Source of the DNA: Eunapius fragilis
Lineage: Eukaryota; Porifera; Demospongiae; Spongillida; Spongillidae
DNA: 64,000 bases
Reading direction: 5' to 3'
Assembly (NCBI GenBank): GCA_963681505.1
Contig: OY811971.1
Location: forward strand, 11,421,242-11,485,241
The notes beneath the pieces are model-generated. The model made no database searches. It saw nothing but the letters and a program-made list of their open reading frames with translations, and was not told the DNA's origin. Each line of letters starts with the position of its first letter. Positions within the stretch are counted from its first letter, which is position 1. Below are positions 1-64,000 of this stretch, one piece after another. The position numbers were made by a program, and so were the translations under genes.

Positions 1-650
1 TATGTCAATCATTCCTTTTATAGTACACGTGACCCGCAACCATGATGCACAAAAACAGGGCGATGGACTGGTGTGGCAGAGGCATAGGGACATCTCACTA
101 GGTCTGTCTGACACTGCTATGCACTTTTTGTGTGCTATGCCCCTCCCCTTTGAGAACCGTAGCTATGTCAATCATTCCTTTTATAGTACAGGTGACCCGC
201 AACCATGATGCACAAAAACAGGGCGATGGACTGGTGTGGCAGAGGCATAGGGACATCTCACTAGGTCTGTGTGACACTGCTATGCACTTTTTGTGTGCTA
301 TACCCTCCCCTTTGAGAACCGTAGCTATGTCAATCATTCCTTTTATAGTACATGTGACCCGCAACCATGATGCACAAAGACAGGGCGATGGACTGGTATG
401 ACAGAGGCATAGGGACATCTCACTAGGTCTGTCTGACACTGCTATGCACTTTTTGTGTGCTATGCCCCTCCCCTTTGAGAACCGTGGCTATGTCAATCAT
501 TCCTTTTATAGTACAGGTGACCCGCAACCATGATGCACAAAAACAGGGCGATGGACTGGTATGATAGAGGCATAGGGACATCTCACTAGGTCTGTCTGAA
601 ATTGTTATGCACTGTTATGCCCCTCCCCTTGAAGACTGTGACTATGTCAA
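1..650. repeat. 163-bp satellite, four copies
   Basis: Four head-to-tail copies of a ~163-bp unit start at about 1, 164, 326 and 489, each beginning TATGTCAATCATTCC; a fifth start near 643 decays at once. The copies differ by a few substitutions and small deletions, the last one most. The array runs off the left edge, so its full size is unknown. The apparent ORFs on both strands simply repeat the unit and are not genes. Confidence 0.95.
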
Positions 651-1560
651 TCATTACTTGAATTGTATTAGTACAATACATTACCTGGAGCCATTCAAAG
701 GACAGTCTAGTTTGAGAATGGGTTATTTAGAGGGGTAAGTTGCAGACAGAGAGGCAGGCTTGACCTACTAACCTTTTTGCAGACGGAGAGGCAGGCTTGA
801 CCTACTAACCTTTGACAAAGCTCCCTTTTAACACACCATTCAAGTGGCGTTCAAAGCAATTGTTCTCTCGATCACGGAAGCTGAAGTCATCGAACCATTA
901 ATAGATATATAGAATTGTTTGGGCTATATATATATACAAGTACCACCAGCATAAATGCAGTCTGTGAAAGATTTGTTTGCTATGGTATGTTGATTTCAAT
1001 TCATATCTGCGCGGTGTGTATCACCAGATGAATCTGTCAGGGGAAGAAGAAATACAACATAAACTTTGCGAGACTCATTGCTGTTATCAGAAAGAAAGGC
1101 CTCACTCCTCTCAATTCCTCCCGATGTGGCCCGAATGGATACTGGTTCTTAGTTGCTGCAGCTTTATCTAACTGTATCAAACCATCAGATAATTATGTTC
1201 TTGCTGTATTATAAATGTTGGCAGTACAACAAAGGTGGTCTGCGCACATCTCTTGGTAAGGCATCAGTACATAAGTGTCTCACAAATTTGCTACTATAGT
1301 TTCTGTATTATTATTTACTGAAGACGAGTTACAGCATCAGGACAAAGAAGTGATTGGAGTCACAGAAGAAGGTGTAGACGACGATGGTGACATGGATGAT
1401 GTGAGTGGTGGTGATGTTGCTGAGGTGCAGGAGGAATTTGTCCCGTTATATGTTGGAGATAAAAGCTTGGTCGAGCCAAGGTTTGCTGATAAATACTAAA
1501 AAAATAGCCATATAAATAATGCTCTATACTACATGTTTTGTATAATTTTGAATGGAGTAT
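651..1560. other. Spacer with a 36-bp duplication and possible upstream exons
   Basis: No confident gene. A short direct duplication (GCAGACRGAGAGGCAGGC and following bases) lies at about 743-812. An acidic ORF at about 1320-1499 (many D and E, no recognised domain) and an open frame at about 1069-1214 could be 5' exons of the downstream PHD-transposase-protease gene or of a second gene, but I cannot place splice sites with confidence. Confidence 0.4.
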
Positions 1561-1564
1561 TGGA

Positions 1565-1881
1565 ATGCAAGTTGTTACGCCGATCGCGAATCATCAACAA
1601 GCAATAAACCTCGAAGCCTTGCTTCGTGAAGACGAGAAATTTTACTGCATCTGTCAGGAACCTTTCGATGAGTCATGGTTAAACAATACCTGGTCAATTA
1701 CAAAAATTGATGTGTAATGTTTTTCATTTTAAAAGGTTCATGATAGCATGTGACTACTGTGGCAAATGGTATCATGGCGATTGTGTCGGGATATCTTTAG
1801 AAAAATCTCTATGTATCACTGCATACAAATGCTCTGCATGTACCATGGAAGGCATACCCACTCCCTTCTATACAACTGAAG
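1565..1881 (+). CDS. PHD finger (two exons)
   Basis: Exon 1565-1677 starts at an ATG and ends in the middle of a TGG codon; after a 58-bp intron, exon 1736-1881 completes it. The joined product has the full C4HC3 ligand set: CIC, then CDYC, then HGDC, then CSAC, with the W before Y-H typical of PHD fingers. PHD fingers read histone H3 tails; a chromatin-targeting role here is inferred. A further small exon (1950-1993) continues in phase. Confidence 0.85.
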
Positions 1882-4800
1882 GTTCGTTTTCATTAATGTT
1901 GCTTTGAATACATGTTACTATAGTAAAAGCATTAATTTTTAATTACTAGCTGCACAGCAAAAGGAAGATACTCAAATTACATCAATTCATGAGGTATATG
2001 CTACATGTTGTGCATGTTGCTGTTATGCTGCAATTCCGTATGAGTACTGAACATGGTACAAAGAAATAGTTGCAATGTAATGAGTATTTAAAAAATACTT
2101 TTTATTTTAAGAATATGTTATTTTAAGATTATCTTTTAATTCACCAGGTTATTAATCTGTATAACATTATTCAGTTAGAGCAATAATTACTAACACAAAG
2201 TCAAATTGTTGAACGCATAAAATAAAGTTGTTAGTATGATGCATGTAAATTCCATGCTGATATAGTCTGCTATCAGGCTAGAGCCCATAAGGCTCTAGAG
2301 CCTCACATCTATGATGCTGCACTTAGGACCCCCCGCCACCTTGGTAGCTGTAGGCTGCTGTAGGTGCCTTGGGGCTTAGCCATGGCCTGCGGCGGCCACT
2401 GGCGGGGTTTGAGTTTATGGTGTGTAACTCTGGCGGTAGAGTGTATAACATTATTCATATCAGTCAGGCCTATCAAGGCAAACTGCTATATGTCTTGGTA
2501 AAACAATGGAAATTTATGAAGGCCACAATGCTGTTATGAGGAAATCACTAGATCAGTTTGGAAAATTTGACATAAGCCAAGATGAATTCCTCTTACATTT
2601 TGGCAATGAGAAAGTTAATCCTTCATGGGTTCATTTATTTTCTAAAGGATTGGCTGAAATCAATACATACTGCAGTTTTGCGTTTAGAAAACATTGGATT
2701 TAAAAAAAATCTATCATCTAATTTCTTCTTTAAAGCTAATGCTTATTGCACATTTTCTACGTGTAATGTGCTAGCATTTCTGGACATTAAAGATGAAGGA
2801 TTGTCGAACACTAATGTAACCATAAATGTCAAGTTTGAGGGGAGCATATGCCATATCGCCAGCGAACGACATGCTCGTAGATTGAGTCTAAGTGTCAGAA
2901 AAGATACACAGACATATTTCCAACAGACGCGTATACCTCCATCTAAAGAGTATATAGGAAGGCTTATGAAGCTCACACCTGGACAATTTGCAACAGGAAA
3001 TTGCGACAATGTAGGCTGTAACCCTTCTGCATTACGAAAAATATCATCGGAAGCAAGGCTTTCATTACAAGAAGACGAAAACCTTGTATCATCTCTGCTA
3101 ATACTTAAACAAATATTTGAATTAGATGAGACAAAACTTGTCAAAGAAGAATTTAACCAAAAACCAGCTGTTTGTGGGTACATACAGTGTATTCAGGCCT
3201 CTCCATTTGCAGTTGTATGCTTCAATGATGCAGCAGTGAGGTTGTATCACGAAGTAGCAAAGAGAAACCCTATATTTTGTGATGCTACTGGCACTATAGT
3301 GTCTGTTCGTAATGAGGCTGGAAATAAACTTGTAACATACTACTACAGCCTAGTGATAAAACACCCCATCAGAGGCAAACCGCCAATTGCAGTGGCAGAA
3401 TTAATATCAACGGATCACACTGTTTTAACTGTTTGCTACTTTATTAATTGCTTTCGACAAGCAGAGGGTTTAATATTTGGATTTAATAATCTCATTAGCC
3501 CCAAACACATAGTCATTGATCGCAGTATGGTTTTGTTGCTGAGCTTTCTGCAGGCATTTAATATGGAAACATTACACGAATACCTCCAAAGAACCTTCTG
3601 TGTATGTAGTGGAGCAGGAAGTGACAAGGATATTAAAAAGATATCTCCTCATGCCTGTACTAGTCACGTGATGAATTCTGCTAAAAAGGATTGCAAAAAG
3701 TGGTGAGTTGTACTAATTTAGATGTTTTCAATAGTAAAATGCAATATTTTTCTTCTACCGTAGGTTTCAGAAAAGGCTGTATTCTTTTTCTATGTACAGC
3801 TTTTCTAGCCTTGTAAACTGTACAACTTTAAATGAGTTGGTGAAGAGATTATGTCTCTTAAAAGTATTGTATTGCTCAGAAATGGAATCAGTAGATACCA
3901 GAAAAGCATACAATTGTATTGTCAGGATTGTAAACTTACTTAATAAAGAAACATTAACCTTGCCACATGAAAACGATTACTGCAATACAGAGGAAATATT
4001 AAATGACTTATCAGATTATGATAATGACTCATTACATGTGCAACCTTTTGGGGCATATTTCCAACTTAAAGTGGCAAAAGTGAGCCTAACATCACAGGAA
4101 AAGTGTAAAAATATATACTATCAACCACATTTTTTCTTAACGATCATTGAGAAATGGATGCCAATGGCACCATTTTGGACATGCCTGATGCTGGGTAAAA
4201 TTTAACTTTCGTATATAGTGTTCATAATTTCAATTTTTTTAAATTAACAGGCGATCTGGAATGTCATAAAGCAGAAAAGGCTTTAGATGCAACATCTCTG
4301 GTAATATAATTATGGCTGTAAAGCCATACACAATTTAGTTGATGGATATTATGGTACAACAGAATGAACTGACACGAACAGCTGGAACAATTGAAGCCTG
4401 GAATTACATTCTGAAAAAGGTCGATCATTCGCAAAAGCGATTGCGACCTGATGTATTCTTAAAAGAACACTACCCTTTGATAATTGCATGACAAAGGCAA
4501 TTCTTTGACGACATGACACAGCCTATTGAAAAACGAGTAAAGGTGAGTTGTTCTGCTAGCTACGTAATGTGCTATAATTATTTTCTAATTAGAAATCTCT
4601 TCTAAGAAAGCCATCTCGGCCACTTAAAGAGAAGTGGCAAAGACGAATTATCGACACAAAAAGATCCCATGGATTTTTCCAGCAGCCTCCTAAAGAATTA
4701 ATACATTTGATTGATATTGATGAGTTTACTGGTATGACAATGCTGTATTTCAGCATTGTAGTTTATGTTTTTTGTTTGGTTGTTGTTGCCGTACTGGGAT

Positions 4801-7800
4801 TGTTCCAGCCAAAGAAGTTGCCATGGTAAGCTTTCCAAAGCATGTTACTTTTACATCACCCTGTAACCTGGCTATGTTCTCCCCATACTACTCACATCAG
4901 CAACCAGACAATGACCCTCTCCCCACATCTTTTCCCGTTCTAAATTCTAGCAGCACATTGTTTCCAAACCCATCATCACCAGCACAACCATCTCCGAAGT
5001 CACCATCATTATTACCACGATCATACCAGTTACAAACGAAAGAGAAAACAGCATTGGGAGGTATGATTGAAGTTAATAAGAAACTTAATTCAGGACTTAA
5101 AAGTAATTCCAATCTTTGCTGGCTGAATTCGGTTTTGCAATCTCTTAGTTGCACTCCATTGCTGCTGATGCTGCAAGGTAAACTACCCATATCATTCAAG
5201 TTGGAACAGCTAGTAATTTTTAAATACTATAGCACTGCCTTCAACCGGTTTGACTCCACTTCAAGCAAGCTTTGTGGACCTAATGCAAAACCTCAAGAAC
5301 ACTGAAAAACGTTATTGTATATCTACTGACTTTGCAGTAAGGGTTTTTCAGTATCTTTACAGCTACAGTTAATTATAGCTCTACTCCAATAGAAGTTGCT
5401 AACAAGGGAAGCTGTATTCCTTCAGTATGGAGCTCAAAATGATTGCTGTGAAGGAATTATGGCAATAATAGAAAAGTTACTTATGTCAACTAATGTAAAT
5501 TTTAATTTGTTATAAGCAGCACACATTGGTAACCACTTTTTTTTTACAGATGCCATACAAGTGTGAGGAGGTTTTTAGAACAAAGGTCAACAAGGTTGCA
5601 CACTGCTGTTCATTGGTAATTGCTGTTCTTAAAAGTTTTAGTATTGACTTCACACTTCTCATCTAAAATAGCCTTTGCATGAGGTTTCATCATGTACTGT
5701 AGTTTCATGTGGTGATTCATCAAAAAGAAATGTGTTTGAGTCAATTTTGGTCTATCTGGAAGCAACTGTATTATCACACATGGAAGTACAAACGTAAGTA
5801 CCTTCCCATGGCACATCTGTAAGTGATTACTGTTTCTTTCAGGAGTTGTGAAAAGTGTAATAATTCTTTAGACATTATAGAAAGTCACATGCTGCTTCCA
5901 CCAGTATTAATTATTCACTGCAATCGGGTGTCAGATGAGAATACATCTGTCAAGCTTAAAAGCCAAGTAATTGTTCCAAGGTGATTTCTTTATGATTCAA
6001 AAAGAAACACTATTTTCATATCTAAGTACACAGATGGCAACAATTATCTCATCCAAGTATCGATGGAAGCATAAGTTACGAGCTGAGTTCAATAGTCGTG
6101 AGCAGATAAATCTTGATTATCAGTAGTATTGATTTATTTATCTTCACATTAAAGATCCATCATGGAGAGAGTGCTACAAGTGGACATTGTAACTAAATCA
6201 TTTGCTTAATTCATGGTATAAATTGTGGTTCTAATACAGATACGTGTGCAGCAAGAAATCAGAACAAGTGGATATTGTATAATGAAGCTAAAGTTACTGA
6301 AATTCAAACTTCACACTACAACACAATGCCGGAAGTGGAGGTATGTAATATATATTTTGAATAGCATTGATATCATTCTTTTGCAGGAAAACATTTGCCT
6401 TGCTATATATGCATCATGCATGAAAGATGCAAGTTACTATATTACGTGGTATTTTGTTACTCAAAACGCTTCTAATCCACTTAGACCTTTATTGATAAAA
6501 TTAATTCCACTCAACCCATTTGTGTTGGCACCCAATTTGTAAGAACATATCTAGGCTTAATGCTCTGCTTAAAGGATATGCTTTCTCAACAGCCGTTTGT
6601 TGGCTTGCCAGACCACTTGGAAGCCAAGGTTTGCACGTAACCCTAAGTGCAATTATATGCATGCAATGTTTTGTTTGATACATAAAGATACAAGGAACAC
6701 ATTAAAGCCACATTCCAGATTTCAGCTTCTGGAAACAGATATATTGGCTCTGGTATCAGGAGATTGGATTGATTCTCGAGTAAGTTCTCAAGATCTGGCA
6801 ACGGTTAGCAAGGTTTCATTCTTGAATGTGCTCATTTAGGTAATTGTTGCATACATGGAACTTCTGCAAACATCCTTGTCAAGTGTAGTCTAATTATCCA
6901 AATTTCTTTGCTCTAGTTCTGAAGTAACTTTCATTGTGTTACAACCAGGTGGGGAGAACGGTGATGTGCTTTGATCCCTTACTGATTCCAATATTAAGAG
7001 CAAATGGTTTTGAAGCAGTATCAACACTTTCGAAAGTGTGTATGAAAAGCAATCATTGTTACATGCATAAATTATACAATACTACAAGGGAGTAAACATA
7101 TTGATGTATGATGTGCTACTCTTCCCTGTGCACAAGACCAAACACTGGTGTTTGATGGTTGGTTAAAATAGATTCAGATTTGTTGTCATGTATTTCATGA
7201 ACCTGACAGGTGGTCCACCCTCACCAGAAAACTGTTGATTGCTTTGACCCATTGCATGACTCAAATGATGATGCCTTCAATTGGATATGGTTAGATAATG
7301 TGATAATTTGTATAGTACATTGAAATATTTTTTCTAATTTAAGGCTGTACATTTGCACTGAGGTTTACCATAACTTGAAGCAAAGGCTATCAATCTCAGA
7401 TTGGAAATACAATGACTCAAAAGTATGCACTTCTAGTGTTACCATCATGTGATGTAATATATTTTTAGACCAATGGTTCACCAGCTCAAACAAATTCAGT
7501 AGATTGCGGTACTTTTTTATGTTTCGTAAGAAAAAATTATGTTTTATTATCTAGCAGTTTTCAGTGAATTGATTATATTATCAGGCTGCTCGACTACAGG
7601 CTGAAGGTTTGCCATGCCTGCATACGCAGGTATGTTTAATAGTCCATGCCTTTAGTGGTTACTCTTATATCATTATGCTGCTGAAAGGAAATGATGAACA
7701 CATTCAGACACCAGATGGCCTATGAGCTATCTGAAGGAATGCTATACCCATTGCAAGGCAGCTCTTCCTGTTCTGCATGGAATTATACAAAAGATACTCC

Positions 7801-8760
7801 AAACTGAGGTGCACTTAGAGCCCCAGGATAACATTGGATCATAAAGTGTACATGCATCCTTAATTTTCTAACCATGCGTTTGCAGGCTGATGATGATGGT
7901 AGTGATAGCGTTGTCATGGATGAAGAAAGAGAGTTTCGAAGTGATGGTATGGGCCATTGTAGGGTAGTACTGTCATAGTGTATGAGAAAAAAAACGTGTA
8001 ACTTCTCATTTCAGAACAAGATCATGATGTATCAGATTACTCTGATGGTGGCGGAATGCGCAAACGATTTTGCAGTAAATTTCTCATTCCTACCTATGTT
8101 AATACTCCTGATCCAGATGACATCACTGCTCTAAAATGGGGCAGAGATCATTACATCCGTTTTTATCCGACATTGAGCAGACTGCCATACACGTAAGAAG
8201 AATAAGAGTGATTATCATATTATAATTGCCAACCCTTTGAAGGGAAAAATCATGTCCTTTCACACGGGAGTTCATAAGAAGTGTAGTAAAGGACATGGAA
8301 GTAAGATAGAAAATGTTACTACAAGAATATATCATGCTTTTATAATTATAGCCTACTATCAGAAAGCTTCAGAATGGACAGCTACTTAGTGAATATCATG
8401 GGAATATTCCTATTGTTAAAACGCTTGTGAAAAATGACTCATATTGGCCTTTGCAGCACTGTCAAGATATGGTAGGTTGCATGTGTCAACTTTAACCACA
8501 AGTCAATGGGATCATTTTAGGTTGATGAAATAATTCAATACCTTATGGAAGTGGAAAGTGACTGCAAGAAAACTGCTTCAGTTTCCATGACACCCATGAA
8601 CAAACTTATTGTATGGCCAGAAGTAAGGCACGTAGTGTATACATAATACGTAAATGACATGACTCTTTCATAGATTGTTACATCACTTATCATGAAACAC
8701 TATAATGTCAGTCGCAAGGAAGCGATTGCGCACTACCTTGCACACACATTTCCAGAATGA
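1565..8760 (+). CDS. Multi-exon PHD / MULE-like transposase / USP / Ulp1 gene
   Basis: About 30 short exons read in one direction. In order: a C4HC3 PHD finger (exons 1565-1677 and 1736-1881), a DDE-like transposase (2460-4731), a USP-type deubiquitinase (4809-6400), an Ulp1-type protease (6726-7690) and a low-complexity C-terminal part ending at the TGA 8758-8760. Splice phases agree at almost every junction I traced (for example 3702/3764, 4194/4251, 4300/4363, 4542/4593, 4731/4809, 5177/5233). MULE and related transposons are known to carry Ulp1 proteases; a USP and an Ulp1 protease together with PHD and transposase is unusual. Disruptions: an in-frame TGA at 4489-4491, apparent 1-bp frameshifts near 2495 and 2660, a 268-bp insertion at 2174-2441, and a possible frame slip near 7745. 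It is therefore a decaying element, or a locus in which only the protease part is kept. The true 5' end is unknown. Confidence 0.75.
2174..2441. mobile_element. 268-bp insertion with 16-bp target duplication
   Basis: The 16-mer TGTATAACATTATTCA occurs at 2158-2173 and again at 2442-2457. The DNA between is more GC-rich than its surroundings and includes the palindrome CTAGAGCC...GGCTCTAG. Without the insert and one 16-mer, an open frame from the acceptor at 2148 continues through the site. A 16-bp duplication suits a SINE- or LINE-mobilised insertion, but no poly-A tail or tRNA-like box is clear. The family is unknown. Confidence 0.6.
2460..4731 (+). pseudogene. MULE-like DDE transposase domain, broken
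   Basis: The main exon runs to 3702 and is followed by exons 3764-4194, 4251-4300, 4363-4542 and 4593-4731. The pattern resembles MULE-type transposases: IFCDATG (first Asp, about 3280), HIVIDRS followed by LQAFN (second Asp, about 3517), HACTSH (C-x-x-H motif, about 3655), and a candidate Glu in GTIEAW (about 4395). Assignment is by motif pattern only. Damage: the frame shifts by one base near 2495 and near 2660, and TGA 4489-4491 interrupts the frame that both neighbouring exons need. Either this copy is dead or the assembly has small indels here. Confidence 0.65.
4809..6400 (+). CDS. USP-type (C19) deubiquitinase domain
   Basis: Eleven exons join in consistent phase: 4809-5177, 5233-5336, 5393-5494, 5550-5615, 5672-5793, 5843-5980, 6034-6097, 6155-6188, 6240-6340, 6387 onward. 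The Cys box reads NSNLCWLNSVLQSL with catalytic Cys at 5117-5119. The second box reads QYGAQNDCCEGIM, like the QQDAxEF box. A C-x-x-C pair (SCEKC) follows. The His box reads SGHYTCAARN, split by an intron inside the Tyr codon, with catalytic His at 6185-6187, then WILYNEAKV (the W-x-x-Y-N/D block). All catalytic residues are present and there is no stop. A proline/serine-rich linker precedes the domain. Known chemistry is removal of ubiquitin; substrate unknown. Confidence 0.88.
6574..7780 (+). CDS. Ulp1-type (C48) cysteine protease domain
   Basis: Exons 6574-6627, 6726-6779, 6840-6884, 6949-7035, 7089-7157, 7210-7289, 7344-7422, 7469-7525, 7585-7629 and 7688 onward join in phase. Features in family order: SGDWIDSR joined to VIVAYMELL (the W-L-N-D...I...Y...LL helix of Ulp1/SENP), LLFPVHKTKHW with catalytic His at 7143-7145, VDCFDPLHD for the Asp, a Gln in SPAQTNSVD, and DCGTFLC with catalytic Cys at 7505-7507, then RHQMAYEL as in the C-terminal helix. 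The triad looks intact. The frame becomes uncertain near 7745: one frame reaches a TGA just before the donor at about 7808, while the +1 frame joins smoothly to the next exon. Confidence 0.85.
7888..8760 (+). CDS. C-terminal exons of the transposase-protease gene
   Basis: Four exons follow the Ulp1 domain: an acidic one (about 7888-7947), one at about 8016-8192 containing GGGMRKRF, one at about 8353-8470, and two short ones ending at 8760 in HTFPE-stop. The last part is helical and charged with no domain I recognise. Phases join. It probably forms the C-terminus of the same protein; a separate small gene is possible. Confidence 0.6.
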
Positions 8761-9059
8761 ATATGTTCGTATTTCGTAGTTCGTATTTCGTATTACTTTT
8801 TGTGTTCACCTACTATCGTGCCATTGCAACGCAGGCATTGAGGCACAAAAAGACCCTAACGGTACGACGTGCGGCGCGCGCACAGGTTATAGCCCTCCCT
8901 CCGACAGGCACCTTGTTGCCGCACAGAAAGTCCCTAACGGTATAAGATTAGAGTGCGGCGCGCGTCAGCAAGCGCACGCGCACCTTTTGATTATAGAATA
9001 ATCGAATTACATTGGAATGTGGTGCTGAGGAATGTGGTGCTAACTTCCAAGCGGTTGAT
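8761..9059. other. Spacer with a GC-rich direct repeat
   Basis: No gene seen. CCCTAACGGTA followed by a G/C-rich stretch (GCGGCGCGCG) occurs twice, at about 8854-8880 and 8932-8967. The GC content is far above the neighbours. This could be the 3' terminal part of the transposon upstream, but I found no matching inverted copy near its 5' end. Confidence 0.4.
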
Positions 9060-10130
9060 CAAGAATTAGTAAGAATCTTATAAGAACTTTATTTCTTATA
9101 AGAAAAAGGGTAAGAAACAATAAGCGTCGTAAGATCCTAAAGCCCTATAAGATTCTAACAAGATTCCTACAAGAAACGTATAGGAACGTGTAAGAATTAC
9201 CTAAGAACAAAACAGGATCTTATAAGAAATTGACGCTGCAGGATTCCTGTAAGAGTCTTGCAATATTTCTTCTAAAAACAAAACAGGAATATTATATAAG
9301 AATAGAAGCTGCAGGATTCTTGTAAGAGTCTTGTAATATTTCTTATAAGAACAAAACAGGAATCTTATAAGAATAAACGCTGCAGGATTCTTGTAAGAGT
9401 CTTGTAATACTTCTAATAAGAACAAAACAGCAATTTTATAAGAATAGACGCTGCAGGATTCTTGTAAGAGTCTTGTAATATTTCTTATAAGAACAAAACA
9501 GGAATCTTATAAGAATAGACGCTGCAGGATTCTTGTAAGAGTCTTGCAAGATTTCTTATAAGATCAAAACTGGAATTTTATAAGAATTGACGCTGCAGGA
9601 TTCCTATAAGAGTCTTGCAATATTTCTTATAAGATCAAAACTGGAATCTTATAAGAATTGATGCTGAAGGATTCCTGTAAGAGTCTTGCAATATTTCTTC
9701 TAAAAACAAAACAGGAATGTTACATAAGAATAGAAGCTGCAGGATTCTTGTAAGAGTCTTGTAATATTTCTTACAAGAACAAAACAGGAATTTTATAAGA
9801 ATAAACGCTGCAGGATTCTTGTAAGAGTCTTGTAATACTTCTTATAAGAACAAAACAGCAATCTTATAAGAATTGACTCTGCAGGATTCTCATAAGAGTC
9901 TTGCAAGATTTCTTATAAGATCAAAACAGGAATCTTAAAAGAATAGACGCTGCAGGATTCTTGTAAGAGTATTTCTTATAAGAACAAAACAGGAATCTTA
10001 TAAGAATAGATGCTGCAGGATTCTTGTAAGTGTCTTGTAATATTTCTTATAAGAACAAAACAGGAATCTTATAAGAATAGACGCTGCAGGATTCTTGTAA
10101 GAGTCTTGTAATATTTCTTATATCATGCGG
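9060..10130. repeat. 71-bp satellite, about 13 copies
   Basis: Tandem units of ~71 bp carry AGAACAAAACAGGAAT and GCTGCAGGATTC(T/C)TGTAAGAG. The GCTGCAGGATTC mark recurs near 9234, 9309, 9380, 9451, 9522, 9593, 9663, 9735, 9808, 9879, 9950, 10013 and 10083. Most units are 70-73 bp; one near 9960 is shortened. The array ends abruptly at a GC-rich stretch (GCATGCCGCGGCCGG). A related but degenerate array lies at 12930-13380. Confidence 0.93.
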
Positions 10131-10211
10131 CATGCCGCGGCCGGCTCCCATGCACGTCACACAGGCAAACTTCCGTTCAATCACTAATATCATCGAAGTC
10201 TTCTCAAGTAG

Positions 10212-12699
10212 ATGAGTCTACGGGCCAAGAAAATTCCGTTGAAGCACTTAGACAACGCGGAGAACCCAATTCCTTCTCCAATAAGTGAGCTTTGTGTTTG
10301 TGAGTTGTTTAAGTTAAATTTTTGCCAAATTTATAGTATTCAGATTAGTATGTACTATGTGCAAGCATATGCATACTTAGGAGGAAAAAATACGTGCATG
10401 AAATTGCTATATGGGTTGGCTGACTATTGTTTGTACCAGACTCAGTTTTGCAAGTATTCAAATTAACAAATCAAAATGCTCAGGATCGTTTGCATGTAAT
10501 CACGTACATTTATTACAGTGTGGTTTATACTTGAGCCAGTTTTGCAAGTAATGTACATACATCTAACTGTATTCCCTGGCATTGCGTGTCAATTCTACGA
10601 AGCTACCTTCTCAGGGTCATATGTATTGAGGAGCAGCTGCGCTTAATTATATGAATACTATTATTGGTTACTTGTGTACTTCCTTTGACTATCAAGAGCA
10701 GCTGATACAGTACTCTCATGCTGCCGTATATATCATTCATAGCCTACATTTAGCGCGACAGTAGTATGTGTCAACGGGCAAAGGAAAATTATAGCTTATC
10801 CTGGTCCAGATCATAGAATAAGATGTTAAATGTTGTGCTTATACAATACATACTGTAAATAATATTGTTTTGTACAGAATGGTTTACTGTGAAGAGTTTA
10901 AGAACAAATAAGCTATTTGTTGTAAAATCATCACAACATGAAGATGAGGACGGAAGTTCCATCAGCTCCACTGAAAAGTGGTATGGAATTCGGAAAAAGG
11001 AGAGCGACAAGATGTTGCTATTGTAAAAATACACGGTAAATGATTAATCTAATAATGGTAAATGGGATCGAATGTTAATGTATACTTACGTATAGATGAA
11101 AAGCCTAGGAAGCCAGCCCCTCTGAAGCGAAAGGGAGGAAGAGGACAGCAGTGATAGCACATCAGATGAAGTAGAACCAAAACCAAAGGTTATAGATTAT
11201 AAAGATAATTACAGGTTCTAACTATTAATGATTTGTGTACTTAATTGTATTAATATTTTGCAGTAAAAAAAATCCAAAAAGTACACTATACCTTTGTTTT
11301 TATGCTCTTGTAATAAAATACAATCTTACTTATAGCATTGTTTGTTAATTTCCTGCAGAGAAAAAACCACCTGTCATGGGGATCACAGGACCAGGCACAA
11401 CCACACACAAAACAAAGTGTGGATGAAGCTCAAACGTATATGGTAATATAATTATAAAACAATTATATACATAGTTGTAATGATACATATGTATCAAATG
11501 TCATCAATACATGATACAGAATGCAGAAACTCAGTTGCCACAACAATCATCTACTTTTGTTAGGCCGAATGAAGATCAGTCTCAAACAGTTAGCAATGAT
11601 GTGTGTAATAATACTATTAACATTTCACCTTTTCTTTACAGTGAAACAAATCAGAACCCAATCTCCATTGATGAAGATAAAGAAAATACACCAGAACAAG
11701 GTAAATATTGCAACCAAACAGCAATTTAATCATATTTAATTTAATATCAATCTTGTTTCAAGTGACAACATAACCAAAACGGTACGTGACACTATATATA
11801 ATTTAACAAAAAATAATAATAATACAAGGTTCTTCTCCTCATTCTGCTTCCTCTTTCCTCTTCTCCCCAAAAATGAAATAATAAGGATACATGTTCTCTT
11901 GAGCCGGCCGGAGATTGTTTGTTCTACTAGGTAAATTTATGTACAAGATTAGAGGATGTATTTGAAACAGTCATTTTCAGAAATCTATCAATACCACTCT
12001 TCTGGAGCTGAAGCAGATGTGGCTATCAGCTAGTGACACAAAGGTAATGGAAATAAAAAAAAATTAATTACATTTTCTACTTTGTATGTGTAGTCTACCA
12101 TCCCTGCACATGCTCCTCGGGTAATCACTAATGCTGAGGATCTCAAGCATTTCACAACTGTAAGTGTACATAAGTTATACACATGGGTTGATTTATTTTT
12201 AACACCATACAGAAGAACGGTGTGAATCTGCTGGCCATTCCAGCCACTGAGCCTAGCAAATATGCTACGCGACTTATGCAATCATTGTTTACGGATGAGG
12301 AGATGTCAAAATTGTTGTATAAAAAAATCAGATCAATGTGAAAAGCTAAACCTTTCTCCTAAAGGAGTAGCTCTTATTGAAGGTAAGTATGTAACGAGTA
12401 CACTACAATTTAAGGGATACATTGGGACAGTAAAAGGATTTAAGATACGATGGGAAATGAAGGATAGCTTGAGGGATAAGCACAAGAAGGGGGTAATAAA
12501 AAGAATGTATATATAATTAAAAATATTTTTGTGCATCATCTTTGTGGTGTAATAAAGCTTTGTAATTTTATCATTTTTAGAGTGCATAGAAGTCAAATTT
12601 GGAAAAGAGACTATGATTTGCAAAGGAAATGACATAATAACTAGCTGCAACCAAAAATGCCTGAACATTTTAAAGAAAGTGAGAGGAAACTCAAAGTGA
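10212..12699 (+). CDS. BEN-domain gene with frame breaks
   Basis: Exon 1 (10212-10284) starts at an ATG and joins 10878-11022, giving ...PSPIKWFTVKSL and an acidic region. Exon 11520-11700 is polar and Asn/Ser-rich (NISPFLYSE). The C-terminal BEN domain is split between 12213-12382 (YATRLMQSLFTDEEM, LSPKGVALIE) and 12581-12699 (CIEVKFGKE, NQKCLNILKK, stop TGA 12697-12699). BEN domains bind DNA or chromatin proteins, so a nuclear role is likely. Defects: a run of seven A at 12323-12329 puts the BEN frame off by one (six A would keep it), and the exon near 11096-11185 reads K/P-rich in one frame and acidic in the next. It may be a pseudogene, or hold homopolymer errors. Confidence 0.65.
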
Positions 12700-13440
12700 A
12701 CTATATGTAACATTGAAAGGAACGTATTATTGGATTTGTAATTTTTGGTTAGTACATTTATATATATGAATCTCGTACAAGAAAACTTTAATGTATCTTT
12801 TAAGAATATGTGCAAATGAATCTTATAGATCATAAGGGATTCCTTTACGTATCCTGGTCCCCAATTTTCTTGCATTCCAGGAAATGAAATGTAATTAACT
12901 GACCAGGAACTTATTTCATGGATGAGCCTATAAGAATTGTTCAAGGACCGTGTTAGATTCTTTACATAAGTTCCTGTCGGATCCTACAGGATTTCTAATG
13001 AGAGTTTGATCCCAATTTCTTGCATCTTGTAAGTCCTATAGTATTTAGTAATAGGATCTTGTAAGAATCCTGTAAGAATTATACAAGTTCCTTTAAGATA
13101 CCTTCAAGATTCTTGTAAGAAACTTGTAAGTATTTTATCAGATCCTACAGGGTTCCTAATAAGATCTTGGTCCCAATTTCTTGAATCTTATAAGAATCCT
13201 GTAGGGATTAGTAATAGAATCTTGTAAGAATCCTGTAAGAATTTTACAAGTTCCTTTTTAAAAGATACTTTCAAGGTTCTTGTAAGAAACTTATAAGATT
13301 CTTATCAGATCTTATGTGATTCCTAATAAGATCTTGGTCCCATATTCTTAACTCATTATAATTCTTATAAATTCTTATAGGATTTTTTGCTAGAGCTGCT
13401 TCCGGTCATCATCGGCGGCGGCGTTGTGGGGTCCGTGGGG
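12700..13440. repeat. Degenerate satellite related to the 71-bp array
   Basis: No gene. From about 12930 to 13380 the sequence cycles through TTCTTGTAAGAA, TCCTACAGG and CTAATAAGATCTTG(G)TCCCA blocks, a diverged form of the satellite at 9060-10130. Units near 12950-13140 and 13140-13330 (about 190 bp) look like a higher-order repeat. Confidence 0.7.
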
Positions 13441-13490
13441 GCTGATGGCTACTTGCAACTCCGACAACCCGCACTTGCCACGAGGGCCAC

Positions 13491-14050
13491 ATGATGCGCT
13501 GCCTCATGATCATCTACGTTGAGGCGTTCCATGAATTCACGCTGGGTTGCGTGCACGTGCCCGGGGCCGCTAACACCGCGGCTGACACTCTGTCCCGTAA
13601 CGCTTTGACCTCCTTCTTTGTGCAGGTGCCCGAGGCCGACCCGGACCCGCTGCATATCCCCCCCGCAGCTGGTGGAGGCCCTGCTCAGCGAGGACATAGA
13701 CTGGCTAACGCCGGCCTGGAGGGAGCAGTTCGCTACTATATATTATACGCAGATCTAGCCGAGTCGACGCGTCGGACCTACGCAGCTGGCATGAGGCGTT
13801 TTTATGAACTATTCCCGCCCCCTTTCCGGTTACCGAAATCACGCTGTGCTACTTCTCCGCAACGCTGGCGAATGACAACCTCGCGTCGCAGACAATCAAA
13901 ACATACTTGGCCGCTGTCCGCGATGCGCATTTAGCTATGGGGTTCCCAGACCCTAGCTAGTCGGCTGCCATGCCCCGTCTGGCCAGGATTCAGGCGGGCA
14001 TTCGTCGCGTCTTGGCTGAACGTGGCAAGCGCTCGAGGGTTCTTGTGAAG
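13491..14050 (+). pseudogene. DIRS-type retrotransposon fragment (RNase H end plus tyrosine recombinase start)
   Basis: The frame from 13491 reads HVPGAANTAADTLSRN, typical of the end of a DIRS RNase H, then YADLAESTRRTYAAGMRRF, the start of a DIRS tyrosine recombinase. The homology moves to another frame near 13830 (LCYFSATLANDNLASQTIK) and meets a TAG before SAAMPRLARIQAG. So there is at least one frameshift and one stop, and the catalytic part of the recombinase is missing. The GC content is much higher than around it. It ends at a poly-C tract. Confidence 0.8.
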
Positions 14051-14073
14051 ATCTCCCCCCCCCCCCCCCCCCC
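14051..14073. repeat. Poly-C tract
   Basis: A run of about 22 C directly ends the DIRS fragment. Such a homopolymer is prone to length errors. Confidence 0.9.
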
Positions 14074-14400
14074 TCGCACCTATACTTTTACGGTACAGAT
14101 ATTCAATTAACATCTTATTGACACCTCAATGACAATAAATTTAAAATAAATAATGCTTCAAAATCGCACTCCTTGCCTCACGATTGGCTGTCCACACATC
14201 AAGCAGCAAGTCCAAGACGACTTTTGACCTGTACAGTCGACTGAACCTGGCTCTGGCTAGATCGATTGCCAGAGCAATAAATTCTAGATCGTTCAACTAG
14301 TTGATTTTGTAGCCTGTTTAGAAATGCATATTAGTAATGTACAATGAATAGCTAATTATTAGGTTGTATTAACCATTTGTAATTATTGTTTTAAATTTAA
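14074..14400. other. AT-rich spacer
   Basis: No ORF or repeat that I recognise. The homology with the second composite copy begins at its right edge, near TTCATAGGTTTTTTTTC. Confidence 0.5.
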
Positions 14401-14496
14401 TGCTTCATAGGTTTTTTTTCACCGTCGGTGAAATGTAGGAAGAGCATATATAATTTGGACGATCCCCTTTATCTCTTAATGCAATAACAAATAACT

Positions 14497-14961
14497 TTAA
14501 TAGTAATAATTATAATTATATGAATTAGTAGTGTTTATTGTTAATTGTCCTCGCCCGCGCCCTCGTCTCCTGCGGGGACGTCCTCCTCCCCGGCCTCCCC
14601 GCCATGCTGCATTCTGCCAGGGTGGCAGTGGCCATGCAGGCCAGGGAGGGAGCACAGGCGACGGTGGTACCGGCGGGAGCGCAGCTGGTGGTGGTGGTGG
14701 CGGGATTATCCCTGCTTGCTGTTCCGCCAGGAACACCGGCGGGGGCAGCGCTGGTGGTGCCGGCGGGGGTAGCGCTGGTGGTGCCGGCGGGGGTAGCGCT
14801 GCTGGTAGTGGTGGTGGGGGCAGTGCTGCTGGTGGTGGTAGGAGTGGCGGGGCTTCTGGAGGTGGCGGGGTGAAGGGGAGAGGAGTCGGAGGATGTATGT
14901 CATCCTCTTCCTCCTCCGACCCCTCTTGATTAAAAAAACCCGTAAGGTTTTCAGCTGACAT
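14497..14961 (-). CDS. Proline-rich low-complexity protein, copy 1
   Basis: 154 residues: a short start (MSAENLTGFFNQEGSEEEEDD), then about 85 residues of PPPALPPP repeats, an Arg/Gly block (GGRGGGRPRRRRGRGRG) and an N/Y-rich tail. No domain. An opposite-strand frame is also open, as expected of a CCG-type repeat. A second copy (17817-18203) keeps the start, acidic patch, poly-Pro, Arg-rich block and N/Y tail, which supports a real protein. The RG-rich block suggests nucleic-acid binding; this is inference. Confidence 0.55.
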   Translation of the reverse strand: MSAENLTGFFNQEGSEEEEDDIHPPTPLPFTPPPPEAPPLLPPPAALPPPPLPAALPPPAPPALPPPAPPALPPPVFLAEQQAGIIPPPPPPAALPPVPPSPVLPPWPAWPLPPWQNAAWRGGRGGGRPRRRRGRGRGQLTINTTNSYNYNYYY

Positions 14962-15314
14962 CTACATGTACGTGACAGAGACTGAGAGAATGATTTTAAA
15001 AATTTTTACCTTATTCTTTTTTCAAGCAAGTTTACACGTGAATCCACATAGAGTATATTATTAAATTCTTACCTCTTTTTGCAAAGTGCACTATAATTCA
15101 GCGGGTGCATGACTGACTTTTATACCTGCAAAGCCTTAACACGTGTACAGACTGTGCTATATTTCTATTGGTCCAATTCCATCATATTAACGGCATGTGC
15201 TAAAATTTTATTGGTCAAATTTGAAAAGGCTCCAATCTAAACATGGAGGTGTAGCCTACATGAAGTAAAGCTGGATAGTGTGGGAACTCAGGAAGTGAAC
15301 TACATGACTGCATG

Positions 15315-15930
15315 TAGATCTGGGATAACATGGCACCATGTAGATTGATAAGGATATGTTTTCAGGTGAGTAATATCTGTGGACAGGGTCTGCAGGTTAT
15401 GAGTGTGGGCAGAATGTCTGAATTTTTCACTACATAAATGTGAGAGTAGAAGTACCTTATGGTAGCTATAACAAGTTGATTTGTAAAAGTACAAGACTAA
15501 TGGCGGCATGCGGTGGCAAGAAAGTCTGCTGCTAGTGCTGGTGGTGTGTACAATGGACAAAGCACTTGAAATGTACATGAGATTGGCTTAAGTTAGGTGA
15601 ATACCACACATTTGCATGTATCTTGAATTGATATGTGCTTTAGAAACCAATGCCTCTGCCCCAATCTTACTTACTGCTGCATGGGCAGATCTAGTAACAA
15701 CCTTTTGAGCTAGCAATGGATGAGACTTACAAAAGGCATCATTTACTTCACTTAGAAGCTCCATTAGTGCATGAGATTTGGGTTCATACAATTAAGGAGT
15801 AGCTATATGGGAGAAGGATAAGGTTGCAGTTATTTTCATTTCACCTATAGTTCTCAGCCCTTGCAACTGCAATTATATTCATAGTTGCAACACATGTACA
15901 TGGCTAGACAGATAAGGAAGCCTTCAAATA
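15315..15930 (-). other. Copy-1-specific segment with a short ORF
   Basis: This block is absent from copy 2, where the flanks are adjacent (near 18565-18595). A minus-strand ORF at 15588-15791 (67 residues, with AVSKIGAEALVSKAH) and another at 15300-15578 are open but match nothing I know. It could be an insertion in copy 1 or a deletion in copy 2; I see no target duplication. Confidence 0.4.
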
Positions 15931-16209
15931 AGCCTTTTTATACATCAGATTAAAACAATAGACACTATACTACTGTACACACAGTTGCATGCTTTACATG
16001 TGAAGTGAATAGTTTTGTGCAGATCCGTGCTGTACATAGTTGTGCGGGCCCTACTACCGCGTTTGGTCAGGTAGTAGGGTGACAAGCCCGACCAAACACC
16101 GCCCGACTATGCTCTACAAAATTTGCATGCACAGCTTTTTAATGTTAATAAAACATGCCATAACATACCATTGGGTGGTAGTGGTAGTGCATGCTGTGAC
16201 CCCTGCGGT

Positions 16210-17032
16210 ACCGCGTCCTCTCGGAAGCACATTTAGCCAATCGGACAGCGGGGTCATTCCAATACCGACTCCTTTTAGATGCTTTAATGGCAGCTGAATT
16301 GTCCTCGTATTTCTGCCTGTTAGCAGCAGCGCAGTTTCCCTCGAGGTCCTCTTCATATCGCCGCCTTTTAGCAGCATGGTTCTCCTCGAGGTCCTCTTCA
16401 TATCGCCGCCTTTTAGCAGCACGGTTCTCCTCGAGGTCCTCTTCATATCGCCACCTTTTAGCAGATCGCTTAGATTCAATATCTGCGTTGTAGCTGTCGG
16501 AGAGCTAGGCCTTCTTCTTTTCGGGATCGACATTGTAGCTGTCGCATACAGAGGCCTTCTTCTTTTCGGGATCGGCCTTGTAGCTGTCGCGTACAGAGGC
16601 CTTCTTCTTTTCGGGATCGGCCTTGTAGCTGTCGCGTACAAAGGCCTTCTTCTTTTCGGGATCGGCCTTGTAGCTGTCGCGTACAGAGGCCTTCTTCTTT
16701 TCGGGATCGGCCTTGTAGCTGTCGCGTACAGAGGCCTTCTTCTTTTCGGGATCGGCCTTGTAGCTGTCGCGTACAGAGGCCTTCTTCTTTTCGGGATCGG
16801 CCTTGTAGCTGTCGCGTACAGAGGCCTTCTTCTTTTCGGGATCGGCCTTGTAGCTGTCGCGTACAGAGGCCTTCTTCTTTTCGGGATCGGCCTTGTAGCT
16901 GTCGCGTATAGAGGTCTTCTTCTTTTCGAGATCGGCCTTGTAGAGCGCTCGGGCTTTAGCTTTGTTCTCGTCTAGCTTTTGGAGGTATTCCGCTCGTTGC
17001 TTAGATCTTTTCTTTTGATTACGCGAAGGCAT
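16210..17032 (-). CDS. Lys/Glu-rich 15-residue-repeat protein, one stop codon
   Basis: Starts at ATG 17030-17032 (MPSRNQKKRSKQRAEYL). About ten copies of a 15-residue unit, DSYKADPEKKKASVR, follow; at DNA level it is a 45-bp tandem repeat (16510-16960). At 16505-16507 a TAG interrupts, but the same frame stays open beyond it through degenerate 15-residue units (RRYEEDLEENRAAK, x3) to YWNDPAVRLAKCASERTRYRRG near 16210. So the original protein was about 270 residues. Highly charged and predicted helical. I associate similar repeats with invertebrate transposon-linked proteins, but cannot name a function. Confidence 0.6.
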
Positions 17033-17040
17033 TTTTTAGA

Positions 17041-17490
17041 AAAACAACTTCACTAACTAAAGCAACAACTAAACTGCGATAGCAACACCAGATATTTTTA
17101 GTGCAGGTTAGAGTATTTATACTGCCTAAAATTGTTAATAAATATCTATTACATACATTATTAAATAGAACTTGATATGTGTCTATATGACATGTAAGGA
17201 TAACGTGCCGGTAAATTTCGAAGCGATTAGTACTATTCGTGTCCTTCTAAACCGTTCCTAGCTCGAGTTATACCTTCCTAAGAAGAAGAAGAAGAAGACG
17301 ACGACGACGACGATGGAGAATTATTTTAGGACTGGGCACGAGAAACAGGAAATTGTTTGTTTCTCTATAACCACACCGTTTTATGACACGGAACAAACGT
17401 AGAACTGTAGATCGCTGTGCTCTCATTCCGCCGCGATAAAGAGATAAGCGATCCGTTTCTCCGTTGTCCCTCCAGACGCTAGTTAAGTTT
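17041..17490. other. Non-coding segment with a diverged copy at 60890-61110
   Basis: No gene. The stretch 17230-17480 contains (AAG)n(ACG)n and a run of words also found, diverged but in the same order, at about 60890-61110 (CGAGTTAT, AAGAAG...GACGACG, ATTATTTT, a CCAC-CG-TT motif, TAGATCG, AAGTT). Both copies lie beside a foldback element with the same termini. Confidence 0.6.
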
Positions 17491-17495
17491 TACAA

Positions 17496-17787
17496 GTAAA
17501 TAAAAACATTCTCTAACGAGAGAGTTGTTGGTATATAGGATTGACCAATACTGGTGTAAAAAGCATGGAAACAAGAGTGACAGAAATTTTACTGGAAAAT
17601 TGAAATAGGCCTATATTTAGCCCATTAGTCAGGCATGCACTGTTATATTGTGAGTGTGCTAAATATAGGCCTATTTCAATTTTCCAGTAAAATTTCTGTC
17701 ACTCTTGTTTCCATGCTTTGTACACCAGTATTGGTCAATCCTATATACCAACAACTCTCTCGTTAGAGAATGTTTTTATTTACTTGT
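17496..17787. mobile_element. Foldback MITE, ~290 bp, arms ~125 bp
   Basis: Left arm AAGTAAATAAAAACATTCTC...CTAAATATAGG is repeated in reverse complement at the right (CTAAATATAGG...GAGAATGTTTTTATTTACTTG) with very few mismatches and a ~35-bp loop. The termini match the smaller foldback at 60568-60690. Confidence 0.9.
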
Positions 17788-17816
17788 TTCATAAGTTTTT
17801 TTTCGCCCTATCGTAG

Positions 17817-18203
17817 TCAATAATCATAATTATTATAATTATAATAAGAATTAGTAGAATACAGTATGATGATGTGTCCTCGCCCACACCCTCTTCTTCT
17901 TCGGGGCCGTCCTCCTCGCCATGCTTGTTCTGGCCAGGTGGGCCTGGTGAGCAGCACTGCTGGTGATGATGGGGGCAGCGCTGGTGGTGGTGGTAGGGAC
18001 AGCGCTGGTGGTGGTGGTGGGGACAGCGCTGGTGGTGCCAGCGGGAGCGCCGGTGGGGGCAGCACTGGTGGTGGTGGTGGGGGCAGCACTGGTGATGGTG
18101 GTGGCGGGGTGAAGGGGAGAGGAGTCTGAGGATGAATGTAGTCATCCTCTTCCTCCTCTGACCCCTTGTTGGTGAAAAAACATCTGAGGTCTTCAGCTGC
18201 CAT
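17817..18203 (-). CDS. Proline-rich low-complexity protein, copy 2
   Basis: 128 residues with the same layout as the ORF at 14497: MAAEDLRCFFTNKGSEEEEDDY, a PPP-rich core, GGRPRRRRGCGRG and an N/Y-rich tail. The poly-Pro core is shorter and arranged differently, as expected of replication slippage, while both ends are conserved. Confidence 0.5.
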   Translation of the reverse strand: MAAEDLRCFFTNKGSEEEEDDYIHPQTPLPFTPPPPSPVLPPPPPPVLPPPALPLAPPALSPPPPPALSLPPPPALPPSSPAVLLTRPTWPEQAWRGGRPRRRRGCGRGHIIILYSTNSYYNYNNYDY

Positions 18204-18725
18204 CTACATGTACGTGACAGAGAGTATGACCTCTTTCTTTTGAGTGCAAAGCCTAGAATCCACATAGTATTATTAAATATTAACCTCTTTTTGCAAAGTG
18301 CACTATTCAGCGGGTGAATGACTTTTATACCTTGCAAAGCCTTAACACGTGTGTAGACTGTGCTATGATTCTATTGGTCCGATTCTATTGGTCCAATTGT
18401 ATCATATAAATGACAGGGAGGGAAGGGGTGTATGTGTATCAGTTTTGCTAAAAATCTATTGGTCAAATTTGATCCAGTAATAATGCTCCCATTTAAACAT
18501 GGAGGTGTAGCCGACTTCTGTATAGATGGATAGTGTGGGAACTCAGGAAGTGAACTACATGGCTCAGTGTAGATCGATAAGTACAATGTAAGGAAGCCTT
18601 ATCAGATTAAAACAATCTACTGTACACACAGTTGAGTCACCATGCATGCTTTAGTGAATGGTTTTGTGCAGATCCGTGCTGTACATGTACATAGTCGGGC
18701 GGGCCCTACAACCGCGTTTGGTCAG

Positions 18726-18944
18726 TGTCGTGTTTCTGAACACCACACGTAGGATTCACAAATTTATACAATCACGGCAGCAACGAACACACGTGAACAG
18801 AGAACAAACACAACGCACACCAAGAACTGATAAGACTGAATTGCACGTGTTCCTAAGCACCTTATAAGGAAATAGGTAAAAGGAATGTTCTAGAAGGTAC
18901 AAAGTACACGATCTATGAATACGATTATAACTAAGACCACAACA
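18726..18944 (-). repeat. 3' LTR of the Gypsy/Mag element
   Basis: 219 bp, the 3' LTR because the element is on the minus strand. It differs from the other LTR by about one substitution near 18765 and a small change near 18875. A purine-rich tract (minus strand GGCAGGGAGG) adjoins it at 18945-18954. Confidence 0.95.
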
Positions 18945-18990
18945 CCTCCCTGCCAGCCTTGAGGTTCCCAGATCGATAAAGGCATAAGCT

Positions 18991-21900
18991 TCACTTGTGA
19001 CATCTCACTGATCTTCTGGGATTCCCTGGACCATACTCTGTGCCGGTTGGCATGCGGGGGTTTCGAGTAGATTTCTTTGGCAGACCTTGAGGTAAGGAAG
19101 GGATTGGAAGTTCTGGGGTTGCAGCCTTTGCTCCCTTTTCTGACTGTGCTGTATCCTCTGAGGGCTGGTTACCGGTTTCCAGTGTGGGTGAGGATGTTGG
19201 AGGTTCCCCAGGGTCGGTATCTTCATTTGCACCATACCTTGGCCTGAGCTGTTCGATATGACGTCGCCATGTACCCCCTTTTGGAAATACTCGAACATTC
19301 ACACTGCGGGTCCCAAACACTTTGGTGACAACAGCTGGCACCCATCTGGGGTCCTTGTCCCGTCGTGGACCACAGTACAGCGCATAGCATGAGCTTCCGA
19401 CCTTGTAAATGTGACGAACTGTTGCCTGGTTACTGATCTCCTCTGCCTGTGATTTTGTGGCTTCCCTGGCTTGCCTCCCTTGAAAGATATGTGCCGGTGA
19501 AGGGAGGAGAATGTCAATTTTGCTCCTTATTTGACGCCCATTGAGGAACTCGCTCGGGGAATATCCCACTGCCAGAGGGGTCCGACGGTACTGCATGAGA
19601 AACTCTTGAAGTGCAGTCTTAGGTGGGAGTGAGGACTTAACAAGAGCTTGTTTGAAAGTCTGCACGAGACGCTCTGCTGCTCCATTTGTGGCTGGGTGGT
19701 AGGGTGCACCTGTGAGGTGAATAATGCCCCTCTCCCGACACCATGCTTGAAACTCCTCCGAAGAGAATGATGTAGCATTGTCTGAGACGATTGTGTGCGG
19801 GTACCCAAAATGAGCAAAATCCTGTTCCAGCAAGTCTGTAGTGGCTTTGGTTGACGTTGAAGTAGTAGGATGGATACATGGGTATTTGGAATAGGCGTCC
19901 ACCAGTACCAACCAGTTGGTTCCCAGAAAATTAACTGCATGATCCACATGGATTCGGCTCCACGGCTTCTCTGGTAGCATCCAAGGGTGATTAGCAGGTT
20001 TGGCTGGTTTGGTTTGGTGTTCTGCACAGGTTTGGCACCAATGACATTGGTTTGTAATGTCTGTGTCAATCCGTGGCCAGTATACTGCTGTGCGGGCCAG
20101 TTGTTTCATTCTTTGGATTCCAAAGTGACCCAAATGAAGGAGTTCCAGGACTTGTGGCTGAAGACTGGGTGGGATGACAACTCTATTCCCATGAAGGAGA
20201 CATCCATGAACTGTAGAAAGTGACATTGCAAGCTTCCTGAACTGTTCCACCGAGTAGTCCTTTGCTTGGTCATCTGGAGTGACTTTTGCTGGCCATCCTC
20301 TGCAGTACCGCATCACACTTGAAATTACTGGGTCCTTGGCAGACTCTTTCGCCAAAACACCTGGATCAGATGGGTTTAACTGAAGACTGATGACTCTGAT
20401 AGTGCAGACCGTGTCAACGTCTGCCTCACTTTCCTCCCCATCAAAAGTGTGGTCTGGCCCCGCTGGAAGGCGACTGAGTACATCCGCATTGCCGTGGTCT
20501 GCCGTTCTTCTGTACTCGATGGAATAGTCGTATTGGCTGAGCATCAGCGCCCATCTTGCTAATCTGTTTGCAGCCAGTGCTGGAGTTGCTTTAGATGGAC
20601 CAAATAACGCTATCAGAGGCCTGTGATCGGTCACCAGGATGAAATGTCGACCATAGAGAAACTGGTGGAATTTCTTGAGGGCGAAGACGATAGCCAGGGC
20701 TTCCTTTTGAATCTGGCTATATCGACACTGAGTGTCTGTAAGAGTCTTAGAAATGTTGGCGATTGGACGTTCACTATCATCTGCATAGCGGTGGAATAAA
20801 ACTGCTCCAAGACCAACTTCTGAAGCATCACAGGATACCCCGACAGGGAGTGACGGGTCAAAGTGGGCAAGAACTGTATCAGCACAGAGCATGTCCTTCA
20901 GCTTCTGGAATGTTGCCTGTTCTTCCGCACCCCATTTCCATTGGATTTCCTTCTTGGTTAACCGGTAGAGTGGTTCCGTGGTGGTGGCCAGATTGGGTAG
21001 GAACTTATTGTAGAACTGGACAGATCCAAGAAAAGAGCGTAGAGTTGGGACATCTGTAGGAGGTGGCATCCTCACAATTGCGTCAACTTTGTGTCCCTTT
21101 GCAATACCTTGGTTAGAGATCATGAATCCCAGGTACTCAACAGATGGTTGTGCAAAAGAACATTTCTCTAAGCGACACCTCAGCCCTTTTTCTTGCAGTC
21201 GTGAAAACAGTGCCCGAAGGTTTTGGAGATGGTCTGAAGCGGAGGCACCACTGACAAGAAGGTCATCCAGGTAGACAATGACACCCTGAAGGTCTGCTGT
21301 CAGTTTGTCCATGACTTCCTGAAAATACCCTGGAGCTAAGCTGATGCCAAAAGGAAATCGACATTGCAGCAACACACCTCTATGAGTGCTGAGAGCTAGT
21401 CGTTTCTGACTTTCTGGGCCCAACTTGATTTGGTTATACGCGTCTGCCAGATCCACCTTTGAAAATCCGTAGCCACCAGACAGCTTCCGCATTAAATCCT
21501 CAGGAAGAGGCATAGGATAGCGGTGAGTCTCCAGTTGTGAATTGACAGTAACTGAGTAGTCTCCACACACTCGTATCTTTGCTGGCTGACCCGGGGCACT
21601 TTTCTTCCGAATTGGAACAACTGGTGTACCATAGTCATTGAACTGAACGGGCTTCCACACTCCTTTAGCAATTCCTGCATCATAAGCTTGGTTCAGGTCG
21701 TCCTGAATTGCGAATGGAACTGGACGTGGCTTACGGAAGATTGGTGCAGCATCTTCCTTGAATTTCACTTCCAGTTCGAAACCTTCCAAACACCCTAGTT
21801 CTTGTTTGAAGAGATCCGGAATTTCTTCGCAGAGTCCTTTACATGCCATTTGAAGAGCTACATCTGGCTTGAGGTTGTCGAAGATAGGTTTGACCACTTT

Positions 21901-23223
21901 GTGGTCATCTTGCCTGTCCTTCGAAGGGACTCGTACAAGTAGAAGGGCTTGAACGTTGATACCAAGCTTGACAATGGCATCCCGGCCTAACAAGTTCAAT
22001 CGTGGAGAATTGGTGACAGTGAAAGTGAGAGTGATGTTCTTTGAATCTTCTCCCTGCAGTGAGGTGACAGCTTCAAAGGTACCCAGGGTGTGCAGAGGCT
22101 GGCCGTTGGCCACTTCATAGCGACATGTGGGCGGCTTGAGGGACGGTTTCCCAAGTTTCCCCCAGAAGTCTTGAGAGCAGAAATTGTCTGCTGCACCAGT
22201 ATCCACTTCAAAGATGAAGTCCTGGCCCTGGATCCAAACCTGCTGTTCAAGTTGCGGAACTGAACTGATACTATTCACTGTCTTGAACTCCCGTCTGGTG
22301 ATGATCTTCACTGGTTGAGTACCCTTTCTCTTCTGGAGACATGCACTCTCAATATGCCCCAGTTTCTGACAGAAGTGACAGGTGCTGGTCTTGAACGGAC
22401 AGTCCTTTGATGCATGTTCTGTCTTGCCACACCTGGGACAGGTTCCCTTTGGAAAATCTCTTTTCCTGTGACTACCAAACTTGGAACTCCGGTTTGGATT
22501 GGCTGGATAAGGCTTCTTAGTAGCTTGGATATTATGAACAGCTGTCTGCTTAGCCCCATATACCGTCTCCTTTGCAACCCTGGCAGCGTCTTCAGTCTCT
22601 ACTGCGGTTGAAATAGCCTTGGCAAAAGTGAGCTCACTGTCCTTCACTTTGAAGAGAGCTTTGAGAACTGCTTCGTTATTGACCGAGCACATGAAACGCG
22701 TGCGCATGGCTTCATCAAGAGGGTCTGTGATTGAAGGAAAATCGCACGTCACAGCGTCTTGGCGAATTCTCGCGGCGAGTTCATGAATCGTCTCCCCGGG
22801 CTTACGCTGCATCTCGGACCAGAATTTGAAGCGTTCTCTGACTATGTACCTTGAAGGATCGAATTGGCTCTTCATGAAGTCTGTGATTTCGTCGATTGTG
22901 AGGTCGTTGATGCCTTTTGATGGCGACTGTTGCGAAGCGAGGTTACACAGCAACTTGTAGGTTACCTTAGATTGGCTCGTAAGGAAAACCTGCGCGGTTT
23001 TGTCTTCCGGTACCGAGTTTGCCCCAATGAACGTATGGAACCGTGCCAGATAGTCCGTCCATAGCTCCGATGTCGAGTCGAATGGTGGGAAGGTAGGGAA
23101 GGAAGTTGCGGGCATGGGCTTACTCAGTCCTTTAGCGATTGCTGCGACGAGCGCTTCTGTTTGTTCTCGCTGTGAGTCCATCTGCCGCTGGAAGAGCTTG
23201 ATAAGTTCGCTTAGTTCTGCCAT
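18991..23223 (-). CDS. Gag-Pol polyprotein, Mag-like Gypsy
   Basis: 1410 residues, no internal stop. Gag about 1-300 with two CCHC knuckles (CPRCGKTEHASKDC about 262-275, CHFCQKLGHIESAC about 282-295). Protease motif FEVDTGAAD about 338-346. Reverse transcriptase about 500-700 with the active site YLDDLL at 651-656. RNase H CDASEVGLGA about 798. Integrase with an HHCC zinc domain (about 1030-1066), and catalytic D about 1094, D about 1148 (SDNA) and E about 1184 (AAERL), with 35 residues between the last two. Gag and pol share one frame, as in many Mag-lineage elements. The start ATG lies just 3' of the primer-binding site. Proteins act in cytoplasmic particles and the integrase in the nucleus. 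Confidence 0.97.
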   Translation of the reverse strand: MAELSELIKLFQRQMDSQREQTEALVAAIAKGLSKPMPATSFPTFPPFDSTSELWTDYLARFHTFIGANSVPEDKTAQVFLTSQSKVTYKLLCNLASQQSPSKGINDLTIDEITDFMKSQFDPSRYIVRERFKFWSEMQRKPGETIHELAARIRQDAVTCDFPSITDPLDEAMRTRFMCSVNNEAVLKALFKVKDSELTFAKAISTAVETEDAARVAKETVYGAKQTAVHNIQATKKPYPANPNRSSKFGSHRKRDFPKGTCPRCGKTEHASKDCPFKTSTCHFCQKLGHIESACLQKRKGTQPVKIITRREFKTVNSISSVPQLEQQVWIQGQDFIFEVDTGAADNFCSQDFWGKLGKPSLKPPTCRYEVANGQPLHTLGTFEAVTSLQGEDSKNITLTFTVTNSPRLNLLGRDAIVKLGINVQALLLVRVPSKDRQDDHKVVKPIFDNLKPDVALQMACKGLCEEIPDLFKQELGCLEGFELEVKFKEDAAPIFRKPRPVPFAIQDDLNQAYDAGIAKGVWKPVQFNDYGTPVVPIRKKSAPGQPAKIRVCGDYSVTVNSQLETHRYPMPLPEDLMRKLSGGYGFSKVDLADAYNQIKLGPESQKRLALSTHRGVLLQCRFPFGISLAPGYFQEVMDKLTADLQGVIVYLDDLLVSGASASDHLQNLRALFSRLQEKGLRCRLEKCSFAQPSVEYLGFMISNQGIAKGHKVDAIVRMPPPTDVPTLRSFLGSVQFYNKFLPNLATTTEPLYRLTKKEIQWKWGAEEQATFQKLKDMLCADTVLAHFDPSLPVGVSCDASEVGLGAVLFHRYADDSERPIANISKTLTDTQCRYSQIQKEALAIVFALKKFHQFLYGRHFILVTDHRPLIALFGPSKATPALAANRLARWALMLSQYDYSIEYRRTADHGNADVLSRLPAGPDHTFDGEESEADVDTVCTIRVISLQLNPSDPGVLAKESAKDPVISSVMRYCRGWPAKVTPDDQAKDYSVEQFRKLAMSLSTVHGCLLHGNRVVIPPSLQPQVLELLHLGHFGIQRMKQLARTAVYWPRIDTDITNQCHWCQTCAEHQTKPAKPANHPWMLPEKPWSRIHVDHAVNFLGTNWLVLVDAYSKYPCIHPTTSTSTKATTDLLEQDFAHFGYPHTIVSDNATSFSSEEFQAWCRERGIIHLTGAPYHPATNGAAERLVQTFKQALVKSSLPPKTALQEFLMQYRRTPLAVGYSPSEFLNGRQIRSKIDILLPSPAHIFQGRQAREATKSQAEEISNQATVRHIYKVGSSCYALYCGPRRDKDPRWVPAVVTKVFGTRSVNVRVFPKGGTWRRHIEQLRPRYGANEDTDPGEPPTSSPTLETGNQPSEDTAQSEKGAKAATPELPIPSLPQGLPKKSTRNPRMPTGTEYGPGNPRRSVRCHK

Positions 23224-23230
23224 GATAGTT

Positions 23231-23249
23231 GATCCTGCCGACTACGCCA
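23231..23249 (-). promoter_or_regulatory. Primer-binding site, tRNA-Ser
   Basis: On the + strand GATCCTGCCGACTACGCCA equals the 3' end of a eukaryotic tRNA-Ser (AGA type) including CCA, apart from the first bases. It lies 8 bp inside the 5' LTR, where reverse transcription would be primed. tRNA-Ser priming is known in the Mag lineage. Confidence 0.85.
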
Positions 23250-23257
23250 ATAAATCC

Positions 23258-23477
23258 TGTCGTGTTTCTGAACACCACACGTAGGATTCACAAATTGATA
23301 CAATCACGGCAGCAACGAACACACGTGAACAGAGAACAAACACAACGCACACCAAGAACTGATAAGACTGAATTGCACGTGTTCCTAAGCACCTTATAAG
23401 GAAATAGGTAAAACTAAATGTTCTAGAAGGTACAAAGTACACGATCTATGAATACGATTATAACTAAGACCACAACA
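23258..23477 (-). repeat. 5' LTR of the Gypsy/Mag element
   Basis: 220 bp, TGT...ACA, followed by the target duplication GTCAG. It would carry the promoter for the minus-strand transcript. Confidence 0.95.
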
Positions 23478-23618
23478 GTCAGGTAGTAGGGTGACAAGCC
23501 CGACCAAACGGGCCGCCCGACTATGCAAATGTTGCATACACAGCTTTTTAATGTTAATACAACATGCCATAACATACCTTTGGGTGGTAGTGGTAGTTCT
23601 GTGACCCCTGCGGTACCG

Positions 23619-25671
23619 CTAGGTACTTTGACAAATCGCGTAAGTGGGTCCGTAAATCGATGATCTAAAACTACGTCGAAAACTGGACCCGTATTTCGTA
23701 AAGTTTGAAAAAGGTCTTAACAAGCGACGAAACTTGTTCGATTCTCTGCACGGCTAGTCCGACTACACAGCTTGACTTAGTTAGCCAATTAGTTGTAGAA
23801 TGCAACACCATTGCCTAATTTCGAGCTGGTTCCGGATCTATATTTGTTTTGACGCATTGAATTCGTAGTATAACTTCGGGAATGAATCTTGACTCTAATT
23901 GTGAGCCAACTATCACGGGATGTATATTGTTATTTAAATCAGGTATTGAATCGTCATACTACAAAGTATGAGGACGTTTGGATGATGCCCAAAGGGTGCT
24001 TTAACTACCCAGGCGTTTTGTGTTGGTCTGCATGAAAAAAGAACACACAAGCTTATGTAAATGTATCTTTATATTTTAACTAATTAGGTTTAATTAGATT
24101 CTTTGTCTACAAAGCTTAAGCACATAGCCATTTCATACAATAAAATATTTTGTGACTACCCTATTTATTGCACACCCCATTCATTGATCAACTAAGTTGT
24201 TAATGACATTACGTTGAAGATTGAACTAATTTTTCTAATTCTGTCGTTGTAACATTGCAATTCGATGATGCCCACGCAGTGTTCTTTTCAAGCCAAATAT
24301 TCATATTTAATTGGATGCATGTGTAATTACTGATGCGCATCTGCGCAACCAATGCTTTGTTGCTATTTAGAATGAAGATAGTTATTGATCTCAAGAGGCT
24401 CATTAATGAATATATGTAAAAGGATGTGAGTAAGCATGGATCCCTTCTAGCTCCTGATATAAGAAATGGCTTACTGCATTTTGAATTGCCTTAAAATGAA
24501 TCCCAAACAAATACATTCAACGATCCACTTTCATCGGTCAATGCTCTGCACACTAGCCAAACTGACACTTCCCAATCCATACCAATAAACCTTAGATCTA
24601 GCTACACTATATATGAGGTAAGAAAAAGTGCTTTTTTTACATTAAAAAAATGGAATTTGATTACACATGTACATCAAATCAGGTTGAGTACTTGCTAGTG
24701 TTAAAATGCTAAACCATACAGTATCTTCAAAGTGCAATGATTAAGTTGGCCCACACGAAAGTGGGATTTCTATATAGCAAAGTTAAAAGTAAGATCATTA
24801 AAACACTGCTATGATTGTGTTGTTTCACCCACAGGATGAACAGCAAGATAATTTTTGCTAAACACAGGTCAGGTATGCTGGACAAAAAGTTAAGAATCAG
24901 AAGAATAAGGATACATTTAAGAGAAGTATTGGAAAAAAATTTGTAGAGAAAGAAGATTATTTCCTACCTAACTACAATATTAAATATTTTGTCAGATATA
25001 TGGTGTCTACATTTACATCTTTGGTAGAAGAATGTACTCTGATAATGGGCATGTAGTTTGTGTGCCTTTTACAATGCCAAAATTCCTAAAGTCATTGTAA
25101 CCTATTGGAAGTTGAAGAAGATGGGGATAAGTGAACTGAATACATGAATCTATTTGTACGTGTATTGTACATAGTGTGGTGTTTTTGATAATTATGTTTC
25201 TTATGTCAGCTTTGCATTAAAAATTGTACTAGCAGTTAGATTTATATCAGTTAGTACCATACTTCTAATCACTCAGTACATATAGTTATATGTGTACTAT
25301 TTGCAGAATAACCTTAATTCTTATCATGACCAATGGTAAGTGTTAGTTACTTATTGAAGCAAAATCCAATGCATCCCTATGTATGATATCAGCAAGACTA
25401 TGTATATTAAAGTTTTGGTTAAGGCTGCACACTTATTTATATCTCTATACTGATTATAAACTCAACCGGGACAGTTTTTGTTTTGCGTACCCTATCAATT
25501 CACGTACATTCGCGATCATTTCATTTGTGATCTTTCGAATGGCGTGGTGCTCGCAACGAAACGCATCACCATGAATATAAGGTATCTTTGGGATGTAGAT
25601 TTTTTGCTCTTTCCAACGATATATAATATGCGGCTTAAATCCCAATTTCAAAAAAATATCTAAGTACCTAG
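23619..25671. mobile_element. Unclassified 2.05-kb TIR element
   Basis: The ends are CTAGGTACTTTGA and, reversed, CTAGGTACTTAGA: inverted repeats of about 13 bp with one mismatch. TACCG flanks both sides (23614-23618, 25672-25676), and copy 1 has the empty site with a single TACCG at about 16209. No transposase is recognised. Two + strand open stretches could be exons: about 24496-24618 (polar, ending at GAG before GTAAGA) and about 24890-25020 (K-rich, ending near a GTAGAA donor). The class is open; 5-bp duplications occur in some hAT and in Transib elements. Confidence 0.8.
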
Positions 25672-25935
25672 TACCGCGTCCTCTCGGAAGCACATTTAGC
25701 CAATCGGACAGCGGGGTCATTCCAATACCGACTCTATTTAGACGCTTTAATGGCAGCTGAATTGTCCTCGTATTTCTGTCTATTATCAGCGCGGTTTGCC
25801 TCGAGGTCCTCTTCATATCGCCGCCTTTTAGCAGCACGGTTCTCCTCCAGGTCCTTTTCATATAGCCACCTTTTAGCAGCACGGTTCTCCTCGAGGTCCT
25901 CTTCATATCGCCGCCTTTTAGCAGATCGCTTATAG
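25672..25935 (-). pseudogene. Truncated repeat-protein ORF of composite copy 2
   Basis: On the minus strand this reads the degenerate 15-residue units (KRRRYEEDLEENRAAK-like, three copies) and the tail YWNDPAVRLAKCASER, as in copy 1 at 16210-16480. The whole DSYKADPEKKKAS array and the start are missing because an hAT relic replaces them. Confidence 0.65.
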
Positions 25936-26760
25936 ATGGTGGCTGGTTTTGATTTAACTGAGAAAATTCCCTTTCAGAGGGAGCACTGGACGCGGGAATG
26001 GCTAAATACTTTAGGGCTAGCAGAGCAATGTGAGGGAAGTTGGCTTCATGGTCGCTCCACCATTGCATCACGTCGTTAACGCGCCAGTTGTTTTGTGGTT
26101 CCAGCATATAGCGCTTGAACTCTTCTTCTATGGTGTCCCTCGCGCTCCTGTTTGCTACCCCAATAAGGATCTCTGGATCTTTGGTAGCAGTACATGACTG
26201 CAGCGGAATGCATGCGCATTGAATGCAGTTGAAATTTGCATGCACTAGTATAAAGTTGGTTCGCAGACACGCAGTCGTAGTAACGATAAAACATTATATG
26301 TGAGTGCGTTCTGCATGCATGTGCATATGGTAAATACAGTTGTGGGCTTCAAGCAGGTGCTTTTTCATTCGGGTTGTCGAACCATCAACACGTGAAACCC
26401 ACGTTATATATACCTGCCTTTTGGCACAATGCGCATAGACCCCACTTGTCGCAATCGGAACGGGGTGACAGCTTGTAGTGCTTCCACAACCAGGAGTTGA
26501 TAAATTTGGAACAGCTGGGATGAATCGTAACCTTGGCAGCACTGTCATTAGGCTTGGTCAATACGTTTCTTTTCTTCAAAGCAGGTGGTTCTTCTGAAAC
26601 GTCTGCAGAATCGGCACAATCATTTATAAGTGTTTCTTCAGACAGTTCCGCGACAGGACTCAGGCCAAACCCAGCAGACATTGACTCAGAAGTCAGAATT
26701 CGGGAGGAAACGAAAGCACATGCAATAGAAAGCCAAAAGCAATTGCACTGAGCATCTATA
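25936..26760 (-). pseudogene. hAT relic: BED finger fused to dimerisation domain
   Basis: At 26294-26681 the minus strand encodes a BED-type zinc finger in two frames (WGLCALCQKAG, then MKKHLLEAHN). At 25936-26180 it encodes the hAT C-terminal dimerisation domain (ALKYLAIPASSAPSEREFS). The catalytic core between them is gone, and the BED finger is frameshifted near 26390. This is the profile of an internally deleted, non-autonomous hAT. I could not fix its ends. A larger ORF continues into the composite repeat only because no stop happens to occur. Confidence 0.75.
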
Positions 26761-27336
26761 TATCTATAGTGTGACTCATAAACCTAAAATCCAAGCACCA
26801 AATGAAATCCAAGCAACAAAATCCAACCCACAAGATCCTAGCAACGAGTAATGATATACAGTTAAATATCGTTACCCGGCGGTGTCGGAGTACGTCTTAT
26901 TATCAAATTGTCACTTCGGATGTATGAATACGGCATTGTGTCCTGTCTCACAGATTCCCACTCCTAGGACATCCAACAAATTTTCTTCGTGGCCAACCGG
27001 CAGTTGACCGTCAAAATTTTTGGCGGTCGACGGTTATTACCCCAATAAGGCTGACGGTTAAATGGTTTCGCGAATTAATTCAATTATCCACTTTTCCTGA
27101 CGGTCACGGACACGGTCAAGCCAACGTATCGTCTAGTTTGACGGTTTTGACGGTTGGCGGGCGAACCGCGGCATCACTGGGTGGAAGTTTCGGCACGTTA
27201 AGAACGCGAAGAAAAGGGGGACGCGCTCAAGTATATGTACCTGTTACAGAAGGCCTAACCTTGTCCGTGCCTGTTCCAGATGTTATATCTGTACAACCTT
27301 CTAAACGTGTCTGTTGTATAAAAATTCTAAGTGCTA

Positions 27337-27575
27337 TAGAGGGGTTGCAGTGTCATCCCGGGAAGGTTGCCGCCATGTTTGTTTGGTGTCGCCGCCATGT
27401 TTATTGGTGTCCTAACTATTAAACGTCATCGTTTATAAATGCGTGTCACGTACGTGAACGTACGTGCTCGACACTTATTGAAAAAATCAATGGTTAGGGC
27501 ACCAAAAAACATGGCGGCGATTGTTATTGCTATTGTTATGAACCTTCCCGGGATGACACTGCAACCCCTCTATAC
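27337..27575. mobile_element. Foldback MITE, 34-bp arms plus inner inverted blocks
   Basis: CTATAGAGGGGTTGCAGTG...CCCGGGAAGGTT on the left returns as AACCTTCCCGGG...CACTGCAACCCC on the right. GCCGCCATGTTT and TTGGTGTCCTAACTATT also return as reverse complements further in, so the whole 240 bp can fold. Confidence 0.85.
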
Positions 27576-27807
27576 CATGGATTATTTAGAGATATACGTA
27601 TTCGAACCGCTTGTAAGGATTCGTTCGAGGATTGCGCGCGTTAATTAGTGTTGATTGGCCCCGTTTCCAATCCCTCTATATATTATCTCTGGGCATTCCT
27701 ACAGTTTAGGTTTCGGCGATTAAATTCACGTTGAAAGGTTTCGAGGTCCAACGGCTGATTTAGACATTATGATAGTCAGTAGATCCAGGCAGTAAGGCTT
27801 CCTGCTT

Positions 27808-27976
27808 GATGTGAGCACGCGAGCAAATGCTATTTTACCGCCAAAACTTAAAAACCTTGCTCGGGGTTTACAAATTGTAAACCCCGAGCAAGGTTTTTAA
27901 GTTTTGGCGGTAAAACCCCGAGCAAGGTTTTTAAGTTTTGGCGGTAAAATAGCATTTGCTCGCGTGCTCACGTCAA
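27808..27976. repeat. Palindrome with an internal tandem copy
   Basis: GAGCACGCGAGCAAATGCTATTTTACC returns in reverse complement at the right end. The core AAACCCCGAGCAAGGTTTTT with AAGTTTTGGCGG appears three times, one inverted. The right arm holds one extra copy of a ~38-bp block. Confidence 0.9.
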
Positions 27977-28309
27977 AACCACATACTCCGATGCCGCTGC
28001 CTCTGGTGTCTCTCACAACCACAATCATGGTCTCACACAGTGAGTACCTTTGAATATTTGTCAGTGCGCCACCATCTTGTTTCCGATCCCAACGTGTACG
28101 CGGCCTCGAAAGGAGCGCTAAGACTGCATGGCTCATTATATTATGCAACAACCATTCGAACGATGACTGGACTATAGCAATGTATTGCCCACGTGATCCG
28201 TTTCCAATCCTGTGTATTAGAATATCTATGCCAAGTGTCACGTGCTGAACACGCGCACATAAACAAGAGATATCTACTGTAGTAGAAAATATTTGTCCAG
28301 CTGCAAATA

Positions 28310-28324
28310 TGGACAAGGCGAAGG
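28310..28324 (+). CDS. Candidate 5' exon (MDKAK)
   Basis: ATGGACAAGGCGAAG is followed by a GTAAGC donor and can join in phase 0 to an AG at 28530-28531, giving MDKAK-EVVFDCNDW. The acceptor has no pyrimidine tract, so the start could instead be the ATG at 28638. Confidence 0.35.
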
Positions 28325-31300
28325 TAAGCGTTGGGCAACATAAGCGTTGGGGCGATGAGTATGCAATACACGTAGCGGGAGGATGATTGGTTTTGTGGTC
28401 TTGCGCTATCGGCAAGTAAAGGGCGCGCCTTCCCGTAGATATGATTGCCTGCTGGATAGAGTGTTTTGTTTATGTATCCTACTCATCGAAGTGGGTGGAA
28501 TTAACATAAAGAGAAAAAGGTGAAGTAGAAGGAAGTGGTATTTGATTGCAATGACTGGCATGAGGTGTTCAGGGAAGGTCAGAGTAAGTCGCCTTGGGTA
28601 CTGCTTGGCGAACCGACACTGCTTAGTTCTAACAGTATGGCTGTGTCAGTCTGTATGTCTGTTGAGGGAATGTATTTGGTTCCACCTCAGTCCACTGACT
28701 GTGGTGTTCCCTTACCATATGTGCTCGAGCAGCAGCTTATGGAGGCATCTGGGGATGGAAATATTGATGTGGTTAAGAAACTGCTTGAACAAGGAGTAGA
28801 TGTTGACTGTACAGATGTGGTGAGTACTATATCATCAATCACATATTGTTTGCATGATGTTTATGTTCAAATGTAGGAGATAGCCCCTCCCCCTCACATG
28901 TCTCCACCAGTTGTTGATGTGTGGGCGTGTCAGTAGACGTTGTCTAGGGGGATATTGAGGGGAGGGTGACTGAGGGTGAGGGAAGGGGTGTGACATAGTA
29001 TGAGGGGGAGGGTGACGTACTGTGAGGGGGAAAGTGACAGTGAGGTGGAGGAGTGATGGTGGGACATTGTGTGAGGGGATGGTGATATAGTGTGGGGGAG
29101 TGACATACATGTAATGTGAAGGGGGGTCCTGACATAGAGTGATGGAGAAAGCAACAGAGTGTGTGGTTATAGATGGTGTGGATTAATGCTTCAGCCATTT
29201 AATGTACATTTATTGCTAGATCTGATATTTATTGTACCCTTGCATGCCCCACCCCTTCATCCTGCCTATTACTTCCTCTGTCCTCTGTGATGGTGTGAAG
29301 GATGGGGTGTGTGGTAGGATGTTCCTGGTACAGCCATAATCATATGTTCATCTCTCCAGGGTGGACACTCATCACTGATGAGAGCATCTGTGAATGGCCA
29401 TGAAGAGGTTGTGAGGATATTGTTATCAGCTGGTGCCAATGTTGATCTACAGGATACATGGGTGAGTAGTACCAACCCAGCCCAAGGACATGTGGTGACT
29501 TGTACCCTGATGTGAGGACTGTAATGTAAACTACAAGGACATGTGTACATCATTGATATTTAAACCAATGGTATCATGGACTTTTGCATACTGTATGTAG
29601 CTATGGGGTTTGTGCTTTTTACATGTTAGTAATGGTGACCAGAATGAAACATTTACAGCGCCATCCACTCACAAGTTCACATTCGCACGCGAGTCGTGTT
29701 TGAGTCATTCAAGTCATGTTTGAGTGCTATGACGTGTGTGTGTACTTTATGGTATAGCCAGAAGTGAATTACGTCGAGCAGATTTATATTGTTGGGCATT
29801 GTTTGCAATTTAATGTTACTGTACATGTATTGCTTGATCTGTACCCTTGCATGCCCCAGGACTGGATGTTGTCATGCTGCTTTAGATGGTGTGCAATTAA
29901 CAGGTGTACATGTTTATTTACTACAGATATTTATTTCTTCCCTTGCATGCCCCACCCACTCCTGCTCATTACTTCCTGTGTCCTCTGTGACTGTGTGAAG
30001 GATGGGGTGTGTGGTAGAATGGTCCTGGTACAGCCATATCATATCATTATGTTCATCTCATCAGAATGGACGGTCATCACTGATGAGAGCATCTGAGAAT
30101 GGCCATGAAGAGGTTGTGAGGATGTTGTTATCTGCTGGTGCCAATGTTGATCTACAGGATGAGGTGAGTATTACCAGCCCAGCCCAAGGACATGTGGTGA
30201 CTTGTTGAATAACATGAATGGTACGGAAGTGTGAGTACCAGTCCAGAGTGGGAGAGGGGTGAATGACATAGTGAGATAGGGAATGTGTCAGTGTGAGGAG
30301 GGTGACTTATAGTGTTCACAAGGGGATGGTGACAGTGAGGGGAAGTGTGATATGTAAGGGAGTGTGACAATGTGAGGGGGAGTGTAATATAATATGAGGA
30401 ACAGGTGAATAGAGTGAGGGGAGTGTCACAGTGCATGGGGGAGGGTAACAGTGTGAGGGAGAGGGTAACAGTGTGGGGGAGAGGGTGACAGTGTGGCATA
30501 GTGAGAGGGATTGTGACAGTGTGATGCAGAGGGTAATAGTGTAAGGGAGACGGGTGACAATGAGGGGAGTGTCACAGTTCATGGGGGAGGGTAAATGAGG
30601 GAGAGGGTGATAGTGTGAGGGGATGGGACAGTGAGGGGGAGGGTGACAGTGTGAAGGGGAGGCAACAGTGATATCCAAACATCCCAAAAAGATCACAACC
30701 ATATAAGCATTGGACATTGGGAGTCATGCTGCTTTAGATGGTGTGGATTAATGCTTCAGCAATTTACAGTTATTAAAAGATATTTTTTTCTTCCCTTGCA
30801 TGCCCCACCCCCTCCTCCTGCTCATTACTTCCTCTGTCCTCTGTGACTGTGAGGGATGGGGTGTGCGGTAGGATGGTCCTGGTGCAGCCATAATCATATG
30901 TTCATCTCTTCAGCATGGACAGTCATCACTGATGAATGCATCTGACAATGGCCATGAAGAGGTTGTGAGGATGTTATCAGCTGGTGCCAATGTTGATCAA
31001 CAGGATGAGGTGAGTAGTACCAGCCCAGCCCAAGGACATGTGGTGATTTGTTAGGAATAACATGAATTGTACCATATGCATTCAATCTAAAAATGTACAT
31101 TTGTATTTTTACCAGAGTGCTCGTTATTGATTTGTGACCATAAATTGTTTAACTGCAGTTGGGGGTATTGATTGAAAACACTTGTGGTAATCAATCAAAT
31201 GCTTACAGTAGTTCAGATTAGGGCAAAAATAAAAACTGCTTAGCATTAACACTTGTAAAACTTTATTTGCTGCCTAAGGCTTGTCTATCAAAAATCAAAA

Positions 31301-34300
31301 CTTCTGTCGTGTAAGTGCTGGAAGAAATTTTATTAAATCCTTTCATCACCCAGAAATGTGATTAATTAATATCGGTTAAGTACATTGAGCTTTAATTTAA
31401 AATGCCAAACAAGTCACTGATATGTGTCTACTAATTTAAACATTATTTGGAAAATGAATTACATGTATACATTTGTGTGTACATAAACCATTAAGGTTTT
31501 TAACTTCATGAAGAGAAGAAATTACATGTACATGTACTAACGCTCGAAGTGTTCTATACATGTATATAGGTTAGACACTGAAACCGAGGGATCTACGTGA
31601 TTTAGAATCCCCGAGGGCCCTGGGCTGTAGTGTCCCGAGCGGTAGCGAGGGCGCTACTAAGGGCCCGAGGGGATTCTAAATCACGTAGATCCCTCGGTTT
31701 CAGTGTCTAACCAATTTAGACAATAGCAACGCGTACGTAGCAACCAATAAATTATCGCGCAACGCGATAACGATAACGGGAGGGATTCTAAGTGCCAGTG
31801 GGAGGGATTCTAAGTGCCCGGGGCACTTAGAATCCCCCCCACTGGCACTTAGAGTCCCTCTCAAGGTTTCTACCGCGTTTAGATACCTGCAATTGACCAA
31901 TCAGATTGCGCAAATCACTTCCGCTATTGTCTAAACATGTATTAACCCATAGAAGGATTACCTGTAGTTCTGATAAATCTGTCTGGACTAGGGGTACTAT
32001 GAATGATTGTGAATAATCTGATAACCAACCCTCATGTAGTACAGCTGTATGTAATATCATGTACATGTACAGTTGGTTTGTACAACAAGCTAAGAACATG
32101 AAAGGAAGTTATCAACAAAACTAGATTCATAGCTGGGACTTTTATGCCCTATGCTATAGTATGGCCCTGGGGGAATCACTGAACTTTGGCATACTCATGT
32201 GCATGTAAATAATCATTCTATGTTATCCACACCAGGCATATTGGCTCCTTCGCACCAGTGAAGCACAGCTTAGGAAAGCATCAGATGAGGGGAACATTGA
32301 AGTGGTCACTAAACTACTCAGACAGGAGGGGGTACATGTTGATGGTACTTTTTGGGTGAGTCTGAACTGTAGATTTCCATAAAATGTTATCAGCACCATA
32401 ATAAGATCAAGGTTTTTACTAGCTCCAAAATAGTTCTTTTTGAATGAACTTATGCATCAATTGTCACTATGATTGCTATACTGTATGTAGGTGTGGATAT
32501 CTTCATTCCAAATGTAATTATTTTCCACTCCTCCATGCACCCATGCACTCCAATTTAGACTACCCGCATTTAAACTACCCGCATGATGTCAGCATTGAAG
32601 TGGACACCGTGATAGTTGAGTATAAATTTGGTCCCTGTCTGCCAGCTCTTCGTGGCAGCCTGCTTGCTAATGGACTCTCCATTTGGTTCTGAAAAGAACC
32701 GTTTTCAGTTCTCTAGGTCTCAATCATAACCACAATAACCACAATACTGTCAATATTATTCATCTGAAAATGGCTAACTTTTGAGAGCCAACGTTCGAGG
32801 CAAACATTTTAGCAGCAGAGTAAACGAAACTTCTCGGTAAACTAGCGTTTCAGATACAGATACCTGTCTTCTATGCATTGTTTAGGTACGGTAGCCAAAA
32901 ATCAACGCAATACGCGACAATCAGCTAGATGCGTTTCCCTCTAAAACAACGCATTTGCAGCCGCGGTCGTCGAACCGTTTAGCGCATTCAACTTTCGGCC
33001 CGACCAAGTAGTGCAGTTATATATGGGTAGTTATATGGCAATGTTTAGCCTGATCTGTTTCCGAATAGGGGAGAAATCAGCTTAAAAAGTTTTTTCAGGA
33101 TGAGGAACACAAATTCCCCAAAATAGAAAGTAAGGTGTCACGTGATAAGCTACAATTTCAAACTCTTTTGGAAAACTAGTTTGCCAACGAAATTGCATTG
33201 TTAGAATTTTTATAGCTGAAGTCATTATTGATTTCAAACATTGACGAGTAGGAAAAAAATTTTATACTCAACTACCTGTATCACGGTGTCCACTTTATGT
33301 CCATTATTCTATTTAAAGGAAATATTTTATTTGTATGTGATGTATATAATGTACATGTATGTAATGCGCTAATATCAATATGAATAATGCATAATAACCA
33401 TTTGCCTCTGTGGAATGTTTGCACAAGAAACGACATGTTCGTGTATTTTCTCATTTGGAATGGCCTCAGGTCATGAACTAAGCTAGCTGGGAGTGGAAGT
33501 TTTCTATTTCGGTCAAGGACTAACAGCATACATCCTCTTACACAAATTTCCTTATTGGGAATACATGTAATGTCCTGCATGTCCTCAGAAAATACTTGCA
33601 TATTATATTTACTTAAATACTTATTTACATACATGTATACAATATTTACTTAAATACTTCCATATTTCCCCTCTTTGGATGAGGTGATATTTTCTGTGTC
33701 ATCACATAACTTTCCTTGTAACTTACATGTATTTCAACATTTCAATTATATAAATTTGATCAATGCACTGAGAAAGAAGATATGAAATGCTTCCATTTAG
33801 GTAGTGTAGACTTATGGCAGCACTTCATCCATAGTTTGTACCCCTATCTGGCCCCTAAATATGAGCCCCTACATACACAGACAGAAGTGATGTGTACATG
33901 TACATTATGTGTCTACATTGCATGACATAGACATCTTGCCTCCTCATGGCACTAATTTAATTAATCACAGAACCAGCCCAGCCCAAGGACATGTGGTGAC
34001 TTGTACCCTGATGTGAGGACTGTAATGTAAACTACAAGGACATGTGTACATCATTGTTATTTAAATCACCCATTTCATTTACCTTTATGATGTATGGGTT
34101 GACATGTACATTAAGCTATGTGGTTTGTGACTTGTACAGAGCATGTTTACAATATCAGTGGAGTAGCAAGGGGGGGGCAGGGGGGACGTCGGGTTGAGGG
34201 TTGAGGGGGTGCAAAAATAGAAGAGAGATATTTAATCATCGCGTCAAAGTGAACTCACAAATGCATGGGCGGATACAGGGAGGGGGGGCAAGGATGGGGT

Positions 34301-37300
34301 GTGTGGTAGAATGGTCCTGGTATAGCCATAATCATAATTACATTGTATGTTCATCTCTTCAGGATAAGCCGTCATCACTGATGATGGCATCTGGGAATGG
34401 CCATGAAGAGGTTGTGAGGATATTGTTATCAGCTGGTGCCAAAGTTGATCTACAGAGTTATCTGGTGAGTAGTACCAGCCCAGCCCAAGGACATGTGGTG
34501 ACTTGTACCCTGATGTGAGGACTGTAATGTAAACTACAAGGACATGTGTACAATGTACATGTACATCATTGGTATTTTAATTTCATGCATGTATGGGTTG
34601 ACATGTAAATGTACATTACATGGTGTATGTGGTTTGTGCCTTGTTTACAATGTAGCCTGTTGTGCTTGTACATGTACATGTAAGTTTGTATGGCAGCATA
34701 GTGTGAGAGAGGAGGGGTACCCTTGGGATATTATGGAGGATGTAGTACACACTGCCATATTATGACATGGTAGTGTGGTAGTTCATCATAGCACTACCCT
34801 CCCTCACCTGCCCCACCCCCTCCCCTGCTTCTCGTCTGTGCAGGTGTGACCTCTGTGACTGTGTAAAAGTTGTGATGTGTGGTAGGATGTTCCTGGTACA
34901 GCCATAATCATATGTTTATCTCTTCAGGGTGGACACTCATCACTGATGGAAGCATCTCAGAATGGCCATGAAGAGGTTGTGAGGATATTGTTATCAGCTG
35001 GTGCCAATGTTGATCTACAGGATAAGGTGAGTAGTACCAGCCCAGCCCAAGGACCTTTGTTATTAGATTGCATGTACTTGTATGGGTTTACTGGTAAGTT
35101 TATTGAATATGTATGGCATCATAGTGTAAGAGGGGAAGCATTATATTACCCATATTTATCATCCACTTAGAAATATATACACCTGTACTATTGCATACTC
35201 TATCACTCTTTGTTTACCAGATACACTGCCTTTAATAATTATTTATTTTTTGTTTTGCTTCCCCTTTACAATGAGCACGCTCATTTTCTGTGCACATGAG
35301 GTAGGGTATTATGGGAACACACCCTTCAGCATGCGAATGCACATTGTTTGTCATAAGGGGGAGTGGCAATACATCCATTCAGCATAAGGTTGTAGCATAG
35401 CCAAAAATAAAAATTATGACACCATTCATTGTTAGCTACATGTAGATAGCTGCCAACAGTTAACAGCTTTCTGTGAATTCAACTTTTTGGGATACTGATC
35501 ACATGTTCTGGGGTTTTGATTCAAAAGCCAGGCTGCCATATTTAATCTTCCTTTTGCATTAATATCAATCACATTCTTGATTGCTTTTAACAACCACAAA
35601 GTAAAAGAACAATCGAAACAAACACTTCACAGTTTACTCAGCCTTGTTAGTTTCTCACAGGCTTCCTGCATCTCCCTTTTGCCTACTTTGTAAGTTCTTC
35701 CTGTGGCAGTTGTTGCTGTAACACAAGTCAGAACATCTGACAGGTCTATATCCAGCAGGTCCTCCTGCTCGGGGTACACAAATGAGGGTGCTGGGATGCA
35801 GGGGTGTAAAAATGTAACAGTTATGCAACGTTCAGTTCCATGATCAGCGACAACACAGCCAAGCCAGCATTGTTCGTTGTAAGCAACAGTCACATAACCA
35901 CCAATTGTTATGGCTAGTGATGGGCAAGCGACTGCACTGCCTACATCAACCCGTTCTCTTCATGACACCCTACTGTATTCACCTCGACAGTGTGGGCTGA
36001 AGTAGGGATGAAGCAGTGAAGCTTTTGAGTGCCAGGAACCGTTCTACATGAACTTCTTGCCAAATGCTGCTCTAATTCTATGGCTTTATGGTCATACTCT
36101 TTGCTTTCCACAAACTCAAAGTCCATACCTTTGATGTTATGAGCAAATTGTTATAGATCTTGAGCTGATAGAATGTGGTCCTTGTAGGCATGTTGCAGGC
36201 ATGCTTTTGTTGCTTGTCGCTTAAGAGTCCCCCCAGCACCATCTGCAGCACTTTTGCCATGGGAGGTGTCAAAAAGTGCCACTCTGCAGGCACTCCTCCA
36301 AAATCAGCTTCATCATTTAAATCATGGCTGCCCAGATTCAAGAAATTCTTGCAATTTTTATATTGTGCAGCACATCCATCAGAAACGTAGTGTGGTGTAT
36401 TGTCACATGCGGTGCGTGTGATTACAATCAGTTAATACCTAATTAATGGCAGCGGTGTAGCGCATGGTGGGCACTTCAACCTCAAAAGAGGAGGAAAGGA
36501 GGACAAGCCACCCTGACCAAGCCATTGCTACCCTGATTGCCATCGGGATGGAGTCGCTGACATAGTCTAACATCGAAGGAGGCACGGTCATGCGTGGGGC
36601 CCAATAAGCCGCCAGGGAGGACACCACCAGGGTGGACAGAGTGTGCCTACTTTCGGGGGAGGACTGAAGTGTGCCTACCGTCAGGGAGGACCGTACGTGC
36701 CTACAACCGAGTAGGACCAAGTGCCTGCTGCAAGGGAGGAGTGAGTGTACCTGCCGCCGGGGAGGACAGCTAGTGTGTGCCTACCACCGGATTAGGTTCC
36801 TGGGTGCCACTGGATAACGTTCGGGGGACTTAGGGAGAGAAGGGTGATTGGTATGTAGCCATGTGTGTCAAGACAAGGCCATGGGCCGGGAGACTGTGTT
36901 GAGGCGAATGAGAGAAAGGGATTGTGGCGTACGACGATATACGCTGAAACCCAAGCTGAGGGCGAGAGCCAGGAAAGATCCATGGGGGTGGAGTGCCTGA
37001 GCCAAGAGGCAATAAAGCAAGCAGGAAATGGAACTGGGAGATTCATTGCAAGAGAGGGTGCAAGAATAAGCGTATGCCCGAGAGAATACTGTATGTCTGG
37101 AAAAGGGGGACGAAGAAGACACAGAAGCAAGAGAATGCATGGTGGAAAGAAGAACGAATATTTGACCTTGTGGGAAGGGAGATCTGGTGTAATGTGCGGT
37201 GCGCGTGGGAAGGGGAGATGTGTTGTATTGTCACGTGCGGTGCGCGTAATTACAATTGTAGCGGTCTCTACCATCTCATATGTAGCAGCGGAAATACAAC

Positions 37301-40300
37301 ACTCATATAATCCTGGTTACAGACACTATACATGTATATATAAAAAAGGTTAATCACACGCATGCGCCTAGCACTCATTAATATCAGTTCCCAATAACTG
37401 TTACACAGCTCCCCCGTATCAGGGAGTGGGTCCACACACTCATGTATCGTCGTCCGATTCCACGTCAGGAAGGCTCAATGGGTTCCCGTATCTGTCCGGC
37501 GGCCTTCTGTACCTTGTCGACCTCCTTAATACTGGTTCCGCCTCCTCGACAGATTCCTCTGTATCTCTGACCTGATCTGCCTCCTCTACCTGTCCCTCGT
37601 CCCCATCCGATCCACTCATTAAATGTTCCCTGTCTTGTGGCTGTACTGCATTCATTCCTTTCAGGATCTGTCATAACCCCTTGTTAATCTTGTCCATCGC
37701 CCTTCTCGCTGGATTCCTCTATTATATACTCCTCTTCCTCTTCTTCACAATGTGCATGTTCAGAGGTGCTCTCACCGCTCTCATCTTCCCACTGTTTCTT
37801 TTGTTGAGGAAATTGCCCTTGTTCCTCCTTAGTCGGGGCAGGCTTTAATCTGTTGAAATGCACAACATATTTTTTTCTAGAGTTAGAGCAGTCAACGATA
37901 CGATAAACACACGGGCTAATCACTTTCGCTACCCTAAATGGCCCCCGCCATGGTCTGTGGAACTTCTTGCTCCTGTTCTTTGATACAGCCGGACTGTGGA
38001 GAAATACCAAATCATTTACACTGTATGACTTTCCGCGTGTATTTAAATCATAAACAGCCTTCTGGTGTTGCTGCTTTTTACTTGCATGTTTCAGAACCCA
38101 CTGATAGCTCTGTTGCAGCCGTTCTATTAATGCGGTACCATACTCATTCACTGACCGATATTCTGGAGTTGAAATATTGTACAACAGGTCCTCGGGCAAC
38201 CGAGGGTCACGGCCGAACATTAGCTGGAACGGTGTAGTACCTGTGGTTTCATGAGCGCTTGTTCTATACGCAAACAAAAGCGATGGTATAAAAAGATCCC
38301 AGTCACGTTCCTTTTCCAGAACAGTCTTGCTCAACATTTCCAGTAGTGTTTTGTTAAATCGTTCTACCAACCTGTCTGACTGGGGGTGGTAGGGTGTTGT
38401 ACATGTACGTGTTGTCCTCACTCCCAGCAAAATACAGACCTCTTTTACAAGTTTGGACTCGAAGTTTTATCTCTGGTCGGTATGAATATTGTCAGGTACC
38501 CCAAAGCGGCATATGAATTCGTTTACCAGTACCCTAGCAATAGATGTGGCCTCCATATCCCTTAGGGGAAAAGCTTCTTTCCATTTCGTAAAATAGTTGC
38601 CTATCACCAGTATATAGTGATGGCCACGAGGGGTCTCAGGGAGGGGGCCCAAAATATCCATTGCCACACGTTTAAGCGGCCTTTTAGCCAAACACGCTTC
38701 ATCGGTGCTCTTCCTTTTGGTGGCAACTTCCTGGAGTTACAGACTGCACATTCATGACACCGCTTCTCAATATCCTTCCCCTGACCTGGCCAGTAGAATC
38801 AGGAGCGAGCTTTCTCCAGAACTTTACGAGCTCCGAGATGCCCTCCCACATTTGAGTTATGCAGACCTTGTAATATCTCAGAAACTAAATTCGCCAGCAG
38901 GACCAACTGCAAATGAGCGTGCAAACCATTACCTTCGACGTACATGTATTTCCACTGTCTATACAACATGCCATCTTCAAGTAGCAAGAAGTTCCTCTGT
39001 ACCCAAAGAGACTGCAATTTCCAATTAGCTTCAGTAGGACATGAAACAGGTAGCGACCCAGATGCTAGCCATTTAATCACCTCTCCCAAGTTCGGGTCTT
39101 CTTCTTGCATTTCTCGAAGCTCTACATTCGTCCAAACAGGCAATACTTGTACCCCTGTGAACAGACACCCACAGCTAGTTTCCTCCATTTCTTCCGATAC
39201 GAAGTCCAGACCACACTGTTTGCAGTTGCTACAAGATAGGGAGTCAGCATTACCATGCTGCTTACCCGGTCTGTGGTTGATTGTATACTGAAACTCAGCC
39301 AGAGCTTCAAGCCAACGTGCCACCTGGCCCTCGGGTTCCTTGAAAGAATGCAGCCATTTTAGACAATGATGATCTGTACAAAGGTTGAACCGCCTTCCGT
39401 ACAGATACGGTCTAAAGTGCTGAGCAGCCCACACCACATCCAACAACTCGCGTCGTGTTGCGCAATACTTCTGTTCTGTTCTGGATAGGACCCTACTTGC
39501 GTAGGCAACCACTCGTTCTTTGCCCTTCACGACTTGAGATAACACAGCTCCTATTCCATCACCGCTAGCTTCAGTTTTGAGAACAAACTCCAGGTTAAAA
39601 TCAGAACGGAGAAGTTATCAGCTGCTTTTTGAGTTCAAAGAAGGCGTCATTGCAGCTATTGGACCTTTCCCATTTTGTCCCACTATTGGACAACGCATGC
39701 AATGGAGCAGTGATTTGTGCGAAGTTCTTGATAAACCGTCGATAATAGGAGGCTAATCCAAGAAAACACTTCAGTTTTCTAACGTCATTGGGTACTGGCC
39801 AGTCTGCAACACACTGGATCTTATCAGGGTCGGTTTTGATTCCTTCTTTACACACCACGTGCCCAAGATATTTCACACTGGACTGGAATAAATGACACTT
39901 GCTTGGTTTCATTTTCAACCCTGCATATTTAAGACGCAAGCATACATGTACTGCTCTGAGACGCTCCAGGTGTTCTTCCGCTGTTGTACTGAACACGATT
40001 ATATCCTCTAAATATACCAAGCATGTGGACCAGTGCAGGCCTGCTAATACGTGCTATCAAATGTTGGAACGTGGCGGGCGCATTGCAAAGCCCGAAAGGC
40101 ATCACCCAGAATTGGAATAATCCATGTGGTGTTACGAAAGCTGTTTTCTCCTTGTCCCCAGGCTTAACCTCTACTTGCCAATAGCCAGATGCCAAATCCA
40201 ACGTTGAAAAATAACGAGCTTGCCCAAGTGCATCCAGAGTGTCGTCTATTCTGGGCAACGGTTGTGCGTCTTTACGGGTTACGTCATTAAGTTTACGGAA

Positions 40301-43300
40301 ATCAATACAAAATCTTGTTGACCCATCCCGTTTTTTAGCAAGAACAATAGGTGCCGCCCATGGACTGCTACTAGGCTCTATGACTCCCCGAGACAACATG
40401 GAATCAAGTAACTTACGGACTTCAGCCCTTCGGTGGTAGGGAAGTCTACGTGGTTGTTAGCGAATTGGGGTAGCTCCTTGTATATCTATTTCATGGTATA
40501 CCAAACTCGTCCAACCAAAGTCATCATCGTTTTCGGCAAAACTGCTCTCGAACTCTACTAACAGGCGCATAGCGACATCCTTCTGGGTTGTAGATAAGTC
40601 CTGTGCCCCAGCAAGCATCTTCTCTGCCCATTTCTTATCTCGGCTTCTCGCAGTTCGAGGATGGTTCATCACGTTCTTTCCGGCCTCCCGCCATTCACAG
40701 ACATCGACAACTGGTTTCAGGACCCCGACTTTCTCGTTCTTATGCACTGTCACTGGCGCTGAATTGAGATTAAGGATTTCAACAATGGTATGGTCCAAGT
40801 TTGCCTTCGTCAGGGAGTGGGCAACCAGTAAGGAATGCTGGTCATTAAATTTCGACAGTGGCTCCAGATGACATCACATGACACGGTAGTGTCCCCCCTA
40901 TGCACCGTCACAGGTAATCGCATGCGGCATGAGGCAGGAATCACAGTAGTCTCCAGCAAACACAATTGTATATCTCCCCCATTGTTGCTGTCTGATGCAC
41001 ACATTGTTACTGTCTGGTCACCTGCTAACAATACCAGGTGTTGTAAGTCAATTATACAATTGTGCTGACAAAGAAAATCGGCACCCAAAAGACAGTCGTG
41101 GGTGAGTTGCCTAGCCACTAACACTATATGCTTTTTGGCCAGTCCTCCCAACTCAAAATAAGTAATTCCACCTGTCCCAATACATCACTTTAAGTGTTTC
41201 ACCATTAGCTACCACCACTGCCCTAGCAGGCTCTTCCAGTGGAACACTTCCATTTGGAGATGAGCCCAGTTCCTTCCACACCTTCTCCCCAACCAACGTC
41301 ACCCCCGATCCCGTATCCACCAGCATTCGAGTCTTGCGGCCGGAAATAGTTAATACATCCATTAACTATTAACGCAGAACTTACAGCTGCCGTTCCCACC
41401 AGACTCTGCTTCTTTCGTCGTGTAAAAAGCGTTTTGTATGTGCCGCCTGTCCACACATCCAGCACACTATTCTCCTTCTGCCTTGCCCCCTGAACGGTTG
41501 AGGTTCTCCAACATGTACATGTAGGTTGCCCAGTTCCTTCCTCAATTTATCAGTCAGCTCCGAGACCTGTTTTATTTCCTTCTCAGACTCATCCAGCTGC
41601 TTGGATATGTCTACTGCTCCTCGACCCGACGACTCCCTCGTTCTTTGCACAGCCAAAGCCATCGTGTTCCTGTCCCTTTCACTCGGCTCAAACGCCTCCG
41701 CGACAGCTATCCATTCCTTATGCAACGTCTTCTGAGCCGCTTCAATCATCTCCCACTGGCAAGCCAACCGCACAGCCTCGTCCAAGGACTCGGGGTTCTC
41801 CTGCATGAGCTTCAGCTGCATGGACGAGGAACATAAACCCTGGATAAACTGACGTCTTACCACTTCCAAGCGCTGCTCCCCATTCCACTGAGGGTAGGCC
41901 TTATCCGCGAGAAACCGCAGAGCGCCAATGAACTCCATCAGTTTCTCCCCAGACGACTGCACCCGCTGTTGAAACCTGCAATGAGACTCCAAGTCATTAC
42001 CTTCTGGGTCATACTGCCTGCGCAGGCACTGTACGACTTCATCATAGTTGGTCGAGTCAGCTAGCCCTTGCTGTACTACGATTCGGAAAGGCTCGTCCTC
42101 CAGCAATGGAAGCAGCTCGCTAGTCCACTCCTCAGCTAAAAATTTTGCCTCCAATACATACCTCTCGAACCTTTTTTTCCATAGTGCGAAGTCAGCTTTC
42201 TCTGTGAACCGTGTCTATGGTCGCAGGCTCATTCGGACCGCTCGGTGAGTGACCACGCACCCCGTGGGATGACTTTGCAAGTCCTCAGTATCCTGGGACG
42301 TGATTCCACTTCTGACACCATTTGTAGCGGCCTCTACCATTTCATATGTAGCAGCGGAAATACAACACTCGTATAATCCTGGTTACAGACACTATATATA
42401 GGTTAATCACACGCATGCGCCTAGCACTCATTGATATCAGTTCCCAATAACCGTTACACAATCAGTTAAGACCTAATCCTACACGTAGAATATCTTCTGT
42501 GGTCTTCTACCTTGCCTTCTTTTGGTCAAGAACGTGATCAGCTTCTTTTGGAACAGGTGAACTGCAACAGTGTCATGTTGTGTGCTCTCTGAAATGATGA
42601 TGTAACACAAGTGACACAGTTTTTCTTTCTCCCTGCAATAGCACACAAATGGGTGTATAGTTGCGGACCCATTATTCCAATGGAAAGACTGTACAGCATC
42701 TTGTACTACAAAAGAAAAATTCTGCAATGACGAGGTATTCACCATCCTTAAGTTGGGCTTTTTTTTCATTGACAAATGCAGCCTGCATTTTAGCTGTGTA
42801 CATGTAGTCATGTGTTGACAGCTTCAAGACAAGGGTGATCAACAAATTCATCTGTTGACGTCAGTTTTGTCTCAAGGGTGGCTCGATCAGTGTGTGTCCA
42901 CTGCCTCACTTCAACCGACTCCACTGCATTTTTGTCAAACATGTCTTGCAGCTCCTTGCAGAATGGCTCAACACCTGGGCATTTTTTGCAGTCTCCATGT
43001 ATACACATGTACATCTCAAACTTGGAGAATTGCATTGCAGTTTTGAGAGGCAGTCACTGTAGTGGCTAAGTTTACGGGCAGAAAGCTTGCTGCCCAGCAT
43101 CATCAGCTTCATATTCTGTTGGATGGTGCAAACACAGACAGAATGAGTACCTCCTGCTCCGGCAATGATGTATTCCCTTGGTCTCAGGCTTGCAAACCTT
43201 GAGAAGCCAACCTTTGTACCAGGATGGTGATTCTTCCATTCAGTGTACGCTTCTTTTAGGTTGCATAGCAGCAACCGCTTTTGTACATGTAGCCATTTTA

Positions 43301-46300
43301 CGTCTGCTCCCAAGCAGGGGTCAACATTAAGCACTTTGGGCTACTTGCCCTGTGGGGCCAGTGGTTGATGGAACCTACAGGCCCCGCAGGACAAGTAACT
43401 TGCACGACCCACTGGCCCTTGTTATTAATTAACCATTCACATATTTAATTAATAGCATCCTGTAGTTATATACATTTACACAAGTGAATTCGAGCAACAT
43501 GGAGTGTCATTGTCCGGTACATGTAACTTAATGCATTTAGAGTTATCCTTGTTTTTTTTTAATCTAGAAACTTCAAACTCGTACAAATCGTCCAACTGGG
43601 GTTTGATTGGAAGGCTGTCTATTTGGCAACATACTTTTGCTCCATATGGCTGTGTAGCATGGTCTGGTGGTGCGAAATATACAAGGCCTTTGTCATTCTG
43701 TATAACAAAAATGCTAGGGGTACTCCTGCCTCATCACTATCCTCTATTTCGTGAAGCTCAGCAGCCAAGTCTTCTAGCACTACTTCTTGCTGGTTGAGGT
43801 TGGGGTTTAACCCAGGACGCCTCTTGCGAAGACCTGACCCCCACCATCTGTGCACAGCAGCTCTGGCATCAAACACATCTGGATATGGTCCCTCTAGTGA
43901 TAAGTACATCAATCGTGTTAAAGATGGTGTTTTCAATGAAGCCCTCCAGTCATTCTTTATGCGCTTCATGCAAGAAAATCCTCTTTCACAGCAAGCTGTA
44001 CTTATGGGCATGATAAGATAGAGTTCCATTAAGGTCGCTAAGCCAGGAAATTTGCTCTTGGTGTTTGGGGTCCTCACAATGTCGGAAAAAAGTGTGCGTA
44101 AAGCAATATTTCTCCTGGAAAGGGCATATGTCTTGTACCCAACAAACTCACTCAACAAGGATTCTACAGCAACATTAGTGCATCTCAATATGTTGATGTA
44201 ATGTTTATGAAGTGTGATGACATTCTGTTTGCCAGATTCAATGAAAGATTTCTTAGAAGAAAAATCATGGTGGTCAAGGTTTGGCCATGTTGATGGATCA
44301 AGAGCCTTAAATTGTGCTAGGATACTATCCTGACTTAAGTCTTTAAGACGATCATCAAGGTGTCTTAAAATTGAGCTGCAGATATCTTCCTTGACCCTTG
44401 TCCTAGTTTCTGTTGCACTTGGGGTAGCATTAACATTATTCAACTCCACATTCCAGGGGTAGTAATCAAAGCAGCCATCACCTTGCTTTGCCATATACCT
44501 GTACCATTTCCTACTAAATCTGTGATTTGGAGACAGGTTTCCTCATACTTCTCTAATGCTTCGCCCACAGTGAGGTCATCCTTTTGAAAGGTAAGACTTA
44601 GTTGTGAAAGGCAATGAAGAATGTCACACATGAAAAACATAAACAGCAAGCACTCAAAGTCTTTCATAAACTTAAGCAGATTCTTTGCTCTTCCAATCTG
44701 GGTTGGTGATGATTTTCTGGGTCGATCTGGGCTGATAATTTCCTCAAAATGTGTAACAAATACCCTGTAACTTTGGCAAGCAGTGAGTAAAGCTCTATAA
44801 TGGAATGGTAGCCATCGAGCACCCGAAAGGTTTGTTGGTTTCAGAACCTTCTCTTCCAATACCTCACCAAGCATCTTTAGTTCCCTCAAGGCCTTCGGAC
44901 TTTGTTTGTATTGCTCATACAAGTGAGCAAGGGCATCATTGAGCTGAGTCAATCTGGGATGTTGCTGTATAGCATTTAAAATACCAAGCTCTAACCGATG
45001 AGCAATACAGTGCACTGTCACTAAATGGCTGATATCACGGCGTAGCTTTGCAGCTACACCATCCTTGCTACCTAAATTGACAGCTGCCCCATCTGTACCC
45101 AGAGCAACTACTTTGTTACGCCAATCCAACACTCCTACACGGGTAAATATAGCATCAACAGTTTCGAGGATGCCTTCTGCTGTTGCATGTTTTGTGTCCT
45201 CTATGCCAATAAAAGATGTAACAACACCGGTACCCATACCTAGATATCGCACATAAACCAGTTCATTTTCAATATTTGCACTGTCTGTGCTGCCATCAAT
45301 CATAACTGAAAAGAAACGAGCCTCACATAACTTGGTAATGAGCTGAACTATTTGCTCATTGTAGATATCGTATATGAACCTATTACAAGCTATATCTGAC
45401 TTGTACCACAATGGCATTTGTGATCCAGTACGCACATTAAGGGCAATTAAGCCTGGAAAGTCAGAATATGGCTTCTCATTTTTTGCAATGTAGTAGGCAA
45501 CGTGGAAAGCATTAACCATACAGTGCTCAAATTGCATCTCCATCTTCTGAAGCACTTGCTTGATAGGTTTTATGGCACTGGTATTCTCCTTGAAAGACTT
45601 CTTCTTCATGCACAACTTATGTTTCGTACTGACATCATGGGAAACCAAAGCATTGGTTCGCAGTCCTTCCAATTCTTTTCCAATAAAAAAACTGGATGAT
45701 CTAAAGTATGCAAAAAGTGTATCTAATCTTAGGCAGGGATGGTTAAAGTGTGTGGTATAACCAATATAAATTGTTTTTAGTGCAGCTTACCTGTCAGCTG
45801 CATCGTTATATTCACGACACACCTTGCAATAAACAAGGGATTTTTCGTCATCAAATGCAACCCATGGCCATCGTACTACCCAAGTACCCTCTGGATCAAA
45901 CACCCGTTCACGCTTCTCTTCTTCATACAACTTTCTTCTCTCTTCTATATCCTTTTCCGTCATCCTTTTCTTTCGTGGTGGCTGTTTGCCTGGGAAGCGG
46001 TCAGCCGCTGGAGGCATCAGAGCGGACATTGCGAACCAGGTGGTTTTGATTGTGGGCATGCAGTTATTAAAACACGCTGCCGATTCTCAACACCCCATCG
46101 TGCACGGAAGCGTTACTAATTAATCAGTTGCTATGTACACTGTTGAGAATTGGGTTGTGGTAGGTTAACCACAGTTTGTGTAAGTACTTCCTTGTAGGGA
46201 TGAGTTGAAAAAAATGGCAGGGCATGTAAACAGCATGATTTAACTTGCCCCTGCGGGCCACAAATATAGCAATATAACTGGTCCGATGACAATTTCTAAT

Positions 46301-49300
46301 TGCGTCGGGCCAGCGGGCAACCGTTAATGTTGACCATTGCCAAGACTGATACAAAGTCCTTTTGTCCTGACATGACTCGGTTTATGTCATCAGATAGGTA
46401 GAAATTTCTGATCATTTCACTGGTCTGTTGAGACAGGATGTTCACATAATGTGGGTTAGGGTTGGATAAAACTCCCTTTTCAGCTGCTAATAACTTTGCA
46501 TTCCTTGCTAGATATCGTGAAACACCAAAAATTATGGAGTGATCAGCTTTGAGGCAACACCGTTAGAATCATTCCGCTTTTCACTCCTAGACACAGATGT
46601 ATCAATTTTCTTCTTCAGTTGTTGTATCATCTCCTCTGCATGTTGTGCTGACATGAGCTGACTTCCAGCCAACCCATCATCTGATTCAGATGACTGTTCA
46701 TTTTCAGCAAATACATCATCAGTGCTGCATTTGCTTTCCTGTTTCACTAGGTGGTACATGTACATTGAGGACTGTGCACTACTGTCCACAGTAACTTCCA
46801 TTGTATCACCTCCAGTATCAGACTGCAGATCATCCATATCTGGTGGTACAGAAGTAGCTGCTGCAGCTTGATGTTGATGATTGAGGGATTTACGGCATGC
46901 AGAGCACGAATAGTTTTGACAACTCAGGCCAAGGCAAGGATGCTGCACAATTGTAGTGTGGGATACAGGCCGCAGATCTCTTCTCTGGTATTTCTTATGG
47001 CGCTTTAACGGGTCGCAACAGACCTTTTCAGGAGGGAACGACATACATGTAGCTGAACAGTACATATACCGTGCATAGTATAACAGGTAAAGGAGGAAGA
47101 TATGCTAGAACTATACTTTTGTGCAATTGTTTTATTGTTGTTATTATGTCACGATCTATTGAATGGCTACAATGCGTGCGCTAAGCCGTTCTATTTACCT
47201 CGAGCGCAATCCGCACATTGTGTGTAGGGACTGCACACAAAGTAAATAGAACGGCTTAGCGCACACATTGTAACCGTTCAATAGATCGTGACATAATAAC
47301 AACAATATAACAGGGAGTGTCACAGTGCATGGGGGAGGGTACCAATGTGAGGGAGAGGGTGATAGTGTGAAGGGGAGGCAACAGTGATATCCAAACATTC
47401 CAAAAAGATCACAACCATTTACATGTAAATATTGGATGTTAGGAGTCATGCTGCTTTAGATAGTGTGGATTAATGCTTCAGCAATTAACCGGTGTACATA
47501 TTTATTAACTACAGATTTATATGCATGCCACACCCCCTCCTCCTGCTCATTACTTCCTATGTCCTCTGTGACTGTGTGAAGGATGAAGGGTGTGGTAGAA
47601 TGGTCCTGGTACAGCCATAATCATATGTTCATCTCATCAGGGTGGACGGTCATCACTGATGAGAGCATCTGAGAATGGCCATGAAGAGGTTGTGAGGATA
47701 TTGTTATCAGCTGGTGCCAATGTTGATCTACAGGATGAGGTGAGTAGTACCAGCCCAGCCCAAGGACATGTGGTGACTTGTTAGGAATAACATGAATGGT
47801 ATGGAAGTGTGAGTACCAGTCCAGAGAGGGAGGATGGCTGTGAAAGGAAAGACATAGTGAGATAGGGAAGGTGTCAGTGTGAGGAACAGTGTTCACATGG
47901 GGATAGTGACAGTGAGGGGAAGTGTGATATGTGAGGGGTGTGTGACAGTGTGAGGGGGAGTGTAATATACAATGTAATATGAGGAACAGGTGAATAGTGT
48001 GAGGGGATGGTGACAGTGTGGCATAGTGAGAGGGGATTGTGACAGTGTGATGTGGAGGGGAATATAGTAAGGGAGACGGGTGACAATGAGGGGAGTGTCA
48101 CAGTACATGGGGGAGGGTAATGGAGGGAGAGATAGATAGTGTGAGGGGTAGGGTGACAGTGTGAAGGGGAGGCAACAGTGATATCCAAACATTCCAAAAA
48201 GATCACAACCATATACTGTAAGTATTGGATGTTAGGAGTCATGCTGCTTTACAATGTAGATGGTGTGGATTAATTCTTCAGCAATTAACAGGTGTTCATG
48301 TTTATTAATTACAGATGTATATTTCTTCCCTTGCATGCCCCAACCCCTCCTCCTGCTCATTACTTCCTCTGTCCTCTGTGACTGTGTGAAGGATGGAGTG
48401 TGTGGTAGGATGGTCCTGGTACAGCCATAATCATATGTTCATCTCTTCCGCATGGACAGTCATCACTGATGAGAGCATCTGAGAATGGCCATGAAGAGGT
48501 TGTGAGGATATTGTTATCAGCTGGTGCCAATGTTGATCTGGTGAGTAGTACATGTACCAGCCCAGCCCAAGGAAATGTGGTGACTTATTAGGAATAACAT
48601 GAATGGTACGGAAGTGTGAGTACCAGTCCAGAGAGGGAGGATGGCTGTGAAAGGAGAGTGACATAGTGAGATAGGGAAGGTGTCAGTGTGAGGAAGAGGG
48701 TGACTTACATGTATAGTGTTCACATGGGGATAGTAACAGTGAGGGGAAGTGTGATCTGTGAGGGGTGTGTGACAGTGTGAGGGGGAGTGTAATATAATAT
48801 GAGGAACAGGTGAATAGTGTGAGGGGATCGTGACAGTGTGGCATAGTGAGAGGGATTGTGACAGTGTGATGCGGAGGGTAATAGTGTAAGGGAGACGGGT
48901 GACAATGAGGGGAGTGTCACAGTACATGGGGGAGGGTAACTGAGGGAGAGAGAGATAGTGTGCGGGGTAGGGTGACAGTGTGAAGGGGAGGCAACAGTGA
49001 TATCCAAACATTCCAAAAAGATCACACCCATATAAGTATTGGATGTTAGGAGTCATGCTGCTTTAGATGGTGTGGATTAATTCTTCAGCAATTAACAGGT
49101 GTACATGTTTATTAATTACAGATGTATATTTCTTCCCTTGCATGCCCCACCCCCTCCTCCTGCTCATTACTTCCTCTGTCCTCTGTGACTGTGTGAAGGA
49201 TGGAGTGTGTGGTAGGATGGTCCTGGTACAGCCATAATCATATGTTCATCTCTTCCGCATGGACAGTCATCACTGATGAGAGCATCTGAGAATGGCCATG

Positions 49301-52300
49301 AAGAGGTTGTGAGGATATTGTTATCAGCTGGTGCCAATGTTGATCTGGTGAGTAGTACCAGCCCAGCCCAAGGAAATGTGGTGACTTATTAGGAATAACA
49401 TGAATTGTACCATATGCATTCAATCTAAAAATGTATTTTTACCAGATGAGTGCTCGTTATTGATTTGTGGCCATATTTTTTATAGCTGCAGTTTGAGGTA
49501 CATGTACTTACATGTACTTTAAGCATTCAGATTAGGACAACAATAATGTCTATTGTCCTGAATGTCCACCCGGGGGTACAATTGGATACCCAGGTGGACA
49601 GCAAAAAAAGTTTTTGTCGTTCGGTCACGGAAGAAACCTAGTGGCATTTAACAGTACTGGCTTACAGAGCAAGATCGGGCCGAGATATGTAAGGCTTAAA
49701 TCCTTTCGATACCCGTAAAACGAGCCGTGCTAGCAGACCTATCCATTACGCTCCGACCGATCCGCATGGAGCGTAATGGATAAGCCCGCTAGCACGGCTC
49801 ATTTTGCGAGTACAAAATGGAGTTAGACGTTGCTTATCTCGGCCCGATCCTGAAAAGACTTGTTCTGTAAACCAGTACCGTTAAATGCAGCCAGGTCCCT
49901 TCCGTGACCGAACGGCAAAAACTTTTTTTGCTGTCCACCCGGGTATACAGTACGATTGTACCCCTGGGTGGACATTCAGGACAATAGACATTAACATTAT
50001 TATTTGCTGCCTAAGGCTTGTCTATCAAGAATCAAAAATTCTGTCCTGTAAGTGCTGGAATAAATTTGGGAAATTTTATTAAACCCTTACCACCCAGAAA
50101 TGTGATTAATTAATTTCAGTTTTAAGTACATTGAGCTGTAATTTAAAGCCAAACAAGTCACTGATATGTGTCTACTAATTTGAACATTATTTGAAAAATG
50201 ATGGTTATACATGTACATTTGTATGTACATAAACCATTAAGGTTTTTAACTTCAAGAAGAGGAGAAACATTGATTGTGATTAATCTGATAACCAACCCTC
50301 ATGTAGTATGTAGTATGGTAATATCATGTACAGTTTGTACAACAAGCTAAGATGTGTTAGGAAACTTGAAAAGAAGTTGGAACCCCCAGGTGGCATAAGG
50401 GAACTAGCCGCTAATCAGCAAAACTAGATTCGTAGCTGGGACTTTTATGCCCTATGCTATAGTATGGCCCTGGGGGGACCACTGAACTTTGGCATACTCA
50501 TGTGCATGTAAATAATCATTCTATGTTATCCACACCAGGCATATTGGCTCCTTCGTACCAGTGAAGGACAGCTTAGGAAGGCATCAGAGAAGGGGAACAT
50601 TAAAGTGGTCACTAAGCTACTCAGACAGGAGGGGGTACACGTTGATGCTACTGATATGGTGAGTCTGAACTGTAGATTTTATCAGCACCACAATAATATC
50701 AGAGTTTTTACTAGCTCCAAAATAGTTCTTTTTGAATGAACTCATGCATCAATTGTCACTAAGATTGCTATACATGTATGTTGGTGCGGATATTTTCATT
50801 CCAAATGTAATTATTTTCCACTCCTCCATGCACTCCTATTTAAACTACCCGCATGATGTCATCATTATGTCCATATTCTATTTGGGGTGAATATTTTATT
50901 TAAAGGTTATTATTATGTTATTTATATAATGTGTATGTATGTGATGCGCTGATATCATTATGAATAATTCATAATAACCATTTGCCTCTGTGGAATGTTT
51001 GGACGAGAAACAACATGTTCATGTACATGTGAATGGCCTCAGGTCAAGAACTAAGCTAGCTGGGATTGGAAGTTTTCTATTTCATGAACATTTAAGTCAA
51101 GGAATAACTGCACACATCCTCTTACTCAAATTTCCTTATTGGGAATACATGTAATAGCAATCCTGTATGTACTGTACTCAAAAAACGCTTGCATTTTCCC
51201 CCTCTTTGGATGAGGTGATATTTTCTGTGCCATCACATATCTTTCCTTGTAACTTACATGTATTTCAACATTTCAATTATATAAGTTTGATTAATGCACT
51301 GAGAAAGAAGATATGAAATGCTTCCATTTAGGTAGTGTAGACTTATGGCAGCACTTCATCCATAGTTTGTACCCCTATCTGACCCCTAAAAATGAGCCCC
51401 TACATACACAGACAACAGTGATGTGTACATGTACATTATGTGTCTACATTGCATGACATAGACATCTTGCCTCCTCATGGCACTAATTTTATTAATAACA
51501 GAAGGCATCTACAGGAAACATGGGTGAGTAGTACCAGCCCAGCCCAAGGACATGTGGTGACTTGTTAGCAATAACATGAATGGTACAAAAGTGTGAAAGG
51601 TGACAGTGTGAGGGAGGGTGAGGGCAAGAATGGGAGGAGTGAGAGGAAGGTAACAGTGTGAGGGGAGACAGTGTGAGAGGGAAAGTGACGTAAGTGACAT
51701 TAGGATTGGACGTTGGGATTCATGCTGCTCTTGATGGTGTGGATTAATGCTTCAGCAATTTTATACTTTAAAAAAGATGTGTTGACTGTAATGTAAACTA
51801 CAAGGACATGTGTACATCATTGGTATTTAAGCCAATCTCAAGTGTTAGAAATTCATAGTTGGTTTTTCAACCACAGATTGATACAAGCCACGTAAAAAGG
51901 CGAAAGTAGGGGAAAAAACTTCAGAAAAGTGTAACTTAAGAGCACAACACAATTAAAATGTGCGAAAATTTCTGTTTGCACTTTAAGCCCCATAGAAACA
52001 GACTATAGCGGGGAAAAAAATCAACACGGTACCGAAATGAGTCCAAAATATGGAATTAAAAGAATTAAAAATTTTGGTCTTGAAAAATTCAGCCTCTTCA
52101 TAGCGATAACATCATGTTAATACATTATCCGCAGATAAAAATACTATCCATTGATGCATGGACCTTGATATATCTGCTTCATCAGACTACCACATTTCTA
52201 TATACTTCCTCGATGCTGTCGTGGGCTTTAATGCTTCCGCAATTTACAGGTGTACATGTTTATTAACTACAGATATTTATTTCTTCCCTTGCATGCCCCA

Positions 52301-55300
52301 CCCCCTCCTCCTGCTCATTACTTCCTCTGTCCTCTGTGACTGTGTGAAGGATGGGGTGTGTGGTAGGATGGTCCTGGTACAGCCATAATCATATGTTCAT
52401 CTCTTCAGCGTGAACAGTCATCACTGATGAGAGCATCTGAGAATGGCCATGACGAGGTTGTGAGGATATTGGTATCAGCTGGTGCCAATGTTGATCTACA
52501 GGATAAGGTGAGTAGTACCAGACCAGCCCAAGGACATGTGGTGACTTGTTAGGAATAACATAAATGGTACGGAAGTGTGAGTACCAGTCCAGAGAGGGAG
52601 GATGACTGTGAGGGGGGAGTGACATAGTGAGATTGGGAAGGTGTCAGTGTGAGGAAGAGGGTGACTAGTGTTCACATGGGGAGGGTGACAGTGTGGGGAA
52701 GTGTGATATGTGAGGGGGAGTGTGACAGTGTGAGGGAGAGTGTAATATAATATGAACGACAGGAAGGATGGGGTTTGTGGTAGGATGGTCCTGGTACAGC
52801 CATAATCATATGTTCATCTCTTCAGGGTGGACACTCATCACTGATGAGAGCATCTGAGAATGGCCATGAAAAGGTTGTGAGGATATTGTTATCAGCTGGT
52901 GCCAATGTTGATCTACAGGATACATGGGTGAGTAGTAGTACCAGCCCAGCCCAAGGACATGTGGTGACTTGTTAGGAATAACATGAATGGTACCAAAGTG
53001 CGAGTACCCGTTTAGAGAGGGAGGATGACTGTGAGGGGAGTGTGACATAGTGGGTGACAGTGTGAGGGGAGGATGACAGTGAGGATGAGTGTGACAGTGT
53101 GAAGGGGAGTGTGACATACATGTAATGTGAGGGGAGTGTGACATAGTGAGAGGGGATGGTGACTGGAAAGAGGACTTAGTGTGAGGCAGAGGTGATAGTG
53201 TGACAACGAGGGGGAGTGTCACAGTGCAAGGGGAAGGTGACAGTGTGAGGGGGAGAGTGATAGTGAGGGAAAGGTGACAGTGTGAGGGGGAAAGTTACTG
53301 TGAGTGGGAGGTAACAATGATATCCTAACAAGATCACATAAGGATTGGATGTTGCTGCTATACATGTAGATGGATTATGCTTTTACAGATGTACAGTACC
53401 GGTCAAAATAAACTTTACGTAATTTATTACGGCGTCTCAGTTCTACGGTGCGACCGTTACCGTGTAGTTCTACGTTGTGACCGTAACGTAAACGTACAGT
53501 AAAATAATACGCCGCCGTTACAATGAACGGTACGGTATGATTAATCAATTACGATGACACCGTTTTAAAATACACGGCACACACCAATATGATGCCGTAA
53601 AAACGTTGCCACCTGTTTAACGTTGAAACGTCGAAAATCGTGTACTGGTACTACAAGAAGCTTAGAATAATTTTTTTCGCTTGAAAGGACTTAATCTATA
53701 AGTTCCTAAAATAACGCTAGGTGTACCTAGCGAAAACGCGAGGTTAACCTAGCGTTTTTTGATGGTTGAATGCCACTTCACCCGTATAGTATTCTTTTTA
53801 GGTTTTGAAACTACCTCCCCCTGTATTTCTACATCCTTCCATCCCATATGCCATACGCGCGCATCAATGCATCCTTCAATCGCAACCTCTGACCTTTAAC
53901 TGCTACCTTTGCACCTAGTTCTGTAAAACTATACTATTCAAACCCCCACTTGGAGGCGGTGAAAGCCTGCTTACACACACACGAGAAGACGCCATTTCAG
54001 ACAATAAAATAGCAAAGGCTGTGGATTAATATACCCACAAAGATCGCTAGGTTTACCTAGCGAACGCTTGGTTTACCTAGCGTTAGGTACTTATTCATTA
54101 AGGCGCCCGAAATAGAGAAGCGCTCGTTGCAAGAAGGATTAGTTGCAACGCGGCAAGGTATTCATGGGTTTATTGAGCGGTATGAGGCTACAGGATCAAT
54201 TGGATGGACTTTCCGAGGTAGCGCGTATTGTGAATTAGTCAGCGCCGTTCTCAACGAACTCATTACGCTCTTCGTCGATTTCGAGGTGAGTTAGAACGTG
54301 CTCCGATACCGTAATTACGTTCGTTGAAAACTGCGATTACGCCGTTATTACGCCGTCCAATTATCGCGAAGGTAACGGCGTAACCGTACAGTCCAATTAG
54401 ACTGCGAGTCTAATAGCGTAGCGTTATTAAAATCCAACGTTCTACCGCGACGCCGTTATAAATTACGTAAAGTTTATTTTGACCGGTACTGTACATGTGA
54501 TTGCATAATTTGCCCCACCCCCTCCTTCTGCTCATTACTTCCTCTGTCCTCCGTGACTGTGTGAAGGATGGGGTGTGTGGTAGGATGGTCCTGGTACAGC
54601 CATAATCATATGTTCATCTCTTCAGTTTGGACAGTCATCACTGATGAGAGCATCTGAGAATGGCCATGAAGAGGTTGTGAGGATATTGTTATCAGCTGGT
54701 GCCAATGTTGATCTACAGAATAAGGTGAGTCGTACCAGCCCAGCCCAAGGACATGTGGTGACTTGTACCCTGATAATGTGACGACTGTAATGTAAACTAC
54801 ATGTACATGTACATTAAGCTATGTGGTTTGTGCCTTGTACAGAGTATGTTTGCAATGTCAGTGGTGTAGCTTGAGGGGTAGGGGGAGACGTATGTCCCCG
54901 GGTGCTGAGTTGTGGGAGTGTATAAGGTTTCTTCTCCCCTCCACACCTGCTCCACCTTTTGCAATGGGCCAGGACCCCCATCCCCCTCCCCTTTTTTTCA
55001 TATTGGACCAGAAGCAGACAGTACCTTGAGGTATTATGGAGGATGTAGTACACACTGCCATATTATGATATGGTAGTGTGGTAGTTCATCATAGCACTAC
55101 CCTCCCTCACCTGCCCCACCCCCTCCCCTGCTTCTCAAGTTTTGGTGTGAGTGTGTGTCCTCAGTGACTGTGAAGGATGGGGTGTGTGGTAGGATGTTCC
55201 TGGTACTGCCATAATCATATGTTCATCTCTTCAGTATGGACAGTCATCACTGATGATAGCATCTGGGAATGGCCATGAAGAGGTTGTGAGGATATTGTTA

Positions 55301-58300
55301 TCAGCTGGTGCCAATGTTGATCTACAGAATGAGGTGAGTCGTACCAGCCCAGCCCAAGGACATGTGGTGACTTGTACCATGATGTGAGGACTGTAATGTA
55401 AACTACAAGGACATGTGTACACCATTGTTATTTAAATCACCCATTGCATGTACATGTACTTGTATAATGTATGGGTTGACATGTACATGTATGTGGTTTG
55501 TGCCTTGTGCAGAGTGGTTTCAAGGTGGATATGTAAGTAGCCATGGTTGTTTTCCGAGGGTTTCAAGGCGGGTTGTAACAACACACACACACCCCATATA
55601 AGGTTCCTCCAACTTCCCTCCACACTTCCACTTTTCGCATCGAGCCAGGAGAGCAACCTCCCCCCTCCCCCTCCCCCCCCCCCCCTTCTTTTTCTATTGG
55701 ACCAGATGAAGACAACATCTTGAGGTATTATGGAGGATGTAGTACACACTGCCATATTATGATATGGTAGTGTGGTAGTTCATCATAGCACTACCCTCCC
55801 TCACCTGCCCCACCCCCTCCCCTGCTTCTCAAGTTTTGGTGTGAGTGTGTAACTTCTGTGACTGTATGAAGGATGGGGTGTGTGGTAGGATGTTCCTGGT
55901 ACAGCCATAATCATATGTTCATCTCTTCAGGGTGGAAAGTCATCACTGATGAATGCATTTAGGAATGGTCATGAAGAGGTTGTGAGGATATTGTTATCAG
56001 CTGGTGCCAATGTTGATCTACAGGGTCAGGTGAGTAGTACCAGCCCAGCCCAAGGACATCATTTTCATCTCTTCAGAATGAAGAATTATCACTGATCGAT
56101 TTGTTATGAAACCAATGAAGGCATTGACTTGAATGGGTTTATGTACATGTACATGTAGCTATGGGTATTGTACAGTTTCTTGTCATGTCACAGTAATGGT
56201 GACCAGAATGTTTATGAAGCGTATTCCCAAATTATATTAATGGCAGTAAAGTGTGAGTGGTAAGGTAATATAACTGTTCCAGTCACACACATTGTCTGGA
56301 AGTCATTTTAACATCAAGTACAGTACATGTGTATTTGTACATGTACAGTAGGAGACACGAAAAAGGTTACGTTCCGTTTACATAAAACGATCGTTGCGCA
56401 GTGTTGACTACAGCCTGTTATACGAAGTACAAATTGCGTCTGTAAGGTGTGTTGATGGGTGTTGATTGCGTACACGCATTCCATCGTTTGCACTACCTGG
56501 CTGCACGCTACCGTTGCGTTTGTGCGCCGCGTTCGTCGTGAGTCGCTTTAGCTGTCGCGATGCGTTCTGAAGTCTTCAGAAAAAGAAAGTAAGCCTCTCC
56601 AAATCAAACGGAAACCAATCTAACAACGTTGTGATGGTTTATTTCCTCTTGCGCTTGATTCCAGAAGATACGTAAGCGTAGTTACGATGCGCACGATAGT
56701 ACAGACGTAAACGGATTCATACACGATAATTGATACCGTACCTCCGCTCGATCGTGTTAACTCCGTGTATACCAGCGTAGTTCGAAACTATACAATCGTA
56801 CATATGGCGTGCTAACAATACGGAACGTAACCTTTTTCGTGTCCCATACTGTATATGCACTAAGTTTTCAGCACCTTTGAAGGGGGTGTGGGGAAAATGG
56901 GTAGGGTGGGGGGGGGGGGGGGCATTGAAGTACACATGTACCAATGTAGTATGTTTTGCGTTAGGCCTTTATTTACTATGCTCATGTATAATAATAAGTG
57001 TACGAGGTTCCCCTCGCTAGACTCTTCCCGTTTGGAGCGCGACTCGACGGCTTGCGCTATGTCCCTGACCGTAGGGGTATGTAACCTTGATAGGTAGGCG
57101 CATCATGACTTATAGCACTCCACCACACATTTATATAGTCTTGATACATACATATCGTCCAATTGGATTCTTGCCTTCAATTCCCGAAGGGGTCCACGGA
57201 CACGGATTGTTCTCTACTAACTTCTGCAACGTCCCGCCAAGCTCCTATGTTAACTAGTTCACTGTTACGTAATTATACTTACGTAATTAATTTACATAAG
57301 GGTTCCCAGACCCTTACAATAAGTTATTTGGTTTTGTGTATTAATTAGCCTTGAAGGGTGATCAACGTGGTTGGAAATGGGGAGGGGGGTCTGGGCAACA
57401 AGTATGTGGGATGTGCTATAGTTTCTAATGTTGTGTTCAATGCACCTATATATCCAGGATGGAGATACTGCATTACATAAGGCTGCAGAGTATGGTCATG
57501 ACGGATGTGTACGACTCCTCCTATCTACACCAGGCATTGATGTTAACAAAAAGAACAAAGAATACCAAACACCCCTGCAGGTGGCCAGAGGCTATAATGT
57601 ATTAAAAATGCTTCAGAAGTATACTACCACCTGTGAAGCCTTCCCTGTTCACACCTTTGGAAAAGTGATCATGTGTGGAGATAGTGGTGCTGGGAAAAGC
57701 ACACTGACAAAGGTCAGACACTTGGTATGATAAAATAATAACATTTTTGCAATAGCATATTTAAGGCATGTAATGGCACAACATATGCACTTAGATGTAT
57801 GCAGGGTCTCTGGGAAAGAGTGTACTGCTGAATATAATTTCTTAATAGGATTGTCTATGTAAATGAATTTATGAACATACAATAATCACATTTTGTCTAA
57901 TACGAACCGCATTGTTACAATTTGTATATCTTTACAGTTCACAAGATAAAATCAAATAGCTTGGAATTAATTAATCAACATCCTTTAATTAATAACGTGA
58001 TTTATAAATTGCAGTATAAATTCATGACACTTTGACAACGTATGAAATTTAATTTGAATTTTCCAAATATCAAATCAAAATTGAAAATGCTATCATTTTT
58101 AATAACTTTGAGTTTTAATAATTAATCCATTACCAAAACAAATAGTTTTATGTACTTCATTTTATACTGGAATATTTTATTTTATGATGGTTATTAAAAA
58201 TATTTACCACATAACTTCTACCTTTATAACTTTAAAGCAATGATGGTCTTTAATGTTAATAACTCACCTGATTTTCTATCTCGTGGTCTTTAAATACCAT

Positions 58301-58449
58301 TGGGTAGAAATTTCATACATGTAATAGGCTATACATATATGTGTATCAGTGCAGGCATATGGTCATTAATAAAAACTAATGAAATGCTCTTCATGCAGAC
58401 CATAATCAATTGTTCGTCTTCCATACATGAAGGTGTAGGAGTTATTGAG
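28310..58449 (+). CDS. Ankyrin-repeat P-loop (Roc/STAND-like) gene, exon array
   Basis: A candidate first exon 28310-28324 (ATG...AAG, donor GTAAGC), a first large exon ending at 28819, at least 13 single-repeat ankyrin exons, two 40-codon exons, an exon 57458-57712 with a last ankyrin repeat followed by the P-loop CGDSGAGKSTLTK, and a 17-codon exon 58399-58449. All internal exons are phase 0 and a multiple of three, so any subset can be spliced together. Ankyrin repeats bind protein partners; a P-loop directly after ankyrins is the plan of ankyrin-Roc and NLR-like proteins rich in sponges and other invertebrates. The nucleotide-binding domain is not completed here: downstream are only transposons, so the gene either continues past 64000 or is truncated. 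Whether all exons belong to one transcript is inferred. Confidence 0.7.
28532..28819 (+). CDS. N-terminal exon with first ankyrin-like helix pair
   Basis: It encodes VFDCNDWHEVFREG, then a stretch with two Mets, then LEQQLMEASGDGNIDVVKKLLEQGVDVDCTDV, a divergent ankyrin repeat. It ends phase 0 at a GTGAGT donor. Confidence 0.7.
28870..29150. repeat. Intronic purine-rich minisatellite (first of several)
   Basis: Irregular repeats of GTGAGGGGGAG(G)GTGACA-type words (~15-25 bp). Equivalent tracts follow other ankyrin exons: 30240-30665, 47320-47395, 47860-48175, 48600-48990, 51590-51690, 52590-52750 and 53020-53310. They make long pseudo-ORFs on the minus strand (Pro/Ser/His/Thr-rich), which are not genes. 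Confidence 0.85.
29360..29461 (+). CDS. Ankyrin exon 1
   Basis: 34 codons: GGHSSLMRASVNGHEEVVR then ILLSAGANVDLQDTW. Acceptor TCTCTCCAG, donor GTGAGT. The same DTW ending recurs in the exon at 52826. Confidence 0.85.
30065..30163 (+). CDS. Ankyrin exon 2
   Basis: 33 codons, NGRSSLMRASENGHEEVVR...VDLQDE. Phase 0-0, donor GTGAGT. Confidence 0.85.
30914..31009 (+). CDS. Ankyrin exon 3, one codon short
   Basis: 32 codons, HGQSSLMNASDNGHEEVVRM then LSAGANVDQQDE. One Leu codon of the second helix is lost in frame, which would weaken the helix. Confidence 0.8.
31100..32235. other. Intron with nested foldback inserts
   Basis: About 31130-31560 and 31940-32235 are homologous to 49450-49550, 49990-50330 and 50400-50538. 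Inserted into this copy is the complex inverted-repeat block listed at 31562-31936. No coding sequence. Confidence 0.7.
31562..31936. mobile_element. Composite foldback element
   Basis: GTTAGACACTGAAACCGAGG...TTAGAATCCCC at 31569 pairs with its reverse complement ending about 31710. A second palindrome lies at 31779-31862 (GAGGGATTCTAAGTGCC blocks). An outer pair TTTAGACAATAGC (about 31718) and GCTATTGTCTAAA (about 31922) encloses the second part. Two foldbacks appear nested or adjacent. Confidence 0.8.
32236..32355 (+). CDS. 40-codon ankyrin-like exon, copy A
   Basis: AYWLLRTSEAQLRKASDEG then NIEVVTKLLRQEGVHVDGTFW. Starts after CACACCAG, donor GTGAGT. The paralogue is at 50539-50658, and the flanking introns are also duplicated. 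Confidence 0.8.
32360..34290. other. Intron, duplicated at 50660-51510
   Basis: No gene. Long blocks match 50660-51510, such as ATGCATCAATTGTCACTA and the stretch around GCTTCCATTTAGGTAGTG. This copy has about 600 extra bp near 32580-33290 that contain no ORF of note. At 33971 the remnant of a lost ankyrin exon leaves only its 3' flank (CCAGCCCAGCCCAAGGAC). Confidence 0.65.
34363..34464 (+). CDS. Ankyrin exon 4
   Basis: 34 codons, DKPSSLMMASGNGHEEVVR...AGAKVDLQSYL. It diverges from the consensus at the first three and last three residues. Confidence 0.82.
34928..35026 (+). CDS. Ankyrin exon 5
   Basis: 33 codons, GGHSSLMEASQNGHEEVVR...VDLQDK. Acceptor TCTCTTCAG, donor GTGAGT. Confidence 0.85.
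35030..35620. other. Intron sequence without a feature
   Basis: AT-rich. The usual ankyrin-exon 3' flank runs to about 35055; after that I see no repeat or coding sequence until the broken minus-strand gene. Confidence 0.5.
35627..36390 (-). pseudogene. 3' part of broken transposon-like gene
   Basis: Minus-strand frames: SDGCAAQYKNCKNFLNLGS, then AEWHFLTPPMAK (36078-36385), then GMDFEFVESKEYD (35941-36126), then CWLGCVVADHG...FLHPCIPAPSFVYPEQEDLLDID (35627-35893, ends TAA). At least two 1-bp frame changes separate the blocks (near 36140 and near 35930). The blocks continue the gene pieces at 42489-43309 and 46345-47065. The D...(S)DG...EWHF arrangement suggests a DDE-type transposase, in a family I cannot name. 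Confidence 0.65.
36391..36446 (+). repeat. TRIM 5' LTR, ~56 bp
   Basis: Shares about 48 positions with 37219-37256 + 42463-42483; the last six to nine bases differ (AATTAA against AATCCTACA). Confidence 0.8.
36447..36457 (+). promoter_or_regulatory. TRIM primer-binding site
   Basis: TGGCAGCGGTG is the complement of the 3' end (CACCGCTGCCA) of a eukaryotic tRNA-Leu. The match is 11 bases, then it stops. Confidence 0.6.
37257..37405 (-). repeat. 3' LTR of the decayed Gypsy
   Basis: 149 bp. Contains CACACGCATGCGCCTAGCACTC, shared with the other LTR, and an extra AT-rich stretch (TATATATAAAAAA). Confidence 0.93.
37440..41362 (-). pseudogene. Pol pseudogene of the decayed Gypsy
   Basis: From 5' on the minus strand: protease LVDTGSGVTLVG (41153-41362), a spacer frame (40457-41151), RT FCIDFRKLN and STLDLASGYWQVEV (39929-40399), the RT active site in another frame reading YLEDIIVFS (40003-40014) where YLDD is expected, RNase H TDHHCLKWL (38799-39545), integrase core LVIGNYFTKW and the CTTPYHPQSDRLVERFNK segment (38467-38691, 37684-38430), and an acidic tail to 37440. 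Frame changes occur near 41150, 40800, 40430, 39960, 39570, 38760 and 38440. A frame change between D(YF) and (SD) integrase blocks shows it is dead. Confidence 0.9.
41381..42154 (-). pseudogene. Gag pseudogene of the decayed Gypsy
   Basis: 257 residues: a retrotransposon gag domain (VVQCLRRQYDPEG, FIGALRFLADKAYP, RRQFIQGL), a coiled-coil-like stretch (LDESEKEIKQVSELTDKLR) and a damaged knuckle (CWMCGQAAHTKRF, the last Cys missing). The first part, up to about 42300, lies in other frames. Confidence 0.85.
42302..42320 (-). promoter_or_regulatory. Primer-binding site, tRNA-Leu
   Basis: GATTCCACTTCTGACACCA on the + strand is the 3' end of tRNA-Leu (CAG type) with CCA, one mismatch. It is two bases from the 5' LTR. 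Confidence 0.85.
42323..42458 (-). repeat. 5' LTR of the decayed Gypsy
   Basis: 136 bp, TGTAGC...GTTACA. Confidence 0.93.
42489..43309 (-). pseudogene. Middle part of broken transposon-like gene
   Basis: Frames on the minus strand: GADVKWLHVQKRLLLCNLKEAY, GFSRFASLRPREYIIAGAGGTHSVCVC (42906-43309), then FSKFEMYMCIHGDCKKCPGVEPFC (42808-43035), then SFVVQDAVQSFHWNNGSAT, HDTVAVHLFQKKL, KIFYV (42489-42811). The frame shifts near 43030 and near 42800. The style (WLHVQKR, SLRP, G-THSVCVC, a late SDG) recurs in a family of invertebrate transposon-linked proteins I know but cannot name. Confidence 0.65.
43619..45745 (-). CDS. hAT transposase (C-terminal and catalytic parts)
   Basis: Two overlapping minus frames. 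44440-45672: SVMIDGSTDSANIENELVYV (first Asp), GTDGAAVNLGSKDGVAAKL (second Asp), HCIAHRLELGILNA (C-x-x-H). 43619-44494: AVESLLSEFVGYK, then STACCERGFSCMKRIKNDWR, the hAT C-terminal dimerisation signature, then a basic tail. The style is that of ZNF862/ZBED-like hAT. The two frames overlap at about 44470-44494, so a 1- or 2-base shift or a tiny intron lies there. The N-terminus reaches an acceptor near 45745. Confidence 0.88.
45787..46059 (-). CDS. hAT N-terminal exon with BED-like zinc finger
   Basis: 90 residues beginning MPTIKTTWFAM: basic (KQPPRKKRMTEKD), then WPWVAFDDEKSLVYCKVCREYND, the start of a TTF/BED-type finger with its C-x-x-C. It ends at a donor (GACAGGTAAG on the minus strand, about 45790). 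The His ligands would be in the next exon (...HDVSTKHK). Confidence 0.75.
   Translation of the reverse strand: MPTIKTTWFAMSALMPPAADRFPGKQPPRKKRMTEKDIEERRKLYEEEKRERVFDPEGTWVVRWPWVAFDDEKSLVYCKVCREYNDAADR
46345..47065 (-). pseudogene. 5' part of broken transposon-like gene
   Basis: From ATG 47063-47065: CCDPLKRHKKYQRRDLRPV, a Cys-rich segment (HPCLGLSCQNYSCSACRKSL), an acidic/Ser linker with a predicted helix (AEEMIQQLKKKIDTSVSR), then, in another frame after a shift near 46540, HYVNILSQQTSEMIRNFYLSDD and MSGQKDFVSVL. The hAT insertion interrupts right after. It is the start of the gene that continues at 43309 and 36385. Confidence 0.65.
47134..47309. mobile_element. Foldback MITE, ~70-bp arms
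   Basis: TTGTTGTTATTATGTCACG...GCGCTAAGCCGTTCTATTTAC pairs with the reverse complement at 47241-47309, with a ~45-bp loop and two or three mismatches. Confidence 0.9.
47641..47739 (+). CDS. Ankyrin exon 6
   Basis: 33 codons, GGRSSLMRASENGHEEVVR...VDLQDE, acceptor ATCTCATCAG, donor GTGAGT. Confidence 0.85.
48451..48540 (+). pseudogene. Ankyrin exon 7, acceptor mutated
   Basis: 30 codons, HGQSSLMRASENGHEEVVR...GANVDL, then GTGAGT. The acceptor reads TCTCTTCCG instead of TCTCTTCAG, so AG is lost; three codons at the 3' end are also missing. It is probably skipped. Confidence 0.8.
49258..49347 (+). pseudogene. Ankyrin exon 8, same mutated acceptor
   Basis: Same as the exon at 48451, including TCTCTTCCG and the 30-codon length, so the defect predates the last duplication. 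Confidence 0.8.
49549..49993. mobile_element. Foldback MITE, ~445 bp, imperfect ~200-bp arms
   Basis: AATGTCTATTGTCCTGAATG at the left returns as CATTCAGGACAATAGACATT at the right; the arms also share AAAAAGTTTTTG, CCGTTCGGTCACGG-like blocks, GCAAGATCGGGCCGAGAT and a central CCATTACGCTCC pair. The matching intron copy near 31190-31260 lacks it, which gives an empty site. Confidence 0.9.
50539..50658 (+). CDS. 40-codon ankyrin-like exon, copy B
   Basis: AYWLLRTSEGQLRKASEKG then NIKVVTKLLRQEGVHVDATDM. About 90 percent identical to 32236-32355; the last residues differ most. Confidence 0.8.
51503..51524 (+). pseudogene. Ankyrin exon remnant
   Basis: Between an acceptor (AATAACAG) and a GTGAGT donor only 22 bp remain (AAGGCATCTACAGGAAACATGG): the middle of an ankyrin exon is deleted. 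Confidence 0.6.
51700..52250. other. Intron sequence without a feature
   Basis: Unique AT-rich DNA, with the usual ankyrin-intron words resuming at about 52240. Nothing coding seen. Confidence 0.5.
52409..52507 (+). CDS. Ankyrin exon 9
   Basis: 33 codons, REQSSLMRASENGHDEVVR ILVSAGANVDLQDK. R-E replaces the usual x-G at the start, D for E and V for L further on. Confidence 0.83.
52826..52927 (+). CDS. Ankyrin exon 10
   Basis: 34 codons, GGHSSLMRASENGHEKVVR...VDLQDTW; close to the exon at 29360. Confidence 0.85.
53392..54493 (+). mobile_element. Non-autonomous Tc1/mariner-like element (family 1)
   Basis: Element 53394-54491 with TA on both sides. The inverted repeats of about 40 bp start CAGTACCGGTCAAAATAAAC. 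A transposase remnant on the + strand near 54110-54240 reads LVATRQGIHGFIERYEATGSIGWTFRGSAYC: a helix-turn-helix piece joined to the WTFRGSAYC motif, with no DDE/D domain. Direct repeats of CTAGGT/ACCTAG words occur at 53730-53750 and 54045-54085. Confidence 0.9.
54626..54724 (+). CDS. Ankyrin exon 11
   Basis: 33 codons, FGQSSLMRASENGHEEVVR...VDLQNK. Confidence 0.85.
55235..55333 (+). CDS. Ankyrin exon 12
   Basis: 33 codons, YGQSSLMIASGNGHEEVVR...VDLQNE. The intron downstream duplicates that after 54724 and 55931 (about 600-700 bp units). Confidence 0.85.
55931..56029 (+). CDS. Ankyrin exon 13
   Basis: 33 codons, GGKSSLMNAFRNGHEEVVR...VDLQGQ. A further decayed start (NEELSLIDLL-stop) follows an AG at about 56076. 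Confidence 0.85.
56344..56851. mobile_element. Tc1/mariner-like MITE (family 2), copy A
   Basis: About 505 bp. Inverted ends CAGTAGGAGACACGAAAAAG and CAGTATGGGACACGAAAAAG (reverse), flanked by TA. No ORF of note. Copy B, in the opposite orientation, is at 58565-59776. Confidence 0.88.
56860..57450. other. Intron sequence with a poly-G tract
   Basis: A run of about 12 G at 56909-56920. The remainder is unique; I see no coding sequence. Confidence 0.5.
57458..57712 (+). CDS. Last ankyrin repeat and P-loop exon
   Basis: 85 codons. DGDTALHKAAEYGHDGCVRLL is a canonical ankyrin repeat, followed by a partial one (YQTPLQVARGYNVLKMLQKY). After a short linker, KVIMCGDSGAGKSTLTK is a Walker A motif (GDSGAGKS at about 57678-57701) after a beta strand, as in Roc GTPases or STAND NTPases. 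Ends at a GTCAGA donor, phase 0. Confidence 0.88.
57713..58398. other. AT-rich intron
   Basis: Nothing coding or repetitive recognised. Confidence 0.5.
58399..58449 (+). CDS. Candidate small exon after the P-loop
   Basis: TIINCSSSIHEGVGVIE between CATGCAG and a GTGAGC donor, 17 codons, phase 0 to 0. Its size and place would suit the start of the Roc switch I region, but it is short and the match is weak. Confidence 0.4.
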
Positions 58450-58564
58450 GTGAGCATATGATGTAGTTATGTTAATGAGTGTGGTCATGCCTGTATGAGG
58501 TGATCATGCTGGTGTTAACCCATGAGCTGCAATAGGCAATTTAAGTTGCCCAATTAAAGCACGT

Positions 58565-59776
58565 ACAGTATGGGACACGAAAAAGGTTACGTTCCATATT
58601 GGTAGTACGCCATACAGTACAGGTCATAATAAAAGTCACGTTTTGTTTTAGTGCGACGATCGTAGCACTGTGCAGTCTTTTTAAAACACAAAGATAAAAC
58701 GATGATCTTTCGGAAGTGTTAACTAGTTCCGTGAAGTGCACAACTCCGTTTACACCGGTTTTATAGTGATGCATGCGGTAAAAATTGATGACGCTGCGTA
58801 GATCGCTGAAAGGATTGAGCAAAGGAATTCTAACGTAGCGTATAAAACTGAACAAGCGCGTTCGTTCAGAAGATCCGTTTTACTAAATATGTTTCAATAA
58901 TAATGCCAACGCCTCTACAGTAAAAATCGCTCGCTTCGACCGCTACATGTACTTCTATACGCCTCCACTTCGAGTTCCCTAAATCCCCCGTCCCTTTGGA
59001 GGGATAAGTGGATGACGTCATATAACAGATGAGACCGCTTTTAATTTTAGCCACATTTAATCGAACTGAGCGCTGTTACGGAACGTCCATCCAAGCGATG
59101 TTCTACACTGCAACCAATCAAGCGATGCGAACGGCTTGTTAACGCGTCTAAAACGCTAGCGATTAACAACTTTTGTATTAATCTCATTTGAAGAATAGCT
59201 ACGATGCTGAAACGAAACCAGTAGCCATATCTTAGTGCTACGATCGTAGCACTAAAACGGAACGTGACTTTTATTATGGCTGGTACTGTATGTACGATTC
59301 TATAGTTTCGAACTACGTTGGTATACACGGAGTTAACACGATCGAGCGCAGGTACGGTACCAATTATCATGTATGAATCCGCTCACGTATGTACATATCG
59401 TTTCAATTGTGTGCATCGTATCTACGCCTACGTACATGTATGCGCGTTATGCTTCTTCTGGAATCAAGCGCAGAGGAAATAAACCATCACAACGTTGTTA
59501 GATTGGTTGCCGTTAGATTCGGAGAGACTTACTTTCTTTTTCTGAAGACTTCAGAACGCATCGCGACAGCTAAAGCGACTCCCGACGAACGTGGCGCACA
59601 AACGCAACGGTAGCGTGCAGCCAGGTAGTGCAAAAGATGTAATGCGTGTACGCAATCAACACCCATCAACACACCTTACAGTCGCAATTTGTACTTCGTA
59701 TACCAGGCTGTAGTCAACACCGCGCAACGATCGTTTTATGTAAATGGAACGTAACCTTTTTTGTGTCTCGTACTGT
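58565..59776. mobile_element. Tc1/mariner-like MITE (family 2), copy B, with nested insert
   Basis: Ends CAGTATGGGACACGAAAAAG (58567) and, reversed, CAGTACGAGACACAAAAAAG (59774). The part 59290-59774 is the reverse complement of copy A. An element of another family (58614-59289) sits inside, flanked by TA. Confidence 0.88.
58614..59289 (-). mobile_element. Tc1/mariner-like element (family 3) nested in copy B
   Basis: Ends CAGTACAGGTCATAATAAAA and, reversed, CAGTACCAGCCATAATAAAA; subterminal GTGCTACGATCGTAGCAC. Minus-strand remnant reads CRTSLGWTFRNSAQFD, the same motif as in the elements at 53394 and 59777. Confidence 0.85.
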
Positions 59777-60549
59777 ACAGTAGCGGTCAAAAAAAGCATT
59801 ACGTTTCGTTTTCGTAGAACGATCGTTTTACAGTAGCGTATGGTTTTAAAAAACGAAGTCAGAACGAAGTCGATACGAAGCCGATCTTGACACCTTTTTC
59901 GTTAACGATGTGCGCGCATTTATAGCATCGTTGATTTTTACGGACCAACGATACATGTACGTGTGAACGATGACGTTTAGGAGTAAGTATTGGCAATACG
60001 CGCTTCCACGAAACGTCCATCCAAGGGAGGTCCTGCAGCGTAAAATGGTGCGGAGGTTAATTCTGTACCCGCGTGACAAAAGCAATTGGTGCAACAGGTG
60101 TGCAGTCGTTTCATCATCCTTTCTCGTCTCTTTTTCCACTATTGCCTTTACTTCAGCAGTGAGTTTTGAGGGTCTACCCGATCCCGATCGTCGACATATT
60201 GATTTCGTTTGACGGTACTTCTTTATGAATATCGCTACATTCTGTCGCGCACAATAAATGTTCTCCGCTTGAAGATATCGAGCGATAGTTGGAGCTTTCA
60301 AACCCTTGAAATGGTAGAACAGTATTCGCAGCTTTGTGTACTCACTATACACCATTTTCTAAACACGTGCGCTCACGTACTGATTATATAAAAACAGTGG
60401 CGATTAGTAAAACGGCATCAATCGTTTATATAATCTACAAACGATATTTTGTAAAACGATGTTTGAACGATGTTCGACCGATTCCGTTCAATCGTGCTAC
60501 GATTGTTCTACGAAAACGAAACGTAATGCTTTTTTTGACCGCTACTGTA
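59777..60549 (-). mobile_element. Tc1/mariner-like element (family 4) with transposase N-terminus
   Basis: Ends CAGTAGCGGTCAAAAAAAGC on both sides (inverted), flanked by TA; it shares its left TA with the end of copy B. The inverted repeats exceed 40 bp. Confidence 0.92.
59846..60355 (-). pseudogene. Truncated Tc1-like transposase
   Basis: About 115 residues are Tc1-like: two helix-turn-helix units (YSEYTKLRILFYHFKGLKAP, ARQNVAIFIKKYRQTKSI), a GRPSKLT linker, then HLLHQLLLSRGYRINLRTIL and RCRTSLGWTFRGSAYCQ. After that the frame is unrelated, and the DDE/D catalytic half is absent. It could still bind the inverted repeats but cannot catalyse. Confidence 0.88.
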
Positions 60550-60567
60550 TACATGTACTTATGTGTA

Positions 60568-60690
60568 CAAGTAAATAAAAACATTCTCTCTGAGAAAGTT
60601 GGTGGGATATAGGATATAGTATACTATTTGCCTGCAAGACTTATATCCCACCAACTTTCTCAGAGAGAATGTTTTTATTTACTTGTTTCC
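60568..60690. mobile_element. Small foldback MITE, ~120 bp
   Basis: CAAGTAAATAAAAACATTCT...AGAAAGTTGGTGGGATATA pairs with its reverse complement. The first ~20 bp equal the ends of the element at 17496-17787. Confidence 0.92.
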
Positions 60691-63600
60691 TTAATTTTTT
60701 AACACCCAAATCATTGTTGCATCGCAGGTTTCCCCTCTTTCATTTAACTCAATCCAGACGTATTGTGAAAAATTTCTAGGTACTTTTGCTTAATTCGACT
60801 TGATAAGACCGTATATAGGCTTTTAGGTTTTTTGTGTATCAAAGCGAGTCCTCCAGCAAATTCTAAAGCTAATGGTGCAATTTTCAGTGCTTAAAAGTGT
60901 TAGTGTCCCGAGTTATGAGTTCCCAAGAAGCAGAAGACGACCCGCCCATTATTTTTGGAAGGAGAACGAGGACAGCTGTATTTTTCGTTCTCGACAACCA
61001 CGCGGTTCTACGACGTGAAACAAAACAAAACTACTCAGTTTTGACTTCTAGATCGATTGACGCAACAAGTTAGACGATCCGATCGTCGGGAGCGAAGCTA
61101 CAGTAGGGTTGCGGGATTTTAATTAAATTCATAGTCGGGGTCAAAACCTATATGTCAGTCTCTAGCGAGACTTCCGATAGTGTGGAAGGTGGCTTTAGAT
61201 GCCAAACGAGATTAGGCAACAATAAACGTGTTAATTTGCAGCTGTCACAATAGTAATGGATTGTACAGTCTTGGTTTTGTCAATGTCATGCTTGTTCAAC
61301 ATGCTGAGCGCTAGCCCGGTGCACTCCGAATTGATGTGAAAATACACGTATGAAAGGCAATTGGTTCCAACTGGAAGTCTCATGGGCTCAACATCCACAC
61401 TATGGTGGAGTTTTATGCTTCTTTGATTCCGGCACAACCTTCATAGCTATGTACTTTTTATGACTGGCAGATTGAATATTTCTTTGTAATTGATCGTGCT
61501 GCATGTTAGGTCGCTTGCTTTAATGTCAGTGTTCCTGTACCTGTACAGCTGATATGCATACTTTGTACAACCGGTTATCGATACCGAGTTGTGCCATGCA
61601 TGTATCGGTCTATAACAGATATTCTGGTCACTGTTCCCAGTGCTGTGTTTGAAAGGCTAATAAGGTAAATTGTCACGTGACCTAGCTAAAAGGCAGTCAG
61701 CATAAAAACACAATGCACCAAATATTCAACAAAGGTGTAAGTTTTGAAACCCAATCTGATCCCAGCATTATTCGCTGGTTGTCTCAAATCACATTCCACG
61801 TGCTGGAGACGTTCAACAAGCTGATAGTAGCATTCCTCTTGACATCTGGTACAAGGAGGACCCTAGCTGGCTGCTTCAAACCTCTGATATTTCATGAGAG
61901 CAAAAGGATGCTTCAGGTGAGATCTGAACTGATCCCAAAAGTGACGATCAGGTCGCTATTACATGAACAACTTCTTAACAAATTTTTGTCACCAAGCTAC
62001 TTTTATACGCAAACTCCTTTAAGCTATGATCGCAGTATTTGATGCAATGGATAGGGCACAGGTTTTATATTAGCAAAATAGCACTGTCATTGTCATCTCT
62101 TGTTTTACAAAGGAGGTAGAGCACATTCCAATGTTTTTGAATTGCAATGGAGCACATGCGGTACATTTCAAAATTTCGTGGCATAGATCTCTTTCAATGG
62201 ACTGAAACAGTCGTGAGTGAGGAACGAAGTTTTACAACACTGGTGCAGATGGAATTCATGCATTTCTGTTAGTAACTTGCATTGATAGGTAAAGCAGCAA
62301 CAGATGCAATGAATCTGTAATCCTATCACAACTTTGCTCCTAACATTGACAGCATCATCTTGCAACCTTGCTTGGTCCGTTGCTAGATCCTTATTTCCTC
62401 AAACTTTGCCATAACACATAACAGACTAGGCAACATACCCTGTATGCTTCTGGTTTGCACTAGCAACGCATTCCTTGCTAGCAATGGGTTCCTTGCCAGC
62501 AACAGGTTTATCGGCCTTTTGCAATGATCAGATTTATAACCCCCACCTGCATGATCATGATCAATTTGATTAAATCTGCAATGCCTATCCCAATTATTAC
62601 TAACCAAATTAGGGATCTATTAGTTTATGATGGTGACTACATCGCTGAAAGCTTTTGCAAGGGTCTAGAAATTATATTTGGGTGACCTAGTTAACTAAGT
62701 TCACTGAGGGGATTCTATCAATGCAACTGCCATGTGCATCAGAAGCAAAACTAAAAAGATACTATGATACACTCACAAACACACGCACTCAATCCTTGTC
62801 GATTAATGAAGCATCTCTGTCAGGGCCATGTGATGTTACCGCCCGTATTACATCATTCAAAATGTATCGTTGGTTAACCGTTTCGAATATAATGTCAAAC
62901 ACAAAGTGAAAGCTAAGCGGGGCTGAGAATCAAAAATCTAAGTTGCATTGTCGACTGCATTCAAACACGCAATCCGTTGCATTGATAAAGTAGTGTTTTG
63001 CACCATCAAGCTCGAGCGAGCATGTCTCTCTGCATCACCAGGTCAAACATGGAGCGCACAATGCATGCCCAAATAGAATCAATCATAATATTCCTTTGTT
63101 CTATTCTCACAGATCATCCTTCATGTACTATACTCAGTTCTGATTCGTCACTTGCACGATTTAGCCTCCGATGTTTCCTTTTTCTGAACCGACAGTGTCA
63201 ATTAGAAATCCATTATCTCATACCATCATGTCCTGTAAGTGTTTCTTCTTTTCCGTGTCCACCAATCGATCGTCCGCTACTGGATACTCTTGTATCGGCA
63301 CTAATCAGTTGTGATGAGAGCGTTTTCCTAATATTCTCCGCTTGATAAAGATTGGTTGCATGCTCCCAATTACTAGTTACTGCTGTGAGAGAATCTTTTC
63401 TACCTTGCGCCATCTGAGAAACTGGCTAAGGTCCACTATGACCTGTAAACGGCTTTCTTCGCTAGTACTTATGAATATTTGTTACACACATCAGTAAACT
63501 ATGACACAGCGATGGAGTTCTTTCTCACGATGCACCCAAGAAGAATAGAACTATCAAATCTGCTTATGAAGTAGGGATAATTTCACATCCTATCCATCTA

Positions 63601-64000
63601 TGTTTAATTTATTTTGTATGCCTCATAGATTAGTCAGAGCCACTCCCCCTTGGCGCCCCTCTGTTTGATTAGCCCTCACACCCTCTCCCTTCTGAAACAC
63701 CTAGGGTCGCCTCTGTGTATGCATATGCAAGTTAAGAATGACATATTGGAATTGAGGCAAAGGTGGTGTATAAAGAAAGGGAACAAGGTTTTGGGGTCAC
63801 TAGAGGCCATCCTTGAGAAACGTTCAACGAAAGCGCATGCGAAACATGATAATTTTAAATACAATCATCACAGCATGAGGTTCTCCATACTGCATTCATC
63901 ATTTTTACCTCCAACCTCAAAAAATTTAAAGCCAACTAAGCCAATCCACGCACACAAAAGCCAAACGCACGACAAATGTACTCCGGAAGTTGATGTCACG
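60691..64000. other. Right end without a recognised gene
   Basis: The part 60890-61110 is the diverged relative of 17230-17480. An open frame at 61713-62042 (109 codons) ends in no known domain and may be chance. Short ORFs elsewhere (62998-63345, 62721-62909) have no family resemblance. If the ankyrin gene continues, I cannot see its exons here. Confidence 0.5.

Follow-up and report, generated by a model that had tools for sequence, protein, structure and literature searches.

A locus combining a PHD finger, a possible transposase domain, and C19 and C48 protease domains, perhaps within one intron-dense gene

Protease domains of the ubiquitin and SUMO systems recur in unrelated transposons, and the roles assigned to them there, in the portions of the literature available to us, are proposals. 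Ginger1 of Hydra has a DDE-type transposase gene with Ulp1, and the family Ginger1-9_HM also contains a PHD finger (PMC2836005). The accessible text of the same paper cites Mutator elements with Ulp1 from Hydra, lancelet, and plants, and a Trichomonas vaginalis protein (XP_001314237.1) in which transposase_11 is combined with Peptidase C19. In Rehavkus, the transposase contains a PHD finger and a minisatellite precedes the 3' terminal inverted repeat (TIR); a table in that source gives target-site duplications of 8-11 bp for MULEs, and some of its MULE groups are without TIR (PMC6446971). A Helitron carries two types of deubiquitinase, VTD and OTU, according to the part available of PMC9741609.

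The gene described here was studied as a single copy within a repeat-rich, animal-like window, i.e. the whole 64,000-nt stretch of DNA that was analysed (Table 1). It has a PHD finger, a UCH/C19 domain, and a Peptidase_C48 domain, in this order and all on the + strand, with a long middle domain ahead of C19. Ginger1 resembles it in that Ulp1 (C48) accompanies a DDE-type transposase, in our locus a possible one, and, in Ginger1-9_HM, in the PHD finger; it differs in having a Gypsy-integrase-type core, extra domains placed C-terminally, and 0-4 introns, against the 28 junctions of our hand model. In the available text, no C19 is listed for Ginger1, and OTU or Ulp1 occurs, never both per element (PMC2836005). 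Mutator elements and Rehavkus share Ulp1 or PHD with the locus, and a minisatellite lies downstream of the ORF as the 71-bp array does here, whereas the locus has an additional C19 and neither a match to the MULE profile nor a TIR that was found; this comparison is with the published descriptions, as far as they were available (PMC2836005, PMC6446971). XP_001314237.1 is similar in the fusion of C19 to a transposase, but the transposase family is different by its label, and C48 and PHD are unmentioned in the portion at hand (PMC2836005). The Helitron likewise has two classes of deconjugating protease per transposon protein, but it is a rolling-circle element with VTD and OTU instead of USP and Ulp1 (PMC9741609). 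The first-pass annotation of this DNA had stated that Ulp1 in transposons is known, in agreement with PMC2836005, and that a ubiquitin-type and a SUMO/NEDD8-type protease in one such gene would be new. Among the literature matches listed, seen in part and without most subscription papers, no transposase-like protein with both C19 and C48 is described, but the C19-transposase and the VTD-OTU Helitron make the combination less isolated (PMC2836005, PMC9741609).

Table 1. Positions of the features of the locus, numbered within the window
Feature	Position	Strand	Exons or details	Basis
163-bp tandem repeat	1..613	.	3.8 copies; upstream of gene; begins at window edge	
PHD finger	1565..1993	+	1565-1677, 1736-1881, 1950-1993	Pfam, PDB, exon phases
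Candidate intron	1994..2463	+	probable nested insertion between 16-bp direct repeats (starts 2158, 2442)	
Candidate exon e4a	2464..2613	+	next junction a 34-nt intron (2614-2647) or a frameshift	
Middle domain	2648..4542	+	2648-3702, 3764-4194, 4251-4300, 4339-4542	frame; no family match
In-frame TGA stop codon	4489..4491	+		frame reading, codon check
Linker, middle domain to C19	4593..5060	+	4593-4731 and first part of 4809-5177	
C19 ubiquitin-specific protease (USP)	5061..6538	+	e9-e18	Pfam, USP21, codons checked
C48 Ulp1/SENP-type protease region	6593..7740	+	e19-e28 (first part)	Pfam, SENP1, codons checked
C-terminal stretch	7741..8760	+	other frame of 7688-7808, then 7886-7946, 8015-8192, 8363-8471, 8521-8622, 8674-8760	
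71-bp minisatellite	9202..10122	.	13 copies; downstream of gene	

The three domains were recognized over nearly their whole profiles, each above its Pfam cut-off: the PHD finger with PF00628 (E 5.2e-8, 33.2 bits against 24, profile 1-47 of 47), C19 with PF00443 (UCH; E 8.9e-28, 98 bits against 23.9, profile 2-241 of 254), and C48 with PF02902 (E 4e-22, 79.6 bits against 20.7, profile 1-211 of 217). In the PDB comparison, the nearest solved relatives were BPTF (E 2.1e-15), USP21 (E 2.3e-9), and SENP1, respectively. To our knowledge, these are separate host proteins that are never combined with one another. In the alignment with BPTF, the PHD finger has Tyr, Phe, Met, and Trp at the places of the methyl-lysine cage with which the BPTF PHD finger binds H3K4me3. 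The PHD finger is most like that of BPTF and is probably of the BPTF/PHF2 type (H3K4me3 readers).

All seven active-site codons that were sought in the two proteases are present. The putative C19 residues are Cys (5117), His (6185), and Asn (6281), whose regions align to USP21, the Cys region weakly; those of C48 are His (7143), Asp (7246), Gln (7487), and Cys (7505), aligned to SENP1. C48 had been labelled a SUMO/NEDD8-type protease. Its nearest relatives, SENP1 (E 1.1e-23) and SENP2 (3.4e-23), followed by SENP3 (1e-11) and SENP5 (3.3e-11), place it on the SUMO side, and the label is narrowed accordingly. In the Pfam check of the spliced protein, the PHD, UCH, and Peptidase_C48 domains of the first-pass annotation were matched but its MULE domain was not; the observation as a whole was largely real and partly mislabelled.

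The middle domain is the part that had been called a MULE-like transposase. The residues of the proposed D...D...CxxH...E motif, picked by eye and with the codons checked, are present as Asp (3281), Asp (3518), CxxH (Cys 3656, His 3665), and Glu (4393). On the other hand, neither Pfam nor NCBIfam returned a family for the 552 aa of this domain up to an E value of 10, and Pfam gave none for its 180-aa core at the same threshold; the MULE transposase domain PF10551 was absent from both, and an integrase family, as would be expected from the Gypsy-type core of Ginger1 (PMC2836005, in part), was not matched in the domain at E up to 10. The PDB search returned four rows at chance level (best E 0.25). 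An hhalign comparison with a profile built from 28 bacterial MULE-match proteins did not place the domain above 20 shuffled queries or a USP control; the comparison is weak, coming from a single sequence and without positive control. The profile covers 28 of 30 loci, two without a central ORF over 150 aa being left out. AlphaFold2 run without an alignment gave a pLDDT of 34.4, unusable for a fold search. The MULE label therefore fails both library and profile tests. It is only the D, D, CxxH, and E residues, picked by eye, that suggest a transposase or the remnant of one.

We give about an even chance to the following reading: the locus is one intron-dense gene, probably from or in a DNA transposon whose DDE-like family is unclassified, encoding a PHD finger, a likely transposase or its remnant, a USP, and a SENP1-like protease. 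The reading as one gene is based on the Pfam domains, the active-site codons, and the splice-path search and the phase of one join described below; the protease domains of other transposon proteins provide a precedent, as far as the available parts of PMC2836005 and PMC9741609 go. The hand-placed exons e1-e28 are separated by GT-AG introns mostly of 46-90 nt, with exceptions of 34, 38, and 470 nt. Up to exon e28, this model counts 28 junctions, the doubtful 34-nt one among them; up to C48, it comprises 29 exon pieces. It should be mentioned that its splice sites were picked by the analyst, so that agreement with GT-AG alone is weak evidence.

This copy has several defects. In addition to the in-frame TGA near the end of the middle domain, the frame changes at about 2614-2647, where a 34-nt intron or a frameshift is needed, and again within exon 7688-7808, ahead of the C-terminal stretch. 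Codon-usage scoring, trained on the same gene and thus of little weight, found the former segment mildly coding-like, which would make it a frameshift rather than an intron. The TGA and the two frame changes mean that the copy is probably decaying, and the full protein may no longer be made. The first-pass annotation was silent on all three. The C-terminal stretch, partly acidic and ending with a TGA (8758-8760), matched no known domain and is the least certain part of the model.

The hallmarks of a transposon were searched for around the gene. Comparison of 1-1600 with 8701-14500 gave no terminal inverted repeats above chance (best pair 22 nt, E 0.09; the window starts 1.56 kb upstream), inverted repeats in 1-14000 were all in minisatellites, and neither a target-site duplication nor a second copy was found within the window. 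The earlier claim of one transposon-derived gene is therefore no more than a probable one. These results, together with the lack of a library or profile match of the middle domain, speak against a transposon, and the large number of introns would fit a long-established host gene as well. They lead to the strongest rival, which we consider unlikely: an anciently domesticated transposase that gained proteases and serves, or once served, the host as a chromatin deubiquitinase/deSUMOylase, now a pseudogene or misassembled at three places. The very high intron density, the missing repeats and second copy, and the retained active-site residues agree with it; the TGA and two frame changes would be unusual for a conserved host gene, and the neighbourhood is rich in ORFs that look by eye like those of mobile elements. 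A transposon origin seems the more probable one to us.

Searches for relatives covered bacteria and viruses, so that the absence of relatives says little about animals. The 351-aa middle exon gave 19 pattern stretches and no relatives in viral contigs; C19 plus C48 (542 aa) gave five and none there, and a 98-aa core 17 and none. The 180-aa core had no match in 21 bacterial genomes or in phages. Among 45 pattern stretches of the 351-aa exon in genome contigs, one 'relative' appeared; it was rejected as chance, since only 37 query residues lay in an 805-aa bacterial ORF and the match was seeded by one octapeptide.

Whether the domains belong to one gene was addressed by a homology-blind splice-path search over 2450-7700, with 60 dinucleotide shuffles and the reverse strand as controls. 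The path scored 1143, compared with 303 on average for the shuffles (sd 105, maximum 655) and 472 for the reverse strand. It exactly reproduced 14 of the 24 hand exons from e4b to e27. From 2577 on, 10 of the 11 domain peptides that were checked share a reading frame of the path that is interrupted by one stop: the middle domain, C19, and C48 are connected in a single frame apart from one TGA. This supports C19 and C48 being in one frame with a long non-protease domain. Against it, genuine sequence from elsewhere in the window exceeded the shuffle level as well: in an earlier run, in which the gene region (1500-8800) scored 1391, 12 of 14 other stretches scored 533-1107, well above that level, while two that carry long ORFs like those of mobile elements reached 1915 and 2021.

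The exon phases, which had been described as agreeing, are informative mainly for the middle-to-C19 join, where, at a donor score of 2 or more, a stop-free GT-AG path exists in the observed phase only. At low donor thresholds, each of the three phases offers a path for the PHD-to-middle join, and likewise for the C19-to-C48 join; the former is the least certain of the joins, and the PHD finger is only presumed to share a transcript with the other domains. These open joins fit a second rival, distinctly improbable in our judgement, in which two or more genes are arranged head to tail, either accidentally or as a gene cluster: PHD, a middle domain ending near 4829, and C19 and C48. If introns are unused, stops can end the parts (ORFs 4593-4829 and 6222-6542). 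However, the unspliced frames end inside the exon from 4809 and only 177 nt before exon e20, respectively, which leaves little room for separate promoters, and the single blind frame and the phase-specific join are also against it. The least probable is a dead mosaic of unrelated pseudogene pieces joined by insertions or rearrangements in a repeat-rich region, which would explain the TGA, the two frame changes, the probable nested insertion, and the adjoining tandem repeats, but hardly the active-site residues kept in both proteases or a frame score far over shuffles across 5 kb.

If the locus is a single transposon gene as preferred above, the PHD finger, and possibly the middle domain too, would keep the protein on chromatin. 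The USP and SENP1-like proteases might then act on host proteins of silencing or DNA repair near the element and free them of ubiquitin and SUMO, which would ease its expression or transposition; the transposase activity, the substrates, and this effect are all postulated. Such an element, combining both kinds of protease with a histone reader, would offer a compact natural experiment in which the activities are separable for silencing, repair, and transposase stability. It would also suggest that the mobile elements of animals took up USP-class enzymes in addition to OTU, VTD, and Ulp1. SUMO has a part in transposon repression, and in the fly R1/R2 expression rose when the SUMO isopeptidase Ulp1 was knocked down (PMC7676866, available in part). 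This means that a SUMO protease is no simple relief of repression, which argues against the counter-silencing function that had been proposed.

In VANDAL elements, according to the portion available of PMC10398659, tandem-repeat noncoding regions are the cis targets of VANC proteins. It is conceivable, though very doubtful, that a transposon lineage has one protein that reads active chromatin by PHD and removes both ubiquitin and SUMO, a two-modifier counter-silencing device whose cis targets, by analogy, could be the flanking tandem arrays. The 71-bp array has only a CTTRTAAGA-type motif in common with the array at 12980-13369.

The same codon-usage scoring was applied to individual exons. 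Among the three forward frames, the chosen one was best for e3, e4a, e6, e7, both parts of e9, e18, and e19, and for e8 with a negative score; it was not best for e1 and e2. A reverse-strand frame outscored it in e4a, e8, and both parts of e9. Of the C-terminal exons, e29 and e32 had the chosen frame as the best, whereas e30, e31, and e33 did not; the top-scoring frame of e28 contains two stops. Upstream of the PHD finger, 1334-1490 was coding-like by this scoring and might be a further exon.

The candidate gene is a chain of short exons with short GT-AG introns between them, on the + strand in the first 9 kb of the window, as read by exon-by-exon translation. Introns this short and closely spaced would suit a sponge. 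The PHD finger, C19 protease and C48 protease, read on one strand in the first-pass annotation, were all recovered by Pfam; the other four segments submitted gave zero matches at E up to 10. The closest solved relatives of the three are the BPTF PHD finger (E 2.1e-15), USP21 (E 2.3e-9) and SENP1 (E 1.1e-23), respectively. All seven active-site codons sought over the two protease domains are present. Upstream of the PHD exon, an acidic coding-like stretch (1334-1490, +; codon score 15.1) may represent a further exon of this gene.

Features of the gene and adjoining repeats
Feature	Position	Strand	Basis
163-bp tandem array	1-613		upstream of gene
PHD finger	1565-1993	+	exon translation; Pfam E 5.2e-8
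Middle domain	about 2648-4542	+	exon translation
Middle-domain motif residues	D 3281, D 3518, C-x2-H 3656/3665, E 4393	+	codon check
Linker, P- and S-rich	within 4809-5060	+	exon translation
C19 ubiquitin-specific protease	5061-6538	+	exon translation; Pfam UCH E 8.9e-28
C19 active-site codons	Cys 5117, His 6185, Asn 6281	+	codon check
C48 protease	6593-7740	+	exon translation; Pfam Peptidase_C48 E 4e-22
C48 active-site codons	His 7143, Asp 7246, Gln 7487, Cys 7505	+	codon check
C-terminal stretch	ends at TGA 8758-8760	+	exon translation
71-bp minisatellite	9202-10122		downstream of gene
Second minisatellite array	12980-13369		

Because hand-picked splice sites are little proof, a homology-blind path search was built that used only stop codons, donor GTs above a minimal score, acceptor AGs with some pyrimidine, and an intron length of 38-100 nt. 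The path over 2450-7700 scored 1143 and the reverse strand 472; 60 dinucleotide-preserving shuffles of this region gave a mean of 303 (sd 105, maximum 655). The gap persists under stricter intron costs (967 vs a shuffle maximum of 430; 803 vs 209). In the first run, over 1500-8800, the gene region scored 1391 and the reverse strand 602. As controls for this run, seven other segments of the window were scored on both strands. Of these 14 stretches, 12 reached 533-1107, above the shuffle level; the remaining two, both minus strands of segments with long mobile-element-like ORFs, scored 1915 and 2021. The blind path reproduced exactly 14 of the 24 hand-placed exons compared (e4b-e27), and from 2577 on it held 10 of the 11 peptides checked for the middle, C19 and C48 domains in one frame with one stop. 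The C19 peptide 'WILYNEAKV' is absent, because exon e17 was read there in another frame.

For each join between domains, stop-free GT-AG paths were sought in every phase at varied donor-score thresholds. From the middle domain to C19, only the observed phase is open at a score of at least 2; a second phase opens at at least 1, and there are zero paths at at least 3. From C19 to C48, all three phases are open at at least 1 or at least 2, and only the observed one at at least 3. From PHD to the middle domain, all three are open (score at least 1, introns up to 480 nt). This means that the agreement of exon phases first noted for the whole locus is real evidence for the middle-to-C19 join, lends modest support to C19-to-C48 and gives none to PHD-to-middle. 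The PHD-to-middle join also spans a 470-nt candidate intron with a probable nested insertion at 2158-2457, roughly 270 bp flanked on each side by a copy of a 16-bp direct repeat. The frame also shifts over at 2614-2647 in this join, which needs either a 34-nt intron or a frameshift.

An in-frame TGA (4489-4491) lies 3' of the middle-domain E motif and 5' of the linker. A second frame change falls inside the exon 7688-7808, so that the stretch toward 8760 is read in a different frame from the end of C48. The copy is taken as decaying, or as partly a model or assembly error.

The order D, D, C-x2-H, E in the middle domain resembles that of MULE and hAT transposases. Searched against Pfam and NCBIfam, the domain had no hit up to E 10, nor did it match a solved structure (best E 0.25), and it scored no better than shuffled sequence against a profile of bacterial MULE-match proteins. 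Therefore, the MULE-like assignment of the first-pass annotation was dropped. A single-sequence AlphaFold2 model of the main exon of the domain (pLDDT 34.4) was set aside. The odds that the domain nonetheless acts in the manner of a DDE transposase are put at about one in two.

In the alignment with BPTF, the PHD finger has Y, F, M and W at the positions of BPTF's methyl-lysine cage, which makes H3K4me3 reading likely. Judging from their codons, the USP domain and the SENP1-like domain both carry the active-site residues of functional enzymes. The PHD finger would thus read H3K4me3-bearing chromatin, and the two proteases would jointly take ubiquitin and SUMO off near it, so that silencing might be eased. 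This effect is a sensible guess, because SUMO works in piRNA-guided silencing and R1/R2 repression in flies, according to the available part of PMC7676866. The same text reports that R1/R2 expression goes up after fly Ulp1 knockdown, which counts against a simple version where SUMO removal relieves silencing. Alternatives put forward in excerpts of two other papers are that DNA repair factors are activated while the element transposes or afterwards (PMC2836005), and that transposition proteins are shielded from degradation (PMC9741609).

Ulp1 was correctly noted at first as known in transposons: excerpts of PMC2836005 describe it in Mutator and Ginger1 elements, together with PHD in Ginger1-9_HM, and C19 joined with transposase_11 in Trichomonas. 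Each Ginger1 has OTU or Ulp1, never both, in those excerpts, and Helitrons carry VTD with OTU in the available part of PMC9741609. Protease domains in transposase proteins are thus already known; the full-text literature matches listed hold no description of C19 and C48 in one transposase-like protein, and relative to them this pairing is new. It is seen here in one copy, probably decaying, for which no relatives were found. The nearest structural parallel in the literature examined seems to be Rehavkus, described as combining a PHD finger with a minisatellite placed ahead of the 3' TIR (PMC6446971, in part); the present gene has a PHD finger and the downstream 71-bp minisatellite, but no TIR was found. 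The search for terminal inverted repeats (1-1600 vs 8701-14500) gave none above chance, the window edge being too near upstream to exclude them, and no second copy of the gene lies within the window.

Downstream, a candidate multi-exon gene at 10880-12720 (+) matches the BEN domain weakly, with E 0.012 and 16.2 bits against a cut-off of 23.2 bits. The query reads through one in-frame stop, and this gene may therefore likewise be decayed or mis-modelled. It is flanked by two minisatellite arrays, at 9061-10134 and 12980-13369, which share CTTATAAGA/CTTGTAAGA-type motifs; exact copies in the window number 19 and 12, respectively, all within 8900-13500. A 45-bp tandem repeat at 16505-17035 (-) encodes a repeated KADPEKKKASVRDSY-type peptide. 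Neighbouring ORFs at 18991-23241, 37684-42214, 43619-45786 and 59846-60358 (all -) resemble, by eye, Gypsy retroelements, an hAT element and a Tc1-like element.
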